64,000 bases of DNA, taken from an uncultured Sphingomonas sp. GTDB lineage: Bacteria; Pseudomonadota; Alphaproteobacteria; Sphingomonadales; Sphingomonadaceae. Shown here piece by piece: positions 1 to 64,000 of this stretch. A program made the position numbers and the translations under genes. The notes under the pieces are model-generated. The model was not told where the DNA came from. It worked only from the letters and a program-made list of their open reading frames with translations, and did not search any database. The stretch spans positions 1-64,000 of the forward strand of contig CAMLSA010000004.1 in the NCBI GenBank assembly GCA_946482655.1. Direction: 5' to 3'. Within the stretch, counting starts at the first letter, position 1, and every line of letters begins with the position of its first letter.

Positions 1-55
1 AGGACGTCGCCCTTTCACGGCGAAAACACGGGTTCGAGTCCCGTTGGGGTCACCA
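1..55 (+). tRNA. tRNA-Glu (TTC), 3' part only
   Basis: The window opens inside a tRNA gene. The anticodon stem is TCGCC/GGCGA around loop CTTTCAC, so the anticodon is TTC at 14-16. The T-arm GGGTTCGAGTCCC follows, then the 3' acceptor strand and an encoded CCA at 53-55. The layout matches bacterial tRNA-Glu closely. The 5' acceptor strand and D-arm lie outside the window. Confidence 0.93.
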
Positions 56-123
56 TCCCTTGTAGACAAGGGCCCGGCAGCGCCGCCGCGACCGATACGG
101 TCCGTTGCACCCCACGATCCGCC

Positions 124-148
124 GGAACCTTGTCCCCCCGCCGTAGTT
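124..148 (+). promoter_or_regulatory. EcfG-type (general stress) promoter candidate
   Basis: GGAAC at 124-128 is followed after 17 nt by GTT at 146-148 (AGTT if the preceding base is counted). This matches the alphaproteobacterial EcfG consensus GGAAC-N16/17-CGTT except for the C. The predicted start of transcription, near 155, lies about 20 nt before the ATG at 177, an ideal position for the secreted PRC-like gene. The motif is short and can occur by chance. Confidence 0.5.
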
Positions 149-176
149 GATTCCGCAAAGCCCGACGGCATCGAGA

Positions 177-527
177 ATGTACCGGTTATCATCCGCTTAT
201 CTGGCTGTCGCGGCGGTGCTGGGCGCCGCTTCCGTGCCCCGCGCCCAGGCGGTCATGCCGCCGAGATCCGGTCCCGAACCGTCACCTCCCATGGTCGCCC
301 CGGCGCCGCCTGCCTTCAAGGCCGGCGCGATCGTCACCGACCGAACCGGCGCCCGGCTTGGCCCGATCCAGAGCCTGGCCCTCGCGCCGAGCGGGCCCAT
401 GGTGGTGATCCGGATTGACGGCAAGCTGGTAAGCGTTCCCCAATCGACCCTGACGCTCGAGCATGGAAACGCCGTCAGCTCTCAAACCAAGGCAGAGATC
501 CTCGTCGCCGCGGGAGCTCCGCGCTGA
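177..527 (+). CDS. Secreted small PRC-barrel-like protein
   Basis: This is a 116-residue protein. The ATG at 177 is preferred to an upstream TTG at 147 because it starts directly with a signal peptide: a basic Met-Tyr-Arg start, a hydrophobic core and an A-Q-A cleavage site near residue 25. The mature part has a Pro-rich linker, then about 65 residues (KAGAIVTDRTGARLGPIQSL onward) with the GxxVxDxxGxxLGxI pattern of PRC-barrel folds. It is probably periplasmic. An EcfG-type promoter sits just upstream, which suggests induction in the general stress response. The ligand is unknown. Confidence 0.7.
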   Translation: MYRLSSAYLAVAAVLGAASVPRAQAVMPPRSGPEPSPPMVAPAPPAFKAGAIVTDRTGARLGPIQSLALAPSGPMVVIRIDGKLVSVPQSTLTLEHGNAVSSQTKAEILVAAGAPR

Positions 528-550
528 GCGACGGAATATCGTCGGAAGAT

Positions 551-1642
551 TTACCGCTTCGCCAGCGATGATCGCTCATCCTCACCGGGGATATCCGTGC
601 TTTCGTGGAGCAGCCCGCGGATATAAAGCTCCTTCACCGCGACATACGCCACCACCGTCAACGGCGCGGCAAACAGCACTCCGAGCGGCCCGAAGACAAT
701 GCCCATGGCGACGAGCGCGAACAGCGTCAGCGCCGGAGGCAGCGAAACCGTCTGACGCTGCACCAACGGAGTGATGACATTGCCTTCGAGCTGCTGGATC
801 ACCGTGTAAAGCAGCAGCGTCATGACCACGGTCTGGCCGTCCTGCGTAAGCGCGAGAAGCAGCGCCGGAACGGCCATGAGGATCGGCCCCAGGAAGGGAA
901 TGAATTCGAGCAGTGCCGCGATCAGACCGAGCGCGATCGACGAGGGAAGACCGATCGCCCAGGCGCCCAGCCCGGTGAGTATTCCGACGATCAGCATCGC
1001 GAAGAACTGGCCGATCAGCCAAAGCCGCAACGCGCCGCCCGACAGGTTGAGCGTTTCCTCGGCGGCGGGCCGCGCCCGTCTCGGCAACAGCTTGAGGAGA
1101 CCGTTGCGATACAGGCTCGGCTGAAAGGCCAGATAGATGCCTCCGACGAGGATGACGAGGAATGCGGCAATGGCCGATCCCAATGAAACGGCGAGGCCGC
1201 CCGCCTTGGTCATGATGCCGCTTTGGCCAATGATCGTGGTGTGAAGCCAGCCGAGGAACTGGCGGCCGGGCTCGGTGCTGCGCAGCCGATCCTCGAATGA
1301 CCGCCATGCCTCCGGAATCCGGTCTCCCAGATGAGAGACCTGCGCCTGAATTTCCGCGCCGAAGATCCAGGTGGCCAGTGCGAATCCCAGGAAAAGCAAC
1401 AGGACCGTTGCCACCATTGCCAGGCGTCGCGGTACCGGTGTCCATCGCGCCACCAGAACGGAGGCTTCATGCAGCAGCACCGCCACGATCACCGATCCGA
1501 AGATCAGGAGCAAGAGATCGAGGAGAAGCCACAGGCCGAGGCCAAGGGCGAGGAACGTCGAAACGACGATCAGACGGCGGACGAACTGCCGGTCGTCCAT
1601 CCGGTGCGGAGAACTCGCCTCATCCCGAGAATCTTCTCCCAT
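551..1642 (-). CDS. AI-2E family (PerM-like) membrane transporter
   Basis: This 363-residue inner-membrane protein has the AI-2E transporter family layout: a pair of N-terminal membrane helices (about residues 25-60), a third near 75-95, an amphipathic stretch at about 100-150, and a C-terminal block of five helices containing the family segments LEFIPFLGPILMAVPALLL and QQLEGNVITPLVQ. Length is normal for the family. The start has an AGGAG eight bases upstream. Members export small molecules or act as Na+/H+ antiporters; the substrate here cannot be told from sequence. It is a lone gene, divergent from the small gene at 1880. Confidence 0.88.
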   Translation of the reverse strand: MGEDSRDEASSPHRMDDRQFVRRLIVVSTFLALGLGLWLLLDLLLLIFGSVIVAVLLHEASVLVARWTPVPRRLAMVATVLLLFLGFALATWIFGAEIQAQVSHLGDRIPEAWRSFEDRLRSTEPGRQFLGWLHTTIIGQSGIMTKAGGLAVSLGSAIAAFLVILVGGIYLAFQPSLYRNGLLKLLPRRARPAAEETLNLSGGALRLWLIGQFFAMLIVGILTGLGAWAIGLPSSIALGLIAALLEFIPFLGPILMAVPALLLALTQDGQTVVMTLLLYTVIQQLEGNVITPLVQRQTVSLPPALTLFALVAMGIVFGPLGVLFAAPLTVVAYVAVKELYIRGLLHESTDIPGEDERSSLAKR

Positions 1643-1879
1643 CGCGGCTGCTCCTATTTTCTGGGTCGGGTATAATGTTTCACCCGCTGATTGCCAGCGG
1701 GGGTGCCGCTACCGCTTTACGGGTTTGTTGCGTCGTCGATGCGATACCCATCACCCATCTTGCGGATCGGCGCGAGATCCCATCGGCCTGTCCTGCGAGC
1801 GAGAGCAAGCCGTTTCCAAGGGGAAGCGGCAGGTCTAGGCTGATCACTCTGAGCAGGTGAGTCGCACGTGGAGGCGAGC

Positions 1880-2098
1880 ATGAGCGAAGACAATCTTGCA
1901 TTTTACGAGCGCCGCGCCCGCCAGGAGGCCCAGGCAGCGGCCTCGGCCAGCAGCCCGGCCATGGCTTCCGCCCACCGGCTGTTGTCGATTCAATATGAGG
2001 ACCGCGCGGGCGAGCTGCGGGCCGAGGGCCAGTGCCTGCATGATGGGGACGATATGTGCTTGGAGACGGCCGATGCCCGACCAGACGCGCGGCGCTGA
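1880..2098 (+). CDS. Small hydrophilic protein, paralogue of the gene at 5153
   Basis: This is a 72-residue protein of unknown function. The ATG at 1880 is chosen over a GTG at 1868 because GGAGG lies five bases before it. The core (FYERRARQEAQAAASASSPA to DRAGELR) aligns without gaps with the 68-residue protein at 5153-5359: both have an aromatic-x-E-x-R start, an Ala-rich helix, a Ser/Cys-Pro turn, then a His-x-Leu helix. It looks like two helices and has no signal peptide. Its 3' end overlaps the phasin gene by 26 bp, so the two are probably cotranscribed. Confidence 0.65.
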   Translation: MSEDNLAFYERRARQEAQAAASASSPAMASAHRLLSIQYEDRAGELRAEGQCLHDGDDMCLETADARPDARR

Positions 2099-2678
2099 GC
2101 CGGTCACGGGCCAGCGGGAGGCCAGGCCCAAGGCTCCCTCCATTGCCGCGCATGAAAAGAGCGCCGCCGAGGCCTCCCTTATCATGCCCGCGGCCATCGC
2201 CGAATCCCTGATCGAGGGGGCGATAGCCATGACCCAGACCGTCACGGCTCCCGCTCAGGCCGTGGAAAGGATCAAATCGGCGGCCGGCGACCTCAATACC
2301 CGCAGCAGGGTCGCTTTCGGCGAGGCCGCCAAGCTGGCCGAGGAAATGACCGACCTCGCCAGGGGCAATGCCGAGGCCATCGCCGCCTCAGGCCGGGTCG
2401 CCGTCGATGGGGCCGAGGCGCTCGGGAGGGAGGCGGCGATATTCGGCGCGAAGGGTCTGGCAACAACGGCGGCTGCATTCACGAGTTTGACGACGGTGAA
2501 ATCACCTGCCGAGCTGTTCGCGCTTCACGGCAATTATCTCCGGGCTTCGTTCACCGAAATCATGACTGAAGCGATCAGGATCGGTGAAATCTGCATGAAC
2601 CTGCCTGTAGAGGTCGTGCGGCCGTTCTCGAGCCGCGTCGCCGTCGCCGCGGAAAAAGTCCGGACCGCCGCGACATAG
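2073..2678 (+). CDS. Phasin family protein
   Basis: This is a 201-residue protein. The ATG at 2073 has GGAG seven bases upstream, inside the end of the preceding small gene. From about residue 55 the sequence is Ala-rich and amphipathic-helical, with the phasin pattern SRVAFGEAAKLAEEMTDLAR, NAEAIAASGRVAVDGAEALG and a C-terminal FTEIMTEAIRIGEI segment. Phasins coat polyhydroxyalkanoate granules, and some have stress roles. No PHA synthase or depolymerase gene is nearby, so granule binding is family knowledge, not context. The first 55 residues are low-complexity and may be a lineage-specific tail. Confidence 0.8.
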   Translation: MPDQTRGAEPVTGQREARPKAPSIAAHEKSAAEASLIMPAAIAESLIEGAIAMTQTVTAPAQAVERIKSAAGDLNTRSRVAFGEAAKLAEEMTDLARGNAEAIAASGRVAVDGAEALGREAAIFGAKGLATTAAAFTSLTTVKSPAELFALHGNYLRASFTEIMTEAIRIGEICMNLPVEVVRPFSSRVAVAAEKVRTAAT

Positions 2679-2902
2679 GATGGACGATCCGACGAATGGC
2701 CCGATCGTTCACCTGTTCATCTCCGGCCGGACGGCAACTTGTGTGTCGCCGCCGTACCGATGTCCGCCGGGTGAGAAGGATTTGGGCCGGCATCTCCGGT
2801 CTGTCGCGTCACAGGCCTATGAACTCCTCCGCCTGACGCCTTGGGGGACAACGGCGAAGACTTCTCCTGTTCCGGACTTTCGGGGTGATCTCCGAAGAAA
2901 GG

Positions 2903-3286
2903 CTAGTTTGTCATGACGGGCGTCCGGGCAGCTTGCGGCCGGCGCTTCCAGTTCCATGTCCCGATCCACGAGGCGATGCGCCGCAGCCGCCATAAGGCGG
3001 TACGGCCCGGATTGTCGCTATCCCATCGCGCATTATAGCCGATCAGATCGAGAAGATCGCGAATGTCGCCCCGAGCGACGATCAGCCGTCCGTCCATATA
3101 AGCCTCGCCCACACCCAATGCGGGGTTGCGGGCGATCCGCCAGGGCGTCGCTCGACCGGTCAGGCGAATCGTCACCGGCTTCAGCGAAGGCGAAGGATCG
3201 CCATAGACGCGAATCCGGCCTTCGGGATCGATGACGGTGAGCTGGCCGACCCGGACCAGCTTGCTCTTGACGGGCTGACGGCCCGG
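2903..3286 (-). pseudogene. Remnant of cyclopropane-fatty-acyl-phospholipid synthase (N-terminal part)
   Basis: Translation of this stretch gives the N-terminal domain of CFA synthase (VRVGQLTVIDPEGRIRVYGD, then RLTGRATPWRIARNPALGVG and EAYMDGRLIV). Homology runs upstream to about 3280, but no ATG, GTG or TTG occurs in frame before a GTG at 3175, which falls inside the domain. The frame ends at 2903, just before the methyltransferase half (the expected ARRNVAHHYDLG region) that a full protein of about 400 residues carries. It lies in the same frame as the upstream kinase gene and follows its TGA directly. I read it as a decayed fragment. A 90-residue product from the GTG cannot be excluded. 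Confidence 0.7.
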
Positions 3287-4846
3287 TCAGAGACGAACCT
3301 CCAGGAGAGCGCCCGCCGCCGCAGCAACGGCATCGTGTCCGTCGGCCGTAGCGAGACGGTGCCAGTCCCCCAGATCGCCGATGTCGATCTTCGCCTGCGA
3401 ACGCGCGACGGCGGCATCGGCATCCGAGGCATCGGCCCGTCGCGTGGAGAGTCGCGTAACTCTCCGCGCCAGAGACGTTTCCAGCCAGAGGCCGGTGAAA
3501 CCGGCGCCGGCCGTTCGAGCGACCGCGGCCATGCGCCCGCGTTGGGCGGGATCCATGAACGCGGCGTCGGCGATCACCGATTGTCCCCCGGCGATGGCGG
3601 ACGCGGTGCCTTCGGCAAGCGCCAAATAGACCCGCTCGCTGTGCCCGGCCGAATAATGCTCGGAAGACAGGCGGGTCTCGGGCGGAACACCGGCGAGCCG
3701 CTTGCGCAGCACGTCGCTTCTGATCACGCGCGCACCCGGTGCCCTGCCGATCGCGCCCCCGATCGCGCGCGCCAGAGTCGATTTGCCGGTGCCCGACAGA
3801 CCGCCGATCGCCACGACACGGGCGGGCAGCGGCGTCAGCAGGTCGAGCGCGACATCGAGGAAGCGCGCCGCCTCGGCGCGGGCACGCGTGTCGCGCGATC
3901 GCGCGCTCTTTGCGGCGAGGACATGCGCGCGGATCGCAGCACGCGTCGCCAGGAACGGCGGCATCAGTGCGATCCCTGTCTCGTCGGCGGGCGAAAGGTC
4001 CAGATAGCGGTTGAAGACAATGTTCGCTTCTACATGCAAACCGCGCTGCCACAGGTCCATCAACAGGAAAGCGAGGTCGTAGAGCAGATCGACCGTGGCA
4101 AGTTTCGTACTGAATTCGAGACAGTCGAACGGGGTCGGTTCGCCGTCGATCATGGCGATGTTCGCGAGGTGGAGATCGCCATGGCCATGGCGCACGCGGC
4201 CCGCGTGCGCCCGAGCATCGAGCAACGGGGCCAGCTCGTCGATCATCGCCAGCAGACGTTCGGCGAGGTGGCGGCTCAGTTGCTGGTCGATCAGGTCCGG
4301 AAAGGCCGCCATGCTGGCTCTGTTTCCCTCCACGATCCGCCGGAACGGATCGGCGCCGGCCGGCATGGTCGTTTCCTTGGAGTCGGCGTGAAAGGCGGCC
4401 ACCCGATCGGCGAGGCGCGTAAGCAGGTTGGCCTCCAGCTGGCCCGCCTCGGCCTTATGCTCGAGCAGATCGTCGTCGCCAAATCGCCGCATCTCGAGCA
4501 ACCAGTCGACCGTTTCGCCATCACCATCTATCGCGAGCCGTCCGCACCCGCTCCGTGTGATCGCGTGAATGCCCCGGTAGAGCGTTGGCGCAGTCCGGCG
4601 ATTGAGTTTCAGTTCGGCCTCGAGCGCGGCCTGGCGGCGGCCGGGCGTCGAAAAGTCAAGATAATCGTAGCGCACTGCGCGCTTGAGCTTCCAGGCGCGA
4701 TCGCCGGCCAGGAAGATACTCGCCGCATGGGTGTCGATCCGCTTCGGCACCGTCCGTCCAAACGCTCGTCCGTCGGAAAGATAAGCAAGGACATCCTCCT
4801 GCGGATCCGGCGGAGACGCCTCAGGCCTTTCAAGCGAACAGGCCAT
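3287..4846 (-). CDS. Bifunctional APH-like phosphotransferase / P-loop kinase
   Basis: This 519-residue protein combines an aminoglycoside phosphotransferase-like fold, with its catalytic HGDLHLAN motif at residues 222-229 and a DCLEFS segment after it, with a C-terminal AAA/P-loop kinase-like domain (GGLSGTGKST at 348-357, then IRSDVLRKRL and DAAFMDPAQR). This architecture is common in proteobacteria; the substrate is not known and drug resistance should not be assumed. The ATG at 4846 is chosen because GAGG lies nine bases upstream. It overlaps the 3' end of the small gene at 4830-5057, so the two are probably coexpressed. Confidence 0.82.
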   Translation of the reverse strand: MACSLERPEASPPDPQEDVLAYLSDGRAFGRTVPKRIDTHAASIFLAGDRAWKLKRAVRYDYLDFSTPGRRQAALEAELKLNRRTAPTLYRGIHAITRSGCGRLAIDGDGETVDWLLEMRRFGDDDLLEHKAEAGQLEANLLTRLADRVAAFHADSKETTMPAGADPFRRIVEGNRASMAAFPDLIDQQLSRHLAERLLAMIDELAPLLDARAHAGRVRHGHGDLHLANIAMIDGEPTPFDCLEFSTKLATVDLLYDLAFLLMDLWQRGLHVEANIVFNRYLDLSPADETGIALMPPFLATRAAIRAHVLAAKSARSRDTRARAEAARFLDVALDLLTPLPARVVAIGGLSGTGKSTLARAIGGAIGRAPGARVIRSDVLRKRLAGVPPETRLSSEHYSAGHSERVYLALAEGTASAIAGGQSVIADAAFMDPAQRGRMAAVARTAGAGFTGLWLETSLARRVTRLSTRRADASDADAAVARSQAKIDIGDLGDWHRLATADGHDAVAAAAGALLEVRL

Positions 4847-5057
4847 GCTCGTCATCCTCGGCGAGCGGCTCCGGAACGACGAGCTGGTCGTGAGTGTCCA
4901 GACAGGCATGATGGTCGGCAGGCGGACGGGCCAGCGCGGACGCGGCGTCCCAGAACGCCGTCTGGATCGCCCAGCCGACCTCCCAGCTCTGTTGAATTAG
5001 TAAAGCGATCGCCGACAGAGCGCCTGGCTCAGGCTCCTGCTTCGCGCCAAAAGTCAT
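4830..5057 (-). CDS. Small protein of unknown function
   Basis: This 75-residue protein starts at the ATG at 5057, which has GGGAG seven bases upstream. Its central segment (IALLIQQSWEVGWAIQTAFW) is amphipathic and aromatic-rich, and the tail is acidic with several Pro residues. There is no signal peptide or clear transmembrane helix. The 3' end overlaps the APH/P-loop kinase gene by 17 bp, suggesting translational coupling. I do not recognise a family. Confidence 0.5.
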   Translation of the reverse strand: MTFGAKQEPEPGALSAIALLIQQSWEVGWAIQTAFWDAASALARPPADHHACLDTHDQLVVPEPLAEDDEHGLFA

Positions 5058-5152
5058 GGCAATTCTCCCGAGCGGGATCGTAGCCCATCCTCCCGGCACC
5101 GTCGCGATCGACGCGGCCCATCGGGGCGAAAGCCGGATCAATGGTGCAACGA

Positions 5153-5359
5153 TCACCCGATCGCGGATTTGGTTCCCTGACCCGGCGCGTCGCTCATCTC
5201 CATTGATTTCGCCTTCAGGCGTAGTGCGTTCGCTCTTTTGGCGAATTCCTGCGCGAGGTGCTCGTGGACGTAGGCCGCCTCGGGGCATGAGGCCCTCGCG
5301 GCGGCGTGCTTTTCCTCCAGCATGCGCTGTTCGCAATAGTCGACAGTCTCGTCGTCCAT
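5153..5359 (-). CDS. Small hydrophilic protein, paralogue of the gene at 1880
   Basis: This is a 68-residue protein with AGGAG eight bases before its ATG. Residues 8-50 (YCEQRMLEEKHAAARASCPE to KRANALR) line up without gaps with the protein at 1880-2098, so the two form a small family of about 70 residues that recurs in this region. Predicted structure is two helices with an exposed Cys-Pro turn. Function is unknown; the setting among stress genes is suggestive only. Confidence 0.65.
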   Translation of the reverse strand: MDDETVDYCEQRMLEEKHAAARASCPEAAYVHEHLAQEFAKRANALRLKAKSMEMSDAPGQGTKSAIG

Positions 5360-5616
5360 CTGAATCTCTCCTGTTATCGGCCCGAGATAGGATCACAAGG
5401 GCAGGATCAAAGACGAAACAAGACAGACGGCGGCTGGCGTGAGATCGGGTCACGGCATCATCGTCGGGCTCATCCTTCGCCGACCGGAGGTGTCCCCCGG
5501 TGCGCAACGCTCGCAAGCGGTATTAAGCGGACGACGTCCCGTCCCCTGCTGCGGAGCCGGATCGAGCCCTTTCGGCGGGGCAGTCTGGCGGTCTCCCCGG
5601 CCCGCCGGGCATCACC

Positions 5617-6099
5617 CTAACCCATGCTCGACCAGGGTTCACTGAACTGGGCGTGGCGTGCCTGCCGGGTCAGGCGCGCGAATTCCGCCTGATCCATGTG
5701 GACGAGCGAAGCGTGGTCGCCGCCCTCGAAATAGATATCCGGTTGGCCCTCGAGGCTCTGGTCGACGAGCGTGGGGACTCCATAGCCGAAGCCCAGGGGC
5801 GGCACGGCGCCGACCGCGCAGTCGTCGAAGACCAATGCCACGTCCTCCTCGTCCGCAAGCCGCGGCTTCTGCCCAAGCTCGCCGCTCAGCTCGGCAAGCT
5901 CGATCCGGCGATTGGACGGCAGCACCGCAAGCAGATAGTCGTCCGTCGTGTCGAGCAGCACCGCCTTGGCGATCCGTTCGGGCGGGACATGGCAGATCAG
6001 CGCGTTCTGTATCGCGGAACTGGTCGGCGAATGCTCGATCACCTCGTAGTCGGCCTCCTGCGCGTCCAGATAATGGTGCAATTTGGGTGCGATCGACAT
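5617..6099 (-). CDS. YbaK/ProX-type aminoacyl-tRNA deacylase domain protein
   Basis: This 160-residue protein has the YbaK/aminoacyl-tRNA-editing fold: an N-terminal YEVIEHSPTSSA segment, the conserved lysine region IAKAVLLDTTDDYLLAVLPS and the Gly-rich AVPPLGFGYGVPTLVD segment. Family members hydrolyse mischarged tRNAs in trans. It is a stand-alone domain of normal length. AAGGAGG sits before the start. It is the last gene of a minus-strand run with DUF2267, CBS and Hsp20 genes, 21 bp from its neighbour, so it may be stress-coregulated with them. Confidence 0.85.
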   Translation of the reverse strand: MSIAPKLHHYLDAQEADYEVIEHSPTSSAIQNALICHVPPERIAKAVLLDTTDDYLLAVLPSNRRIELAELSGELGQKPRLADEEDVALVFDDCAVGAVPPLGFGYGVPTLVDQSLEGQPDIYFEGGDHASLVHMDQAEFARLTRQARHAQFSEPWSSMG

Positions 6100-6120
6100 T
6101 GGCTCCTCCTTGGCAGACGA

Positions 6121-6576
6121 TCATTGCGGAAGCGCGACCATCGCCTGTTCGGCCTCTTGCCAAAAGCTCACGAGCGGCTGGGGCAGCGCGTTCTGGACCT
6201 TGGCGATCTGGCCGTGCGAAACGTGGCGCGAGAGGACCGAAAACACCGCAGCTACCGCTGTTTCCGGATCGACCGGCCGAATGTCGGACAGCCATTCCGC
6301 CACCTCGGCGGCGAATTCTTCGGCTGTGTCGCAATCGCTTGGCTGCCGCTCGGGCTGATACTGGTCGTAATAAGTTCCGCGCACCAGCAACGGGAGCTGC
6401 GAACCGAGATGGGCGGCGAGATCGATGGGCAGCCGGTCGCGCAGCTTGTGCAGTACGGTGCTCAACACCTTCCAGGCGATCTGTCGATCCGGACCCATCT
6501 CCCGTTCGATCTCGCCGAGCCAGATATTGGTCGTCTGAATGGTCTTGTCGAAGACTTCTAGTCCGCAGGTGCTCAT
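6121..6576 (-). CDS. DUF2267 domain protein
   Basis: This 151-residue all-helical protein matches the DUF2267 pattern: FDKTIQTTNIWLGEIEREMG, then VLHKLRDRLPIDLAAHLGSQ, LPLLVRGTYYDQYQP and a C-terminal helix pair beginning AVAAVFSVLSRHVSHGQIAK. The family is often found beside CBS-domain and Hsp20 genes, as here. Biochemistry is unknown. GGAG lies seven bases upstream of the ATG, and it follows the CBS gene by 12 bp. Confidence 0.85.
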   Translation of the reverse strand: MSTCGLEVFDKTIQTTNIWLGEIEREMGPDRQIAWKVLSTVLHKLRDRLPIDLAAHLGSQLPLLVRGTYYDQYQPERQPSDCDTAEEFAAEVAEWLSDIRPVDPETAVAAVFSVLSRHVSHGQIAKVQNALPQPLVSFWQEAEQAMVALPQ

Positions 6577-6588
6577 GACCTTTCTCCG

Positions 6589-7023
6589 TCAGATCATCTG
6601 AGAGTGCAGGCTGCTCGGCCGGGCAATCTCGCTCAACGCTTCGCCCGCGCGCATGATCTCCCCATTCGCGGCGAGATCGCTGATCGAGACGATGCCGACG
6701 AGCCGTTTGTCGCGATTCACCACCGGCAGGCGGCGGATCTGCTGTTCCGACATGTTGTCGAGGACGTCGTCGACCTCTTCGTCGGCATAGCAATATTTGA
6801 CTTCCTCGCTCATCACGTCGCGGATCTTGGCGTCCGGCGCGCGGCCTGTGCCGACGGCGCGGATGGCGATGTCGCGATCGGTTATGACACCCACGAGCTT
6901 GTCGTTTTCACCGACCGGCAGGATACCGGCGTCGATGTCCGCCATTGTGCGGGCGGCGTCCTGCAGCGTTTCGCCCGGATCGGCGACGCGGACCTCCCGC
7001 GTCATACATTCGCTGACCTTCAT
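6589..7023 (-). CDS. Tandem CBS-domain protein
   Basis: This 144-residue soluble protein is a single pair of CBS motifs: residues about 5-60 (MTREVRVADPGETLQDAART, with GVITDRDIAIRAV) and about 70-125 (MSEEVKYCYADEEVDDVLDN, with LVGIVSISDLA). Such pairs bind adenine nucleotides and sense energy status. A homologue with the same architecture is at 12043-12474. GGAG lies eight bases before the ATG. It sits between the Hsp20 and DUF2267 genes in one transcription unit. Confidence 0.9.
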   Translation of the reverse strand: MKVSECMTREVRVADPGETLQDAARTMADIDAGILPVGENDKLVGVITDRDIAIRAVGTGRAPDAKIRDVMSEEVKYCYADEEVDDVLDNMSEQQIRRLPVVNRDKRLVGIVSISDLAANGEIMRAGEALSEIARPSSLHSQMI

Positions 7024-7075
7024 GATCTTTACTCCAAGGGGAGGGAGGCGGTGCGCTGGCGCCGCCCCCTTTGTC

Positions 7076-7603
7076 TCAATGCCGGGACTCAGGCCGGGTC
7101 TCGGTGATTTTTGCCGGGGGCGGGCCGCTTTCGATCGCGATCTTTCTGCGGCCGTTTTCAGGCCCCGTCCGCGGCAGCGTCACCGTCAGAACGCCGCGAT
7201 CGAAATGCGCGTGGACCTGATCCGGATCGACCGACTGCGGCAGCCGCAGCGACCGCTGGAATGTACCGTAGGCGCGCTCGCAGATATGACGGGCATCCTT
7301 GCCGTCGTCGTGCTCGACGCGTTTGTCGGCGCGAATGGTTAGGACGTCGTTGTCGACGCTCACCTCGACATCTTCTTCCTTCACGCCGGGTAGTTCGGCG
7401 GTGATGCGGGTCTCCTGTTCATTCTGGATCACATCGATATTCGGGGCCAGGATTCCACCGAGAACGTCACGCGCATCGTCGAACTCTCGGAACACGTCCT
7501 CGAACAAGCGATTGGCCTGACGGTAAAAGGAAAGGAAGGGGCTGGGCGCCCGAAACGGCTCGATCGAACGGGAGCGAAAAGGAGTGAGGGATTGGCTGGC
7601 CAT
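7076..7603 (-). CDS. Hsp20/alpha-crystallin small heat-shock protein
   Basis: This 175-residue holdase chaperone has an N-terminal region of about 60 residues (FLSFYRQANRLFEDVFREFD), an alpha-crystallin domain at about 62-155 with ITAELPGVKEEDVEVSVDND and the HFDRGVLTVTLPR signature, and a C-terminal I-A-I motif (RKIAIES) for oligomerisation. It is the first gene of a four-gene minus-strand run (CBS, DUF2267, YbaK). A full-consensus EcfG promoter (7773-7797) lies about 160 nt upstream, so control by the general stress response is more likely than by sigma-32, for which I see no clear site. Confidence 0.92.
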   Translation of the reverse strand: MASQSLTPFRSRSIEPFRAPSPFLSFYRQANRLFEDVFREFDDARDVLGGILAPNIDVIQNEQETRITAELPGVKEEDVEVSVDNDVLTIRADKRVEHDDGKDARHICERAYGTFQRSLRLPQSVDPDQVHAHFDRGVLTVTLPRTGPENGRRKIAIESGPPPAKITETRPESRH

Positions 7604-7913
7604 GGCAACATGCTCTCCTGTGCTACGCGTTGGGACTTTCGATCGCGCCCCGCCTCCGGCGGAAGGAGGAATGCCTCACGCTTCCTCGCTCCAAGAAAGG
7701 AAGCCGCTCCTGTTCTGCCGCTGATTTCGACGTTCCCACCTGCCGCTCTGGCAGCTCGCGCGATTACAGGAGAACGGGGTTTCCCAGGCGATGTTCCTGT
7801 CGATGTGATGAACGGAGGCACCCTCCAGACGGGAGGTGGAAGCTATCGGCGAGATATGCAACGAGCGCCTGCGCAGCGAGTTTCGATCAGTGAAAACCCC
7901 GAGGTTCAGCGTG
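7604..7913. other. Divergent intergenic region, hsp20 / DUF2784
   Basis: About 310 bp separate the hsp20 start from the DUF2784 gene. The only signal I can support is the minus-strand EcfG-type promoter at 7773-7797. Open frames through it lack ribosome sites and look non-coding. Confidence 0.5.
7773..7797 (-). promoter_or_regulatory. EcfG-type promoter of hsp20 run, full consensus
   Basis: On the minus strand GGAAC (7797-7793) is followed after exactly 16 nt by CGTT (7776-7773). This is the complete EcfG consensus. It points at the hsp20-CBS-DUF2267-YbaK run and leaves a 5' leader of about 160 nt. Confidence 0.6.
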
Positions 7914-8318
7914 ATGCTCGCTTATCTTTCGCTTGGTCTCCACCTCGTGATCATCGGCTTCAATCTGTTGGGCCTGATCGCGATTCCGCTTGGCGCCTGG
8001 CGACGCTGGCGGTTCGTCCGTCGCCCGCTATGGCGGCTGCTCCATCTCGCTTCGCTGGGTATCGTCGCGCTGCAGGCGGCATTCGGCCGCGCATGCTTTC
8101 TCACCATCTGGCACGAGAATCTCACCGCCGAGAGCGCGGCCGGAACGCCGCTCATCATGGGCTGGGTCAACGATCTCATTCTTTGGCCGCTGCCGATGTG
8201 GGTGTTCGCTGCCGGCTATGGTCTGATCTTTCTCTATGTCCTGGCGCTGACATGGCTTGTTCCGCTCGATTGGGATGGCCGCCATGGGAGCCCGCATTCG
8301 CCGACTCACGGGGTGTAA
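7914..8318 (+). CDS. DUF2784 membrane protein
   Basis: This 134-residue protein has four hydrophobic helices and matches DUF2784: LSLGLHLVIIGFNLLGLIAI at the start, LHLASLGIVALQAAFGRACF with a conserved Cys, then a C-terminal pair ending near TWLVPLDW. Start choice is between a GTG at 7911 and the ATG at 7914; GAGG at 7901-7904 serves both. It is an inner-membrane protein of unknown role. The longer frame from 7836 is not needed by the family alignment. Confidence 0.8.
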   Translation: MLAYLSLGLHLVIIGFNLLGLIAIPLGAWRRWRFVRRPLWRLLHLASLGIVALQAAFGRACFLTIWHENLTAESAAGTPLIMGWVNDLILWPLPMWVFAAGYGLIFLYVLALTWLVPLDWDGRHGSPHSPTHGV

Positions 8319-8336
8319 TCGCGGCACCTACGCGTC

Positions 8337-8361
8337 GGAACCCTCGCCGGAGACGGGGGTT
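8337..8361 (+). promoter_or_regulatory. EcfG-type promoter candidate for the gene at 8390
   Basis: GGAAC at 8337-8341, a 17-nt spacer and GTT at 8359-8361 (GGTT with the preceding base). The ATG of the small hydrophilic gene follows 28 nt after the -10 element, which fits a stress promoter with a short leader. Confidence 0.55.
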
Positions 8362-8389
8362 GATCCCCTTTGGCAGAGGAGAAAACGCC

Positions 8390-8596
8390 ATGGGCAAGAG
8401 CAAAGGCGTTGCCGGCCCGAAGCAGGACGAGGACCTGCGGCGCAACCCCGGCATCGGGCAATCGAAAGGCGCTTTCGCGACCGGAGAGGATCCGGAGGAG
8501 CTGGAAGGCGAGAACACATTCGAGGGCGATGTCGAGAATGATTCCGATGCGCTCGGACGCGTGAACGCCGACAGGATCGGCCGAACCAATCGCTAG
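8390..8596 (+). CDS. Small acidic hydrophilic protein
   Basis: This 68-residue protein begins at an ATG with GAGGAG upstream. It opens basic (MGKSKGVAGPKQDEDLRRNP), becomes strongly acidic (about residues 35-55) and ends in Arg/Asn. It has no hydrophobic core and is probably disordered, like many small stress-induced proteins of alphaproteobacteria. The EcfG-type promoter directly upstream supports that reading. No family is recognised with certainty. Confidence 0.65.
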   Translation: MGKSKGVAGPKQDEDLRRNPGIGQSKGAFATGEDPEELEGENTFEGDVENDSDALGRVNADRIGRTNR

Positions 8597-8644
8597 ACGG
8601 CTTCGTCCGCTGGCCGGACAAACGACAGCAGAGGCGATGCGCTC

Positions 8645-9571
8645 ATGCGGCACGACATAGATTATGTGCTCGCCAAGCTCGATTGGATGCGGCGTGAGCG
8701 CATCTGGCCGAACGGGCCGCGTTATTTGTGGACGGATGCTTTCGGTCTCGTTCTGCTGACCTCGCTTTATCGAGAGACCGGCGAACTGCTCTGGCTCGAC
8801 CAGGCCGAAGACCTCGCAGCTGCGGTCGAGCGGGTGCTCGGCCGCGCGCGGGGATTCCGTATCGGCGAGGCGCCCGAGCGGGATGGACAATATTATCATT
8901 ATCTCGCCATGTGGCTTGTCGCGCTGGCGCGGCTCGGCGAGCATGATCCCGCCTGGCGGGCGCGCGGTGTCGCCATCGCGCGCGACATTCATCGGCCCTT
9001 CGTGCTGCCGGGGCGCGGAGTGATCTGGAAGATGACGGAGGATCTGAGCTCTCCCTATCCCGGCTTCGGCCTCGGCGCTATGGATGCGTTCGATGGCTAT
9101 GTCGCTTACCGGCTGCTCGACGCCGAAGCGCTCGCACCCGAGATCGCCGAGCTGAAGGCGCTGATCGATGCGCAATACCCCACACTAGCGATCGATCAGG
9201 ATCTCGGCCTCGGTATGATGTTGTGGCTCACCCATGCCTTTCCCGACGAACCCTGGGCGGAAGTTCAGCGGCGGCGATCGATCGAGGCGCTCGACCGGCT
9301 ATGGACCGATCCGCCGGGCTATTTCGCGCGGGCCAGCTATGCGCCGGACGTCCGCATCGCCTTCGCCAATTACGGCGTTTCGCTGGGGCTGCAGGCGGCG
9401 GGCCTCTGGCCCGATCGGGTCGATCGGCTCAACCGCTATTTCGAGTGCTACCGTTCGGGGGACGAATATGACCGCGAGGCGATCACCCATGTAATGGCCT
9501 GCACTTCGCACTTCCCGGGCGTCTTTGTCGCGGAGGACCGGTTGCAGCTCGTGGCGGACGCCACCCGGTGA
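8645..9571 (+). CDS. Probable alpha/alpha-barrel glycosidase-like protein
   Basis: This is a 308-residue cytoplasmic protein. Repeated helical hairpins rich in Trp, Tyr and Asp (YLWTDAFGLVLLTSLYRETG, YYHYLAMWLVALARLGEHDP, AMDAFDGYVAYRLLD, GLGMMLWLTHAFPD) resemble six-hairpin glycosidases and sugar epimerases. No signal peptide. I cannot assign a catalytic pair. It overlaps the next gene by 4 bp (GTGA), so it is translationally coupled to the SDR-membrane fusion, pointing to a shared carbohydrate task. A second, larger helical-barrel protein is encoded at 14918. Confidence 0.6.
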   Translation: MRHDIDYVLAKLDWMRRERIWPNGPRYLWTDAFGLVLLTSLYRETGELLWLDQAEDLAAAVERVLGRARGFRIGEAPERDGQYYHYLAMWLVALARLGEHDPAWRARGVAIARDIHRPFVLPGRGVIWKMTEDLSSPYPGFGLGAMDAFDGYVAYRLLDAEALAPEIAELKALIDAQYPTLAIDQDLGLGMMLWLTHAFPDEPWAEVQRRRSIEALDRLWTDPPGYFARASYAPDVRIAFANYGVSLGLQAAGLWPDRVDRLNRYFECYRSGDEYDREAITHVMACTSHFPGVFVAEDRLQLVADATR

Positions 9572-12036
9572 ACCAGCCGGTCAGGCCGATCGTGCTCATC
9601 ACGGGCGCCGCCGGCAATATCGGCCGCTCGCTCGCGGATGAGTTGGCCGACGGCTATGTCGCGGTCGGTCTTGATCGGGAAGGAAGCAAGGCCGATTTTC
9701 CGCTGATCGGGGTCGATCTGACCGACGCCGGATCGATCGCGCGGGCGATGGAGAAATTCCGCCGCGATCATGGCGGCCAAATCGCGAGCGTTATCCATCT
9801 CGCAGCCTTCTTCGATTTCAGCGGAGAGGGGAATCCGCTTTACGACACGGTCAATGTCGAAGGCACGCGGCACTTGCTGCGCGCCCTTCAGAGCTTTGAG
9901 GTCGAGCAGTTCGTCTATTCGAGCACGATGCTCGTCCATGCTCCCGGCAGGCCCGGCGAGCCGATCGGCGAGGATCAGCCGATCGAACCCGGCTGGGCCT
10001 ATCCCCGATCCAAGGCGGCGGCTGAGGAGGCGATCGGCGCCGAGCATGGCCATATTCCCTATGTCATGCTCCGCCTCGCCGGCCTCTACGATGAACGCAC
10101 GTCGGTGCCGACGCTCGCCAACCAGATCGCGCGCATTCATGGCCGTGATTTCCAGAGCTATTTCTATTCGGGGCCCACCAATGTCGGCCAGGCGATGATC
10201 CACCGCGAAGACATGCTGAATGCGTTCCGGCGCACCGTCGACCGCCGCAAGCAACTGCCGCCCGACATCGCGATATTGATCGGCGAGCCCGAGACGATGG
10301 GGTACGACCCGCTCCAGGATGAGCTTGGCTATCTGATCCATGGCGCCAAGGATTGGCCGACCCTGCGGTTGCCCAAGGCTGCCGCCGCGGTCGGAGCCTG
10401 GGCGCAAGATAGGCTCGAGCCGGTCATTCCCGATGCTCTGGACCAGGGCGAGCGACCCTTCGTCAAACCTTTCATGGTAGCGATGGCCGACGACCATTAT
10501 GAGTTGAACATCGCACGGGCCCGCGACCTGCTCGGTTGGGAGCCGCGCCACCGTCTCAAGGACCGGCTGCCCGCCATGATCGAGGTCCTGAAGGAGGATC
10601 CCGCCGCGTGGTACAAGGCGAACGGCATCACGCCGCCGCCGGCGATCGCCGAAGCCGCCGAGGCGGGCGAGCATCCCGAGCTGCAGCGAAGCCGGTATGA
10701 GGAGCGCTACCGCAGCGAGCATCGCGCCAGCCGCTGGGCCCATTTCCTCAATATTGCGCTCGGGTTCTGGTTGGTCACTCAGCCGCCAATGATAGGTGTC
10801 ACGGAACCCTGGTTGGCGCGCTTCGAGATCGTGCTCGGTGCGGCGTTGATCCCGTTTGCGGCATTGTCGTTGTCATGGCGGATGGGATGGGCGCGCTGGG
10901 TCTGCGCCGCGATAGGTGCTCTCGTGATGGCCGCGCCTTTCCTGTTCTGGACCGCCAATTCCGCCGCCTATCTGTCCGACACCTTGACCGGCGCGCTGAT
11001 CTGCGGCCTTGCGATCTGCACACGGCCCGAGGTCGGGCCATCGCCGCTGGCGGCAACGACCGGTCCCGACGCGCCGCCCGGCTGGAGCTACAACCCCTCG
11101 TCCTGGACTCAGCGTCTGCCGATCATCCTGCTGGCGCTCGTCGGGCTTCAGGTTTCGCGCTATCTCGCCGCCTATCAGCTCGGCCACGTCGACGGCGTGT
11201 GGGAGCCCTTCTTTCAAGGATCACCCGCCGATCCGCAAAACGGCACCGAGGAGATCATCACCAGCCATGTCTCCGAGGCATGGCCGGTTTCCGACGCGGC
11301 GGTCGGCGGTTATACCTACGCGCTCGAAATACTGACCGGCATCGTCGGCTCGCGTGCACGTTGGCGGACCATGCCCTGGCTCGTCGTCCTGTTCGGGCTG
11401 ATGATCGCGCCGCTCGGCATCACCTCGATCTTCTTCATCATCATCCAGCCGATCGCGATAGGCACCTGGAGCACGCTTGCGCTGCTCGGCGCGGCGGCGA
11501 TGCTGATCCAGATTCCCTATTCGCTCGACGAGCTGCTCGCGACGCTTCAGTTCATGCGGCGCCGGATCCGCGCAGGGCGGAGCTGGCTCCGCGTTTTCCT
11601 GTTCGGGGATACCGACGAGGGGAGGGCGGCTTCCGCCAAGGATGAATTCGACGTAAGACCCGCCGCCGTGCTCGGCCAGATGTGGACGGGCGGCGTTTCC
11701 CTGCCGTGGAACCTTGCAGCTGCCGCGGCGGTCGGCCTGTGGCTGATGTTTACGCGGCTGACACTGGGCACCGAAGGGGCGATGGCGGATGCCGATCATC
11801 TGATCGGGGCGCTCGCGCTCACCGTCATCTCGCTTGCCGCCGCCGAAGTAGCGCGGGCGCTGCGCTTCCTGCTTGTGCCGCTGGGGGCGGCGCTGTTCGT
11901 CACCCCCTTTGCCTATGATGCGGAATCTTTGGCGACGGTCGCCAGCTTGTCGTGCGGCATCGGCTTGATAATTTTCAGCCTTCGTCGGGGGACGATCAGC
12001 CAGGACTATGCAGACTGGCGGAAGCTGATCGTGTGA
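9568..12036 (+). CDS. SDR (epimerase-type) fused to VKOR-like membrane domain without CXXC
   Basis: This is an 822-residue fusion with a GTG start overlapping the upstream stop. Residues 1-330 form an extended SDR: TGAAGNIG nucleotide-binding motif near residue 12, STMLVHAPG, and AYPRSKAAAEE with Tyr-x3-Lys. Residues about 390-500 have four membrane helices. From about 510 the sequence resembles bacterial VKOR-family proteins (SSWTQRLPIILLALVGLQVS, RYLAAYQLGHVDGVWEPFF, MPWLVVLFGLMIAPLGITSI). In that family the next segment carries a redox WCxxC; here it reads GTWSTLALLG, with Ser635 and Ala638 at the cysteine positions. The membrane half is therefore probably not a disulfide oxidoreductase. 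Family assignment is from memory of VKOR sequences. Confidence 0.7.
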   Translation: MNQPVRPIVLITGAAGNIGRSLADELADGYVAVGLDREGSKADFPLIGVDLTDAGSIARAMEKFRRDHGGQIASVIHLAAFFDFSGEGNPLYDTVNVEGTRHLLRALQSFEVEQFVYSSTMLVHAPGRPGEPIGEDQPIEPGWAYPRSKAAAEEAIGAEHGHIPYVMLRLAGLYDERTSVPTLANQIARIHGRDFQSYFYSGPTNVGQAMIHREDMLNAFRRTVDRRKQLPPDIAILIGEPETMGYDPLQDELGYLIHGAKDWPTLRLPKAAAAVGAWAQDRLEPVIPDALDQGERPFVKPFMVAMADDHYELNIARARDLLGWEPRHRLKDRLPAMIEVLKEDPAAWYKANGITPPPAIAEAAEAGEHPELQRSRYEERYRSEHRASRWAHFLNIALGFWLVTQPPMIGVTEPWLARFEIVLGAALIPFAALSLSWRMGWARWVCAAIGALVMAAPFLFWTANSAAYLSDTLTGALICGLAICTRPEVGPSPLAATTGPDAPPGWSYNPSSWTQRLPIILLALVGLQVSRYLAAYQLGHVDGVWEPFFQGSPADPQNGTEEIITSHVSEAWPVSDAAVGGYTYALEILTGIVGSRARWRTMPWLVVLFGLMIAPLGITSIFFIIIQPIAIGTWSTLALLGAAAMLIQIPYSLDELLATLQFMRRRIRAGRSWLRVFLFGDTDEGRAASAKDEFDVRPAAVLGQMWTGGVSLPWNLAAAAAVGLWLMFTRLTLGTEGAMADADHLIGALALTVISLAAAEVARALRFLLVPLGAALFVTPFAYDAESLATVASLSCGIGLIIFSLRRGTISQDYADWRKLIV

Positions 12037-12042
12037 GGTTCC

Positions 12043-12474
12043 TTAGCCAGCCAGGTCCGGATGGCCCGGTTGCGAGACCTCCTCCAAAGTCGCCGCGACG
12101 CCGGGCTCGCCTGCCATCGCCAGATCGCTCATCGACACTATGCCGACGAGCTGCCTGCCGGCGTCGACCACCGGCACGCGCCGGATCTGCGCCTTGCTCA
12201 TCAGTTCCTCGATGTCGGCGCTGTCGTCGTCCTGTGAGACCCAGCGGACGGTGTCGGTCATCACCTCCGATATGCTGGTCGAGTCGGGCGGACTGCCCAC
12301 GGCCGTCGCGCGGACGGTGATATCGCGGTCGGTGACGACCCCGATGAGGCGTTCTCCCTCGCACACTGGCAGCACGCCCACGTCGAGCCGGTCCATCAAC
12401 TCGGCGGCGTATTTTATGCTGTCGTCCGGCGCGACGGTCTGCGGCCTCGGCGTCATCAATTCGGAAACTCGCAT
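12043..12474 (-). CDS. Tandem CBS-domain protein
   Basis: This 143-residue protein holds two CBS motifs (MTPRPQTVAPDDSIKYAAEL with GVVTDRDITVRAT; then MTDTVRWVSQDDDSADIEEL with LVGIVSMSDLAMAGE). It is clearly related to the CBS protein at 6589-7023 and probably binds adenine nucleotides. AGGAGG lies seven bases upstream of the ATG. It follows the DUF5335-PRC gene by 18 bp, so the two form a unit controlled from upstream of 13209. Confidence 0.9.
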   Translation of the reverse strand: MRVSELMTPRPQTVAPDDSIKYAAELMDRLDVGVLPVCEGERLIGVVTDRDITVRATAVGSPPDSTSISEVMTDTVRWVSQDDDSADIEELMSKAQIRRVPVVDAGRQLVGIVSMSDLAMAGEPGVAATLEEVSQPGHPDLAG

Positions 12475-12492
12475 CGCCTTGCCTCCTATAGG

Positions 12493-13209
12493 TCACCAAT
12501 AGGGGACGGACCCATATGGGCCGTAATAGCCGAAGATGCGTTCCCCATAGGTCAGATGGCTGGGACCGCCGAGTTCGGCCAGCTCGTGCCGGTCGTAAGT
12601 GGGTGCGGCGTCGAGCGCCGCCCTGTCGAGCGGCACGACGAAGCCCGCCCAGGCGGGGTTATAGTCGAGCAGCGACCAGGGCAGAGGATGAAGCTTCTCG
12701 CCTATCCCCAGGAAACCGCCGAACGACATGATCGCATAGATCACCTGACCGCTGACCCGATCTATGGAGAGATCATCGATATAACCGATCCGCTCGCCGG
12801 ACATGTTATAGACCGGCGTATTGGTGACGCGGCTTGCCAGGATCAGAGTGTGATGCGAACCCGCGCCCGCCGTTCCCGCCCGGGGCAGCATGAGCGGATC
12901 GTGAAACATCACGATCTCGCGGACGCCATCCGCTCCGATGATTTCCAGGCTCGAAAGGCCGACAGGCCGCTCTTCGACCGTCACCGCCTGGGGATGGTGG
13001 ACTAGATGATCCAGGCCCTCCATAGCAACTTCGATCAGGTCGTCTTCGGGGTCGTAGGTGATGCCGAAGAGCGGCAGCTTTCGCGCCGCCCACTGATCGC
13101 CCAGCGTTGGAGAGGTGATCTCGACCGAAGCCTGCTTGCCTTCAAGCGCGCTTCCCATGCGATCGAAATAGGATTGCCAGTCGGGCTTGCTGAGAGTTTT
13201 CGCGGTCAC
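12493..13209 (-). CDS. DUF5335-like plus PRC-barrel protein
   Basis: This is a 238-residue protein. The GTG at 13209 is chosen because AGAGGA lies eight bases upstream and homology begins there (TAKTLSKPDWQSYFDRM). Residues 1-125 resemble DUF5335 (ITYDPEDDLIEVAMEGLDHL, GVREIVMFHDPLML). Residues about 130-205 form a PRC-barrel (NMSGERIGYIDDLSIDRVSG, then GEKLHPLPWSLLDY). The C-terminus is Tyr/Gly-rich (YYGPYGSVPYW). PRC barrels bind ligands or partner proteins. It is the first gene of a unit with the CBS gene; an EcfG-type site is at 13401-13425. Confidence 0.75.
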   Translation of the reverse strand: MTAKTLSKPDWQSYFDRMGSALEGKQASVEITSPTLGDQWAARKLPLFGITYDPEDDLIEVAMEGLDHLVHHPQAVTVEERPVGLSSLEIIGADGVREIVMFHDPLMLPRAGTAGAGSHHTLILASRVTNTPVYNMSGERIGYIDDLSIDRVSGQVIYAIMSFGGFLGIGEKLHPLPWSLLDYNPAWAGFVVPLDRAALDAAPTYDRHELAELGGPSHLTYGERIFGYYGPYGSVPYW

Positions 13210-13539
13210 GATATCATTCCTCTGCCAAGGCGCGCGAGGCCACGGAATTCGGCGACTCGCGCGGCTATTGGGCTTCGCCTTGCCGCCCATCATCCTCTCG
13301 CCCGGGGTGAACTGGTCCATAGAGCCGGCCGTCAAGCAAGGGGAGTTCGGCTCAATGTCGCGTCCATCGCCGCGGCGCTTCCGCTTCCAGTGCGTCAGAC
13401 AACCAGTTGCCGGCGGCAAGGTTCCGGCCGGTTTCCTCTGGGCACGCATCACCCGATGATGCGTTGGCAGCCTCGTCAGGTCCTCGGATGAGCCCGGATC
13501 GTGAGAATCGGTTATTGTGCCTGCCTGAGGGAGTGAGGG
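13210..13539. other. Divergent intergenic region, DUF5335-PRC / YkvA-like
   Basis: About 330 bp. The only supportable signal is the minus-strand EcfG-type site at 13401-13425. The open frames crossing it are antisense extensions without ribosome sites. Confidence 0.45.
13401..13425 (-). promoter_or_regulatory. EcfG-type promoter candidate for DUF5335-PRC and CBS genes
   Basis: On the minus strand GGAAC (13425-13421), 17 nt, then GTT (13403-13401; GGTT with the preceding base). It implies a leader of roughly 185 nt before the GTG at 13209, which is long, so the call is moderate. Confidence 0.4.
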
Positions 13540-13920
13540 ATGTTCACACGCCTGAAGCAGCGGGCAAGCGCAGTGAAGCGCGACGTGATCGCGCTGTGGA
13601 TCGCCGCGCGCGATCCGCGCACGCCGCGCGGGGCCAAGCTGGTCGCCGGGGCGGTTGCGGCCTATGCGCTGTCGCCGATCGATCTCATCCCGGATTTCAT
13701 TCCGGTGATCGGCTATCTCGATGACCTCATTCTCGTGCCGCTTGGCATCTGGTTGGCCGTTCGGCTCATACCCGATCCGCTGATGGAAGAATTCCGTGCC
13801 CAGGCGGCAGGCCTGGGCAAGCAGCCGGTGAGCCGTGCGGCCGCCTGGGCAATCATCCTTTTCTGGATGGCGATCATGGCCGTGCTGTTCTGGGCTTATT
13901 TGCCGGCCTCGGTTCACTGA
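13540..13920 (+). CDS. YkvA family (DUF1232) membrane protein
   Basis: This 126-residue protein has the DUF1232 core AAYALSPIDLIPDFIPVIGY followed by LDDLILVPLGIWLAVRLIPD, which is diagnostic. A C-terminal transmembrane helix (about 100-120, AIILFWMAIMAVLFWAYLP) anchors it. The role is unknown. Its stop overlaps the ATG of the ZIP-like gene by one base (TGATG), so the two are coupled. Confidence 0.88.
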   Translation: MFTRLKQRASAVKRDVIALWIAARDPRTPRGAKLVAGAVAAYALSPIDLIPDFIPVIGYLDDLILVPLGIWLAVRLIPDPLMEEFRAQAAGLGKQPVSRAAAWAIILFWMAIMAVLFWAYLPASVH

Positions 13921-14708
13921 TGGCGATGAATTTTTGGACGCTTGTGGCGATCGCCGCCCTCGCGGCGGTCGCCTCCCCGTTGGGAGGGCTGATCGCCCTC
14001 TGGCGAAAGCCTACGACGCTATTCATGTCCGTCGCGCTCGGTTTCGCCAGCGGCGTCCTGCTGGCGACGATCGGCTTCGAAATGCTGCCCGAGGCGCGGG
14101 CGATGAGTTCCCTGCCGCTTGCCTGCGCGAGCTTCCTGCTCGGCTTCACCGGCGTCTACCTTCTCGATCTGTTCGTCCATCGCGGCGTGCTGGTCGGCCA
14201 GAAGGCTGATCAAGAGCCGCAGGTCGAGCGGTTTTATCAGGAGCACCGCCCGCGCGGAAAGGATGTGACCGTACTCGCCGCCGGCACCGGCATCGAAGAA
14301 TTGATAGAAGGACTGAGCATAGGCGTTGGCGCGGCGATCACGCCGAAGCTTGGTCTGCTGATCGCGCTCGCCGTCGTCATAGACAATTTGAGCGAGGGTC
14401 TCAGCGTCGGCGAGATCATCCGCAGCGAGCCCGAGAGCGGTCGTGGGCAGGGCCGGCGGGTGCTGGGCTGGACCGGCGGTATTGGAGCGGCACTGTTTTT
14501 CTCCGCCCTGGCCGGCTGGCTTTTGCTGCGCGGATTGCCGGTTCCCATCCTGGGATCGCTGTTCGGCATCGGGGCCGGGGGGATGTTCTACCTCGTCGTC
14601 ACCGATCTGGTGCCGGAGGCCGAGGACCGGCAATATCAGCAGTCCGCGGCGGTAGCGATGACGGCGGGATTTCTGACGATATTCACTCTTTCGGACCTCT
14701 CTTCCTGA
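13920..14708 (+). CDS. ZIP-family metal transporter, atypical metal site
   Basis: This 262-residue protein has about seven to eight membrane helices with the ZIP layout: a Gly-rich first helix, LGFASGVLLATIGFEMLPEA, a long cytoplasmic loop (about 90-118), then two signature helices. The first reads GIEELIEGLSIG (124-135) and the second IDNLSEGLSVG (154-164), where classical ZIPs have HNxPEG and HExPEG. The metal-binding histidines are replaced by acidic residues while the E-G pairs remain. Metal transport is therefore likely but the ion may not be zinc. It is coupled to the DUF1232 gene. Confidence 0.75.
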   Translation: MAMNFWTLVAIAALAAVASPLGGLIALWRKPTTLFMSVALGFASGVLLATIGFEMLPEARAMSSLPLACASFLLGFTGVYLLDLFVHRGVLVGQKADQEPQVERFYQEHRPRGKDVTVLAAGTGIEELIEGLSIGVGAAITPKLGLLIALAVVIDNLSEGLSVGEIIRSEPESGRGQGRRVLGWTGGIGAALFFSALAGWLLLRGLPVPILGSLFGIGAGGMFYLVVTDLVPEAEDRQYQQSAAVAMTAGFLTIFTLSDLSS

Positions 14709-14917
14709 TCCGCGCTTGCCTGTTCAACGACTTGGCGCACCGTTCCCCCCGGCGGCCGCACGAGGCTCGGGAAACAGACCGGCCAGCAGATGGCCGAGCC
14801 TTGGGGCCGGAATCTTCATAACCCAAGTGAATAGCGAGAAAAAATCCAGGAACTTGGTTGCGTGAAGGCACTTGTAGCGCGGTGCGGAAGCCGGACTTCC
14901 GCTGCTGAGGGTATCAG

Positions 14918-17146
14918 ATGGCCACCACACTCACGGAGGAATCCAAGTCAGCCGCGGTCAGTCACTATGTGCTGGCTATGCGCAATGCGCTGGCGGAAAC
15001 GCGGGGGAGGGCAAAAGCGCGCTTCGACGTCGGCGAACTCGAGGTGGAGATCCGGCCGGCGGGGGATTCGCTTTGGGCGATCGTCCGGCGGCCGGGGCGG
15101 GGTGGTCTCGCGCTGCGGGCCGCCTATCTGGCCGGGGAGTTCGGTTGCGCGAAGCTCAAGGCTGAGCCGGGGGAGAAGATGCGCATCGGCATTGTAAGCG
15201 CATTGGGTGAGCATGTCGTGATCTTCAAGGCCGACGGCGAGGCGCTCAATCATATGCGGATGACGGTGTGTTTCACGCCCGCAAAGTCGATGTGGGTGCC
15301 TTTCATGCCGCGCGACCTCTACCCGCTGGACGCCAACGACGATCCGCTCGCTGTGAAGGGCGAGGTAGAGGCGGCACAGCGCGGGCTGAATGGGGGCTTG
15401 CTCTATTTCAGGTTACAGGAGCCGGGCTTCGGGAACATCCTGTATTTCCAGAACCTCACCGCGATGAACGATTATTATCGCGCGACCGGGACGAAGCCGG
15501 ACGGCGCCGTCGGCGGCGAATGGCCGGAACTCGGCTACCTCATTCCCACGCCTGAGCGGAACGATGCCAAGCCCGCTTGCGGGCTTCAGGCCGGCACCGA
15601 GATCACGCTCTCGGACGCCATCCTCGTCTTCCGCCAGGAGGCCCCGCCACAAGAGCGCGAATCCGCCCGCCAGTTCCTGCAGATGCTTGGCGTGGCCTAC
15701 AAGATGATCGATCAGCCTTCGACCGAGTATCGTGACTGGACCGGCCGGGCGGAACGGACGCTGCATGACCTCGACAAAGCGCCGGAGGCGACGATCCGCC
15801 ATTATGGCCACCGCTATGTCCGCCCCTATACCGCCGGCGAATATCCGGACATCATGGTTCAGATGTCGCTGGTCGCCGCAATCCACGACTGGGAGAAGTG
15901 GCGGGGCGAACCTCATCGGCTCGAGACCGAGTTCAAGGCGGGCCTCGGCAAGTTCTACGATCCCGAGCTGAAGACGTTACGCCGCTATCTTCCGAACGTC
16001 GGGAAGAAAAAGGACGCCGATGCCGTCGACAGCTGGTATCTCTACCACCCGCTGCTGAACCTGGGGAATCTCGCGCTCGACGGCGATGACGATGCCCGCG
16101 AGCTGTTCCTGAAGTCGATCGACTTCGGCATCCGCGCCGCGCGGCATTTCGAGTATAAGTGGCCGATCCAGTACAAGATCACCGACTTCTCGGTCATCAC
16201 CGATGCGGCGGAAGCCGATGGGCGCGGTCAGACCGACGTCGGCGGCGTCTACGCCTGGGTCATGCTCCAGGCATTCGAGCTGACCGACGACAAGCGCTTC
16301 CTCGACGAAGCGCGCGCCGCGCTCGACGCCGCGATGGGATTGAGGTTCAACGTCAACTATCAGGCGAATCTGACCGCATGGGGGGCGGCTGCCTGCATGC
16401 GCCTGTGGCGGATCACCAGCGCGAATGTGTATCTGGAGCAGAGCTACGTCTATCTCGGCAGCTTCTTCCACAATTGCGAGATCTGGGAGAGCGAGATCGA
16501 GCTGGCGGCGCATTACCAGAATTTCATGGCCGTCACCTGCCTTCAGGACGCGCCCTATATGGCGATCTACGAATGCTTCGATTCCTTCGCGGCCTTCGAA
16601 CGCTATCTCGACGACAGCGGCCCCGATCTCGAACCGGCAGCCCGGATGCTGATCGCGGAATATTGCAAATATGCGCTCAGCCGAGCCTGGCATTATTATC
16701 CCGATGCGCTGCCTCCCGAGGCGATCTCACCGAAGCAGCGCGAGCGCAATGGCCATATTGATCGCAAGCTCAGCTTCCCGGTCGAGGATCTCTATGCCGA
16801 CGGGCGGCAGGCCGGGCAGGTCGGGCAGGAGATATATGGTGCCGGCGCGGCCTTCGTCTTCGCGACGCGTTCCTTCCATCCCGTCAAGGGCGCGCCGTTC
16901 CAGCTCTATTGCGATCATTTTCTGCGGGCCAGCGAGCGGACGGCGGACAAGGCACTGACGATCACGCTCGACGGCGGCGAGACCTGCACCGCGGGACTCA
17001 GCCTAGTCCGGATGAAGCGGCGCAGGCTGCCCAAGCCCAGGATCGTCACCGTTGGCGGCGACGTGCTGCGTCCACTGGCCGTGTCGGCCGATCGCATCGA
17101 TTATCGCGTGCCCGCGAACGGGCGCCTTGTGCTGAGCTGGGAATGA
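14918..17146 (+). CDS. Large helical-barrel protein, probable carbohydrate-active enzyme
   Basis: This 742-residue cytoplasmic protein has no signal peptide. Residues 1-270 are a mixed beta-rich region (KSMWVPFMPRDLYPLDANDD; ILYFQNLTAMNDYYRATG). Residues about 300-640 are repeated helical hairpins typical of alpha/alpha barrels (WYLYHPLLNLGNLALDGDDD, GGVYAWVMLQAFELTDDKRF, NLTAWGAAACMRLWRITSAN, ELAAHYQNFMAVTCLQDAPY). The C-terminal 100 residues are again beta-rich. The overall plan resembles glycoside hydrolases or phosphorylases with a helical barrel, but I cannot name a family. It ends overlapping the SDR start by 4 bp (ATGA), so it is coupled to an oxidoreductase. Confidence 0.6.
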   Translation: MATTLTEESKSAAVSHYVLAMRNALAETRGRAKARFDVGELEVEIRPAGDSLWAIVRRPGRGGLALRAAYLAGEFGCAKLKAEPGEKMRIGIVSALGEHVVIFKADGEALNHMRMTVCFTPAKSMWVPFMPRDLYPLDANDDPLAVKGEVEAAQRGLNGGLLYFRLQEPGFGNILYFQNLTAMNDYYRATGTKPDGAVGGEWPELGYLIPTPERNDAKPACGLQAGTEITLSDAILVFRQEAPPQERESARQFLQMLGVAYKMIDQPSTEYRDWTGRAERTLHDLDKAPEATIRHYGHRYVRPYTAGEYPDIMVQMSLVAAIHDWEKWRGEPHRLETEFKAGLGKFYDPELKTLRRYLPNVGKKKDADAVDSWYLYHPLLNLGNLALDGDDDARELFLKSIDFGIRAARHFEYKWPIQYKITDFSVITDAAEADGRGQTDVGGVYAWVMLQAFELTDDKRFLDEARAALDAAMGLRFNVNYQANLTAWGAAACMRLWRITSANVYLEQSYVYLGSFFHNCEIWESEIELAAHYQNFMAVTCLQDAPYMAIYECFDSFAAFERYLDDSGPDLEPAARMLIAEYCKYALSRAWHYYPDALPPEAISPKQRERNGHIDRKLSFPVEDLYADGRQAGQVGQEIYGAGAAFVFATRSFHPVKGAPFQLYCDHFLRASERTADKALTITLDGGETCTAGLSLVRMKRRRLPKPRIVTVGGDVLRPLAVSADRIDYRVPANGRLVLSWE

Positions 17147-17877
17147 TCATGCGAGAGAGGGTTTCGCTTGACGGCAAAAGGATACTCGTCAGCGGCGGCA
17201 CCACCGGCATCGGCCGCGAAACCGTCGCCCTGCTGGCGAGGGAGGGCGCGCGTGTCCTTACCTTTGGACGCCATCAGGCGGAATTGGACGAGGCCCTGCG
17301 CCATGCTCCCGAGGCATTCGGGCTGACCGCCGACTCGTCGACCAGAGAGGGCGTCGCCGAGGTGTTTGCCGCGGTCGACGAGCAACTCGGCGGGATCGAC
17401 ATGCTCGTCGCCTGTGCGGCTCTGGGCGCCAAACCGCTCCACGAGATGGAAGAGGATGGCTGGCGCTACGTCATCGAGACCAACCTGATCGGCTATCTCG
17501 CGTGCGCGCGTGCCGCCATCGAGCGGATGAAGCGCAACAGAGGCGGCCATCTGCTGTTCGTGGGGTCTATCAGCACCGATATCAAGGCTCCCGGCGAGAG
17601 CGTCTATTCCGCCACCAAGGCCGGCATCCAGGCCTTTGCCGAGACGCTACGCAAGGAAGTCGCTGCCGACAACATCCGGGTGAGCGTCATTCAGCCCGGA
17701 TCGGTCGATACCGATATGCAGGAATGCAGCGGCGAGGAGAAGCGCGAAGCCGTCGCCCGCCACGAGATGCTGCACGCCGAGGAGATCGCTGAAGCGATTC
17801 AGTTCGTACTGACGCGTTCCGAACGTGCTGACGTGGTGAACGTGCGGATCGAGCCGCGGCTGCAAAGAGCCCGGTGA
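17143..17877 (+). CDS. SDR family oxidoreductase (first of a related pair)
   Basis: This is a 244-residue classical SDR. It has the cofactor motif GGTTGIG near residue 17, Ser in VGSIS and VYSATKAG with Tyr-x3-Lys, followed by FAETLRKEVAADNIRVSVIQ and PGSVDTDM. The ATG at 17143 overlaps the upstream stop; an ATG at 17149 is the alternative. NAD(P)-dependent alcohol or sugar oxidation or reduction is expected. The next SDR is closely related (for example DGWRYVIETNLIGYLACARA here, DADWRYVIESNLVSYLACTK there), so the pair arose by duplication. Confidence 0.88.
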   Translation: MIMRERVSLDGKRILVSGGTTGIGRETVALLAREGARVLTFGRHQAELDEALRHAPEAFGLTADSSTREGVAEVFAAVDEQLGGIDMLVACAALGAKPLHEMEEDGWRYVIETNLIGYLACARAAIERMKRNRGGHLLFVGSISTDIKAPGESVYSATKAGIQAFAETLRKEVAADNIRVSVIQPGSVDTDMQECSGEEKREAVARHEMLHAEEIAEAIQFVLTRSERADVVNVRIEPRLQRAR

Positions 17878-17949
17878 CTGCCGGATTCTTGCCGGAAGCA
17901 GCAATGCTTCACATGGGCTCCTGAATGTCTCTAACGCCGGAGTTGGATC

Positions 17950-18690
17950 ATGCCGGATCTCGACGGAAAAAGCGTGCTCATCACCGGCGGCGCCGGTGGC
18001 GTTGGACGCGCGGTCGCCGAGCACATGGTCGCGGCGGGTGCGCGTGTCCTGATCGCTGATCGCCGCGAGCTCGAACTCCGCCAGATCGTGGACGCCTTGG
18101 CGTCAAGCGGCGGCGGCCGGATCGAGGCGGTCACCGCCGACCTTTCTGAGCGCACGGGCCTCGACCATATGTTCGAGCGGGTCGACAGCTGGCTGGGTGG
18201 GCTCGACATCCTGGTGGCCAGCGCGGGCGTGGGATCGGGTCCGCTGATGAAGATGGAGGATGCCGACTGGCGCTATGTCATCGAAAGCAATCTCGTCAGC
18301 TATTTGGCATGCACCAAGGGCGCGGTCGAACGAATCAAGGCATCGGGCAGCAGGGAGGGGATGATCATCCTCGTCGGATCAATCAGCGTCCATATCAAGG
18401 CGGTTGGCGAGAGCGTCTACAACGCCTCGAAGGGTGGCGTTGCTTCCTTTGCCGAGACCCTCCGCAAGGAGCTGATCCCGGAGGGCATCCGCCTGACGCT
18501 GATCGAGCCCGGTGCGATCGGATCGGCGATGCAGCCCTTTTCGAGCGAGGAGCGCGCGCGCCAGATGGAGGTCCACAAGATGTTGCCTCCGGCCGAGGTG
18601 GCGGAGGCGATCATGTTCGCCGCGACGCGGAGCGCCGGCGTGGATGTGGTTACCCTCCGGATCGAGCCGCTGGACCAGAAGATCTACTAA
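17950..18690 (+). CDS. SDR family oxidoreductase (second of a related pair)
   Basis: This is a 246-residue classical SDR with GGAGGVG near residue 14, VGSISVHIK, VYNASKGG (Tyr-x3-Lys) and FAETLRKELIPEGIRLTLIE before PGAIGSAM. It parallels the gene at 17143 across the whole length, including the ends (TRSERADVVNVRIEP versus TRSAGVDVVTLRIEP). A 72-bp gap separates the two. Substrate unknown; the setting beside the 742-residue barrel protein suggests a carbohydrate or polyol. Confidence 0.88.
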   Translation: MPDLDGKSVLITGGAGGVGRAVAEHMVAAGARVLIADRRELELRQIVDALASSGGGRIEAVTADLSERTGLDHMFERVDSWLGGLDILVASAGVGSGPLMKMEDADWRYVIESNLVSYLACTKGAVERIKASGSREGMIILVGSISVHIKAVGESVYNASKGGVASFAETLRKELIPEGIRLTLIEPGAIGSAMQPFSSEERARQMEVHKMLPPAEVAEAIMFAATRSAGVDVVTLRIEPLDQKIY

Positions 18691-18758
18691 GAAGTCGCCC
18701 CGCTATCATAGCGTCCGGAGCCTCCACCGGGTAACGCCAGCTCTTCGCAGTACCTCCC

Positions 18759-20237
18759 TCAGGTCCCGCAAAAAGTGGCAAAAACTTTCTCATGCGGGAG
18801 CGGCGGTTCCGCATAGCGAACGAATTGCGGCTGGTCCTCATACGGCCGCGACAGCACCTCGAGCAGCTCGTTCATGATCGTGAAACTTCCGCGCTTCACC
18901 GCCGCCTCGATCATCGCCTCGATGCGGTGATTGCGGGGGATAAAAGCCGGGTTGACCGCATCCATCGCGGCCTTGCGCCTCACCGGGTCGTCGGCCTCCT
19001 GAGTCAGCCGCCGGCGCCAGTGCAGCAGCAGATCGTCGCATCGGGTCGGATCGGCGAAGAGCGAGCGGACAGGTTCGTCGCCGTCGCCCGCCATCTGGGC
19101 GGCGCTCAGCCGCCGGAAGAACAGCGTGAAATCGACCTGATTCTCCGCCAGCGTGGACAGGAACCCGTTGGCGAGATCGACGTCGCCATCAAGGTCGCGG
19201 GACAGGCCGAACTTGCGGCGAAGGCCGGCGTGATAATGTTCCTCCAGTTGCGGGGCGAAGCGCGCGAGAGCCTCCTGCGCAACGGTGATCGCCGCGTCCT
19301 GATCCTCGGACAAGAGCGGAAGCATCGTCTCGGCGAAACGTATCAGGTTCCAGTGGGCGATGGTGGGTTGGTTGCCATAGGCGTAGCGCCCCTGCTCATC
19401 GATCGAACTGAAGACCGTCGCCGGATCATAGGCGTCCATGAACGCGCAGGGGCCATAGTCGATAGTCTCCCCGGCGATGGACATATTGTCCGTGTTCATG
19501 ACGCCATGGATGAAGCCGACCAGCAGCCAGCGCGTAATGAGCTCGGCCTGCGCTGAAATCACCGCGTCCAAGAGCGCGCTATAGGGTGCCTCCGCCTTGG
19601 CCGCTGCCGGATAATGGCGCTCGATGGCATGGTCCGCTAGCAGACGGACCGCCTCGACATCGCCGCGTGCGGCGAAGAACTGAAAGGTGCCGATCCGGAT
19701 ATGGCTCGACGCGACCCGGATCAGGATGGCGCCGGGGAGGACCGTCTCCCTCATTACCTGCGCGCCGGTCGTGACCGCGGCGAGGGCACGTGTCGTGGGA
19801 ATGCCGAGCGCAGCCATCGCTTCGCTGACGACATATTCGCGCAGCACCGGACCGAGCGCGGCCCGTCCATCGCCGCCTCGCGAGAAGGGGGTTCGACCCG
19901 CCCCCTTGAGCTGGATGTCGCGGCGCCGTCCCGTCCGGTCCACCACCTCGCCCAGCAGGATCGCCCGGCCGTCGCCGAGCTGGGGCACGAAATTGCCGAA
20001 CTGATGCCCGGCATAGGCCGTCGCTATCGGCTGGGAGCCCTGCGCGACCCGTCGTCCGGAAAGGATCTCCACCCCTTCGGGGCTCGCAAGCCACTCCGTA
20101 TCCAGCCCAAGTTCGGCGGCAAGGTCGACATTGAGGCGGATCAGCTTCGGGGCCGGCGGCTCGGCCGGAGCGACGTGCGCGAAAAATCGCTCGGGCAACC
20201 GCGCATAGCTGTTGTCGAACGGGAATTGGAAGGCCAC
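18759..20237 (-). CDS. selO: Protein adenylyltransferase SelO (YdiU)
   Basis: This 492-residue pseudokinase-fold protein transfers AMP from ATP to protein Ser/Thr/Tyr residues and has a role in redox stress in characterised members. Visible hallmarks are FDNSYARLPERFF at the start, ATAYAGHQFGNFVPQLGDGR, DIQLKGAGRTPFSR, HGVMNTDNMSIAGETIDYGP and the C-terminal FCGT with a Cys near the end, the position of selenocysteine in animal homologues. The GTG at 20237 has GAGG five bases upstream and matches the family's usual N-terminus; the open frame continues further 5' but without homology. Confidence 0.92.
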   Translation of the reverse strand: MAFQFPFDNSYARLPERFFAHVAPAEPPAPKLIRLNVDLAAELGLDTEWLASPEGVEILSGRRVAQGSQPIATAYAGHQFGNFVPQLGDGRAILLGEVVDRTGRRRDIQLKGAGRTPFSRGGDGRAALGPVLREYVVSEAMAALGIPTTRALAAVTTGAQVMRETVLPGAILIRVASSHIRIGTFQFFAARGDVEAVRLLADHAIERHYPAAAKAEAPYSALLDAVISAQAELITRWLLVGFIHGVMNTDNMSIAGETIDYGPCAFMDAYDPATVFSSIDEQGRYAYGNQPTIAHWNLIRFAETMLPLLSEDQDAAITVAQEALARFAPQLEEHYHAGLRRKFGLSRDLDGDVDLANGFLSTLAENQVDFTLFFRRLSAAQMAGDGDEPVRSLFADPTRCDDLLLHWRRRLTQEADDPVRRKAAMDAVNPAFIPRNHRIEAMIEAAVKRGSFTIMNELLEVLSRPYEDQPQFVRYAEPPLPHEKVFATFCGT

Positions 20238-20571
20238 GGCTACCTCGCTTTCGGTGTCACCACCGCTTCGACTTAACCCACGGAGATGCTTGAAGTTTCG
20301 AAAAGCCACCACATATGCTTGCCACTGCTCAACAACGGAAAGGAGGTGGTCGAATGTCTCATTGTCATGATCCGCTCGTGAATACTCTGGGTGCGGCCTC
20401 CGCCATGGGGGATATCCTCGCCTAGCGATGTAGCCCGAATGGACGACAATGGAAGGGCCGCCTCGCAAGGGCGGCCCTTCGTATGAGAGCCCCGTCGCGA
20501 TGACCGCAGACGGCTGGGGAACCTTCGCGGTCAAATCTCGCTGGACCCTTGCAACGATCACGGGTGAGGCG
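20238..20571. other. Divergent intergenic region, selO / GH13
   Basis: About 330 bp. It contains the hairpin at 20452-20480. A partial EcfG-like site (GGAAC at 20518-20522, 16 nt, CGCT) has a mismatch in the -10 and is not called. The open frame that extends the GH13 gene upstream runs through the hairpin and has no ribosome site. Confidence 0.4.
20452..20480. terminator. Perfect 11-bp hairpin, possible terminator or leader structure
   Basis: GAAGGGCCGCC (20452-20462) and GGCGGCCCTTC (20470-20480) pair perfectly around a 7-nt loop. No T-run follows on either strand. It lies 90 nt before the GH13 start and 215 nt from the selO start, so it is not at the 3' end of any annotated gene. A leader structure is as likely as a terminator. 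Confidence 0.4.
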
Positions 20572-22155
20572 ATGGCAAAGCGGTGGTGGGAAGCGGGATG
20601 TGTCTATCAAGTCTATCCCCGCTCGTTTCAGGACAGCGACGGCGATGGCGTCGGCGATCTCAGAGGCATCGAAGCGCGGCTCGACCATATCGCTTCGCTG
20701 GGCGTGGGCGCGATCTGGCTCTCGCCCGTTTTCCGATCGCCCATGGCGGATTTCGGCTATGACATCGCCGACTATTGCTCGATCGAGCCCATCTTCGGGA
20801 CCCTGGAGGATTTCGACTCGCTGCTAGCGGCGGTGCATGCCCGCGGATTGAGGCTGCTGCTCGATTTCGTCCCCAATCACAGCTCCGATCAGCACCCCTG
20901 GTTTCATGACAGCCGCTCCTCACGGGATGCCGCCAAGCGGGACTGGTACATCTGGCGCGATCCGGCGCCTGGCGGTGGCCCCCCCAACAACTGGACCAGC
21001 GATTTCGGCGGCTCCGCCTGGGAATATGATCCGGCCACGGGCCAATATTACTACCATGCCTTCCTGAAGCAGCAGCCGGACCTCAATTGGCGCAATCCCG
21101 AGCTGCGGCAGGCGATGATGGATGTGATGCGATTCTGGCTCGATCGCGGCGTGGATGGTTTCCGCATCGACGTGCTTTGGCATATCCTCAAGGCGCGGGA
21201 TTTCCCCGACAATCCCGTCAACCCGGACTATCATCCGTCGATGGGGGAGAAATTCCTGGTCAAACAGCTCCATTCGACCGACCAGCCCGAGGTTCACGAC
21301 CTGATTGGGGAAATGCGTGTGATCGCCGACAGCTACCGCGGTGGCGACGAATGTGTCCTGATCGGAGAGATCTGCCTGCCGCTCGAACGACTCATGTCCT
21401 ATTATGGCAGGGAGCAGGGCGGGGTGCATCTGCCGTTCAACTTCGAGCTGGTCGAGACCGTCTGGGATGCACGCACGATCGCCCGGTTTATCGATGATTA
21501 TGAGGCGGTTCTGCCATCCGGCGCCTGGCCCAACTGGGTGCTGGGCAGTCACGATGCGAAGCGGGTGGCCGCCAAGTTGGGCGAGGCGCAGGCGCGGGTT
21601 GCGGCCATGCTGCTTCTCACCCTGCGGGGAACGCCGACGCTTTACCAAGGTGACGAGATCGGTATCGGCGAGGTGGCGATACCGTCCGAGCGGCTCCGTG
21701 ATCCGCGCGAGCTGCGCGAGCCTGGCCTGGGGCTCGGCCGCGATCCGGCTCGAACCCCGATGGCGTGGGACAGTTCGCCGCACGCTGGCTTTTCGACGGT
21801 CGAGCCCTGGCTGCCGCTGCATGAGGATTGGCGAACCCGCAACGTCGCAGCCCAGGAAGGCGATCCCGCTTCGATGCTCACCCTTTACCGCACGCTCCTG
21901 CGCCTGCGTCGCGACAGTCCGGCGCTCGCGCGGGGGCGCTATGAGGCGATAGCGGCACAGGACGACATATTGGCCTATCGCCGCAGTCATGAAGGGAAGC
22001 AGTTCCATGTGGCACTGAACCTCGGCAGCAGCCCGCAGTCCATGCCGCGCGTCCCCGCCGGCTTCGAGCCGATCCTCTCCACCCTGGCGGGGCCGCTGCC
22101 GGACAGCCGCGATCGTCTTCGCCCCGACGAGGGCGTCATCTTCGCGCAACGGTGA
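20572..22155 (+). CDS. GH13 alpha-glucosidase / alpha-amylase family protein
   Basis: This 527-residue cytoplasmic glucosidase starts MAKRWWEAGCVYQVYPRSFQ, the usual oligo-1,6-glucosidase/alpha-glucosidase beginning. The conserved regions are intact: LDFVPNHSSDQHPWF (region I), GVDGFRIDVLW with the nucleophile Asp (II), CVLIGEIC with the acid/base Glu (III) and WVLGSHDAKR (IV). It hydrolyses or transfers alpha-linked glucose from small oligosaccharides. The Shine-Dalgarno is weak (GAGG two bases from the ATG). A GT4 gene follows 7 bp downstream, so the two form a unit. Confidence 0.9.
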   Translation: MAKRWWEAGCVYQVYPRSFQDSDGDGVGDLRGIEARLDHIASLGVGAIWLSPVFRSPMADFGYDIADYCSIEPIFGTLEDFDSLLAAVHARGLRLLLDFVPNHSSDQHPWFHDSRSSRDAAKRDWYIWRDPAPGGGPPNNWTSDFGGSAWEYDPATGQYYYHAFLKQQPDLNWRNPELRQAMMDVMRFWLDRGVDGFRIDVLWHILKARDFPDNPVNPDYHPSMGEKFLVKQLHSTDQPEVHDLIGEMRVIADSYRGGDECVLIGEICLPLERLMSYYGREQGGVHLPFNFELVETVWDARTIARFIDDYEAVLPSGAWPNWVLGSHDAKRVAAKLGEAQARVAAMLLLTLRGTPTLYQGDEIGIGEVAIPSERLRDPRELREPGLGLGRDPARTPMAWDSSPHAGFSTVEPWLPLHEDWRTRNVAAQEGDPASMLTLYRTLLRLRRDSPALARGRYEAIAAQDDILAYRRSHEGKQFHVALNLGSSPQSMPRVPAGFEPILSTLAGPLPDSRDRLRPDEGVIFAQR

Positions 22156-22162
22156 CCGGCCG

Positions 22163-23188
22163 ATGCGGATAGCCATGTTGAGCTCGATTTCCTGGCGCAC
22201 GCCCCCGCGCGCTTATGGTCCATGGGAGCTGGTGACGAGCCTGCTCACCGAACGGCTCGTCGCGCGCGGCTTAGATGTGACGCTGTTCGCCACAGCCGAC
22301 TCCCAGACCTCCGGCAAGCTGGAATCAGTAGTGCCGTGCGGCTATTCGGAGGATCCGTCTCTCGATGCCAAGGTGTGCGAGATCCAACATATCGCGCATC
22401 TGTTCGAGCAGGCGGAACGGTTCGACCTCATTCACAATCAGGCCGACTTCGTGCCTCTCGCCTTTTCGCGGCTGGTGCGGACTCCCATGGTGACGACCAT
22501 TCACGGCTTCTCGTCGCCGCGCATCGTACCGGTTTTCCGCCGCTACCAGGATCGGGTCCATTATGTTTCCATCAGCGATGCGGATCGGCATCCCGACCTC
22601 AGCTATGTGGCCACCATCCATCATGGCATTCCGGTCGAGGCATTCCCGTTCGAGCCGAATGGCGGGGAGGACCTGCTCTTCTTCGGACGGATTCACCCCG
22701 ACAAGGGTGCGGCGTGGGCGATCCGTGCGGCCCAGGCGACGGGGCACCGGCTCGTCATGGCGGGGATCGTCCAGGACTGCGCCTATCATGAGCGGGAGGT
22801 GGCGCCCCACGTCGACGGCGACCGGATCGTGCATCTCGGCGTGGTCGGCGGCGCCCAGCGAGCCGCGACGCTGGGAAGGGCGAAGGCGCTTCTTCACCTC
22901 ATCGGCTTCGAGGAGCCTTTCGGTCTCTCCGTCGTGGAGGCCATGGCCTGCGGGACGCCGGTGATCGCCTTTCGCCGCGGGTCCATGCCCGAGCTGATCG
23001 AGGACGGAATCACCGGCTTCTTGGTGGACAGTTTCGACGAGGCGGTGCGCGCCATCGGGCGGATCGACGAGATTGACCGAGCAGCCTGCCGTCGCGCCGC
23101 GGAGGAGCGTTTTTCACTGGAGTGCATGGTGGATCGTTATGTGGCGGTCTACGAACGGATCCTGTCCGGTGCGCAGCTTCCTGGCTGA
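22163..23188 (+). CDS. Glycosyltransferase family 4
   Basis: This is a 341-residue GT-B enzyme. The N-terminal domain begins MRIAMLSSISWRTPPRAYGP with the acceptor-side Gly loop; the C-terminal domain has FFGRIHPDKGAAWAIRAAQA and the donor-binding E-x7-E motif in EEPFGLSVVEAMACGTPVIA. It lacks membrane segments. Donor and acceptor are unknown. It lies 7 bp after the GH13 gene and is probably cotranscribed with it. Confidence 0.88.
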   Translation: MRIAMLSSISWRTPPRAYGPWELVTSLLTERLVARGLDVTLFATADSQTSGKLESVVPCGYSEDPSLDAKVCEIQHIAHLFEQAERFDLIHNQADFVPLAFSRLVRTPMVTTIHGFSSPRIVPVFRRYQDRVHYVSISDADRHPDLSYVATIHHGIPVEAFPFEPNGGEDLLFFGRIHPDKGAAWAIRAAQATGHRLVMAGIVQDCAYHEREVAPHVDGDRIVHLGVVGGAQRAATLGRAKALLHLIGFEEPFGLSVVEAMACGTPVIAFRRGSMPELIEDGITGFLVDSFDEAVRAIGRIDEIDRAACRRAAEERFSLECMVDRYVAVYERILSGAQLPG

Positions 23189-23202
23189 CGGGGTCCAGCG
23201 GT

Positions 23203-23745
23203 TCATTCGTTCGTAGCGCCGCGGTTCTCCTCCAGTTCGTCCAGCACGGCTTCGGGCGCCACGTCCCTCTGGATTTCTTTGATTTCGTCCGGAATTGGGC
23301 TGTGCACACCCATCTTCTCGGCCATCGCGGTTATCAGACTCGCGAGTTTGGTAAGCTCGTGCTCGGCGAGCAGGCTGATGTGCAGATCGAGGTCCGCGCG
23401 CCGATCGGCGGCGGCCGCCATTCTGTTCTGGCTGATCAATATGAAGGTCGAGAGGAAGATCGCTTCGACCGAAGCCTCCGATGCGAGGATGACGAAGCTC
23501 GGATCGAACGCCGGGATTTGAGGGATGAGTCCGAGATTCACCACGATCCAGGCGCCGTAGACGGCCAGATGGATATAGACGAAGGCCATGCTGCCCGTGA
23601 ACGCGGTGATTGCCTGGGCGATGTGGTCCCCGAAGGAGGCGGACGCCTCTTCCATCGCGCGCCGCCTCGCCAGCGCTTCGATGTTCCGTTTCAGCGCATC
23701 GCTTACTAGCGCGGGCTCGGGGGGAGGGACGAGAGGTTCTGCCAT
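23203..23745 (-). CDS. DUF1003 membrane protein
   Basis: This 180-residue protein has the DUF1003 core: GDHIAQAITAFTGSMAFVYI with the first helix, IHLAVYGAWIVVNLGLIP, then DPSFVILASEASVEAIFLST and FILISQNRMAAAADRRADLD. Two transmembrane helices are followed by a cytoplasmic helical tail. GGAG lies six bases before the ATG. Function unknown. It is convergent with the GT4 gene (14-bp gap). Confidence 0.85.
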   Translation of the reverse strand: MAEPLVPPPEPALVSDALKRNIEALARRRAMEEASASFGDHIAQAITAFTGSMAFVYIHLAVYGAWIVVNLGLIPQIPAFDPSFVILASEASVEAIFLSTFILISQNRMAAAADRRADLDLHISLLAEHELTKLASLITAMAEKMGVHSPIPDEIKEIQRDVAPEAVLDELEENRGATNE

Positions 23746-23933
23746 GATCGGCTCCGTCAGGCGCCTCCGTTCCGAGGCCGTGTGATTGCCGAACGAGGGT
23801 GGCGCGACATTTACATAGGCCAGTCCCGCCTTCGGTTCGACGCAACGCTATGTCGGACGGCCGCGCGCACCGCATCTATGTTAGAGCGGCCTCGTCGTGA
23901 ACCGACAGAGGTGAGCGCCAGAGGAGACTATCG

Positions 23934-24158
23934 ATGCGGATGGCACGGCGCCAGCTTCTCGGTATCGGGCTGGCGTGTCAGGCGCTCCTGATAGCGGGAT
24001 GCGATCATGGTGAGAACCTGGCCGATACCAACAAGAGCGAACAGATATATGGCAACACCGCGATGATCGAGCCGGTGGACAGGACTCCAATCAGTTCCAC
24101 ACCCGGCGCTGCTCCCGACAACAGCCAGGTCGAACCCCGCGACCCCGTGGCCCGATAG
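23934..24158 (+). CDS. Small lipoprotein
   Basis: This 74-residue protein has an Arg-rich start, a hydrophobic stretch and a lipobox L-I-A-G-C with the lipidated Cys at residue 23. The mature part (about 50 residues) is polar with many Asn, Pro and Thr. GAGGAG lies seven bases before the ATG. A second small lipoprotein gene begins 3 bp after its stop. Function unknown. Confidence 0.65.
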   Translation: MRMARRQLLGIGLACQALLIAGCDHGENLADTNKSEQIYGNTAMIEPVDRTPISSTPGAAPDNSQVEPRDPVAR

Positions 24159-24161
24159 GGG

Positions 24162-24398
24162 ATGAATGTGGTCGCACGCCTTGCTTCCATCGGCGTCTTC
24201 GTCCTGCTGTTGGCATGCCAGCGAAGCCCTGCGGAGCGCACTGCCGATCAGCTCGACAATGCGGCGGAACAGAGCGATCCGGCGGCGGCGGCGGTGCTGG
24301 AGAATGCCGCCGAGCAGATCCGGAGCGGCGGCAGCGCGAATCCCGAGGCGACGGCCCAGAATGCACTGGAAGCGGCAGGCAACGCCCAGGCGCAATGA
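24162..24398 (+). CDS. Small Ala-rich lipoprotein
   Basis: This 78-residue protein has a signal peptide with lipobox L-L-A-C (Cys19), then a helical Ala/Asn/Gln-rich tail with a repeated pattern (DNAAEQSDPAAAAVLENAAE). The ribosome site is poor (AGGGG next to the ATG), so translation may depend on coupling with the lipoprotein gene 3 bp upstream. No family recognised. Confidence 0.6.
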   Translation: MNVVARLASIGVFVLLLACQRSPAERTADQLDNAAEQSDPAAAAVLENAAEQIRSGGSANPEATAQNALEAAGNAQAQ

Positions 24399-24419
24399 GA
24401 TGACCGCCTTCTCCCGATA

Positions 24420-25433
24420 TCAATCCGGGCTGGTCGGTGGTTTGCAACCCGTCCCCGCATAGATGCGGTCGATCAGGCGGGCCGAATCGATTAGATGCTC
24501 GGACGCGGGATCGTGACGCGGGTCCGCTGCAAGGCGCTCCATCCAGGCCACCGCGGCGCGGCCGCCCCACGCATCCGGCGGTGCGACGATCTGCTCGGCT
24601 TGCGTGCCCCTGTAGCGCCATGCCGCGAAATCATAGAAGGAGCCGCCGACGTTCTTGATCGCCGCGCCTCCCTCGGTGCCGTAGAACTCCGCCGAGATGA
24701 CGGCCTCCTGTCCGGCGGCCAGTCCCCAGGAACACGCGATGCGGATCGGAACGCCGCTGTCGAGGAGGATCTCGGCCACCGCATAGTCCTCGACCTGCCC
24801 GGCGCGATCGACGAGCGGCGCGCCTTTGGCGAGGAGTCGTCCCGATACGCTCACGACCGCGGGGAAGCCGAGGGTCCACAGGGCCAGATCGATCATATGG
24901 ATTCCCAAGTCCATCAGGCAACCGCCGCCGGACAGCGCCGGGTCGTAGAACCAGGGCTTGTCCGGCCCGTACGCGTTGTGAAAGACGAGATCGACCCCGT
25001 AGATCGAGCCGAGCTCGCCCCGTTGAACGGCGTGCCGGATCGGTTGTATCGCCGCCGTGTGGCGATAGGACAGGTCGATTCCGATCAGCCGATCGGAGCG
25101 CCGCGCCGCGGCGACAACCTGCTCCACCTCGCCCGAGTTCCGCCCGAGCGGCTTCTGGCAGAAGACGGCCTTGCCACGGTCGAGGGCCTCGATAGCCTGA
25201 GCGGCATGCAGGGCGCTCGGCGTCGCGATCACCACGCCATCGAGATCGAGCGCCAACATGGCCGCCAGCGAGTCGGCCGGTTCGGCGCCCGGCGCCGACT
25301 TCAGCGCCTCGGCGAGATTGGCTGTAATCGGATCGGCAATGGCCACAGCCTCGGCGCCGGCCGCCAGCAGCGCCTCCATTCGGTTGCGCCCGATCCAGCC
25401 GACGCCGAGAAAGCCCAGCCGGGGCGCACTCAT
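24420..25433 (-). CDS. Gfo/Idh/MocA family oxidoreductase
   Basis: This is a 337-residue NAD(P)-dependent sugar or polyol oxidoreductase. The Rossmann start is LGFLGVGWIGRNR; the second-domain signature lysine lies in VFCQKPLGRN, the counterpart of the family EKP motif; a GGGCLMDLGIHMIDLALWTL segment supplies the catalytic His region. Family substrates include inositols, glucose derivatives and UDP-sugars. The start overlaps the upstream dehydrogenase by 4 bp. The inositol-phosphate synthase gene nearby makes an inositol-type substrate plausible, but that is inference. Confidence 0.88.
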   Translation of the reverse strand: MSAPRLGFLGVGWIGRNRMEALLAAGAEAVAIADPITANLAEALKSAPGAEPADSLAAMLALDLDGVVIATPSALHAAQAIEALDRGKAVFCQKPLGRNSGEVEQVVAAARRSDRLIGIDLSYRHTAAIQPIRHAVQRGELGSIYGVDLVFHNAYGPDKPWFYDPALSGGGCLMDLGIHMIDLALWTLGFPAVVSVSGRLLAKGAPLVDRAGQVEDYAVAEILLDSGVPIRIACSWGLAAGQEAVISAEFYGTEGGAAIKNVGGSFYDFAAWRYRGTQAEQIVAPPDAWGGRAAVAWMERLAADPRHDPASEHLIDSARLIDRIYAGTGCKPPTSPD

Positions 25434-26386
25434 GGAATGACCAGCGCCTTGACGAAGCCTTCTGGCTTATCGCGGGTCGCGTCGAGCGCTTCGCCGAGCC
25501 GTTCGAGCGGATAGACGTGAGAATAGAGCGGGCTGGGGTCGAGCCGCCCCTCGGCTATCGCCGCCACCGCGGCTTCTATTCCGCGGGCATAGACCTTAGG
25601 ATCGCGTTCATGCGCGTTGACCACGTCGATCCCGCGCCAGTTCCAAAGCCACATGTTGACTTGTCGCGGCCCGTCCTGGTGATAACCGGCGACGATGAGC
25701 CGACCGCGCTCGGCGGTCAGCTCGCCGGCGAGATCAAGCGGCCATTGCTTGCCCACGGCTTCGATCACCCGTTCGCAGAACCGCCCTTCGGTGAGCCGGT
25801 TCACCCGATCGATGATCGCCCGGTGATCATCCATCAAGATCAATTCGGCAGCGCCGAAGCGCTGGGCGAGATCGAGCGACGAGGCCCGTCTCGAGAGCGC
25901 GATGATCCGTGCGCCGGCCTGGGCCGCGAGGCTCGTCAGCAGCGCGCCCAGAAAGCCGACGCCGATGATCGCCACAGTCTGGCCGGCTGCGATGTCGGAC
26001 CGCTCGAAGATGTTCATCACGCAGCCGAGCGGTTCGCCGGGAAACGGCTGGCCACCCAGGCTTTCTGGAATGCGAACGCAGGCATCGGCGTCGCAAAGAT
26101 CATATTCGGCATAGGCGGCGTAGGAGAGGGCGGAGACCCGCTCGCCTATCCGAAGGTGCCGCACGCCTTGGCCCAGCGCGTCCACCAGGCCCCAGCCCTC
26201 ATGGCCGAGCGATCCTGGTTCCAGCGGATAGTTCATCCATTCGGGACCGGCCCATGGCGTAAGGTTGGACGCACACACGCCGCAGCCCTCCAGCCTGATC
26301 CGTACCTGCCCCGGTCCGGGTTCGGGCATGGGAATCCGCTCGAGGCGGACCTCGCCGGGTGCGGCCACCACGGCGGCCGTCATCAT
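25430..26386 (-). CDS. Medium-chain (zinc-type) alcohol dehydrogenase
   Basis: This is a 318-residue MDR protein. It has GHEGWG, a catalytic-site CGVCASN segment, and the cofactor motif GVGFLGALLTSLAAQAGARI. The structural-zinc Cys cluster of classical alcohol dehydrogenases is not evident, so this is a shorter sugar- or polyol-dehydrogenase type. The ATG at 26386 (followed by another at 26383) has GGTGAG seven bases upstream; the longer frame to 26461 lacks homology. It is coupled by a 4-bp overlap to the Gfo/Idh gene. Confidence 0.85.
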   Translation of the reverse strand: MMTAAVVAAPGEVRLERIPMPEPGPGQVRIRLEGCGVCASNLTPWAGPEWMNYPLEPGSLGHEGWGLVDALGQGVRHLRIGERVSALSYAAYAEYDLCDADACVRIPESLGGQPFPGEPLGCVMNIFERSDIAAGQTVAIIGVGFLGALLTSLAAQAGARIIALSRRASSLDLAQRFGAAELILMDDHRAIIDRVNRLTEGRFCERVIEAVGKQWPLDLAGELTAERGRLIVAGYHQDGPRQVNMWLWNWRGIDVVNAHERDPKVYARGIEAAVAAIAEGRLDPSPLYSHVYPLERLGEALDATRDKPEGFVKALVIP

Positions 26387-26484
26387 GGCCGGGCTCACCG
26401 AAACCTCGAACGCGACGAGAAAGGGAGCCGAGCGCGACGCGACGCGTTTGTGCCGTTCCACCTGTAGAACATCGGAGATTCACC

Positions 26485-26763
26485 ATGGCGACCAAGAAGG
26501 GAAACACCGCGAAGGCCGACGGGCTGCATCGGCCCGTCCAGCCGTCCAAGGAACTCGGCGCGATCGTCGGTGAGAAGCCGATGACGCGGGCCGACGTGGT
26601 GAGCAAGATCTGGGACTATATCAAGAAGAACAAGCTTCAGGATCCGAAGGACGGCCGCAACATCAATGCCGACGACAAGCTCGCCAAGATATTCGGTAAG
26701 AAGCAGGCGACGATGTTCGAGATGAACAAGCATATTTCGGGGCACCTCAAGCCGGCGGGTTGA
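26485..26763 (+). CDS. SWIB/MDM2 domain protein
   Basis: This is a 92-residue basic protein. After a Lys-rich start it consists of one SWIB domain: LGAIVGEKPMTRADVVSKIW, DYIKKNKLQDPKDGRNINAD, DKLAKIFGKKQATMFEMNKH and a C-terminal GHLKPAG. SWIB domains are chromatin-associated in eukaryotes and occur as stand-alone proteins in some bacteria, with a suggested DNA-related role. GGAG lies seven bases before the ATG. The last 17 bp overlap the end of the convergent inositol-phosphate synthase gene. Confidence 0.9.
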   Translation: MATKKGNTAKADGLHRPVQPSKELGAIVGEKPMTRADVVSKIWDYIKKNKLQDPKDGRNINADDKLAKIFGKKQATMFEMNKHISGHLKPAG

Positions 26764-27856
26764 GGAAGCGCTCGAGCGCGGCATGCGCGGCATCGTCCGT
26801 CATCTGCAGCGGAGGATGCTTGCAGAAATAGGCTGAGGCCGGGTCGATCGGCCCGCCAAGGCCGCGGTCGAGCGCGAGCCGCGCGCACCGGATCATGTCG
26901 ATCGCGACCCCGGCCGAATTGGGGCTGTCCTCCACCGACAGGCGCAGCTCCAGGTTCATCGGCACGCCGCCGAACAACTGGCCTTCCATTCGCAGGAAGC
27001 ACACCTTGTTGTCGTTCTGCCAGGCGACATAATCCGACGGCCCGATATGGATGTCGTCGTCCTCAAGCCGATGTTCGGCGACGGACTGGACCGCCTCCGT
27101 CTTGGAAATTTTCTTCGACACCAGCCGCGCGCGGTTCGACATGTTGAGGAAATCGGTGTTGCCGCCGGTATTGAGCTGATAGGTGCGGTCGAGCCTCACG
27201 CCGCGCTTGGCGAACAGATCGGTTAGCACGCGATGGATGATCGTGGCACCCATCTGCGCCTTGATGTCGTCGCCGATGATCGGCACGCCAGCGCTGGCGA
27301 AGCGTTGCGCCCAACATGGGTCGCTGGCGATGAAGACGGGAATGGCGTTGACGAAGCAGACCCCGGCCGCCAGTGCGCATTCCGCGTAGAATTCAGTGGC
27401 TTCCCGCGATCCCACCGGAAGATAGTTGATCAGCACGTCGACCTCGGCCGAGCGGAGCCGGTCGACCACCTCGTCATGACCGGGTTCGGGGGCGTCGGCG
27501 ATCACGAAGGTTCGATCGGTGGCGTAGTCCGCCATATGGTCCGCTACACCGTCGAGCACGCGTCCCATCTCGACGCTCACCCCGCTCGCGGGCACATCGC
27601 CGCAGAATGTGGCGGTGCAGTTCGGCTTCGCGAAGATCGCTTCCGCGATGTCTCGCCCCACCTTGCGCGCGTCGATGTCCCACGCCGCGGCGAGGCGAAT
27701 GTCGCCCGGCTGGTAGCCGCCGATCTCCCATTGACGCAGGCCGGTCAGGTCGTTGCGCCCATCGGCATAATAAGCGAGCCCCTGGACGAGCGAACTCGCG
27801 CAATTGCCGATCCCGACGATAGCCAGATTGATCGGCCGCGAAGCGGGTGCGAGCAT
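26747..27856 (-). CDS. ino1: Inositol-3-phosphate synthase
   Basis: This 369-residue enzyme converts glucose 6-phosphate to 1L-myo-inositol 3-phosphate with NAD. It has the short prokaryotic form: NLAIVGIGNCASSLVQGLAY, VDVLINYLPVGSREATEFYA, PVFIASDPCWAQRF, GDDIKAQMGATIIHRVL, YQLNTGGNTDFLNM and KISKTEAVQ with active-site lysines. This form is typical of actinobacteria and archaea and is uncommon in proteobacteria. GAGGAG precedes the ATG. It lies 10 bp after the glycosidase-like gene in a four-gene minus-strand operon, which places inositol at the centre of this locus. Confidence 0.93.
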   Translation of the reverse strand: MLAPASRPINLAIVGIGNCASSLVQGLAYYADGRNDLTGLRQWEIGGYQPGDIRLAAAWDIDARKVGRDIAEAIFAKPNCTATFCGDVPASGVSVEMGRVLDGVADHMADYATDRTFVIADAPEPGHDEVVDRLRSAEVDVLINYLPVGSREATEFYAECALAAGVCFVNAIPVFIASDPCWAQRFASAGVPIIGDDIKAQMGATIIHRVLTDLFAKRGVRLDRTYQLNTGGNTDFLNMSNRARLVSKKISKTEAVQSVAEHRLEDDDIHIGPSDYVAWQNDNKVCFLRMEGQLFGGVPMNLELRLSVEDSPNSAGVAIDMIRCARLALDRGLGGPIDPASAYFCKHPPLQMTDDAAHAALERFLNPPA

Positions 27857-27866
27857 GTTTTTCTCC

Positions 27867-28781
27867 TCAGGCCGAAAGCGCCGCCCGGAATCGGGCGGGG
27901 GCGTAGCGTTCGATCATTCCCGCGCAGAAGTCGGCAAAGGCCTGGCTGTCGACGGGCGGGCTCGTGTGGTGCGGCGCGAGCCCCAGATGCTCCGGTGTGA
28001 AGCAGAAGGTCAGCGTCACCTCGAAATCCTCGATCGCTTCCATCTGACGGTCGAACCAGCCGAGCGCATCGGGGCGGAAGCTGTCGGCCCAGCTCAAGCC
28101 GGTTCGCAAGTGGCGGACGCCGAGGCGTTTCATCCAGGCGACTGCCGCGTCGAGGCGCGGATCCCGATAGTGAAACCATTGCATCAGGCCAATATGGCCG
28201 GCGAAGCGGGCATAATGGTCCAACGCGGCTTTGGGCGTACCGTCCTCCCGGATCAGCCCCATATAGAAATGGCGGTAATAGCTAGATCCCTCGGCTTCGC
28301 GGTGGCGGGTGGTGGCGCCCCAGCTCTGGGGCAGATCGAACAGGCTGTACCAGAAGATGCGTGGCACGCGGCCGATCAGCAACTCGGCGGTCCGGTCGAT
28401 GCCGAAGACCTGGACTTCCTCGGCACCGAACGAGCCGACGCCAACCTCGGTCACCCAGACCGGTTTGTCGGTAACGGCTTCGATCTCGGCGATCTTGTCG
28501 GGCCAAGCGTTGATCGGCCATAGGTTCCAATCGAGCGGGAAGCCGTGCACCGCGACCACGTCCACCGCATCGAGCGCCCCATGACTGCCCATGGTCTCGA
28601 TCCAGCAGGGGTCGATCGGTGACATTCCGCCGAGCACGCGCACGATCTCCGGATTGGCCTGCCCGATGGCGCTGCCGGCCCGCAGCACGCAATCCGCATA
28701 GAGCCGCCAGTCGGGATCCGCTTCGATATCCCAGTGGGATTTGTTGTTCGGCTCATTCCAGATCATTGCCGCTTCGATCAT
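27867..28781 (-). CDS. TIM-barrel glycosidase-like protein, apparently circularly permuted
   Basis: This is a 304-residue protein starting in an ATGA overlap. Two clan GH-A hallmarks are present: IWNEPN with acid/base Glu10, and VTEVG with nucleophile Glu112, spaced as usual. The Glu10 motif, normally near residue 150 at the end of strand 4, is here at the very start. Residues 130-195 look like strands 7-8 and the usual C-terminus (RIFWYSLFDLP, GLIREDGTPKAALDHYARF). Residues 200-295 look like the missing strands 1-3 (MKRLGVRHLRTGLSWADSF, VTLTFCFTPEHLG). The halves appear swapped. It could be a beta-glycosidase acting on a locus product or an intracellular glycoside. No signal peptide. Confidence 0.7.
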   Translation of the reverse strand: MIEAAMIWNEPNNKSHWDIEADPDWRLYADCVLRAGSAIGQANPEIVRVLGGMSPIDPCWIETMGSHGALDAVDVVAVHGFPLDWNLWPINAWPDKIAEIEAVTDKPVWVTEVGVGSFGAEEVQVFGIDRTAELLIGRVPRIFWYSLFDLPQSWGATTRHREAEGSSYYRHFYMGLIREDGTPKAALDHYARFAGHIGLMQWFHYRDPRLDAAVAWMKRLGVRHLRTGLSWADSFRPDALGWFDRQMEAIEDFEVTLTFCFTPEHLGLAPHHTSPPVDSQAFADFCAGMIERYAPARFRAALSA

Positions 28782-29560
28782 GTATCGCGTCCTCTCGCCG
28801 GATAAACCGCTCCCACGCCGGGCCCCCACTTCCGATATGGTGTCTCTGCCGCGCGGCAGACATAGACCTCGTCGGTCGGGCCGACCTCGATGCGGAAACC
28901 GGCGCTGCGCAGCATCGCTTCGGTCGCCGCGCGGTTGGGCACCCACCAGTTGGTCCAGTCATGCGCGAACTCGCGCTCTATGAAGTGAAGCTTGGGATAG
29001 CCGGGCTCCGAAAAGTCGTCGGGCTCATTGAAGTCATAGTCGGGTTTCACCGGCGCCACCTCGGGAGATCCCCGGGTTAGCGACTGGAAGACCAGCATGT
29101 CGGCCGCGACATGTTCACGGACCAGGTCGAGCGCGAGCAGAGGGTGCCTGAGATGATAGAAAACGCCCATGAAAATGACCATGTCGAAGCGGCGTCCGAG
29201 CCTGGCGACATCGTAGACCGACAGATTGCGGAACTCGATGTCGGTGAAACCACGCGCTTCGGCGACGAAGCTGGCCTGCCTCAGATAATGGTCGTCCGAG
29301 TCGATGCCGAGCACATAGGCGGCGCCGCGATGCTTCATCTCGATCGAGTAGAAGCCCGCGTTGCATCCGATATCCAGCACCGTTTTTCCCGTCAGATCGG
29401 CGGGAAGAGCCGCGGCGAAGCGACGGAATTTGGCGCCGGGGTAGTCGCCGAGAAAATGATCCGGGGCGGTCCAGACACCATCGATCTCGATGTTGTGAAA
29501 CCACGGGCCCAGCGCGGCGATATTTTCGCGCAACGCCTCGCGGGGGAAATGCCGGTTCAT
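28778..29560 (-). CDS. CmoB-like SAM-dependent methyltransferase
   Basis: This is a 260-residue class I methyltransferase with SAM motif VLDIGCNAGFYS near residue 61, acidic motif II at GIDSDDHY, and FMGVFYHLRHPLLALD, strongly reminiscent of CmoB/tRNA-wobble-uridine methyltransferase relatives. The N-terminal helix lacks the longer CmoB extension. In this operon, between a phosphatase and a glycosidase-like gene, a saccharide or cyclitol substrate is more likely than tRNA. It overlaps both neighbours by 4 bp. Confidence 0.85.
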   Translation of the reverse strand: MNRHFPREALRENIAALGPWFHNIEIDGVWTAPDHFLGDYPGAKFRRFAAALPADLTGKTVLDIGCNAGFYSIEMKHRGAAYVLGIDSDDHYLRQASFVAEARGFTDIEFRNLSVYDVARLGRRFDMVIFMGVFYHLRHPLLALDLVREHVAADMLVFQSLTRGSPEVAPVKPDYDFNEPDDFSEPGYPKLHFIEREFAHDWTNWWVPNRAATEAMLRSAGFRIEVGPTDEVYVCRAAETPYRKWGPGVGAVYPARGRDT

Positions 29561-30153
29561 CGCGGCACCTCATTCAGGCCGAGTAAGCGCCCGCGCCCGC
29601 CTTGGTCTTCGAGAAGCAGCGTGCTCAGCGAACCGGGATCGACGTCGAAGCGCAGCAGCTTGTCCAGGCCCAGTCCCAGATAGTGCGCGACCGCCGCCCG
29701 GATCATGTCACAATGGCTGACGCATAGGATATGGCTCGCGCCCGCCGCCGCGAGATGCTCGAGATGGCCAACGATCCGCGTCGTCGCCTCCGTCATCGAT
29801 TCACCGCCCGGCGCGGCAGCGGCATGGCGGGCATCGTTCCAGTGCCGCCAGCCCTGATCGGCATCCAGGTCCGCGAAGCTGCGACCGGCCCACGCGCCGA
29901 AATCGATCTCGTCAAGCGCGGTCACCGGATCGCAGGCGACCCCCAGATGATCGGCGACGATTTCGGCGGTGCGCCAGGCGCGCCGGCAGGGGCTGGAATG
30001 GACTGCGGTCACACCTCTTGTGAGACAGGCGCGGGCGAGGCGCTGCGCCTGGCCATGCCCCTCGGGTGACAGCTCGATGTGCGACCGACCCGATAGGATC
30101 GCCCCGAGCTCGGCATGAGAACCGTGACGGGCTAGAAAGATCAGCGCGCCCAT
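29557..30153 (-). CDS. Histidine phosphatase family protein
   Basis: This 198-residue protein of the phosphoglycerate-mutase-like superfamily has FLARHG near the start with the phospho-acceptor His, SSPCRRAWRTAEIVAD with the second Arg, LDEIDFGAWAGRSF with the acid residue, and VSHCDMIRA with the second catalytic His. The ATG at 30153 fits the family start, although the Shine-Dalgarno is weak. It is the first gene of the minus-strand operon and faces the AT-rich control region. It could dephosphorylate inositol phosphate or a sugar phosphate; no separate inositol monophosphatase gene is seen in the window. Confidence 0.87.
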   Translation of the reverse strand: MGALIFLARHGSHAELGAILSGRSHIELSPEGHGQAQRLARACLTRGVTAVHSSPCRRAWRTAEIVADHLGVACDPVTALDEIDFGAWAGRSFADLDADQGWRHWNDARHAAAAPGGESMTEATTRIVGHLEHLAAAGASHILCVSHCDMIRAAVAHYLGLGLDKLLRFDVDPGSLSTLLLEDQGGRGRLLGLNEVPR

Positions 30154-30283
30154 GGCGATTGTTGCGGAAGCATCAACATAGATGCTCGTAAACCGCAGAT
30201 GACTACATTGTTTCAACTAGAAGAGCCTGCCTGCGATGAACTGAACCTTAACGAAGACAAGTTGTTCGCAATAGGGGAACAAG

Positions 30284-30382
30284 ATGATGAAGAAGCTCGT
30301 CTTACTGTTCTGTAATCTGAACGAACAAAAGCGAACGGGGATAATCTATGTTAAGTGGATAAACTATTACGGATCCCATTAA
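30284..30382 (+). CDS. Possible 32-residue leader peptide
   Basis: An ATG at 30284, with GGGGA five bases upstream, opens a 32-codon frame ending in TAA at 30380. The peptide starts MMKKLVLLFCNLNEQ and is basic-hydrophobic with several aromatic residues near the end (YVKWINYYG). Codon use is AT-rich, unlike the neighbours. It stops 70 bp before the epimerase gene. It could be a leader peptide or chance in AT-rich DNA. Confidence 0.3.
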   Translation: MMKKLVLLFCNLNEQKRTGIIYVKWINYYGSH

Positions 30383-30411
30383 GTTCCATTTTACTTATGT
30401 TAGTCTTAACA

Positions 30412-30437
30412 TTTGATAAGCTTTCTGCCTTATCAAA
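30412..30437. repeat. Perfect 9-bp palindrome (operator or leader hairpin)
   Basis: TTTGATAAG at 30412-30420 and CTTATCAAA at 30429-30437 are perfect inverted repeats around 8 nt. The second arm ends next to the GAGGAG ribosome site of the epimerase gene (ATG 30452). It could bind a dimeric regulator or form an RNA hairpin affecting translation. Confidence 0.55.
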
Positions 30438-30451
30438 ATGAGGAGCCTTGC

Positions 30452-31561
30452 ATGGAAACGATCCTCATTACCGGCGGCGCGGGCTTTATCGGCCGGTCGG
30501 TAGCCGCCGAACTGCTGCGCCGCGGCCATCGGATTCGCGTGCTCGACAGCCTCATCGAGCAGGTTCACGGCCCGCAACCCGCTCCTGCACTGGCGGACGA
30601 TGTCGAGCTGGTCCGCGGTGACGTCCGGGACGGTGACCTCGTCGCGACTGCGCTGCGCGGCGTGGACAGCGTCGTCCACCTCGCGGCTGAGGTGGGCGTC
30701 GGACAGTCGATGTACGAGGTCGAGCGCTATACCTCCGCCAATGACGTCGGCACCGCGGTGCTGTTCGAGCGACTGATCGATCATCCGGTCCGCAGGGTCG
30801 TCACTGCCTCGTCGATGAGCATCTATGGTGAGGGCCTGTACCGTGATGCGGACGGCACGCTCGTGGAGGACGCCGAACGATCGGCGTTGCGCGACGGGCA
30901 GAAGAACTGGGAGCCGCTCGATGCCCGCGGCCGGCCGTTATCGCCGCTCGCGACACCCGAATGGAAACGGCCCAACCTCGCCTCGATCTACGCGCTCAAC
31001 AAATATGTCCAGGAGCGTACCACCCAGATCATGACACGCCCCTACGGGATCGAGGGCGTATGCCTGCGGCTGTTCAACGTCTATGGACCCGGCCAGGCGC
31101 TTTCCAATCCCTATACCGGCGTTCTTGCAATCTTCGCGTCGCGGCTGCTTAACGGCCAGCAGCCGATGATCTTCGAGGACGGCGAACAACGTCGCGATTT
31201 CGTCCATGTCGGCGATGTCGCGCGCGCCTTCGCCGATGCGCTGTTCCTGCCCGAAGCAGCGGGAGGAATCTTCAACATCGGCTCGGGGCAGGATCGCTCG
31301 GTGAGCGAGGTCGCGACCGAACTGGCGCGTGCGATGGGCAAGAACGACATCGCGCCCGAGATCGTGGGAAAGGCGCGGATCGGCGATATCCGCCATTGCT
31401 TTTGCGACACGCGGCTCGCCGCCGAGCGGCTCGGCTTCGCGGCCCGGCAGGATTTTGGCCAAGGACTCGCCGAGCTTGCCGAATGGGTCGCCCGGCAGAG
31501 CGCCGTCGATCGGGTCGAGCAGGCCCGCGCCGAGCTTGAGGTTCGGGGACTGGTGGCATGA
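30452..31561 (+). CDS. NAD-dependent epimerase/dehydratase (dTDP-rhamnose 4-epimerase-like)
   Basis: This is a 369-residue extended SDR. It has GGAGFIG at residues 8-14, TASSMSIYG, and SIYALNKYVQE with Tyr-x3-Lys; the C-terminal part has GEQRRDFVHVGDVARAF and FNIGSGQDRSVSEV. A roughly 45-residue insert (DADGTLVEDAERS to PLATPEWK) before the Tyr is typical of dTDP-L-rhamnose 4-epimerase-like enzymes. The ATG at 30452 has GAGGAG six bases upstream. It is the first gene of a seven-gene operon, with 4-bp overlaps following. Confidence 0.85.
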   Translation: METILITGGAGFIGRSVAAELLRRGHRIRVLDSLIEQVHGPQPAPALADDVELVRGDVRDGDLVATALRGVDSVVHLAAEVGVGQSMYEVERYTSANDVGTAVLFERLIDHPVRRVVTASSMSIYGEGLYRDADGTLVEDAERSALRDGQKNWEPLDARGRPLSPLATPEWKRPNLASIYALNKYVQERTTQIMTRPYGIEGVCLRLFNVYGPGQALSNPYTGVLAIFASRLLNGQQPMIFEDGEQRRDFVHVGDVARAFADALFLPEAAGGIFNIGSGQDRSVSEVATELARAMGKNDIAPEIVGKARIGDIRHCFCDTRLAAERLGFAARQDFGQGLAELAEWVARQSAVDRVEQARAELEVRGLVA

Positions 31562-32652
31562 TCGGCCCCGATCCCCGCGAGGATGGCCGGCCTGTCCTGA
31601 TCACCGGCGGCGCCGGCTTCATCGGGTCGAATATCGCCGATCGCCTCGCCGTTGCGGGACATGATGTCCTGGTCTACGACAGCCTCGTCCGACCCGGGGT
31701 CGAACGGAACCTCGCCTGGCTCCACGCGCGGCATCCCGGCCGGATCGCCACTTTGATCGCCGATGTGCGCGACGAGGACCGGCTCCGCGGCGCCGTAGCC
31801 GGCGCCAAGGCCGTGTACCATATGGCGGCCCAGGTCGCCGTCACGACCAGCCTGATCGATCCGGGCGACGACTTCGACGTCAACATCCGCGGCACGTTCA
31901 ATCTGCTCGAGGCGGTGCGGACCGAAGCTCCCGAAACTCCGCTCGTCTTCGCCTCGACCAACAAGGTGTATGGCGACTTGCGCGGCGTCCAGCTCATGCT
32001 CGACGAGGAGGGTTATCGCCCGATCGACGAGTTGCTGTTGCGACACGGCATCAATGAGGACCAGCCACTCGATTTCCACACGCCCTATGGCTGTTCCAAA
32101 GGGGCGGCCGACCAATATGTGCTAGATTATGCGCGCAGTTATGGATTGCGCGCGGCGGTGTTCCGGATGAGCTGCATCTATGGGCAACGCCAGATGGGAA
32201 CCGAAGACCAGGGCTGGGTCGCTCATTTCCTGATCCAGGCCTTGCTCGGCCGGCCGATTACCATCTATGGAAACGGCCATCAGGTTCGCGACATATTGGA
32301 CGTGTCGGACGCGGTGTCTGCCTATGTCGCCGCCTGGACCTATATCGACGATATTCGCGGCCGGGCCTATAATCTGGGCGGGGGCACAGCCAACGCGGTG
32401 AGCCTGCTGCGGCTGACCGACCATATCGGCCGGATGTTCGGTCATGAGGTGCGGGTCGATTTTGCCGACTGGCGCGCCGGCGACCAGCGCTATTTCGTGG
32501 CCGATACGCTGAAGGCCGAAGCCGAGCTCGCATTGGGACTGAAGACGCCCTGGCGGCTTGGCGTCGAGCGGCTCGCGCGCTGGCTTGCGGCCGAACGTGG
32601 CATAGCCTGGCCTGGCGCGGACACCGAACCTCTGGTGGCGGGCGTGCTGTGA
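31558..32652 (+). CDS. NAD-dependent epimerase (CDP-paratose 2-epimerase-like)
   Basis: This 364-residue extended SDR has GGAGFIGSN at the start, STNKVYGDL, and TPYGCSKGAADQYV with Tyr-x3-Lys. The segments RMSCIYGQRQMGTEDQGWVA and YNLGGGTANAVSLLRL closely recall CDP-paratose 2-epimerase (tyvelose pathway), more than UDP-galactose epimerase. Its exact NDP-sugar is uncertain. The ATG overlaps the previous stop (ATGA). Confidence 0.83.
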   Translation: MIGPDPREDGRPVLITGGAGFIGSNIADRLAVAGHDVLVYDSLVRPGVERNLAWLHARHPGRIATLIADVRDEDRLRGAVAGAKAVYHMAAQVAVTTSLIDPGDDFDVNIRGTFNLLEAVRTEAPETPLVFASTNKVYGDLRGVQLMLDEEGYRPIDELLLRHGINEDQPLDFHTPYGCSKGAADQYVLDYARSYGLRAAVFRMSCIYGQRQMGTEDQGWVAHFLIQALLGRPITIYGNGHQVRDILDVSDAVSAYVAAWTYIDDIRGRAYNLGGGTANAVSLLRLTDHIGRMFGHEVRVDFADWRAGDQRYFVADTLKAEAELALGLKTPWRLGVERLARWLAAERGIAWPGADTEPLVAGVL

Positions 32653-33761
32653 AGCGGCCGTCGCGCGTCCTGATGACGGCCGATGCGGTCGGCGGTGTCT
32701 GGTCCTACGCGATCGACCTCGCGCGCGGCCTGACGGGCAAGGGCATCGAGGTGGATCTGGCGCTGCTCGGGCCCGCACCCGATGCGAAGCAGATCCGGGC
32801 GGCGCGGGCGATCGAAGGGCTTCAGCTGATCGTCACGGACGCCGAGCTCGACTGGCTGTCCGATGGCCCCGCGGACGTGGCCCGGTCGGCAGCATCCATC
32901 CGCGATCTTCTCGACAGGCGCGGCGCCGACATCCTCCATCTCAACAGCCCGGCACTCGCCGCGGAAGTGGGCTTCGACCTCCCTGTCTTGGCCGGCGCGC
33001 ACAGCTGCCTCGGAAGCTGGTGGGATGCGGTGCGGGGGGATGCGTTGCCGGCCGACTTCGCCTGGCGCGACCGTCAGCACGGGCAAGGGCTTCGCCGTGC
33101 CGACCTCGTGGCCGCGCCGTCGCGGGCCTTCGCTGAAGTCACCCGTGAACGCCATCATCTTAGGGAAATGCCCGAGGTGATTCACAACGGCCGCAAGGCA
33201 CTGGCCTCCAATCCGTCGGTGATGCACGACTTCGCCTTCACGGCCGGCCGTCTGTGGGATGAGGGAAAGAACCTCCTTACCCTCGATCGGGCGGCGGCGC
33301 GGCTGGCGGTACCCTTGAAGGCGGCGGGTGCGTGTCAGGCGCCGCATGGCGGCCAGGCGCGGTTTGAACATCTATGCTGCCTTGGGCAGATCGGCGAGGC
33401 CGAGTTGGGGTCTATCCTCGCGGCTCGTCCGGTCTTTGCCTCCGCCGCGATCTACGAGCCGTTCGGGCTTGCGGTACTCGAAGCCGCGGCGGCCGGTTGC
33501 CCGCTCGTCCTGTCCGACATCCCGACCTTTCGCGAATTGTGGGACGGCGCCGCGACCTTCGTCGCAGCCGATGACGATCGTGGCTTCGCCGGCGCGATCG
33601 ACCGACTGATCTCCGACAGTGCACTGCGGCTCGCCTGCGGTCACGACGCCCGGAGGCGCGCGCGGCGCTTTTCCCTGGAGAATATGACCGAACAGGTGGT
33701 CGCGGCTTATGGCGCGCTGCTGAGCCGCACTCTGCCGGCGGCGGGGAAGGCGGCGGCATGA
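32649..33761 (+). CDS. Glycosyltransferase family 4
   Basis: This is a 370-residue GT-B protein starting at a GTG in a GTGA overlap. The N-terminal domain has DAVGGVWSYAIDLARGLTGK, the acceptor-side signature; the C-terminal domain has AGRLWDEGKNLLTLDRAAAR and the donor motif YEPFGLAVLEAAAAGCPLVL with the paired Glu. It is soluble with no signal. It probably builds the glycan of this locus. Confidence 0.87.
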   Translation: MKRPSRVLMTADAVGGVWSYAIDLARGLTGKGIEVDLALLGPAPDAKQIRAARAIEGLQLIVTDAELDWLSDGPADVARSAASIRDLLDRRGADILHLNSPALAAEVGFDLPVLAGAHSCLGSWWDAVRGDALPADFAWRDRQHGQGLRRADLVAAPSRAFAEVTRERHHLREMPEVIHNGRKALASNPSVMHDFAFTAGRLWDEGKNLLTLDRAAARLAVPLKAAGACQAPHGGQARFEHLCCLGQIGEAELGSILAARPVFASAAIYEPFGLAVLEAAAAGCPLVLSDIPTFRELWDGAATFVAADDDRGFAGAIDRLISDSALRLACGHDARRRARRFSLENMTEQVVAAYGALLSRTLPAAGKAAA

Positions 33762-34870
33762 AGATCGCCTATTTCACCCATTCGCTAATGTCCTGCTGGA
33801 ATCATGGCAACGCCCATTTTCTGCGCGGCGTGTTGAGCGAGTTGCAGGCACGCGGCCATCAGGCCGTCGCCTTCGAGCAGAAAGGCAATTGGAGCCTCGC
33901 CAATCTGGTCGCCGATCACGGCATGGCCGGCCTCGAACCCTTCATCAACGCCTATCCCGAGCTGCGCACGCGCAGCTACAAGGCCGGTGCGTCCGTCGAT
34001 CCCCTGGTGGATGCTGCGGATCTCGTGATCGTGCATGAATGGAACAATCCCAAGCTGGTCGCGTCGGTCGGCGAGGCGCGCAAGCGTGGCGGGCGGTTCA
34101 CCTTGCTGTTTCACGATACCCATCATCGCGCTGTCAGCGACGCGGAGGCGATCCGGGCCTTCGATCTTTCGGGCTATGATGGTGTGCTGGCTTTCGGAGA
34201 GGCGCTGTCGGAGGTCTACCGCAGCTGGGGCTGGGCGGGGCGGGTCTGGACCTGGCACGAGGCCGCCGACATACGCCTCTTCCATCCGCCCGAGCGGGAG
34301 AAGCCACGTGAGGGATTGGTGTGGATCGGCAATTGGGGCGATGACGAGCGCTCGGCCGAGCTCGAAGATTTCCTATTCGCGCCGGCCCGCGCCGCGGGAC
34401 TGCCGCTCGACGTACACGGCGTGCGCTATCCGCCTCAGGCAGTCGCGACGATAAAGCGATACGACGCGCGCTACCATGGCTGGGCCGCCAATGCCGCCGC
34501 GCCGGAACTGTTCGCACGCCATCTCGCCACCGTCCATGTGCCGCGGCGCTATTATGCGACGCTGCTGCCAGGCATCCCTACCATTCGCATGTTCGAGGCG
34601 CTCGCCTGCGGCATCCCGCTTGTCTCGGCGCCGTGGGATGATGCCGAGGGCCTCTTCCGCCCGGGGTCGGATTATCTGGTGGCCCGCAGCGGCGAGGAGA
34701 TGACCGCGCATCTGCGCGCCATCGCCGCCGATCCCGCTCTGCGCCGATCGCTCGTCGACCATGGGCTGGAGACGATCCGTGCGCGTCACAGCTGCGCGCA
34801 TCGCGTGAACGAGCTGCTCGGGATCATTGCGGATCTCACCGCCCCCGCATCGGCAAGGAGCGTTGGATGA
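33758..34870 (+). CDS. CgeB-like glycosyltransferase (first of three)
   Basis: This is a 370-residue GT-B-like protein. It starts MKIAYFTHSLMSCWNHGNAH, has VIVHEWNNPKLVASVGEARK in the first half and HVPRRYYATLLPGIPTIRMF then EALACGIPLVSAPWDDAEGL in the donor-binding half, the CgeB/GT1-like signature. Two relatives follow directly with similar openings. ATGA overlap with the upstream gene. Confidence 0.82.
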   Translation: MKIAYFTHSLMSCWNHGNAHFLRGVLSELQARGHQAVAFEQKGNWSLANLVADHGMAGLEPFINAYPELRTRSYKAGASVDPLVDAADLVIVHEWNNPKLVASVGEARKRGGRFTLLFHDTHHRAVSDAEAIRAFDLSGYDGVLAFGEALSEVYRSWGWAGRVWTWHEAADIRLFHPPEREKPREGLVWIGNWGDDERSAELEDFLFAPARAAGLPLDVHGVRYPPQAVATIKRYDARYHGWAANAAAPELFARHLATVHVPRRYYATLLPGIPTIRMFEALACGIPLVSAPWDDAEGLFRPGSDYLVARSGEEMTAHLRAIAADPALRRSLVDHGLETIRARHSCAHRVNELLGIIADLTAPASARSVG

Positions 34871-35955
34871 AGATTGCCTTTTACGGATCGAGCCTGCTGT
34901 CGTCCTATTGGAATGGCGCCGCCACCTATTATCGCGGCATGCTCAAGGCGCTGGCCGCGCGCGGCTACCGGATCAGCTTCTACGAACCCGACGCGTTCGA
35001 CCGGCAACTGCACCGGGACATCGATCCGCCCGGCTGGGCGCGTTCCGTGGTCTATCCCGCTACTGTGGCTGCGCTCCGACAGGTCCTGGACGAGGCGGCG
35101 GACGCCGACATCGTCGTCAAGGCGAGCGGAGTCGGCGTGTTCGACACCGAGCTGCTCGAGGGCCTGCTGGCCCGCCGCCGCCCCGGCACGCTGCAGATAT
35201 TCTGGGATGTCGACGCCGCGGCGACCCTCGACGAGATGCGGGGCGACGCCGATCATCCGGTACGGCGCGCCTTGCCCGCGCTCGATCTGGTGCTCACCTA
35301 CGGCGGAGGGCCGCCGGTCGTCGACGCCTATCGGGGCTTTGGGGCCGCGACCTGCGTGCCGGTCTACAATGCGCTCGATCCGGAGACCCATTTCCCGGTC
35401 GGGCCGGATCCGCGCTTCGCGTGCGACCTGGCCTTTCTCGGCAACCGGCTGCCCGACCGCGAAGCCCGTGTCGGCGAGTTCTTCCTGAAGCCGGCGGGCC
35501 TGCTTTCCGATCGCCGCTTCCTGATCGGCGGCAATGGGTGGGAGACGGGGGCGATGGCGCCCAATGTCCGCCATCACGGCCACGTCTACACGGCCGAGCA
35601 CAATGCCTTCAACTGCACTCCGCTCGCGGTGCTCAACATTGCCCGCGACAGCATGGCGGCAGTCGGCTTCTCACCCGCGACGCGCGTGTTCGAAGCGGCC
35701 GGGGCGGGGGCATGCCTGATCACCGACCGATGGGAGGGTATCGAGATGTTCCTGACGCCCGGCAGCGAAGTGCTCGTCGCCCGCGACGGCCAGGACGTCG
35801 CCGAACTGCTGGCGGGGCTCACCCTCGAAGGAGCGCGAGCGATCGGCGGCGGCGCGCTTGAGCGCGTTCGGACCGAGCACAGCTACGATCTGCGCGCCGC
35901 ACAGGCCGACCGGTTGTTCCGCGAGCAGCTTGCCCGGCAGCGGGTGCCGGCATGA
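34867..35955 (+). CDS. CgeB-like glycosyltransferase (second of three)
   Basis: This is a 362-residue protein opening MKIAFYGSSLLSSYWNGAAT, with LQIFWDVDAAATLDEMRGD and LVLTYGGGPPVVDAYRGFGA in the first half and LNIARDSMAAVGFSPATRVF, then EAAGAGACLITDRWEGIEMF in the C-terminal CgeB-type domain. The FWDVDAAATLDE and TYGGGPPV segments parallel FYDIDTPVTLARL and SFTGGPTL in the third copy, so the two are closer to each other than to the first. Confidence 0.83.
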   Translation: MKIAFYGSSLLSSYWNGAATYYRGMLKALAARGYRISFYEPDAFDRQLHRDIDPPGWARSVVYPATVAALRQVLDEAADADIVVKASGVGVFDTELLEGLLARRRPGTLQIFWDVDAAATLDEMRGDADHPVRRALPALDLVLTYGGGPPVVDAYRGFGAATCVPVYNALDPETHFPVGPDPRFACDLAFLGNRLPDREARVGEFFLKPAGLLSDRRFLIGGNGWETGAMAPNVRHHGHVYTAEHNAFNCTPLAVLNIARDSMAAVGFSPATRVFEAAGAGACLITDRWEGIEMFLTPGSEVLVARDGQDVAELLAGLTLEGARAIGGGALERVRTEHSYDLRAAQADRLFREQLARQRVPA

Positions 35956-37046
35956 CCGCGCCGATGCGCCTCGTCGTCCTCGGGCTCAGCCTCTCCTCTT
36001 CCTGGGGAAACGGGCATGCGACGACCTATCGGGCCCTCCTGTCCGCCTTCGCCGCGCGGGGACACGACATATTGTTCCTCGAGCGGGATGTGCCCTGGTA
36101 CGCTGGGCATCGCGACCTCGCCGGACCCGAATATTGCCGCCTGGCCTTCTATTCGGACTTGTCCGATCTTCGCCGCTGGAGCGGTGAAATCGCCGCCGCG
36201 GACGCGGTGATTGTCGGCTCCTATGTTCCCGAGGGAATCCTGGTCGGCCGCTTCGTGCAGGATGTCGCGGAGGGCGTGACCGCCTTCTACGACATCGATA
36301 CGCCCGTGACTCTGGCTAGGCTCGAACGCGGCGAGCATGAATATTTGAACCCCGAGCTGATCCGCGATTACGATCTCTATCTGTCCTTCACCGGCGGTCC
36401 GACCCTGAATCTCATCGAAGAGCGCTATGGCTCGCCGGCCGCACGGGCGCTCTATTGCTCGGTCGATCCGGAAATATACCGGATGCTGGATGTCCCCAAG
36501 CGCTGGGATCTGTCCTATCTTGGCACCTATAGCCCGGATCGCCAGCCGATGCTCGATCAGCTGCTGATCGAGCCCGCGCGCGCCTTGCCGCACATGCGCT
36601 TCGTCGTGGCCGGGCCGCAATATCCGGGCGACATCGATTGGCCCGCCAATGTCGAGCGGATCGAGCATCTCCCGCCCCCAGACCATGCCGCCTTCTACAA
36701 CGCGTCGCGCTATACGCTCAACGTTACCCGCACCGATATGATCAAGGCCGGCTGGTCACCCTCGGTGCGCCTGTTCGAGGCGGCGGCCACAGCGACGCCG
36801 ATCATCTCCGACGTCTGGCCCGGCATCGGCGACCTGTTCGACCCCGGCCGCGACATCATTCTCGCCGAGCGCGCCGACCGGGTGATCCGCACCCTGGCGC
36901 GCGATCATGACGTGCTCGGCCGGGCGGGCCGCGCGCGCGTTCTCGGGGCCCACACCTCGGCACATCGCGCGGCGCAACTCGAATCCTATCTCGTCGAATC
37001 GGTCCGGCCCGTTGATGCCGTCCCCTTCGTCCAGAATGCCAGTTGA
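35952..37046 (+). CDS. CgeB-like glycosyltransferase (third of three)
   Basis: This is a 364-residue protein. It opens with LVVLGLSLSSSWGNGHATTY, has AFYDIDTPVTLARLERGEHE and ALYCSVDPEIYRMLDVPKRW, then LSYLGTYSPDRQPMLDQLLI and the C-terminal LNVTRTDMIKAGWSPSVRLF, EAAATATPIISDVWPGIGDL. This last block matches the CgeB C-terminal domain closely. ATGA overlap upstream and a 10-bp gap to the decarboxylase-like gene. Confidence 0.85.
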   Translation: MTAPMRLVVLGLSLSSSWGNGHATTYRALLSAFAARGHDILFLERDVPWYAGHRDLAGPEYCRLAFYSDLSDLRRWSGEIAAADAVIVGSYVPEGILVGRFVQDVAEGVTAFYDIDTPVTLARLERGEHEYLNPELIRDYDLYLSFTGGPTLNLIEERYGSPAARALYCSVDPEIYRMLDVPKRWDLSYLGTYSPDRQPMLDQLLIEPARALPHMRFVVAGPQYPGDIDWPANVERIEHLPPPDHAAFYNASRYTLNVTRTDMIKAGWSPSVRLFEAAATATPIISDVWPGIGDLFDPGRDIILAERADRVIRTLARDHDVLGRAGRARVLGAHTSAHRAAQLESYLVESVRPVDAVPFVQNAS

Positions 37047-37056
37047 GGAGCAGCGT

Positions 37057-38082
37057 ATGACCGACCCGACAGGCCCCATCACCCTCGTAGCAGGCGGCGC
37101 GGGCTTCATCGGCTCGCACCTGTGCAAGGCGCTGCTCGACCGCGGCGAGAGCGTGATCTGTCTCGACAATCTCCAGACATCGCGCCCCGTCAACCTGCGG
37201 CCGCTCGAACAATATACGGAGTTCAGCTTCGTCGAGGCCGACATCGTCAATCCGCTGCCGCTCGACATCCTTGAAAGGACAAGCCGGATCCGCCGGATCT
37301 ACAATCTCGCCTGCGCAGCATCGCCGCCGCAGTATCAGGCCGATCCCGAGCATACGATGCTGACCAACGTCGTCGGTACCGATCATCTCCTCCGGCTCGC
37401 GGAGCGGGCGGGGGCCCGGTTCCTGCTGAGCTCGACCAGCGAGGTCTATGGCGATCCCGAGGAGCACCCTCAGCGCGAGGATTATCGCGGCTGGGTGAAC
37501 TGCACCGGCCCGCGCGCCTGTTATGACGAGGGTAAGCGCGCGGCGGAGGCGATGGCGTTCGATTTCGCGCGGATGGGGCGCGCCGAGGTCCGCGTGGCGC
37601 GCATCTTCAATACCTACGGTCCGCAGATGCACCCCGACGACGGGCGCGTGGTATCCAACCTTATCTGTCAGGCGCTGTCGGGCAGGGACATCACCATCTA
37701 TGGGGACGGCAGCCAGACGCGGAGCTTCTGCTATGTTTCCGACATGGTGGACGGGCTGATCGCGCTGATGGAGAGCGATCTCGAGCGGAACGAGCCGGTC
37801 AACCTGGGCAATCCGCTCGAGATCAGCGTCAATGAGCTGCTCCGCCACGTCATCGCGTTGACGGGATGCGATGCCCGGCTGGCCTACAAGGCGCTGCCGA
37901 TCGATGATCCGCGCCGCCGCAAGCCCGATATCAGCCGTGCCGAGCAGGCATTGGGCTGGCGTCCCAGGGTAGCCCTCGAAACCGGGCTGGCCGCCACCTG
38001 CGCCTGGTTCGCGGAGGAGATCAGCGACGCCCGGGGGGCCTGCGCGCCCGAGCCGGAGGCACTGCGCGTACCGGCGACCTGA
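37057..38082 (+). CDS. UDP-glucuronate decarboxylase-like NAD-dependent epimerase
   Basis: This is a 341-residue extended SDR with VAGGAGFIGSHLC at the start, IYNLACAASPPQYQADPEHT (the UXS signature), STSEVYGDPEEHPQ and ACYDEGKRAAEA with Tyr-x3-Lys, and ARIFNTYGPQMHPDDGRVVS. These match UDP-xylose synthase, which converts UDP-glucuronate to UDP-xylose. GAGGAG lies before the ATG. It is the last gene of the plus-strand operon and suggests a pentose in the product. Confidence 0.88.
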   Translation: MTDPTGPITLVAGGAGFIGSHLCKALLDRGESVICLDNLQTSRPVNLRPLEQYTEFSFVEADIVNPLPLDILERTSRIRRIYNLACAASPPQYQADPEHTMLTNVVGTDHLLRLAERAGARFLLSSTSEVYGDPEEHPQREDYRGWVNCTGPRACYDEGKRAAEAMAFDFARMGRAEVRVARIFNTYGPQMHPDDGRVVSNLICQALSGRDITIYGDGSQTRSFCYVSDMVDGLIALMESDLERNEPVNLGNPLEISVNELLRHVIALTGCDARLAYKALPIDDPRRRKPDISRAEQALGWRPRVALETGLAATCAWFAEEISDARGACAPEPEALRVPAT

Positions 38083-38147
38083 TCGGTGCTTGCCGATTGA
38101 TCCATGATAAAATGCTGAGATATTTGTATGGTTTTCGCCGCGCGGGG

Positions 38148-38172
38148 TGAACCGCGGGCAGCCTCGGCCGTT
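38148..38172 (+). promoter_or_regulatory. EcfG-like promoter candidate, one mismatch
   Basis: TGAAC at 38148-38152 (consensus GGAAC), 16 nt, then CGTT at 38169-38172, with the 67-residue gene starting 67 nt later. The full -10 and exact spacing favour a real site; the -35 has one mismatch. Confidence 0.4.
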
Positions 38173-38239
38173 GAGCGGGCTCAAGATTGTCTTGGACCAA
38201 TCCAGCTTTGCGCTGCATCTCCCAGGAAAGGACCCGACG

Positions 38240-38443
38240 ATGCCCCAACTCACCGGATTCGAGATCGCCAAGCGTGACGGCGACTATCTGATCCACTTCA
38301 ACATCGAAGGCAGCGAAACTATCGAGATCGTCGCCAGCTATGAGCAGATGGATCTGATCGCCGAGGAGATCGACCGCCAGCTGGACCGCGACGAGGAGCA
38401 GGCGCTCGAGGTCGAGGACGAAAGCGAGAACACCCGGTCCTGA
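38240..38443 (+). CDS. Small acidic protein of unknown function
   Basis: This 67-residue protein starts at the ATG at 38240 after an AGGAAAGG purine run. It has a short beta-like first half (FEIAKRDGDYLIHFNIEGSE) and a strongly acidic helical second half (DLIAEEIDRQLDRDEEQALE). Cytoplasmic. It has an EcfG-like promoter upstream and is convergent with the Crp/Fnr gene. No family is recognised. Confidence 0.65.
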   Translation: MPQLTGFEIAKRDGDYLIHFNIEGSETIEIVASYEQMDLIAEEIDRQLDRDEEQALEVEDESENTRS

Positions 38444-38464
38444 TCGTGGAATCGCGGCGTCGTC

Positions 38465-39193
38465 CTAATCGCTCGCGCTGACCCTGAGCGGCCGATAACT
38501 CACGAGGTCCGCCAGGCGTTGGCGATCCAGCAGGCGGACCATCCCGCCGCGAAGATCGATCAGCTCTTCCCGCCGCATCAGCTGGAGCGTCCGGTTTACG
38601 TGCACGCTGGTCAGTCCCAATATGTCGGCCAGCGCTTCCTGGGTCAGCGGCATGGGGAAACGCCCCTCCTCCGCGATACCCGCCTGGTCGAGCCGTTCGT
38701 GCATCTCGAGCAGCCAATCGCTCATCCGCTCATAGGCGTTGAACCTGCCCAGGCGCGCTATCTGGCGAAACAGGCACGCTTCCTCGAGGGCGCCGCCGCG
38801 GTCATAGGCTACCGTGAGCGCGGACTGGCCCGTATCGGGTTCCGCGGCGGGCGCGGAGATGATGCTGGCTTCGGTGAGCGTACCTATCGACGTCACCGCC
38901 AGCGGATTTTCCTGACGGCAATGACCGAAGATATCACCGGGCAGGAGCAGGCTGAGGATCTGACGGCGGCCATCGGAAAAGATCCGAGTGCGGCACATCC
39001 ATCCGCTCAGCACGATGGCCGGCTTCGGGTTGGGCTGGCCCTCGGCGATCAGTTCGCGATGGGCGCGGAGCCTCTGCGGGGTTCTGGCCGCCGCCTCCAG
39101 CAGCGCGATCTCGCTTTCGCCCAGCGGTGCCAGTCCGGACAGACGTGTGATGGCGGGCGGGCGGACCCGAGCCAAGGCGGGTTTGGAATTCAT
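38465..39193 (-). CDS. Crp/Fnr family transcriptional regulator
   Basis: This is a 242-residue protein. It has a cyclic-nucleotide-binding-like beta barrel (residues about 30-145, including ELIAEGQPNPKPAIVLSGWM and QILSLLLPGDIFGHCRQENP) and a C-terminal HTH_Crp (PMPLTQEALADILGLTSVHV, NRTLQLMRREELI). There is no N-terminal Cys cluster, so it is not an Fnr-type iron-sulfur sensor. The ATG at 39193 has GGAG six bases upstream; the longer frame to 39409 runs into the next gene. Ligand unknown. Confidence 0.88.
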   Translation of the reverse strand: MNSKPALARVRPPAITRLSGLAPLGESEIALLEAAARTPQRLRAHRELIAEGQPNPKPAIVLSGWMCRTRIFSDGRRQILSLLLPGDIFGHCRQENPLAVTSIGTLTEASIISAPAAEPDTGQSALTVAYDRGGALEEACLFRQIARLGRFNAYERMSDWLLEMHERLDQAGIAEEGRFPMPLTQEALADILGLTSVHVNRTLQLMRREELIDLRGGMVRLLDRQRLADLVSYRPLRVSASD

Positions 39194-39225
39194 GCTGGGC
39201 TCCACCATGGGCCCCCCGCCGTCAT

Positions 39226-39972
39226 TTAGACCACGCGGGCGGCCACCGCGTCCAGTGGGATCGTGATGATACAGGTTAAACCGCCGGGACGCAGATCGAA
39301 TGTCGACTCGGCGCCGAGCTGGTAAGGCAGCGCCTGCTCGATATATTCGCGCCCGAACCCACGGCGCAGAGGTGCGGCGCCGAGTACCGCGATGCCGCTC
39401 TCGGCCCACTCGAAGCGCAGCCTGTCCTCTCGAGTGGTCCAGCTTATCCGCAGGCGCGCCCGCGAATCGGTACCGGACAGCGTGCCGAACTTGATCGAGT
39501 TGGTAACGAGTTCGTGGACGGCGAGCGCGGCAAGTTGAGCAACCTCCTGGCCAATGCGGGTGTCGATGCCGTCAATCGCGATCGACGGGTCGTCGCCGAA
39601 CTGGAAGGCGGAGAGTTCGTCGCGAACCAGTTGCTCGAAATCCACCGTCACGCCCGACGAGACGGCCTGGAAGGACTGATAGCGCGAGATCGTATCGAGC
39701 CTGCCGCCAAAATGATCGGCGATATCCTCCAAGGAGCTGCCGCTTGCGACAGTGCGCGAAAATATCGAGCGGACGATGGCCAGGATGTTCCGGACGCGGT
39801 GCTGAAGTTCCGCCTGCAGCAGGGCTTCGCGTAGACTAGCGGCTCCCAGGCGTTTCTCGGTCTCGCACAGCGCGCGGTGGGCGGCCGTCAGTTGGACTTC
39901 CAGCGCCTCGCCCCCGCCGGAGGATGGCTTCGGATGGATCGATCCGGCTTCGGACGGAAAACTCTCACTCAC
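39226..39972 (-). CDS. HWE-family histidine kinase without a recognisable sensor domain
   Basis: This is a 248-residue protein. The GTG at 39972 is preferred because GGAAGGA lies eight bases upstream; the ATG at 40041 has no ribosome site. The first 50 residues are linker and coil. The HWE core follows: ELQHRVRNILAIVRSI with His58, LAALAVHELVTNSIKFGTLS (N-box), WAESG, and GREYIEQALPYQLGAESTFD. No PAS or membrane domain is seen, so its input must come from another protein. It is divergent from the second HWE kinase gene. Confidence 0.83.
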   Translation of the reverse strand: MSESFPSEAGSIHPKPSSGGGEALEVQLTAAHRALCETEKRLGAASLREALLQAELQHRVRNILAIVRSIFSRTVASGSSLEDIADHFGGRLDTISRYQSFQAVSSGVTVDFEQLVRDELSAFQFGDDPSIAIDGIDTRIGQEVAQLAALAVHELVTNSIKFGTLSGTDSRARLRISWTTREDRLRFEWAESGIAVLGAAPLRRGFGREYIEQALPYQLGAESTFDLRPGGLTCIITIPLDAVAARVV

Positions 39973-40238
39973 CCGATCGATCCTTCCGTCGCCCGAAGCG
40001 ATGGTCGCGGCTAAACGCAGATGTCTCGCAATGTGCCACATAACAGGTTAGGTAGCACGATCTATCGCGGTAATTTTCCGCCGGGTCGCCGAACCGGCGC
40101 CGAACTAAGGCGCGAGAGATGGTGCGCCACGAATATGCTCCCCCGCAACGAAACAACGATCGCAAGGGGCATCCCAGCCTAAAATTATAAGAGCCGATTC
40201 GCATTGCCGCGCGTTAAATGCGATGGACAGGGACCGGC

Positions 40239-42029
40239 ATGAAGCATCGACCAGCATCTGATCAGCCGGGGAACGGGCTGCTCGACGAGATAGAGCAGCT
40301 TCGCACCTCGCTCGAGACGGCGCTCGAGGAAAACGCCCGCCTGATGGAGGACCGCGACAGTCTGCTCCTGCGTGTGAGCAAGCTCACCGGCGAGTTGAAG
40401 GACACCAACGCGGCTCTCTCGCGCCAGCAAAACGCCTCGAGCGATGGCGTCAGCGAGGCGGTCAAGCGCCAGGACGACGCCGAAGAGGAACTGCGCCTCG
40501 CGTTCGAGGAGCTTCAGGTGCTGACCGAGGAGCTCGAGGTCGCCAATACCAGACTCCAAGAAACCAACCAGGAACTCGACGCGCGCGTCGAGGAACGCAC
40601 CCGGCAGCTCATCGATCTCAACGCCACGCTGCGCGCTGCCGAGGCATCGTTCCACACGATTGCCGACCTCGTGCCGGATCTGCTCTGGCGAGCCGATCGG
40701 AGCGGCGAAGCGATTTGGTTCAACCGCCGCTGGTTCGCCTTCACCGGCCAGAGTGCGAAGGAGCCGATCGGCATGGGCTGGCTCGACGCCATCCATCCGC
40801 TCGACCGCGCCGTATTCCGCACCTCCTGGGGTCTCGCCGTCGGCGGCGCGAAGGCTTATGAGCACCAGCACCGGATCCGCGCCGCAGATGGCAGCTACCG
40901 CTGGTTCCTGGTCCGCGCCGAGCCGCTCCGCGACGAGCACGGCCGCGTCGTGAACTGGTTCGCCGCGGGTACCGATATCCACGACCAGCGCAGTACCCTC
41001 GAGGCGCTGGAACAGAGCGAGTTGCGGTTCCGGACCCTTATCGAAGGTATTCCGCAGCTCGTATGGCGCGCGGTCGATGGTGGCAAATGGACATGGTCGA
41101 GCCCGCAATGGACCGCCTATACCGGCCAGCCGGAAGAAAACAGCCACGCGATGGGATGGCTGAACGCCTTCCATCCCGACGATCGCGAGGCAGCCCGGAG
41201 CTGCTGGGCCCAGGCGAACGAGACGGGCAGTCTCGATTTCCAAGGCCGGATCTTTCATGCGAGCGAGCGCCGCTATCGCCATTTCCGCACCCGCGCGCTG
41301 CCGGTCCGCGATGACCAGCGAAGCATCGAATGGCTCGGCACCTCGACCGATATCGACGATCTGCTGCAGCTTCAGCAGCAGCAGGACGTATTGGTGAAGG
41401 AGCTTCAGCACCGGACCCGCAATCTCATGGCGGTCGTCCAGGCGGTGACGATGCGGACCATCAGGGGCGTGTCGTCGCTCGAGGATTTCAAAAAGTGCAT
41501 CGTCGATCGCTTCGATGCGCTGGCGCGGGTCCAAGGGCTGCTGTCGCGCCGCGAAACGGGTCATCGCATAACCTTCGACCTGCTGTTGCGCCAGGAGCTG
41601 TCGGCACATGTCGGCCTTGATGCGGATGGAAGAAGTGCGCAGGTGTCGATTGACGGGCCGCCCGGCGTTTCTCTGCGGTCGGCCACGGTCCAGACGCTGG
41701 CGCTCGCACTCCATGAGCTGGCCACCAACGCGGTGAAATATGGTGCGCTCTCGAGCCCGAACGGTCATTTGCATGTGGGCTGGCAGATTGTGCGAGCGGA
41801 TGAACAACAGCGGCGCTTGTTCATCGACTGGCGAGAGACCGGCGTGAACATGCCTGCGGAAAGTGCGCAGCCGCGGGGCGGCGGCTATGGCCGCGAATTG
41901 ATCGAACGCGCGCTCCCCTATCAACTGGGCGCGCAGACAAGTTACGAGTTCGAAGCTGATGGGGTGCACTGTACGATCGCGATGGCGGTGTCGCCCGAGG
42001 ATATTCCCGTGGAGAAAAGCGATGGCTGA
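40239..42029 (+). CDS. HWE-family histidine kinase with coiled coil and two PAS domains
   Basis: This is a 596-residue soluble kinase. Residues 10-130 form a long coiled coil (EIEQLRTSLETALEENARLM; EELQVLTEELEVANTRLQET). PAS 1 spans about 135-255 (IADLVPDLLWRADRSGEAIW) and PAS 2 about 262-380 (LIEGIPQLVWRAVDGGKWTW). The kinase core has KELQHRTRNLMAVVQAV with phospho-acceptor His391, LALALHELATNAVKYGALSS and GRELIERALPYQLGAQTSYE. The ATG at 40239 has AGGGA five bases upstream. It overlaps the response-regulator gene by 8 bp, so the two are a cognate pair. Such kinases often feed the general stress response. Confidence 0.9.
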   Translation: MKHRPASDQPGNGLLDEIEQLRTSLETALEENARLMEDRDSLLLRVSKLTGELKDTNAALSRQQNASSDGVSEAVKRQDDAEEELRLAFEELQVLTEELEVANTRLQETNQELDARVEERTRQLIDLNATLRAAEASFHTIADLVPDLLWRADRSGEAIWFNRRWFAFTGQSAKEPIGMGWLDAIHPLDRAVFRTSWGLAVGGAKAYEHQHRIRAADGSYRWFLVRAEPLRDEHGRVVNWFAAGTDIHDQRSTLEALEQSELRFRTLIEGIPQLVWRAVDGGKWTWSSPQWTAYTGQPEENSHAMGWLNAFHPDDREAARSCWAQANETGSLDFQGRIFHASERRYRHFRTRALPVRDDQRSIEWLGTSTDIDDLLQLQQQQDVLVKELQHRTRNLMAVVQAVTMRTIRGVSSLEDFKKCIVDRFDALARVQGLLSRRETGHRITFDLLLRQELSAHVGLDADGRSAQVSIDGPPGVSLRSATVQTLALALHELATNAVKYGALSSPNGHLHVGWQIVRADEQQRRLFIDWRETGVNMPAESAQPRGGGYGRELIERALPYQLGAQTSYEFEADGVHCTIAMAVSPEDIPVEKSDG

Positions 42030-42393
42030 ATCCGGCATCGAAAGAGCCCGAATCCTTGTCGTGGAGGACGAATATTTCCTCGCGGACGATCTTCACGAAG
42101 CGTTGAGCGAGGCCGGCGCTCATGTCCTCGGGCCGATTCCCAGCGTAGAGGACGCGGCCGCCTATATCGCGGGCGAGCCGTCGATCGACGCGGCGATCCT
42201 CGACGTCAACCTGCATGGGGAGATGGTGTTTCCGGTCGCCGATGCTTTGCGAAAACGTGGCATCCCGTTCGCCTTCGTGACCGGCTATGATCAGGCCGCG
42301 ATGCCGGACCGCTTCGCCGATGCGCCTCGCCTCGAGAAGCCATTCAAGGGCTCAAAAGTGGCGGCGATGCTGAGGCCGCTTATCCCGTCCTGA
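42022..42393 (+). CDS. Single-domain response regulator, FAT GUY type
   Basis: This is a 123-residue receiver domain with no output domain. The acidic pocket is in ILVVEDEYF (Glu15, Asp16), the phospho-acceptor is Asp61 in AAILDVNLHG, and the signature PFAFVTGYD with LEKPF (Lys106) is the FAT GUY motif in the form F-V-T-G-Y. Proteins of this class (for example SdrG of Sphingomonas) act in phosphorelays of the general stress response. It is coupled to the HWE kinase gene upstream. Confidence 0.88.
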   Translation: MAESGIERARILVVEDEYFLADDLHEALSEAGAHVLGPIPSVEDAAAYIAGEPSIDAAILDVNLHGEMVFPVADALRKRGIPFAFVTGYDQAAMPDRFADAPRLEKPFKGSKVAAMLRPLIPS

Positions 42394-42469
42394 TCTCCGG
42401 CGCTCCCCCTCTTCGCGGCGGATGTCGGGGGCTTCGCACGTGCGGCTCGTTGCGGCTGTGAGGCAGGAA

Positions 42470-42494
42470 GGAACCGCTCCTCGGGAAGATCGTC
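42470..42494 (+). promoter_or_regulatory. EcfG-like promoter candidate, one mismatch
   Basis: GGAAC at 42470-42474, 16 nt, then CGTC at 42491-42494 (consensus CGTT). The small gene at 42516 begins 21 nt later, a suitable distance. Confidence 0.4.
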
Positions 42495-42515
42495 GGCGTG
42501 GTGAAGGAGACACTC

Positions 42516-42686
42516 ATGACCAGCGATCAATCGGCCAAGCCGGCGGCCGGCCCGAAGGACGGCAAAGGCAGACAGGACGCCCCCGACAGCGGCGAGATCG
42601 AATGGGCCGGGGGCTTCATCGCCAATCCGCCCGCTCCCAGCGAAGTTCGCGTCGATCCGGAGAAGGCCCGCAAGCCCGACGAATAG
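42516..42686 (+). CDS. Small hydrophilic protein
   Basis: This 56-residue protein starts at an ATG with AAGGAG six bases upstream. It is Pro-, Lys- and Asp-rich and probably disordered (MTSDQSAKPAAGPKDGKGRQ; EIEWAGGFIANPPAPSEVRV). It resembles the other short stress-type protein at 8390 in composition but not in sequence. Function unknown. Confidence 0.6.
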   Translation: MTSDQSAKPAAGPKDGKGRQDAPDSGEIEWAGGFIANPPAPSEVRVDPEKARKPDE

Positions 42687-42715
42687 CGGCGCGCCATCCT
42701 GGCAAAACCGCACTG

Positions 42716-43294
42716 TCAGGCCGCCCGGGCGCTTTCATGATCGAGCGCCGCTATGACCGCCGGCAGGAATCCCTTGGCAATCGCCGCGGTGCCGAGCGCA
42801 TTCGGATGAATGCGGTCCCGCAGACAGAGGGCGGGGTTTGCCAGCACGCCTTTGGGAAAGAACGGAGCGCTGGCGATGCCGTGCTTCGATGCCAGTTCGG
42901 TGTAGATCGCCGAGCAGCTGTCACCGAATGCGCCCAGCAGCGACGGCGCCTCGATGCAGGCGAGCAGCACTTTCATGCCCATCCGCTCCAGCTCGACGAT
43001 GATCGTACCGAGATTGGCCTTGGTGGTGGAGAGGGGAATGCCCCGCAACGGATCATTCGCTCCGAGCTCGACAATCGCCAGATCGGGACGCTGCTTGAGA
43101 CGGCTCAGTTCACGCGGCAGGCGCTTCAACGCGGCCGCTGTCGTGTCGCCCGACATGCCGGCGTTGATGACCCGCGCGCCGCGATGGCTGGGCTGAAGCA
43201 TGGCCTCCAGCTGGGCGGCGAAACTCTGAAACGCGGCTAGCCCATAGCCTGCGGTGAGGCTGTCGCCGAAGGCCAGAATGAGCGGGGCGTTCAT
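42716..43294 (-). CDS. Arylesterase / GDSL-type lysophospholipase (TesA-like)
   Basis: This is a 192-residue SGNH hydrolase with AFGDSLTAGYGL (block I Ser), INAGMSGDTTAAAL (block II Gly), ELGANDPLRGI (block III Asn) and DRIHPNALG (Asp-His of the triad). There is no signal peptide, unlike periplasmic TesA, so a cytoplasmic role on acyl-thioesters or small esters is likely. Length is usual. Confidence 0.9.
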   Translation of the reverse strand: MNAPLILAFGDSLTAGYGLAAFQSFAAQLEAMLQPSHRGARVINAGMSGDTTAAALKRLPRELSRLKQRPDLAIVELGANDPLRGIPLSTTKANLGTIIVELERMGMKVLLACIEAPSLLGAFGDSCSAIYTELASKHGIASAPFFPKGVLANPALCLRDRIHPNALGTAAIAKGFLPAVIAALDHESARAA

Positions 43295-43444
43295 TCAGCC
43301 GGCCGCTCCCCGGAGCGGACGGATAATCCGCGCAGCGTACATAAACATTTGAACTCCTTGAATTGCTAGATGGGTGGTGCGTTCCGGAAATTCCAGAGGC
43401 GGCGCTTGCGACAGGGCGACCCGACTTCGACGTTCGTTCGCCGA

Positions 43445-44563
43445 TCATCGCGCGGCGAACGAACGGTCTGACGAGGTCACTTCTTCTTTCGGAGGGACCG
43501 CGCCGATGAAGCGGCGGCGCACGATCGCCTCGGGCATTTCGCTCGCGATGAACGCGGCCATCGCCTCGCGCACGTCGCAGCGCAGGTCGAAGGCGGTGGA
43601 CGCATCGCGCGCCGTCATCAGCAGCCGCACCTCCAAAGCGTCCGGCCCGACATCGGTGACTTGCAGGTTCCAGAATCGCTTGTCCCAGCGCGGGTTGGCG
43701 GCGATGACCGTTTCGGCCCTTGCTCGCAGTCGCGCCACATCGGCTGCGGGATCGACATAGAGCATGACCGATCCGAGCAGCTGCGCGGTCGATCGCGTCC
43801 AGTTCTGGAAACTGGTTTCGAGGAACTTGCTCACCGGCACGACTAGCCGGCGGTCATCCCATACTCTTACGACCACATAGGTCAGGCGGATCTCCTCGAT
43901 CCGGCCCCATTCTCCCTCGATGATGACTACATCGTCGAGGCGGATCGGTTCGGTGAAGGCGAGCTGGATTCCGGCGATGAGATTTTTGAGCGCGGGCTGT
44001 GCCGCGGCGCCGACGGCGAGACCCGCCAGACCCGCCGAGGCCATCAGGGTCACGCCGACGCTTTGCACGGCCGGAATGCTCAGGAGCATCATGGAGACGG
44101 TGAGGAACAGCACCGCGAACACGGCGATGCGGGCCATGATCGCGACGCGGGTGCGCCGTCGGCGCGCGCGGAGATTGTCGGCCACGCTGATGTCGTTGCG
44201 GATGATGACGATATCGCTCATCGCCCGGATGATCGCGATGGCGAGCCAGCCGATCAGGCCCGGAACGACGAAGCCCGCAACTTGCCGCCACAGCGCGGTG
44301 GCCCACGGGGACAGATCGAGGGCGCGCTGGGCGAAACTCAGCGCAACAGCGAGCGATATCCATCGCAACGGTCCAGCGATCCGCTTGAGGACGAGATCGT
44401 CGGCCTTGATCGATGTCCGGCTTGCCAGGCGGTGTAATCCCGCCATCGCGGTTCGGTGAGCCAGCATGCCGGCAAGGATTGCGATGCCAAGCGTAATGAT
44501 CGAGGCGGCCATCGTCGCCAGTGCGGGATGCAGGCCGAGATAATCCATGAGGATCGACTGCAT
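43445..44563 (-). CDS. MscS-family mechanosensitive channel
   Basis: This 372-residue inner-membrane protein has four N-terminal helices, then the pore-lining helix GLAGLAVGAAAQPALKNLIA, followed by the MscS beta domain (IRLDDVVIIEGEWGRIEEIR, VPVSKFLETSFQNWTR) and a C-terminal alpha/beta domain. It opens under membrane tension in hypoosmotic shock. The ATG at 44563 has GAGGG nine bases upstream; the frame to 44602 has no ribosome site. Confidence 0.9.
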   Translation of the reverse strand: MQSILMDYLGLHPALATMAASIITLGIAILAGMLAHRTAMAGLHRLASRTSIKADDLVLKRIAGPLRWISLAVALSFAQRALDLSPWATALWRQVAGFVVPGLIGWLAIAIIRAMSDIVIIRNDISVADNLRARRRRTRVAIMARIAVFAVLFLTVSMMLLSIPAVQSVGVTLMASAGLAGLAVGAAAQPALKNLIAGIQLAFTEPIRLDDVVIIEGEWGRIEEIRLTYVVVRVWDDRRLVVPVSKFLETSFQNWTRSTAQLLGSVMLYVDPAADVARLRARAETVIAANPRWDKRFWNLQVTDVGPDALEVRLLMTARDASTAFDLRCDVREAMAAFIASEMPEAIVRRRFIGAVPPKEEVTSSDRSFAAR

Positions 44564-44881
44564 TTCTCTGATCCCTCTTGTGGAGCGATCGCATGCGCCC
44601 ACCCATGATCGCGACTCTGCGCGCGGCGCCTGGCCAATTCAGGACAATTGATGATTTCGTCCGAAGCTGGCGAAGGCGGGGGGCGATGGCAATCGCCCTT
44701 GGGCGGATCGTGTCAGGATCGAGGCAATTCGCTCTCGGCCGGCGACGCTCGCGCAGGCCGGCCAAGCGGACCACCGACGAGCGCCGGCGAGTCGGTCTTT
44801 CTGGTCGCGGCTTTTCTTCCCTTTCCAGCGATCGGCTTATAGGCTGACCTTCAGGGCCGATCAGCAAGGGCGGGAGCCGAG
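44564..44881. other. Divergent intergenic region, MscS / Crp
   Basis: About 320 bp without a supportable gene. I see no clear promoter motif or hairpin in it. The small open frames through it have no ribosome site. Confidence 0.4.
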
Positions 44882-45535
44882 GTGCGAAAGGACGAGCGAC
44901 TGACCGCCATCGCCGCCATCTTCGGCTGCGACGAGCCGCTGGCTGCGCTGCTCGATGCGTCGATGGTGCCGCTCGTCATCCCTCACAAGACGATGATCGC
45001 GCATCAGGGCGATCCGTCGGACCAATGCTGGCTGGTAATCGACGGCATGGTCCATATCCAGCTGATCGGGTTCGATGGCCAGCGCGTGCAGCTCGCTTAT
45101 CACGGACCAGGTGAGTTTTTCGGCGCTTATCCGGACCCGACGACGCATCGCGCCGATGTCATGGCACATGGCGAGGTCCACGCGCTGCGTATTCCGACTG
45201 GCGCACTGGCGGCCCTGTCAGGCCAACATGCGCCGATTGGCGCGGGCCTCGCGCGTCGGCTGGGCCGCCAGCTCGACATGTCGCTCGACAGGATGGCGGC
45301 GCGCAGCACATTGTCGGCACCGGGGCGGGTTCACGCCGAGCTGCTGCGGCTGGCGGGCGAGAACAACCGGATCGCGCCACCGCCCAAAGTCACCGCGCTC
45401 GCCCTAAACGCCAACACCACTCGCGAAACCGCGTCACGTGCGATCAGCGCTCTCGAGCGGCGGGGGATTATCGAGCGGACCGAGGCGAGCATGGCGATAG
45501 TGGCGCCGCGGATGTTGCGGGAAATGATTTATTGA
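44882..45535 (+). CDS. Crp/Fnr family transcriptional regulator
   Basis: This is a 217-residue protein starting at a GTG with GGAG five bases upstream. The cNMP-binding-like barrel has IAHQGDPSDQCWLVIDGMVH and YHGPGEFFGAYPDPTTHRAD; the C-terminal HTH_Crp has LALNANTTRETASRAISALE and RRGIIERTEA. No Cys cluster. It is distinct from the Crp-like gene at 38465. Target genes unknown; MscS is divergent from it. Confidence 0.88.
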   Translation: MRKDERLTAIAAIFGCDEPLAALLDASMVPLVIPHKTMIAHQGDPSDQCWLVIDGMVHIQLIGFDGQRVQLAYHGPGEFFGAYPDPTTHRADVMAHGEVHALRIPTGALAALSGQHAPIGAGLARRLGRQLDMSLDRMAARSTLSAPGRVHAELLRLAGENNRIAPPPKVTALALNANTTRETASRAISALERRGIIERTEASMAIVAPRMLREMIY

Positions 45536-45726
45536 GCGGTGGCGGCTTCGTTCACGGCTCATTTGCGGGATTGCCGTTCAAAACTTGCCAAGCGGCCTTC
45601 CAGGCACGGCCGGTTCCGCTCGTTGTCGGTACTGACGGCCGCATTGCCGGGCGCTAGTCATCCGACAGCAAGGGCCGAACGACAAGTGGGCGCCGAGGAG
45701 GGCGCGACTCGATCGTCGACGGGCGG

Positions 45727-47205
45727 CTAAGCCGGCGACAGCATGCTCAATGCGATATCGCCCCGCGCCGAAGCGATCGTACCGAAATTCTCACAGCGCA
45801 GTTCGGGAGCCTCGAGGGTAAGTGCGAGCGCCATCGAGCGCGAGACCGGCACACGGCCGGGATGCGCCGTGCGGGCGATACGGATCGCCGTCTCGAATCG
45901 GTCGGGACCGTGGCGGGCGGGGTCAAACGCGCCATAGGCGATCCCGAGCGCCATATCAGCCTTGCCGACTTCGGCAAGCGCCGCGCGGGCCGCCACGACC
46001 GGATCATCAAAGCGGGCTATCGCGAATCCGCCGAAGCTGTCGATCCTCCCGCCCGCTTTGGCCAGTGCTGCGGTATCGCGATGGCTGGACAGCGCGACGA
46101 CCGCCTCGCGCGCAAAGGGGGGGAGGGGTAGGGCGGCGCCAAGTTCGATCCGGCCGAGCGCTATTCGATGGATCGGCAGGCCGCGCCGCTGCCAGGCGGC
46201 GTCGAGCGTGCTGCCCTGGGCCCGTACACCCTCGCCGATCCTGAGCGCGATCGCGCTGGTTTCGAGCATCGCTGCCTGGCGGATGGCCATTCCCATCGCC
46301 ATCTCGTCGCTGACATAGATACCGCATTGCGACACGCTGTCGAGAGTATCGATCGTATCGATAGTGTCGATCGCTTGCGCTGCCGCGATGACCTCGTCGA
46401 AGCGATCCGCCCAGTCGGTGCCGAAGCGGCTTACCGAATCACGACGGAATGCCTCGATCGTCGAGGGCAGGGCGATGTGGAGTTCGGCGCCATGTTCGAG
46501 CAAGATCTCGGCTGCCATGATGTCGGCCCCCGCCGCCAGCGCGCCGAAGGCGAAGCCGGGCCGCAACGTCTTCACCGCCTGGGCGATATCGTCCGAGGAA
46601 CCCGCCTGATCGGGTGCCACCTGGATGATCCCGCTGAAATGCAGGCTGGCGGGCGGGCGGTGCGCGTCGAGCCAGTCGTTCGGCTGGCCCAGCATCTCCA
46701 GGATCAGCCGGAAATGCCGCAGGGTCGAGGCATGGTCTTCCCAGGCGCGCGGCGCCTGCCGGACCGCTTCGGCCAGCGCGGCCTTTGCATCTTCTCCGCG
46801 CCCCAGCAGCAAACAGGCCTCCGCCCGTGTGGCGTTCAGCCAATAGGCGGTCTCGGGCTCGTGCTCGCCGCTGTCGAGCATCGCCAGCACGCGCTGGGCG
46901 AGTTCAGCAGCCTGCGCCCTGTTGCCATCCAGCAGCGCGATCGTCGCCGCGTTGATCAGCGGGTAGGTCGCCGGCGTGCTGTCGGCCGCGTGGAGATAGG
47001 CTTGACTGGCCGCCTGGAGCAGCCGGGACCGGTCGCCGGCGGGCGCCTTCAGTGCCCGGTCCTTGATCAGACGCGCCTTGAGGCTGAGCGTGTCGGCGTG
47101 CGTGGTCTCGCCGGTCAGTCCGGCCTCCGCGAACAGCTCCCAGGCGCGCTCGGTGTCACCCGCCCGGGCGAGTTGCCTGATTATCGAGAGCTTTGCACTG
47201 TTCAC
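45727..47205 (-). CDS. TPR protein with a cyclase-like degenerate C-terminus
   Basis: This is a 492-residue protein. Residues 1-180 are TPR-type helical repeats (AGDTERAWELFAEAGLTGET, YPLINAATIALLDGNRAQAA, YWLNATRAEACLLLGRGEDA), resembling the TRAFs-binding (DUF4071) TPR region. Residues 190-300 form an alpha/beta domain (AFGALAAGADIMAAEILLEH). The last 130 residues recall a class III nucleotide cyclase (DSFGGFAIARFDDPVVAARA, MALGIAYGAFDPARHGPDRF, ARTAHPGRVPVSRSMALALT) but I see no pair of metal-binding Asp residues. It is the third gene of the TIR unit. Confidence 0.65.
   Translation of the reverse strand: MNSAKLSIIRQLARAGDTERAWELFAEAGLTGETTHADTLSLKARLIKDRALKAPAGDRSRLLQAASQAYLHAADSTPATYPLINAATIALLDGNRAQAAELAQRVLAMLDSGEHEPETAYWLNATRAEACLLLGRGEDAKAALAEAVRQAPRAWEDHASTLRHFRLILEMLGQPNDWLDAHRPPASLHFSGIIQVAPDQAGSSDDIAQAVKTLRPGFAFGALAAGADIMAAEILLEHGAELHIALPSTIEAFRRDSVSRFGTDWADRFDEVIAAAQAIDTIDTIDTLDSVSQCGIYVSDEMAMGMAIRQAAMLETSAIALRIGEGVRAQGSTLDAAWQRRGLPIHRIALGRIELGAALPLPPFAREAVVALSSHRDTAALAKAGGRIDSFGGFAIARFDDPVVAARAALAEVGKADMALGIAYGAFDPARHGPDRFETAIRIARTAHPGRVPVSRSMALALTLEAPELRCENFGTIASARGDIALSMLSPA
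46338..46372. repeat. In-frame microrepeat coding for Ile-Asp-Thr units
   Basis: Within the TPR gene a short tandem repeat codes for I-D-T-I-D-T-I-D-T-L-D-S on the minus strand. It sits in the linker between the alpha/beta domain and the next segment and could vary in copy number between strains. Confidence 0.6.
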
Positions 47206-47238
47206 ATCGTCATCCGGATTGGGCCTGAGGAGCGGCGG

Positions 47239-47724
47239 CTAGAAGTGGTTCAGCCTGGGCGGCGGGTTCTTGATGTCAGGGTCGATCGACAGTCCGATCC
47301 AGCGGAACGATTTTCCGGCACGCTGGAGGAGGTCGACATTGACGTTGAAGCTGTGCGTGGTGTCATATTGGCCCCCCTTGTTGTGGCGGGCGGTGAAGCG
47401 GACGCTTTTGTACCGGTCGGCCTCCTTGTCATATTGGGCATATTCGAGCTGGCCGTAGAAATATTCGAGATCGGGACCCTTCATCGTGATGGCGTCGTAA
47501 CTCTTTGAGAAAAACAGCTGATCGCCGCGCAGGACGATCTCGACCACGGTGTCCTCCTCGATCGCGATATAGTCCTGCCCGCTCTTGCCGTCCTGTTGCA
47601 TCACCAGCGTTACGTCGCGGCCGTGGGTGCCCAGCGCTATCGTAAAGACCAGCTTTCCGGAGCACTCCATCTGGACAGGAGATTTTCGACCGAGCGGAAA
47701 TTGTACCAACGGACATCGTGACAT
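47239..47724 (-). CDS. Beta-rich protein of unknown function in the TIR unit
   Basis: This 161-residue soluble protein begins three bases after the TIR stop codon starts; AAGGAGG in the end of the TIR gene serves as its ribosome site. The sequence is mostly beta (KLVFTIALGTHGRDVTLVMQ, DTVVEIVLRGDQLFFSKSYD, YDTTHSFNVNVDLLQ). It has a Cys in MECSGK and no signal peptide. I do not recognise the family with certainty. Tight linkage to the TIR and TPR genes suggests a partner or regulator of the TIR protein. Confidence 0.7.
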   Translation of the reverse strand: MSRCPLVQFPLGRKSPVQMECSGKLVFTIALGTHGRDVTLVMQQDGKSGQDYIAIEEDTVVEIVLRGDQLFFSKSYDAITMKGPDLEYFYGQLEYAQYDKEADRYKSVRFTARHNKGGQYDTTHSFNVNVDLLQRAGKSFRWIGLSIDPDIKNPPPRLNHF

Positions 47725-49356
47725 TTATTCCTCCTTGAGCCGTGCAAAACTGTTGTCGATCCGTTTGCTCCAGATATGCCAGTCCTGGTTCGCCGGATCG
47801 ATCCGTGTCAGCCGATCTACCGCGTCACGGGCCTCACGTGCGAGACGGCGCGCTTCCACCTTCTCACCGAGATCGTCGAGCAGCAAGGCAATCGAATAGC
47901 GGGCGAGCATCCAATCCTGCCGATAGCTCGCATTGCGTGGGTCCGACTGCAATAGCGCATCCACGATCCGAGCCTGCTCACGCCGCTCGGCCAGCGCTTC
48001 CTGCTTGCGGCCGAGACGGGTCAGCGCGTCGCCGATCCAGGCGTGGCGATTGGCGAGGTCGCTCCGCACCCCGGGATCGCCGGGCAAGCGGCGCGCGACC
48101 CGCTCCATCGCCGCCAGGGCCTTGCGGCAGGCATCGAGCGCGCCGCGCGGGTCCGCCTTACTGGTCAGCTCGAGCGAACAGATATTGCCATGCGCATAGC
48201 CGAGTTCGCGCAGCGCGCGCGGATCGTCGGGCTGGAGCTCGACGAGGCGTTGTGCAAGCTCGAGATAGGCACCAAAATGCGGCCGAGCCGCGCCGAAGCG
48301 GTCGCGCTGGAAATCAACATAGCCCAGCCAGAACTCGCTCTGGGCATGGGTATAGATCCGCTGAGGATTGTTCGGATCCTCGGCCAGCAGGGTTGCGGTG
48401 ACTCGCCGCGCTTCGCGGAATTCGGCAAGGGCCGCATCAAGGCGGCCGCGCTTCTGATCGTCCTCTCCCATCGCCTGAAGAACGCGGGCGCGCCGCTCCA
48501 GCGAAGCTTTGGGCAGACGGCCGAGATCGCCTTGTGAGCCATAATAGGCAATCGCGCGCTCGTTGACCGATCCCAATATGTCGAGTCGGCCGACGCCCTC
48601 CAGCCGCGAGCGCAGATCGGTGAGCATGAACTCGATCAGCCCCTCGGCCTGCTGGCGCTGGCGCTCCGCCTCGTTGCGGGCGCTGATCGCGGCGACCAGC
48701 AACGCGGCCAGGATCAGGGTCGAGACCACCGCCAAGGTGGTGATCGCCGTGATCCGCGCCAGTTGCCTCTGGGCTTCGCGCTGGACCAGCTCGTCGAGCC
48801 CGACGCTGGTCAGTCCGGCGACCAGCTTGAGTCGCGCGAGCTTGCCGTCGCCGCCTTTGCGGAAATCGGCTGCGATCGGCTCGCGTCTTGGGGTCGACGG
48901 GCCGTCGTCCGTCAGCGCGTCGGGAAAGGCCTCTTCGGGCTCGCCGGCGAGTAACGCGGCCAGGACGATCCGATCGGGATGAATATCGCGGAAATAGGCG
49001 ATCTCCTCCTCCACCCAAGGCGATTTTCGGGCGGAGGGGGAGCAGAGCACGATCAGGCTCTCGGATTCGGCCAGCGCCGTCCGGACCTGCTCATTGAGAT
49101 CGACCGAGGCGGGAAGCTCGTTGCGGTCGCGGAAGATCGGGACGAGTCGCCGCGGCACGGCACCGCGCGGTGTTTCCCTGCCGACGATGCGGGCCGGAAC
49201 GCGATAGGTCTCGAGCCAGCGATGAAGGCGGCGCGCCTCCCGCTCGTCGGTGTGGCTGTAGCTCAGAAAGGCTCGATAGCGGACCGGCGGCTTCTCGCAA
49301 TGGGAGGAGTCGCTGACCACCACTGCGTCGAGCATTTCGTCTTCTGCATGCTCCAT
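47725..49356 (-). CDS. Membrane-anchored TIR-domain protein with TPR tail
   Basis: This is a 543-residue protein. A TIR domain occupies about 25-165: YRAFLSYSHTDEREARRLHR at the first strand, FRDRNELPASVDLNEQVRTA, and LCSPSARKSPWVEEEIAYFR with the Glu-rich helix where NAD-cleaving TIRs have their catalytic Glu. One transmembrane helix follows (about 206-230, TTLAVVSTLILAALLVAAIS), then a coiled linker and TPR-like repeats to the end. TIR and TPR should lie on opposite sides of the membrane. The ATG at 49356 has GAGG seven bases upstream. It is the first gene of a three-gene unit. Confidence 0.85.
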   Translation of the reverse strand: MEHAEDEMLDAVVVSDSSHCEKPPVRYRAFLSYSHTDEREARRLHRWLETYRVPARIVGRETPRGAVPRRLVPIFRDRNELPASVDLNEQVRTALAESESLIVLCSPSARKSPWVEEEIAYFRDIHPDRIVLAALLAGEPEEAFPDALTDDGPSTPRREPIAADFRKGGDGKLARLKLVAGLTSVGLDELVQREAQRQLARITAITTLAVVSTLILAALLVAAISARNEAERQRQQAEGLIEFMLTDLRSRLEGVGRLDILGSVNERAIAYYGSQGDLGRLPKASLERRARVLQAMGEDDQKRGRLDAALAEFREARRVTATLLAEDPNNPQRIYTHAQSEFWLGYVDFQRDRFGAARPHFGAYLELAQRLVELQPDDPRALRELGYAHGNICSLELTSKADPRGALDACRKALAAMERVARRLPGDPGVRSDLANRHAWIGDALTRLGRKQEALAERREQARIVDALLQSDPRNASYRQDWMLARYSIALLLDDLGEKVEARRLAREARDAVDRLTRIDPANQDWHIWSKRIDNSFARLKEE

Positions 49357-49478
49357 AGGCCGCCCTCTTCGGCGCGAGCGACGCAGCGGCACGCCGTAAG
49401 CGGTTCTTGTGAGAGCAATATCATGACGGATGCAAGTATTGATCGCGTATCGGCTGGAAGAGGGGCCTCCCGCGCGGC

Positions 49479-49646
49479 TCAACGGGTCAGCTTTCCGCTT
49501 GCGCGGCGGCCGGCTTCCGGGGCGTGCAGCACATCATCATCGGAAATATTGGCGATGAGATCCTCGCTCATCTTTCCGTTCCATTGGCATACGCCATCGA
49601 GAAAGACCGCGGAGGGCATGGCACTCCGGATGATATGTCGGGCCAT
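49479..49646 (-). CDS. Small 55-residue protein
   Basis: The ATG at 49646 has GGGAG five bases upstream and opens a 55-codon frame ending in TGA at 49479. The sequence (MARHIIRSAMPSAVFLDGVC, then QWNGKMSEDLIANISDDDVL) has balanced composition, unlike random GC-rich frames. It is soluble with one Cys and two acidic stretches. Function unknown. It is separate from the TIR unit by 122 bp. Confidence 0.5.
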   Translation of the reverse strand: MARHIIRSAMPSAVFLDGVCQWNGKMSEDLIANISDDDVLHAPEAGRRASGKLTR

Positions 49647-49777
49647 GCGATCTCCCTTCCCACCAGATCAGCGGCCAGCGGGGATTAATCCAGCTGCCGA
49701 TCCGCGGCGCGTGATGGCGATCACGCGCTCCGCGCCGGTGGGAGGGGTAGAGCGGCGATGAAGATTGGAGATTTACG

Positions 49778-50017
49778 ATGCAACATGATCGCGGATGTGT
49801 TTGCCAGGAATGCGCGAGCGGTTCGACGAGCGACACGGTCCTGGTCGGCTTGCTGATGATCACCGGCGTCGTGATCGCGATAACGACCGCCTCGAAGCTG
49901 GTCGTCGCGATCGCTGCCCTCGTATTGATGGCGCTGGTGGTGCGAAAGCTCCGCCACGCCACGCCGCGCGACCTCGAAGGCAAAAGCGAAGACTATTCGA
50001 AAAAGAGGCTGGGATAG
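49778..50017 (+). CDS. Small membrane protein
   Basis: This is a 79-residue protein with GGAG a few bases before the ATG. It has a Cys-x-Cys-x-x-Cys N-terminus (RGCVCQECASG), two hydrophobic helices (LVGLLMITGVVIAITTASKL; AIAALVLMALVVRKL) and a charged tail. The Cys cluster could bind a metal. No family recognised. Confidence 0.6.
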   Translation: MQHDRGCVCQECASGSTSDTVLVGLLMITGVVIAITTASKLVVAIAALVLMALVVRKLRHATPRDLEGKSEDYSKKRLG

Positions 50018-50049
50018 CCCCTTCCCAGGGGAGGGTGAATCTGGAGCGC

Positions 50050-50874
50050 CTAACCCGCTCGAAAGGTGAAGACGCCGTAGCGCATCGCACCCGTGCGATA
50101 GGCCAAAATCAGTCGCGGTAGGCTAAGCGCGAAGCGGCGATTGCGTGCGCGGAGCACCATTGACCGAAGTGAACCGTCGATGATCATCGCCTTCAGGAAG
50201 CGGCCGGCGCATATCGTCCAGGTGCGTGAAACCGACGAGCTCAGATCTTCATACCCGACGCAACCGAAGCCGGTCGCCTCGGCCATCGCCCGATAATCTG
50301 CCGCGTCTCCCATCGAGGGCAGCCCGCCTTCGGTACAAATCGGTTCGAGCAGATGATCGACCTGCCAGCGCGTCGGCCGGTCGGCGGCAAGCCAGGCGCA
50401 GACGACGAGAGGCGAACCGGTGCGCAACACCCGCCGCGCTTCAGCGAAAAAGCGAGGCTTGTCGGTCATGTGCTCGCTGCTCTCAATCGCATAGCCTCCG
50501 TCGAAGCCGTCATCCGGCAACCCGTTATCGAGCCAGTCGCGACATGCGAGCGACACGTTCGAAGCGGGCGGTGCAGCGTCGATCTGCGCCTGCGAAAGAG
50601 TAAATCCCGTCACGATCGCGCCGCGGGCGGCAAATCGCCGGGCCGTCGCGCCATAGCCGCATCCTATATCGACGAGCCGGTCGCCTGGTCCGAAGGCGAG
50701 CCGTTCGCCGACCAGATCGCTCAGCGCGGTCACGGCTTCCTGAGCGCTCTCGCGGCCGGTCCTCCACAGCCCGTGATGGACATGTTCGCCCCACAGCGAT
50801 CGATAGATCGCGTCCAGCTCGTCATAATGATCGGCGACCGCGGCTTCGGTCTGATGTTCATGCGGGTAGATCAT
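50050..50874 (-). CDS. SAM-dependent methyltransferase (CFA/tocopherol type)
   Basis: This is a 274-residue class I methyltransferase. The start has VADHYDELDAIYRSLWGEHV HHGLW-type residues typical of the cyclopropane-synthase/gamma-tocopherol methyltransferase group; motif I is LVDIGCGYGATARRF, followed by GFTLSQAQIDAA and IESSEHMTDKPRFFAEARRV. It has no N-terminal CFA domain. The acceptor could be a lipid or a small molecule. Lone gene. Confidence 0.83.
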   Translation of the reverse strand: MIYPHEHQTEAAVADHYDELDAIYRSLWGEHVHHGLWRTGRESAQEAVTALSDLVGERLAFGPGDRLVDIGCGYGATARRFAARGAIVTGFTLSQAQIDAAPPASNVSLACRDWLDNGLPDDGFDGGYAIESSEHMTDKPRFFAEARRVLRTGSPLVVCAWLAADRPTRWQVDHLLEPICTEGGLPSMGDAADYRAMAEATGFGCVGYEDLSSSVSRTWTICAGRFLKAMIIDGSLRSMVLRARNRRFALSLPRLILAYRTGAMRYGVFTFRAG

Positions 50875-50989
50875 GGTGGTCCGGAGTCTGTCTTCAGTCG
50901 CGCGCCATCATCGCCAAACCCGGCCTCAGCCTCAATGTGTGAATCCATCGGCTTGCAAGGCATGGGAAGCCATGCGGCGAAGATGGACG

Positions 50990-53254
50990 CTACCCGCCGG
51001 CGAACGGATCCGCATCGCTCCTGGCCAGTTCGATCGTGAAGGTCGCCCCCTTGCCGGGTGCGCTCGTGCAGTCGATCTTGCCGTCATGCCGGTCAACCAC
51101 GGTACGGACGAAGGCGAGGCCGAGGCCGATCCCCTCGCGCGGCCCCCGCTGGAAGCGTGCGAACAGGCGTGAAAGCTGATCCTGGGTCATTCCGGCGCCC
51201 TGATCGGCGACGGTGAGGCGGACGCAGTCTCCGGCTTCGGCCAGCGTGCAGCGTATTTCCATTCCCTCGTCGCTATATTTGATCGCATTGCTGATCAGGT
51301 TGATCACCGCGCGCGTGAGCAACTGGCGGTCGCCGTCGATCATGTGCGGTTCGTCGACTCCCTCGACCTCCACACGGATGCCCCGCGCCCTTGCCTCCGG
51401 CCACAAGGCATCAGCGGCATCGATCGCGATATCGTTGAGATCGACGGGTTCGATCGCGAGCGGCTTGGCCTCGGCGCGGGCGAGCTGGACGAAATCCTCG
51501 GCCAGCTCGAGCGTCCGCCTGGCCAGCCCTTCGATCCTTGTCGAGATCGGCTTGGGGATGCGCACGTCGGGGCCACGCAGCAGTGCCAGGATCGCCGATT
51601 GCGGCGCGCGCATATCATGGCTGAGCAGTTGAAGCGCATCCTCGCGATGGCGCTCGGCCTGCTTGAGCGGGCTGACGTCGACGATACGGATGATCCAGCC
51701 GACCTGCCGATCGGCCGCATCGCGCTGGGCGACATAGCGGATCTCGAAGCTGCCGCCGTCCTCGGTCACCGCCTCGGCGCCGCCCTGGTCGGGCGCGCCG
51801 GCGGCGAACGGGGACAGCGGCCCATCGTCGGCGGCACGAAACCGGGCGAGAAGCTCGCGAACGTCCGCGCCGCGGTCATGGGGTGCTCCCAGCCGTTGCG
51901 CGAGCCGCCGTCCCTCGGCGTTGGTCAGCGCGAGCATCCCGTCGAGGCCGGTGACGAACAGCGCATCGGGAAGGCGCCCGATCGCATCCGACAGAAAGCG
52001 GCGCAGGTCGCGCAGCCGATCGATAGCCTGCCCGAGCAGCGTCGCCTGCAGGGTCACTTCGCGATTGCTCCCGGCCCGCTCCTGGCGGGGGAAGGCGTCG
52101 CCTTCGGACTGGAGTTGGCGGAGCTCGTCCGTCATGTAGCCGCTGATCGCCTGCAGCCGGCGCCAGCCCCATAGCGGATAGACGAACAGCAGCCCTATCA
52201 GCGCGGCGGCAGGCGGCACCCAGATATGTGCGAAGCGGAACAGCCCGAAGGTCAGCACCAGGATGGCGACGCTCAGGCCAACGGCGAGATTGGCGTTGCC
52301 GCGAGGGCTAAGGCGCAGGAAGGCCAGCAAGAGGATCCACAGCGCCGCGAGCGCCAGGCCCAGTACCCACCCATCAGACGCGGGCGTGATCGCGTCGCCG
52401 CGCAACAGTGCCTCGAGCAGATGCGCCTGGATCTCGACCCCGGCCATCTGGCTGGTCGGACCCGAGGTGGGCGTTGGATAGCTGTCACCCATGCCGTCGG
52501 CCGTGGCGCCGATCAGCACGAAACGGTTGGTGAAGATCTCGGGAGGGACATGGCCTTCGAGCAGGTCGACGAATGACAGGGTGCGGACATGGCCCGCCGA
52601 GCCGCCATAGGGGATGAGGATCGGCCGTTCCTGCCACAGGCCCAGCTTGTCGGCGGCGGCGTCGGGGCGGGTGGTCAGGCCCGCCATGAGCGCGCCCAGC
52701 TGGAGCCAGGCGCGCCCGTCGCCGCCTTCCTCCAGATAGGCCTTGCGGATCACCCGATCGCCGTCGAAGTGGAGATTGACCTGGGCGATGCCCGCCGCGG
52801 CGGGCGTCAGCGGACCCGATGGCATTGCAATATCATAAGCGGCGCCATTGCTGCCGGGGACCTCGATCACCAGCGGCAGATAGGTGTGGTTGCGCCTTAC
52901 CGCGGCGGCGAGGATCGCATCGTCGGCGGACGGCTCGACGAACAGAACGTCATAGCCGACCGCGCGGGGCCGGGCCTCGGCGAGTCGATCGAGCGCCGCC
53001 GCGTGGATCCGCCGCGGCCACGGCCAGCGGCCGATCGCCCGGAGGCTGCGATTGTCGATCGCGACGATGACGATGTTGTCGGGCGGTGGCCGTTCGGCGG
53101 CATTCAGCGCATGATCATAGACGATATGGTCGAGACGCTCGGTAAACCGCCCCAGCACCAGCATGGTGACCAGCAGGGTCGCGAACAACGCGACCGCCAG
53201 CCATTCAGCGTAGAGCCGGGTGGGGACCGATGGTCGCGGGTCTGGCTCGGCCAT
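50990..53254 (-). CDS. CHASE2-domain sensor histidine kinase
   Basis: This is a 754-residue protein. It has an N-terminal membrane helix (residues about 13-33), a periplasmic CHASE2 domain (IVIVAIDNRSLRAIGRWPWP, RAVGYDVLFVEPSADDAILA, FTNRFVLIGATADGMGDSYP), three membrane helices (about 300-365), a coil, a PAS-like segment, a HisKA domain with the phospho-acceptor in LLSHDMRAPQSAILALL and a HATPase with NLISNAIKYSDEG and GIGLGLAFVRTVVDRHDGKI. The start overlaps the end of the FecR gene by 50 bp. It forms a unit with the FecR and OmpR genes. Confidence 0.9.
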   Translation of the reverse strand: MAEPDPRPSVPTRLYAEWLAVALFATLLVTMLVLGRFTERLDHIVYDHALNAAERPPPDNIVIVAIDNRSLRAIGRWPWPRRIHAAALDRLAEARPRAVGYDVLFVEPSADDAILAAAVRRNHTYLPLVIEVPGSNGAAYDIAMPSGPLTPAAAGIAQVNLHFDGDRVIRKAYLEEGGDGRAWLQLGALMAGLTTRPDAAADKLGLWQERPILIPYGGSAGHVRTLSFVDLLEGHVPPEIFTNRFVLIGATADGMGDSYPTPTSGPTSQMAGVEIQAHLLEALLRGDAITPASDGWVLGLALAALWILLLAFLRLSPRGNANLAVGLSVAILVLTFGLFRFAHIWVPPAAALIGLLFVYPLWGWRRLQAISGYMTDELRQLQSEGDAFPRQERAGSNREVTLQATLLGQAIDRLRDLRRFLSDAIGRLPDALFVTGLDGMLALTNAEGRRLAQRLGAPHDRGADVRELLARFRAADDGPLSPFAAGAPDQGGAEAVTEDGGSFEIRYVAQRDAADRQVGWIIRIVDVSPLKQAERHREDALQLLSHDMRAPQSAILALLRGPDVRIPKPISTRIEGLARRTLELAEDFVQLARAEAKPLAIEPVDLNDIAIDAADALWPEARARGIRVEVEGVDEPHMIDGDRQLLTRAVINLISNAIKYSDEGMEIRCTLAEAGDCVRLTVADQGAGMTQDQLSRLFARFQRGPREGIGLGLAFVRTVVDRHDGKIDCTSAPGKGATFTIELARSDADPFAGG

Positions 53255-54356
53255 TGCCGGTCATGCCGATCTGGGGCTGCGGGGGCAGAATGCCTGATAC
53301 GTCAAGACCGGCGCTCTCGCCCGGGGCCATGACGCGCCGTCCCGACGCATAGGTGGCGGGCAGGCCTTCCAGACCGGATTCGGCGATTGCCGTCAGACGG
53401 ACGAAGAAGGCGACATTGCCGAGCCCGGGGAAGCTGGCGGTGGGTTCGTCCGTGACGGTTTCAGCGATCACGTCGCGGAACTCGATATCGGTGGCGAGCT
53501 GCGTACGGTATCGCCTGGCGCCGTCGAGCGGCGGTTTGAAGGCGACGACGACCATGTCGCCCTGGCCCCGGCCGATCTGGGTGAGTTCGGGCGGCGGTAG
53601 CAGCCTCGTCGGCGCCTCGATGCCTGCGGCCGTTCCGACGACACCATAGCCCTTTGCGACCGATATCTCCTCCTTGACCTCGTCGGGAGCTACTCCCACC
53701 GCACCGGCTACGACCTCGGTCAGCGCGCGTCCTGTACCCGGATCGAAACCGACCCTGAAATCGGTGCCGCGGACCGCCGACACCGAAAGCGGCGTGGTCA
53801 CGCGGAAATCGCCCGCGGGATCCTTGATCGGCCTCACCGTCGAGCGCGAGCGGCCTTCCTCCAGGCGCAGGGTGCGGTTGAGGCCGCCGGTCAGCATAAT
53901 GCGCCGCAGCCGGTCGACTCGGATACGGCTCTGCGATGGCAGCGAGATCGCGCTGCCGTCCGGAAACAGGACCGTCACGAACGCATTCGCGCCCGTGTCG
54001 ATGCGCATGCCCTGCCGGATCGCCATGCCGACCGCCGCAGGCTGGCCGTCCACCGTAACTGTGCCGCGAAAGGAGGAAATTTCGCCAGAGATCGGTTCGG
54101 TCTTGAGAAGCCGCCGAGGGATCAGCAGGGTCGAACCGATCGGCAGCCGGTAGGGATCGCTGATCCGGTTGAGGTCCTGGATGGTTCGGTAGTCTTCCTT
54201 GCTGATCAGATAGCCGGTGCTCAGCGCAATCAGCGTGTCGCCAGCGCGGACCGTATAGCTGATCGTCGGCTCGGCGGTCTGGGCCAGGGCCGCCGCCGCG
54301 CCGGACAGGGCGGCCAGCATGGCCGCCGATGCCAGAAGGAACCGGTGCAGGTCCAT
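53205..54356 (-). CDS. Secreted LysM-FecR domain protein
   Basis: This is a 383-residue protein. It has a signal peptide (residues 1-25, ending A-L-A-Q), a LysM domain at about 32-82 (YTVRAGDTLIALSTGYLISK, PIGSTLLIPRR), then a FecR domain (about 95-215: GTVTVDGQPAAVGMAIRQGM, RIDTGANAFVTVLFPDGSAI, VSAVRGTDFRVGF). The C-terminal part has a fibronectin-like region. It is periplasmic, probably peptidoglycan-bound. It sits 5 bp after the OmpR gene and overlaps the CHASE2 kinase, so it may modulate that kinase. Confidence 0.88.
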   Translation of the reverse strand: MDLHRFLLASAAMLAALSGAAAALAQTAEPTISYTVRAGDTLIALSTGYLISKEDYRTIQDLNRISDPYRLPIGSTLLIPRRLLKTEPISGEISSFRGTVTVDGQPAAVGMAIRQGMRIDTGANAFVTVLFPDGSAISLPSQSRIRVDRLRRIMLTGGLNRTLRLEEGRSRSTVRPIKDPAGDFRVTTPLSVSAVRGTDFRVGFDPGTGRALTEVVAGAVGVAPDEVKEEISVAKGYGVVGTAAGIEAPTRLLPPPELTQIGRGQGDMVVVAFKPPLDGARRYRTQLATDIEFRDVIAETVTDEPTASFPGLGNVAFFVRLTAIAESGLEGLPATYASGRRVMAPGESAGLDVSGILPPQPQIGMTGNGRARPATIGPHPALR

Positions 54357-54361
54357 GCGGG

Positions 54362-55066
54362 TCAGCCGTCGCCCGCCTCGGGCTCCAGCGCTTCGAGCCG
54401 ATAGCCATAGCTGTAGACGGGAACGAGGCGGAAGCCCCGCTCCGGGCGCAGACCGAGCTTGGCCCGAACGCGCGAGATATGGGCATCGAGGGTGCGGGTC
54501 GGCAGGTCCGGATTCCGTCCCCAGACCATTTCGAGCAGATAGGCGCGCGACAGTGGCCGGTGGAGATTCCTGAACAGCGTGGCAGTCAGTTCGAACTCCT
54601 TCGCGGTCAGCGTGATCGTCTCACCATCGACAGTCACGGCCTGGCGCGCGGGGTGGAGGATATAGCGACCATAGGCTTCGTTCGAGCCCACCGCCTCCCG
54701 CGGGCCGGAGCGCCGGTGGATCGCCTTGACCCGTGCGAGCAGAACCGAGGGCTGGACCGGCTTGATGATATAATCGTCGGCGCCGGCATTGAGCCCGATG
54801 ACGATGTCCTCGTCATCGTTGCGATTGGTCAGGAGCAGCGCTGGAACGGGATTCTCCATATTCTCGCGCATCCAGGTGATGATCTCGACGCCGCTCTTGT
54901 CGGGCATGTTCCAGTCGAGGATCACCAGATCGAACGTATCCTGCCGCAATTTGGTAGAGAGCGCGCGCGCGTTCTGGAATTCGTAGCAGTGATGGCCGGC
55001 CTCCAGCAGCGTCTGGATGACGAACGCGCGCGCCGCGACTTCGTCGTCCAGCACCGCGATGCGCAT
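54362..55066 (-). CDS. OmpR-family response regulator
   Basis: This is a 234-residue protein. The receiver domain has MRIAVLDDEVAARAF, the phospho-acceptor in VILDWNMPDKSG and the conserved Lys in YIIKPVQPSVLLARV. The winged-helix output domain has LTAKEFELTATLFRN and TRTLDAHISRVRAKLGL. An ATG at 55087 is a possible alternative start. It is the first gene of the CHASE2/FecR unit and the likely partner of that kinase. Confidence 0.9.
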   Translation of the reverse strand: MRIAVLDDEVAARAFVIQTLLEAGHHCYEFQNARALSTKLRQDTFDLVILDWNMPDKSGVEIITWMRENMENPVPALLLTNRNDDEDIVIGLNAGADDYIIKPVQPSVLLARVKAIHRRSGPREAVGSNEAYGRYILHPARQAVTVDGETITLTAKEFELTATLFRNLHRPLSRAYLLEMVWGRNPDLPTRTLDAHISRVRAKLGLRPERGFRLVPVYSYGYRLEALEPEAGDG

Positions 55067-55295
55067 GCTTTCTTCGGAAGGTGGCATTTTGTGATCCGTT
55101 CTGGTCATGCACCAAAGCATGCCCGCCTGATCGTCGGATGCCAAGTACCAGCCTGCTTCGCTCCCCATATGCGATCTCCCCCTACACACACACCGGATGT
55201 GAGGAACTCTTATCTCAAGAGGCTTGGCCGCCAACGTCAGCAAGTGCAAAATTACAATTGTTTACGACCGGATTTGGGGCGTGCGGCCTATGGTC
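55067..55295. other. Leader region before the OmpR gene
   Basis: About 230 bp upstream of the OmpR-type gene, with AT-rich patches near 55190-55265. No gene is supported. It leads into the inverted-repeat element at 55296. Confidence 0.4.
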
Positions 55296-55418
55296 AAGGC
55301 GACAATGCCGACGGCCGCCGAGGATCGGGGGCGCCGGATGCGGGGAATGCTCCCCTCCGTTCGGCCGGCCTGCCTTGCCCTGGCAGGCCATGCTCGGCGC
55401 CGTCGGCATTGTCACCTT
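55296..55418. repeat. 123-bp element bounded by 20-bp inverted repeats
   Basis: AAGGCGACAATGCCGACGGC (55296-55315) and its near-perfect inverted copy at 55399-55418 (19 of 20 match) bound 83 bp that itself holds two stem-loops: GGGGA/TCCCC at 55342-55355 and GGCCTGCC/GGCAGGCC at 55367-55389. No target-site duplication is evident. It lies between two minus-strand genes. Candidates are a miniature mobile element, a structured RNA or an extragenic palindrome. Confidence 0.7.
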
Positions 55419-55437
55419 CCGTGCGTAGCGTTGCTTA

Positions 55438-55456
55438 CCCGGCTCGATTTGCCGGG
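55438..55456 (-). terminator. Hairpin directly after DUF445 gene
   Basis: CCCGGC (55438-55443) and GCCGGG (55451-55456) pair around 7 nt directly beyond the stop of the DUF445 gene. No T-run follows, so this is a moderate terminator call. Confidence 0.45.
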
Positions 55457-56728
55457 CTAGATGATCTGAGCCAAGGCGTGCAGCCCGATGCCGATCAGCC
55501 CCCCGACGATGGTGCCGTTGACGCGAATATATTGCAGGTCGCGGCCTACCGCGTTTTCGAGCTGCCGGGTGACGGTCCGCGCATCCCAGCCGTGGATCGT
55601 TTCCGACACCAGCTTGACGATGCCGTCGCCATAATCCGCGACGAGGCCCACCGTAATCCGCCGCGCGAATCGGTTGATCATGTGCCTGAGCCGGGGATCG
55701 TTCTGCAGGGTTTCGCCGAGCTGCCGGACCGCCTGGCCGAAATGCCCGTTCATCGTGGCGTTGGGATCGCGTGCCGTCTCGATCAGGCGGAGCCGCGCGC
55801 TTTGCCACAGCGTATCGAGCCACGCGGCAACGGCGGGACTGTCGATCAGGTCCGCCTTGACTGCGGCGACCTTCGCCTGGGTCTCGGGATCGTGTTGCAG
55901 CTTGTCGGCGAGCTGTTCGAGCCCTTCCTGCGCCTTGAGCCGCAGCGGATGTTCCGGATCGGCTGACATTTCGTCGAGCAGCTTGTGCAGCCCCTCCACG
56001 ATTGCGGTCGATAATTTCTCATCGAGCCCCGTCCATTTCATGAACTTGCCGGTCCGCGCCTGGACCATCTCGTGGATCATCGTCTCGTTGTGGAACAATA
56101 TCCGGCGGGCCCAGCCAATGATGCCGTCGAGCATCTCGGCATGGCGGTTTTCGACGATGGCGGCATCGAGCGTGCGGCCGAGCAGCGGCGAGACTTCGAA
56201 GCCGCGCAAACGGCTTGCCAGTGCCCCTTTGACCATCGCTCCGAGCCGATCGTCGCCGAGAGATTCGAGGATCGTCGCGAGCACCCGCCCGACGCCCGCG
56301 CGGGTCCGCCCGCGCTGTGGAGGATTGGCGAGCAGCCGACCGATCGCACCGGCTATATCGACCCGGCTCATCCGGCGGGCGACCACCGACGCGGTCAGGA
56401 AGTTGACCCGCAGAAAAGCGGCGAGGTTGTTGCCGATGCGATCCTTGTTGCGCGGTATGATTGCGGTATGCGGGATCGGCAGGCCGAGCGGATGACGGAA
56501 CAGCGCGGTCACCGCGAACCAGTCCGCGAGCCCGCCGACCATCGCCGCCTCCGCGAAGGCGCGCAGATAGCCCCAGCCCATCGCCGCTCCCGGCTCCTCC
56601 TGTCCACGCGCGACGAGATAAAGGCCCGCCATGATCACCAGCAGACCCGACGCGACGATCCGCATTCCCCGCACCCCGCCTTGCGCGGGGCTGAAGCGAT
56701 CGAGTCCTGTGGCCTGAAGCAGGTTCAT
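55457..56728 (-). CDS. DUF445 membrane protein
   Basis: This is a 423-residue protein of the DUF445 family. It has AFAEAAMVGGLADWFAVTAL and FRHPLGLPIPHTAIIPRNKD near the start, a long helical middle (about 130-370), and a C-terminal helix ending IRVNGTIVGGLIGIGLHALA, all diagnostic. It has one N-terminal and one C-terminal membrane helix with a large soluble region between. Function unknown. The ATG at 56728 is chosen over a TTG at 56737. Confidence 0.87.
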   Translation of the reverse strand: MNLLQATGLDRFSPAQGGVRGMRIVASGLLVIMAGLYLVARGQEEPGAAMGWGYLRAFAEAAMVGGLADWFAVTALFRHPLGLPIPHTAIIPRNKDRIGNNLAAFLRVNFLTASVVARRMSRVDIAGAIGRLLANPPQRGRTRAGVGRVLATILESLGDDRLGAMVKGALASRLRGFEVSPLLGRTLDAAIVENRHAEMLDGIIGWARRILFHNETMIHEMVQARTGKFMKWTGLDEKLSTAIVEGLHKLLDEMSADPEHPLRLKAQEGLEQLADKLQHDPETQAKVAAVKADLIDSPAVAAWLDTLWQSARLRLIETARDPNATMNGHFGQAVRQLGETLQNDPRLRHMINRFARRITVGLVADYGDGIVKLVSETIHGWDARTVTRQLENAVGRDLQYIRVNGTIVGGLIGIGLHALAQII

Positions 56729-56819
56729 GCCCTTCAAAATGACTGGTGCCGGAGAATGTTCAACCGAAACGATTCATCCTCAATTTCGCTCCCCGGGCCT
56801 CTGCCCGGGCGGCGGATAG

Positions 56820-59800
56820 CTATTCGGCCGGCTGCGGCTGGGCGCCCAGCTTGTGTTCCTCGTTGTTGACCAGGAGCCGCCCGAGTTTCGGGCCGATCCA
56901 TTTTTCGAGGTCGTCGGCAAGCGTGAAGCCCGCGGGAACGATCACGAGCGTCAAAAGGGTCGACATCGCGATGCCGCCGATCACGCACACCGCCATCGGG
57001 GCGCGCCAGCTGCTGTCACCCGAAAGGCCGATCACGATCGGCAGCATGCCGGCGATCATCGCCACCGAAGTCATCACGATCGGCTGCGCGCGCTTGTGGG
57101 CCGCTTCGAGGATCGCGTCGGTCCGGTTGGCGCCGCGGCGCATCTCCTCGATCGCAAAATCGACCAGCAGGATCGAGTTCTTGGCGACGATGCCGAACAG
57201 CATCAGCATGCCGATATAGACCGGCATCGAGAAGGACATTCCCGCGAGCTTGAGGAACAGCACTCCGCCGAATGGAGCTAGCAGCAGCGAGCCCATGTTG
57301 ACGAACGGGGGAAGCACCCGCTTGTAGAGCAGCACCAGCACCGCGAAAACGAGCAGGACGCCCGCGAACACCGCGATCACGAAACCCGCGATCAGGTCGC
57401 CCATGAATTCCTGATCGCCGACCTTCACCTGGCGGACGCCGGCTGGAAGGTTCTTCATGATCGGCGTTGCGTAGATATAATTATACGCATCCCCGCTGAC
57501 CGCGCCGGGAGTGAGGTCGGCGCCTATGACGAGACGGCGGACCTGATTGTAGCGCCGGATCTTCGACGGCCCTGCGCCAAACTGGATATCGGCCACGACC
57601 TTGAGCGGAACGGTGCCGCCGAAGCTGGTCTGGACCGGCATGTTCGCGATGGTCGCCAGATCCCGGCGCGCATCCTCGGCCACCGAGACGCGGATCGGAA
57701 TCTGGCGGTCGCTCAGCGAAAATTTCGCCATATTCTGTTCGATGTCACCGAGCGTGGCGATCCGTATCGCGTTGCTCAGCGCGGCGGTCGTCACGCCGAG
57801 ATCGGCGGCGAGGTCGAGCCGCGGCTTGATGATCAGCTCGGGCCGCTGGATGTCGCCGTCGATACGCGGATCCCGGATCAGCGGACTCTTGCGCATCTGC
57901 TCGACGAGCGCGTTGGCGGCCCGCTGGAGCTTCACGGGGTCGTCGCCCGCCAGCATGATCGTCAGATCGCGCCCGAAGCCGCCGGTCTGCGAGAGAAAAT
58001 TGACCCGTGCATCCGGGATCTTCGCGAGCAGCGGCGCGGTCTCGCGCTCGAACTCCACGCTGCTGCGCTCGCGTTGCTTGGCGGGCTTGAGCGTCATGTA
58101 GATCGATGCGAAACGGCTGTCGCCATTGTCGCCGATATCCGCGAAGGCGTGTTCGACCTCGGGCTGCTTTCGAAGGATGTCGACCACCTGGTCAACGATC
58201 CGCTGGGTGTCTTCGGCAACGCGGGCGCCGGGCGGCAGTTCGACCTTCACCGCGCTGTAGTCAACATCCACCGACGGTTGGAATTCCTGTGGAATGGTGA
58301 CGAAGAGGAGCCCGGTGGCGACCAGCGACGCGACACCGATCAGGATCGTCTTCCAGCGATTGACGAGCGACCATTTCAGCAGCTCGATATATTTGTCCAT
58401 GATTTTGCCGCCGCCATGCTCCTTCACGCCCTCGGCCTTGAGGAAATAGGCCGCGATCATCGGTGTGATCAGGCGAGCGACGAGCAGGCTCATCAGCACC
58501 GCCACGGCGACCGTGAGGCCGAATTGTTCGAAGAACTGACCCGGGATCCCGGGCATGAAGGAGACCGGCAGGAACACCGCTACGATCGCCATGGTCGTGG
58601 CGACGACGGCGAGCCCGATCTCGTCGGCGGCGTCCATCGAGGCTTGATAGGCGGATTTGCCCATGCGCATGTGCCGCACGATATTCTCGATCTCGACGAT
58701 CGCGTCGTCGACGAGAATGCCCGCGACGAGGCTGAGCGCGAGGAGGCTGATCGTGTTCAGCGTGAAGCCCATCACGTCCATGAACCAGAATGCCGGGATC
58801 GCAGAGAGCGGGATGGCGAGAGCCGAGATCAGGGTGGCCCGCCAGTCGCGCAGGAAGAAGAAGACGACGACCACGGCGAGCACCGAACCTTCGACCATCG
58901 CATGGATGGCCGAGTTATATTGCTGTTTGGTGTAGACGACGCTGGTGTAGAGCTCCTTGAAACTGATCTTCGGGTTCTCCTTGCGGAGCTCCTCCAAAAC
59001 CTTCTTGACCTTGTCATAGACCTCGACGTCCGAAGCGCCCTTCGCCTTTTGGATTCCCACGGAGAGCACCTGCCGACCGTTCATCTTGGCGATCTCGCGC
59101 TGCTCGCCGTAAGAGTCGCGCACTGCGGCGATATCCGCGAGCCGGATCGCCCGGCCGTCGGCGACCGCAATCTGGGTTTGGCCGAGCTCGTAAGCGGACG
59201 CGGCGTTGCCCAGCACGCGTACCGACTGTTCGGCACCGGCAAGTTCGGCGCGGCCGCCCGCCGCGTTGAGGTTGACCGAGCGCAGGACTTCGTTGACCTG
59301 GCTCGCGGTAACCCCTTGCGCCTGCATCCTCGCCGGATCGAGGATGACGCGGATCTCGCGGCTCACGCCTCCACCGCGCAGCACCGCCGCCATGCCGTCG
59401 ATCGACTGCAGCCGCTTGATCACCGTATTGTCGGTGTACCAGCTCAGCTGCTCGAGGGTCATGTCGATGCCTTCGACCGAGAAATAGGCGATCGGCCCTC
59501 CATCGGCATCGATCCGGCTGACCCGGGGCTCGAGGATCCCCTCGGGCAGATCCGATCGGATCTTGGCGACCGCATCGCGAACATCGTTGACCGCGCGGTC
59601 GACCGGCGTGCCGAGGTGGAACTCGACATTGGTGCCCGAAGTGCCCTCCGACACAAAGGACTGAATCGACTTCACATTGCCAAGTGAAGCGACCGCCGCC
59701 TCCACCTTGCGGGTGACCTGCGTCTCCATCTCGGTCGGCGCGGCGCCCGGCTGGGTGATCTCGACATCTACGCCTGGGAAGCTGATGTCGGGCATCTGGT

Positions 59801-59906
59801 TGATGTCCATCCGCGCGAAGCTGATCATCCCCGCGAGGGTCAGCGCGACGAACAGCACTATCGGCGGAATCGGATTCCGGATCGCCCAGGCCGAGATATT
59901 GCGCAT
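56820..59906 (-). CDS. RND efflux pump, AcrB/HAE1 type
   Basis: This is a 1028-residue proton-driven pump. It begins MRNISAWAIRNPIPPIVLFV, has two large periplasmic domains and 12 membrane helices. TM4 has GILVDDAIVEIENIVRHM with the paired Asp used for proton relay. Domain repeats and length match AcrB. The substrate is unknown; members export drugs, metals or lipids. It is cotranscribed with the adaptor gene 15 bp upstream. No TolC gene is adjacent. Confidence 0.93.
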   Translation of the reverse strand: MRNISAWAIRNPIPPIVLFVALTLAGMISFARMDINQMPDISFPGVDVEITQPGAAPTEMETQVTRKVEAAVASLGNVKSIQSFVSEGTSGTNVEFHLGTPVDRAVNDVRDAVAKIRSDLPEGILEPRVSRIDADGGPIAYFSVEGIDMTLEQLSWYTDNTVIKRLQSIDGMAAVLRGGGVSREIRVILDPARMQAQGVTASQVNEVLRSVNLNAAGGRAELAGAEQSVRVLGNAASAYELGQTQIAVADGRAIRLADIAAVRDSYGEQREIAKMNGRQVLSVGIQKAKGASDVEVYDKVKKVLEELRKENPKISFKELYTSVVYTKQQYNSAIHAMVEGSVLAVVVVFFFLRDWRATLISALAIPLSAIPAFWFMDVMGFTLNTISLLALSLVAGILVDDAIVEIENIVRHMRMGKSAYQASMDAADEIGLAVVATTMAIVAVFLPVSFMPGIPGQFFEQFGLTVAVAVLMSLLVARLITPMIAAYFLKAEGVKEHGGGKIMDKYIELLKWSLVNRWKTILIGVASLVATGLLFVTIPQEFQPSVDVDYSAVKVELPPGARVAEDTQRIVDQVVDILRKQPEVEHAFADIGDNGDSRFASIYMTLKPAKQRERSSVEFERETAPLLAKIPDARVNFLSQTGGFGRDLTIMLAGDDPVKLQRAANALVEQMRKSPLIRDPRIDGDIQRPELIIKPRLDLAADLGVTTAALSNAIRIATLGDIEQNMAKFSLSDRQIPIRVSVAEDARRDLATIANMPVQTSFGGTVPLKVVADIQFGAGPSKIRRYNQVRRLVIGADLTPGAVSGDAYNYIYATPIMKNLPAGVRQVKVGDQEFMGDLIAGFVIAVFAGVLLVFAVLVLLYKRVLPPFVNMGSLLLAPFGGVLFLKLAGMSFSMPVYIGMLMLFGIVAKNSILLVDFAIEEMRRGANRTDAILEAAHKRAQPIVMTSVAMIAGMLPIVIGLSGDSSWRAPMAVCVIGGIAMSTLLTLVIVPAGFTLADDLEKWIGPKLGRLLVNNEEHKLGAQPQPAE

Positions 59907-59921
59907 GTCGAGGCTCCGTGA

Positions 59922-61097
59922 TCAGCGCGTGGCGGTGGCCGCAAGATGCGGGGTCACCACGTCCCCCGGATTGAGGAAGGCGCCGGCCGACAGAACGACC
60001 TTCTCGCTGCCCCGGAGGCCCGACAGGATGACGACGCCGGCATCGGAAACGTCGCCGGTCTTGACATTGCGGCGCATGACCTTGTTGTCCGGCGCCACCA
60101 CATAGACGAAAGAGCCCTTGTCGTCGTTCAGCACCGCGGATTCCGGGAGCTGCGGTGCGCGGACCGTGCCGCTGCGGATCACCGCCGAGGCGAAACCGCC
60201 GGGCCTCAACGCGGGATCATATTTGAGCTGTATGCGCGCGGTGCCCTGCCGGGTTTGGGGGTCGATCACGGGGGATATCTGCCAGATGGTTCCCGTATAG
60301 GAGCGCTGGCTGCCGATCGGCGTCACATCGGCGAAGTCCCCGACCTTCAGCCGCGCGATGTCCTGCTCGGCAAGTTGGGCGCGTATCTCCAGCTCGCCGC
60401 CCTTGGCGATACGGAAGAGGGCACCGTTGCCGGCATTGACGACCTGGCCTGGCTCGATGCCGCGGGTCAGCACGAGGCCCGCGGCAGGCGAGCGGATATT
60501 GAGCCGGCCGATTTCGGCACGGGTTTGACCGAGCTGGGCCTGCGCGACCGCGACGCGGGCAACCGCGGCATCGCGAGCGGCGGTCTTCCGGTCGATGTCC
60601 GCCTTCGAGATAAACCCGCGCGCTACCAGCGCCTTGGCACGGTCGAGCTCGGCCTGGGCGAGATCGGCGTCGGCGCGGGCGACGCGGACCGAGGCCGCCA
60701 GCGAATTGGCCTGCTGCGCCTGGACCGAGCGCTCGATCACGGCCAGCGTCTGTCCGGCCCGGACCCAACTGCCTGGTTCGACCGTCACCGACTGGACCAT
60801 ACCCCCTTCGCCGGCGACGCCCACGGGCATTTCGCGCTTGGCGAACAGCGTGCCGGTGGCCGAGACGCCGGCCGCCACATCGGCGCGTCCGGGAACGATG
60901 ACGGTGACGCCCGGGGCTGGGGGCTTAGGCGCGGGAGCATCCTTGCCGCCTAAGACGATCAGTCCCAGAATGACGGCGAACACCAGTGCGGCGACGACTC
61001 CGCCGATGATGATCCACCGCCGCCGACGAGCCCGCTCGTCGTTATAGTCATACACCGAATAGTCGGTCTGGATGCCGGATTCGACGTTCATCCTCAT
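59922..61097 (-). CDS. RND efflux periplasmic adaptor
   Basis: This is a 391-residue membrane-fusion protein. A cytoplasmic N-terminus of about 30 residues precedes a membrane anchor (IIIGGVVAALVFAVILGLIV), then the biotinyl-lipoyl half-motif (VTVEPGSWVRAGQTLAVIER), a coiled-coil hairpin with RADADLAQAELDRAKALVAR and the second lipoyl half (NIRSPAAGLVLTRGIEPGQV), and a beta-barrel. It pairs with the RND pump 15 bp downstream. The start at 61097 (with an ATG at 61091 as alternative) has GGA six bases upstream. An AT-rich stretch at 61141-61160 probably holds the promoter. Confidence 0.9.
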   Translation of the reverse strand: MRMNVESGIQTDYSVYDYNDERARRRRWIIIGGVVAALVFAVILGLIVLGGKDAPAPKPPAPGVTVIVPGRADVAAGVSATGTLFAKREMPVGVAGEGGMVQSVTVEPGSWVRAGQTLAVIERSVQAQQANSLAASVRVARADADLAQAELDRAKALVARGFISKADIDRKTAARDAAVARVAVAQAQLGQTRAEIGRLNIRSPAAGLVLTRGIEPGQVVNAGNGALFRIAKGGELEIRAQLAEQDIARLKVGDFADVTPIGSQRSYTGTIWQISPVIDPQTRQGTARIQLKYDPALRPGGFASAVIRSGTVRAPQLPESAVLNDDKGSFVYVVAPDNKVMRRNVKTGDVSDAGVVILSGLRGSEKVVLSAGAFLNPGDVVTPHLAATATR

Positions 61098-61314
61098 GCG
61101 CTTTCCACTGCCGGCCACGATGAGGCCTGATTGTGATCCAACTGTATTATCTTAATATGTCACCCCGCTCAAGAGTGCGGCGCAATACCGCCGATTCCCG
61201 GTGCCGAGGCAGGATCATTTCGCGACCGAAAGACGTTCAGCCCCCGTGCAGCGATGATCGCTATGGTCGCGTAGCACGTCAGGATCGATGCGGCAAAGCG
61301 GGAGCGGAACCGAA

Positions 61315-62052
61315 ATGGAACGGTTTATTGGAAAACGGGTCATCCTCGGCCCGGTGGCACTGGTGCTGATGACACCGGCATCGGCCCAGGGGCCAGGTAC
61401 GGTTCCGACGGCGCCGATGCTGGCGGGAACGAGGCTCGACATCGTCGCCACCGGCGAGGTGAGCGCGGTGCCCGACATCGCTACGATCGGCGCCGGAGTG
61501 GTCACCCAAGCCATCACCGCCGCCGGCGCGATGAGCGAGAATGCGCGGCGTACCGCGGCGACGGTCGCGGCGATCCGCAAGGCCGGGGTTGCCGATCGCG
61601 ATATTCAGACCACCGCGGTCAACCTGAGCCCCCAATATCGCTATGCGGAAAACAAGCCGCCCGAGATCACCGGCTACCAGGCATCGAGCCGGGTCAGCGT
61701 GCGGTTCCGCGACATCACGGCCGCGGGGCCGATCCTCGACTCGCTGGTCGTGGCCGGCGCCAATCAGATCGACGGGCCGTTACTGTCGATCGACAGACCC
61801 GAACCGCTGCTCGATCGGGCGCGGACGGAGGCCATCGCCACCGCGCGGGGGCGGGCGGCGCTCTATGCGAAAGCCGCCGGGCTGCAGGTCAAGCGCATCG
61901 TCGCGATCAGCGAGGGAAGCTTCGAACCCGTGCCGCGCCCGATGCCGATGATGATGATACGGGCTCAAGCCAAGGAAGCGGCCGACACGTCAATGGAGGC
62001 GGGCGAGCAGAAGCTCGCCATCAGCGTCTCGGTGACCTTCGAATTGAATTGA
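61315..62052 (+). CDS. SIMPL-domain (DUF541) periplasmic protein
   Basis: This is a 245-residue protein. A signal peptide (residues 1-25, ending A-S-A-Q) precedes the SIMPL domain: LDIVATGEVSAVPDIATIGA, VVTQAITAAGAMSENARRTA, DRDIQTTAVNLSPQYRYAEN, ITGYQASSRVSVRFRDI and the C-terminal AISVSVTFEL. Family members such as BP26 form periplasmic rings. The ATG at 61315 is chosen over 61288 because the signal peptide starts there. It is divergent from the RND unit. Confidence 0.87.
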   Translation: MERFIGKRVILGPVALVLMTPASAQGPGTVPTAPMLAGTRLDIVATGEVSAVPDIATIGAGVVTQAITAAGAMSENARRTAATVAAIRKAGVADRDIQTTAVNLSPQYRYAENKPPEITGYQASSRVSVRFRDITAAGPILDSLVVAGANQIDGPLLSIDRPEPLLDRARTEAIATARGRAALYAKAAGLQVKRIVAISEGSFEPVPRPMPMMMIRAQAKEAADTSMEAGEQKLAISVSVTFELN

Positions 62053-62102
62053 CGATCGCGCAGGTGCAAGCGCGGCCTCCGGCCCCGCGACGAAGCCGGA
62101 GC

Positions 62103-62288
62103 CTAATGAATGGGGGTCTTCCAGCTCTTCTGCCGCTTGGACGCCGGTGACTGGGGGTGCATGTGCCGGAAGCCTTCCGGTTTCTTGGCCCGCTTGGGTT
62201 TGCTCCGGATCAGGTCCGACAGGACGACGATGGCAAGGAACGCGACGAACAGGCCGGCAATGGCCCATCTGATGGTCGAGCTATCCAT
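62103..62288 (-). CDS. Small single-span membrane protein
   Basis: This is a 61-residue protein with GGAGG before its ATG. One membrane helix (WAIAGLFVAFLAIVVLSDLI) is followed by a basic tail (RSKPKRAKKPEG, ending SWKTPIH). The tail is rich in Lys and His. Function unknown. Confidence 0.6.
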   Translation of the reverse strand: MDSSTIRWAIAGLFVAFLAIVVLSDLIRSKPKRAKKPEGFRHMHPQSPASKRQKSWKTPIH

Positions 62289-62426
62289 GGTTGCCTCCAA
62301 ATAACCGCTTAAACTCAACGCTAAGCTTTACTTGGCATCCGAATTATCGCGCCACTGGTGGGCGCAAGGCCGAACTATTGTAAACTTTTTTCACAGTTGC
62401 GCAACGCTGGACCCTTCGGAACTGGT

Positions 62427-63191
62427 TCATTCGCCTTGCTTGTCGGAGCTGCGCGCAAACTGCTTGAGACGGATACGGGTGCGGTGGTCGTCGCCCGCGA
62501 TCTCCGATCCCTCAAGGTTCTGGCCGCGATAATAATGCTTCTGCCATTTGGCGTTGGCGGCTTCCGAACCCGGCGAGCGCAGCCCTTCGAGGAAGTTCGC
62601 GCGGCTTGCCGTCCAGGCGTCGAAGTCGGCCTTGAGCTGCGGATTTTCTTCGATCGGGCGGAATTCGGGCTGGATTCGCTCCAGTTCGCCGCGGCGAGCC
62701 GGAAATACGTGGCAGAAGGGTTCGCCTTTCTCGAAGCGGATCACGGTCTTGGGCCGGGTGAATTTCCAGTTCATCGTGAAGGTGGAGGCGGTCCAGTCGG
62801 TCTCGACCAGTCCCGACAACGGCGCGATCGCGTCTTTGGGGCGGTTGATCGGGCCCTGGACCATCAGGTCGTAGCCGGGTTCGGTCCGGAACACGGCGGA
62901 GATATGAAAGGTGATGATCCCCGAACCGAAATGGCTGACCGCAGGCTTCTGGCCGGCGACATCGGGCAGGATCGTCAACGCGTTATTGCCGGCTTCGCCG
63001 TTCCACCACGCCGAAAAGCCTTCGGTGCACAATATCTCCCAGCCATGGGCATTAGCGATCGTCAGCGGAAGGCACCGATAGGCGTAGCGCGAGCCGGTCG
63101 CGTCCATCCAGTCGCGCTCATAGGGAGCTGGCCTGATATCGAGCTGTTGCCTCGGCAGGCCGAAGGCGATGAGCTTCGCGCGATCGACCAT
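62427..63191 (-). CDS. DUF6065-like protein
   Basis: This is a 254-residue cytoplasmic protein. It has PLTIANAHGWEILCTEGFSA, FWNGE-like WWNGEAGNNALTI, FGSGIITFHISAVFRTEPGY, NRPKDAIAPLSGLVETDWTA, FTMNWKFTRPKTVIRFEKGE and the C-terminal QKHYYRGQNLEG. The pattern fits the DUF6065 family as I remember it. The conserved Trp, His and acidic residues suggest an enzyme, but no reaction is known to me. Confidence 0.65.
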   Translation of the reverse strand: MVDRAKLIAFGLPRQQLDIRPAPYERDWMDATGSRYAYRCLPLTIANAHGWEILCTEGFSAWWNGEAGNNALTILPDVAGQKPAVSHFGSGIITFHISAVFRTEPGYDLMVQGPINRPKDAIAPLSGLVETDWTASTFTMNWKFTRPKTVIRFEKGEPFCHVFPARRGELERIQPEFRPIEENPQLKADFDAWTASRANFLEGLRSPGSEAANAKWQKHYYRGQNLEGSEIAGDDHRTRIRLKQFARSSDKQGE

Positions 63192-63298
63192 GCCTGCTAC
63201 CTTGACCCCCGCGCCACTATCCCGCTCATCCCGGCCAATTCAGCGTGGGACGGCCGAAGTTTAGCCGCAGATTCGGGTGGTCACAACTACGTTTGGGC

Positions 63299-63541
63299 TC
63301 ATCGCAGCGAGCCGCGGCGCACCATGTTGACGATCGCCAGCAGGATCACCGCGCCGACAAAGGCGCTGAGCCAGCCCATGACGCTGCCCGTGCCCAGATT
63401 CGTGCCGAACAGGACGCCGCCGATGAACGAACCGATCACCCCGACGATGATGTTGAGGATGATTCCCTGCTGCGCGTTGGTGCGCATGACGATGCTGGCG
63501 AGCCACCCGATGATGCCGCCGATGATGAGATAGACGATCAT
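63299..63541 (-). CDS. GlsB/YeaQ/YmgE family stress membrane protein
   Basis: This is an 80-residue protein with three membrane helices and the Gly-rich family pattern (GGIIGWLASIVMRTNAQQGI, LNIIVGVIGSFIGGVLFG, LSAFVGAVILLAIVNMVRRG). These small proteins are induced in stress and stationary phase; the mechanism is unknown. It is a lone minus-strand gene. Confidence 0.92.
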   Translation of the reverse strand: MIVYLIIGGIIGWLASIVMRTNAQQGIILNIIVGVIGSFIGGVLFGTNLGTGSVMGWLSAFVGAVILLAIVNMVRRGSLR

Positions 63542-63660
63542 CTCGTCCTCCTAAAATTCAAGGACTTCGATGGGATCCGAAGCCTCTGGATAATGTCTTC
63601 GGGGGTGAGATAGTTCCTTTTCGGGGCTTGAGGGAATCGATGTGACGTTGAGAGACGAAA

Positions 63661-63686
63661 AGGCCCGCCTCCGGGAAGGCGGGCCT
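63661..63686 (-). terminator. Rho-independent terminator of sciP
   Basis: AGGCCCGCC (63661-63669) and GGCGGGCCT (63678-63686) form a perfect 9-bp stem with an 8-nt loop. On the minus strand the stem is followed by TTTT. It lies 27 bp past the sciP stop codon and so ends that transcript. Confidence 0.8.
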
Positions 63687-63713
63687 CGTCCTGACTCGGC
63701 CAACGGCCGCCGG

Positions 63714-64000
63714 TCAATATTTCTGCTGGCGCTCGTAAAGCGACTTGTAATGCTGGATCCGCGTCACACGCAGACCCGGCATGCCCGAGCGGTCGACCGC
63801 ACGCTGCCAGCTGGCGAACTCCTCGACGCTCAATGCGTACCGATCGCACACCTCGTCGACGGTCAGCAGGCCGCCATTTACGGCCGCGACGACCTCGGCC
63901 TTGCGGCGCACCACCCAGCGAGTGGTGCCCGGCGGCGGCAGAGACTCGAGCGTGAGTGGTTCACCCAGCGGGCCGATGACCTGGTGCGGACGGATTTTTT
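63714..64000 (-). CDS. sciP: SciP/DUF1153 CtrA inhibitor, 5' end outside window
   Basis: The window ends inside this gene; 95 codons are visible. The sequence runs IGPLGEPLTLESLPPPGTTR, then WVVRRKAEVVAAVNGGLLTV, DEVCDRYALSVEEFASWQRA and GLRVTRIQHYKSLYERQQKY, which matches SciP of Caulobacter closely. SciP binds DNA and restrains CtrA-activated genes in the cell cycle. It is a strong alphaproteobacterial marker. The shorter start at 63914 would remove the conserved N-terminus and is not used. Confidence 0.9.
   Translation of the reverse strand, partial: KIRPHQVIGPLGEPLTLESLPPPGTTRWVVRRKAEVVAAVNGGLLTVDEVCDRYALSVEEFASWQRAVDRSGMPGLRVTRIQHYKSLYERQQKY

Follow-up and report, generated by a model that had tools for sequence, protein, structure and literature searches.

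Plant- and soil-associated alphaproteobacteria withstand drying, salt, and starvation by means of the general stress response, whose products are, to our knowledge, only partly known. In mycothiol biosynthesis, which also includes inositol-3-phosphate synthase, the GT4 glycosyltransferase MshA acts before a phosphatase. GH70 and MalS (GH13_19) belong to clan GH-H. These alpha-glucan enzymes are reported to be naturally circularly permuted glycosidases. The main text of PMC6599016 gives GGAAC-N17-20-GTT as the promoter motif of the EcfG/PhyR general stress regulon of S. melonis and reports EcfG motifs enriched within 100 bp. The NCBI models TIGR04290 and TIGR04295 are protein names only, known from NCBI model names; neither identifier occurred in the literature searched, and no pathway for them was found in print.

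We analyzed a locus in a 64-kb stretch of sphingomonad DNA (the window; 64,000 nucleotides). The thirteen genes listed in a preliminary description were all present and intact, with the named domains, and were confirmed at the following positions and strands, in frame and without internal stops.

24420..25433, minus strand, Gfo/Idh/MocA oxidoreductase (337 aa; PF01408/PF22725)
25430..26383, minus strand, medium-chain dehydrogenase, zinc-type (317 aa from ATG; PF08240/PF00107)
26747..27856, minus strand, inositol-3-phosphate synthase (369 aa; PF01658; match to solved 1gr0)
27867..28781, minus strand, PslG/GH39-like glycosidase, predicted to be circularly permuted (304 aa; probable catalytic residues E10, acid/base, and E112, nucleophile)
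28778..29560, minus strand, TIGR04290 family methyltransferase (260 aa; 368.9 bits)
29557..30153, minus strand, histidine phosphatase (198 aa; PF00300, 145.6 bits; RHG motif present)
30154..30451, no strand, divergent promoter region (298 bp) between the facing operons
30276..30301, plus strand, near-match GGAAC-N18-GTC facing the SDR operon (one -10 mismatch; resembles the exact motif of locus L029)
30362..30387, minus strand, exact EcfG-type promoter motif (GGAAC-N18-GTT) directed at the phosphatase operon, whose start lies ~210 bp away
30452..31561, plus strand, SDR1, NDP-sugar epimerase/dehydratase family (PF01370)
31558..32652, plus strand, SDR2, CDP-tyvelose 2-epimerase-like (269.6 bits to 9rl0)
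32649..33761, plus strand, GT4 glycosyltransferase (PF13439/PF00534)
33758..34870, plus strand, CgeB-type glycosyltransferase A (PF13524, 120.2 bits)
34867..35955, plus strand, CgeB-type glycosyltransferase B, the middle one (CgB; PF13524, 120.1 bits)
35952..37046, plus strand, CgeB-type glycosyltransferase C (PF13524, 121.4 bits)
37057..38082, plus strand, UDP-glucuronate decarboxylase (UDP-xylose synthase, UXS)-like (324.9 bits to 4gll)

Starts were corrected for the dehydrogenase (~26383), the phosphatase (30153), SDR1 (30452), and the UXS-like gene (~37057). Seven overlapping genes had been described in the plus-strand operon; 4-bp overlaps were found at each of the five junctions from SDR1 to CgeB-type gene C, whereas the UXS gene begins ~10 bp past the latter, if 37057 is the true start. 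On the minus strand, overlaps join Gfo/dehydrogenase, glycosidase/methyltransferase, and methyltransferase/phosphatase, and the dehydrogenase pair lies ~360 bp away from the inositol-phosphate synthase gene.

When 289 alphaproteobacterial genomes were compared, as the preliminary description had proposed, the methyltransferase and CgB occurred in exactly the same 14 genomes: CgB was present in 14/14 methyltransferase-positive genomes and in 0/275 others, and the two genes lay ≤9 kb apart in 12 of the 14. The glycosidase was found in six genomes, every one among these core-positive 14. The gene arrangement is thus far beyond chance, and the earlier view of the genes as one functional set is borne out. 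The locus also occurs on plasmids (87 records, 60–80% identity). We took 87 loci and dropped 20 on short contigs, which left 67 uncut by a contig end. The transferase block is missing in 12 of these 67, and all 12 genomes carry a CgB relative (61–74% identity) elsewhere. When the loci were searched for additional conserved genes, the families obtained mainly resembled shadow reading frames, so a shared transporter may have been missed. No description of the locus was found in the literature searched, and passages of publications about inositol metabolism in Ensifer, TolC and predation in S. meliloti, and Ramlibacter do not name it. These results show that this is a real, undescribed, widely conserved, and sometimes plasmid-borne biosynthetic locus.

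The canonical motif GGAAC-N16-18-CGTT was absent from the divergent promoter and matched once elsewhere in the window (0.84 expected); in the divergent regions of 52 loci, the canonical motif (N16-17) occurred 6 times against 0.39 expected. The looser S. melonis motif was adopted after this canonical test and promoter inspection, hence not blind to the data, with a spacing scan and permuted -35 words as controls. GGAAC-N17-20-GTT was present in 36 of the 52 regions, which are related and hence not independent, with 68 matches against 2.1 in simple dinucleotide shuffles. The regions had been drawn with a first locus table in which the SDR1 and UXS queries were out of frame. Matches concentrated at N17 (35) and N18 (31), and each of the remaining 22 spacings gave 0–5; the best permuted -35 word, CGGAA, gave 24 matches and the next 9, against 68 for the real one. 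The N17 motif also occurred in the 15 non-sphingomonad regions (11 matches in 6 regions). The motif is missing from 16 of the 52 regions, several sphingomonad ones included, and at the window locus only one of the two facing promoters is an exact EcfG motif, at a distance (~210 bp) greater than the 100 bp within which PMC6599016 reports enrichment. GGAAC-N17-18-GTT occurred 6 times in the window (1.5 expected), 5 of them outside the divergent promoter. Judged by these motifs, the locus looks EcfG-controlled and so part of the general stress response. The main text of PMC6599016 mentions neither CgeB nor inositol, and its supplementary tables may list the cluster by locus numbers. Neither the general-stress promoter nor the circular permutation of the glycosidase appeared in the preliminary description.

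Several enzyme assignments were sharpened. The UXS-like decarboxylase is a good UXS, matching the solved UDP-glucuronic acid decarboxylase 1 (4gll) over its full length (324.9 bits, residues 10–338 of 341). The methyltransferase, earlier called CmoB-like, is indeed so and belongs to NCBI family TIGR04290 (368.9 bits against a curated cut-off of 300). SDR2 had been likened to CDP-paratose epimerase, and its nearest solved relative is instead CDP-tyvelose 2-epimerase (9rl0, 269.6 bits); the assignment of SDR1 as dTDP-rhamnose-epimerase-like was dropped in favor of a generic NDP-sugar SDR. CgB had no relative among solved structures up to E=0.1. The Gfo/Idh/MocA oxidoreductase scored below every NCBIfam cut-off listed, its best match being inositol 2-dehydrogenase (99.5 of 355 bits), and the zinc-type dehydrogenase reached at best 81.8 of 512.9 bits; with the scyllo-inosose 3-dehydrogenase model it scored 79.4 of 450, so these scores assign it no substrate.

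The inositol-phosphate synthase matched the solved inositol-3-phosphate synthase 1gr0 of M. tuberculosis with 418.5 bits over residues 5–365. The presence of this enzyme, a GT4, and a phosphatase recalls mycothiol biosynthesis, and the only NCBIfam match of the synthase is mycothiol Ino1 (449.8 bits). However, both equivalog cut-offs were missed (Ino1, 449.8 of 638; MshA, 41.4 of 462.5), and MshB, MshC, and MshD, the later steps, were unmatched among the thirteen genes. Mycothiol biosynthesis itself was rejected on these grounds, and a low-molecular-weight thiol or cofactor of mycothiol type, built on inositol, is very improbable. The nucleotidyltransferase and CDP-alcohol phosphotransferase of a di-inositol-phosphate or phosphatidylinositol pathway are missing from the thirteen genes.

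The synthase is uncommon, as previously stated (26/289 alphaproteobacterial genomes), and is enriched with the core, occurring in 6/14 core-positive against 20/275 other genomes (Fisher p=0.0005). It tracks the glycosidase, which is also found in 6/14, five genomes having both; each of the two was not found in 8 of the 14. Inositol as the acceptor, proposed earlier, is thus supported by the enrichment and weakened by the 8 genomes in which no synthase was found, where the core product would be made without de novo inositol or with inositol from outside. Alternatively, the core may build an oligosaccharide on another acceptor, with synthase, phosphatase, and glycosidase forming an accessory module or feeding another pathway. 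The 6/14 counts agree with this, as does the Rhizobium leguminosarum locus L004, which has the core and two dehydrogenases and neither synthase nor glycosidase. Some sphingomonad synthases moreover adjoin a nucleotidyltransferase and a CDP-alcohol transferase (L088 and L096, both unlinked loci examined). In contrast, besides the enrichment, 45 of the 47 uncut loci possessing the synthase have it beside the phosphatase, glycosidase, or methyltransferase. An unlinked synthase is present in 18 of 19 whole genomes lacking one in the locus; all 19 belong to the set of the 80 closest loci, which overstate synthase and glycosidase counts relative to the even draw of 289 genomes. Some unlinked synthases serve another cluster. 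Rhizobia, for their part, can take up inositol. Weighing both sides, we regard a core product not built on inositol as possible and rather unlikely.

Where the product ends up bears on a further alternative, that the transferases act on a lipid and the product is sent to the envelope as a surface glycan or glycolipid. PslG is reported to come from an exopolysaccharide gene cluster, and pyruvyl transferase genes and F420-type genes each occur in 11 of the 67 uncut loci, as might be expected of such a product. Domain searches of the thirteen genes, on the other hand, turned up no initiating transferase, flippase, polymerase, acyltransferase, or CDP-alcohol transferase, nor do the annotated blocks of L001–L004, L006, and L007 contain any, and by hydropathy none of the thirteen proteins has a hydrophobic N-terminus. 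A surface product therefore seems unlikely, and a Wzx/Wzy or ABC exopolysaccharide locus was rejected, since the thirteen genes include neither a flippase nor a polymerase nor an initiating transferase. The same absences fit a small cytosolic glycoside, in line with the small product favored earlier.

The glycosidase gene (27867–28781, 304 aa) begins MIEAAMIWNEPNN; a longer ORF to 28946 was rejected. A frameshift or mis-called start was also rejected as the source of its unusual architecture, because only 7 (L012, L040) or 9 (L008–L010) residues are open upstream of WNEPN. Like PslG of Pseudomonas aeruginosa and the GH39 beta-xylosidases, the enzyme has a barrel fold, a WNEPN region with the likely acid/base, and a TEVG region with the likely nucleophile; unlike them, its chain opens at strand 4 and strands 1–3 have moved to the C-terminus (strand order 4–8, then 1–3). 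We therefore filed it as a permuted relative, not as a GH39 member. Pfam gave the permutation little support: the PF11790 score went from 22.4 to 25.0 bits, and the C-terminal piece by itself had no match. A PDB profile test was therefore run: the PslG match rose from 29.4 bits in native order, covering PslG 132–302 only, to 48.2 bits once six family members were rotated, as one continuous alignment over PslG 26–302. The structure model (pLDDT 88.9, pTM 0.88) formed an eight-strand beta/alpha barrel, of which 175 residues fitted PslG at 2.3 Å with 25% identity; the remaining VIA-align rows listed, most with a better rank than PslG, were generic barrels with 4–13% identity. Foldseek of the model against PDB gave nothing at E≤0.001, which fits a permutant and would fit plain divergence too. 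By profile and model, the glycosidase is a predicted circular permutant of the PslG/GH39-like barrel.

PslG/GH39-like glycosidases belong to clan GH-A, whose two catalytic glutamates lie on strands 4 and 7. E10 and E112 were invariant in 30/30 sequences of set A2 and 30/30 of set A3, lie on or just past the model strands at residues 2–7 and 108–113, and align to NEPN and TEWG of PslG; E10 is likely the acid/base and E112 the nucleophile. No circular permutant of the PslG/GH39-type group was found in the literature searched. In contrast to GH70 and MalS, the locus enzyme is a PslG/GH39-type barrel, and would offer a test case from nature for how such barrels fold and catalyze.

Our best reading, drawn from homology and gene context, is that under stress the locus makes a methylated glycoside that contains xylose, resides in the cytosol, and in many species is built on inositol. 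The general-stress sigma factor EcfG would turn on both operons from a single promoter region. Inositol would be supplied by the inositol-phosphate synthase (strong homology) and then probably the histidine phosphatase; UXS would provide UDP-xylose (strong homology), and SDR1 and SDR2 may form a second activated sugar. The GT4 and three CgeB-type transferases could then build an oligosaccharide on the acceptor, which the TIGR04290 methyltransferase may O-methylate and the permuted glycosidase trim or transfer. The product would most likely be kept inside the cell as a stress protectant, although a gene elsewhere may export it. We consider the chances about even that an EcfG-driven locus, with both operons switched on from a shared promoter region, makes a small cytosolic glycoside. 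A more specific proposal is tentative: a new general-stress branch in which an EcfG-driven methylated, xylose-containing inositol oligosaccharide serves as internal protectant, finished by the first known natural PslG/GH39-type circular permutant, perhaps a transglycosidase. If so, it would be a bacterial counterpart of the plant inositol galactosides. As a conserved locus with a stress promoter signature in 14 of 289 sampled genomes and on plasmids, it offers one concrete, testable chemical output of the general stress response. TIGR04295 (B12 radical SAM) was found in sister loci of Azospirillum and Bradyrhizobium.

The locus (24420..38082) consists, in agreement with the preliminary description, of two facing operons, here separated by a 298-bp gap (30154-30451). 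Stop-free reading was found in all thirteen genes (13/13).

Gene content of the locus in the window.
Minus strand, operon, in order: histidine phosphatase, TIGR04290 methyltransferase, glycosidase-like gene, inositol-3-phosphate synthase
Minus strand, ca. 360 bp beyond the synthase: zinc-type dehydrogenase, then Gfo/Idh oxidoreductase
Plus strand, operon: two SDRs (SDR1 and SDR2), GT4, three CgeB-type transferases (PF13524; A, B, and C), UXS-like decarboxylase

Among the high-ranking relatives in the methyltransferase search, those bearing a name came from Sphingomonas. By hydropathy, none of the 13 proteins has a hydrophobic N-terminus, and the top 19-residue means (2.06 and 2.04) are internal to the dehydrogenase and the synthase, both of soluble families.

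To compare loci, we scanned one genome per species with the methyltransferase profile; at least 593 stretches matched, at least 561 of them relatives. The best 80 of these relatives and seven plasmid loci made up the locus set (n = 87), of which 67 were not cut by a contig end. Among these 67, the glycosidase was found in 61 (adjoining the methyltransferase in 60), the phosphatase and GT4 in 55 each, SDR1 in 53, CgeB A/B/C in 55/52/51, inositol-phosphate synthase in 47, UXS in 40, Gfo in 35, and the dehydrogenase in 32. The hosts of the 87 loci were sphingomonads, Methylobacterium and its kin, Bradyrhizobium, Rhizobium, Sinorhizobium, Paracoccus, Azospirillum, Acetobacteraceae, Phenylobacterium, and others; in addition, there were three acidobacterial MAGs and one Longimicrobium MAG, whose loci (L036, L063, L066, and L085) may reflect either transfer or mis-binning.

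In an even draw of 289 Alphaproteobacteria genomes, including Sphingosinicella terrae (G001), the methyltransferase occurred in 14, and CgB, the middle CgeB-type transferase, occurred in exactly those 14. The two genes were 1.8-8.6 kb apart in 12 of the 14 and on separate contigs in 2. The transferase block was absent from 12 of the 67 uncut loci, and all 12 genomes carried CgB elsewhere (61-74% identity). The methyltransferase lies apart from other members in the split clusters of Sphingobium bisphenolivorans (L023 and L093) and Rhizorhapis suberifaciens (L053 and L095). The co-occurrence on which the preliminary description had staked its reading was thus borne out, and the locus is genuine and shared across genomes. 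No description of the cluster was found in the literature searched, where coverage of subscription papers and supplementary files is thin.

The preliminary description had suggested an inositol-based glycoside or glycolipid as a possible product. The synthase aligns with a solved inositol-3-phosphate synthase over almost its entire length (418.5 bits), and of the 47 uncut loci that bear it, 45 place it beside the phosphatase, glycosidase, or methyltransferase. In the even draw, 26 genomes had the synthase: 6 of the 14 core-positive genomes (methyltransferase and CgB) versus 20 of the other 275 (p = 0.0005). The glycosidase occurred in 6 of the 289 genomes, all core-positive, five of them with the synthase. 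However, the synthase was not found in 8 of the 14 core-positive genomes. Among 19 whole genomes with a synthase-free locus, 18 had the synthase elsewhere, and the sole exception was the Edaphobacter MAG of L036. This share exceeds that of the even draw, since the set of 80 was made up of the nearest loci. None was found for R. leguminosarum in the searched record, which is a plasmid only. In L093 the two dehydrogenases, the phosphatase, and the glycosidase accompany the synthase, whose counterpart in L095 lies beside CgB and CgC relatives. In L088 and L096 the unlinked synthase adjoins a nucleotidyltransferase and a CDP-alcohol transferase; this second synthase locus type (L088:587-3319 and L096:730-3582, with a CDP-alcohol phosphotransferase), present in at least two sphingomonad genomes, possibly serves a pathway of its own toward an inositol phosphodiester or lipid. 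Since unlinked synthases partly serve other clusters, and the synthase is enriched in core genomes but was not found in all of them, inositol is a likely, though not a universal, constituent of the product. Its role is less certain than first described; the initial observation stood, and its interpretation did so in part.

In the proposed pathway, with a putative order of steps, inositol would be the acceptor, the phosphatase would act within the route, the product would be O-methylated and kept in the cytosol, and the glycosidase may trim or transfer sugar. Judging from UXS, a good guess for one sugar donor is UDP-xylose. The closest match of SDR2 is CDP-tyvelose 2-epimerase. Sister loci encode a B12 radical SAM enzyme annotated as TIGR04295, with relatives in 15 of the 87 loci, and an additional CgeB-type transferase and a nucleotidyltransferase occur in 21, adjacent in all 21. 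Therefore, the product likely varies across loci. The TIGR04295 B12-binding gene sits between the SDRs and GT4 (L002:7487-8815 and L006:17278-18564).

The divergent gaps of the cluster (n = 52, the window among them) were scanned for the EcfG motif of Sphingomonas melonis Fr1, given as GGAAC-N17-20-GTT in PMC6599016, with shuffled gaps as the control. We obtained 68 matches in 36 of the 52 gaps, against a total of 2.1 in shuffled gaps; because one palindromic site can be read twice, 36/52 is the safer figure. The motif was missing from the other 16. Matches concentrated at N17 (35) and N18 (31), with 0 to 5 at each of 22 other spacings, and 15 non-sphingomonad gaps contained 11 N17 matches in 6 gaps. 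Where a locus had no divergent gap, its upstream sequence was scanned instead, and 22 of these 73 stretches had a sense-strand match, versus ca. 2 expected from the average density across whole loci (0.137 per kb). None of these 22 was in L036, L063, L066, or L085, and EcfG would not be expected in acidobacterial or Longimicrobium groups.

EcfG motif sites in the divergent gap of the window.
30362-30387, facing the phosphatase operon: exact match
30276-30301, facing the SDR operon: near-match with one mismatch, resembling the exact site of the compared locus L029

The exact site is ca. 210 bp from the phosphatase start, beyond the 100 bp within which S. melonis motifs are enriched according to PMC6599016, and the canonical CGTT form was not present in this divergent promoter. 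Together with the 16 gaps lacking the motif, these points speak against EcfG control. The sequences themselves show the gene content, co-occurrence, promoter motifs, and glycosidase chain order. Two features make the locus more interesting than in the first account: the proposed tie between its undescribed product and the general stress response, and the permuted glycosidase.

A DUF1003 gene flanks 18 of the 67 uncut loci, and a manganese catalase gene adjoins a Sphingobium locus; we take both to be stress-linked. The stretch directly downstream of the locus (38465-42029) encodes a Crp-type regulator along with two histidine kinases of the HWE type, which feeds the general stress response in alphaproteobacteria. 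An alpha-amylase-family enzyme is paired with a GT4 at 20449-23188; in S. melonis, an EcfG-dependent glycosyltransferase and a glycosidases gene are listed side by side in PMC6599016. The window also encodes an odd fusion (822-aa frame, 9568-12036), in which SPW and VKOR domains are joined with an NAD-dependent epimerase domain, and a Thoeris ThsB-like TIR domain in a 585-aa frame (47725-49482).
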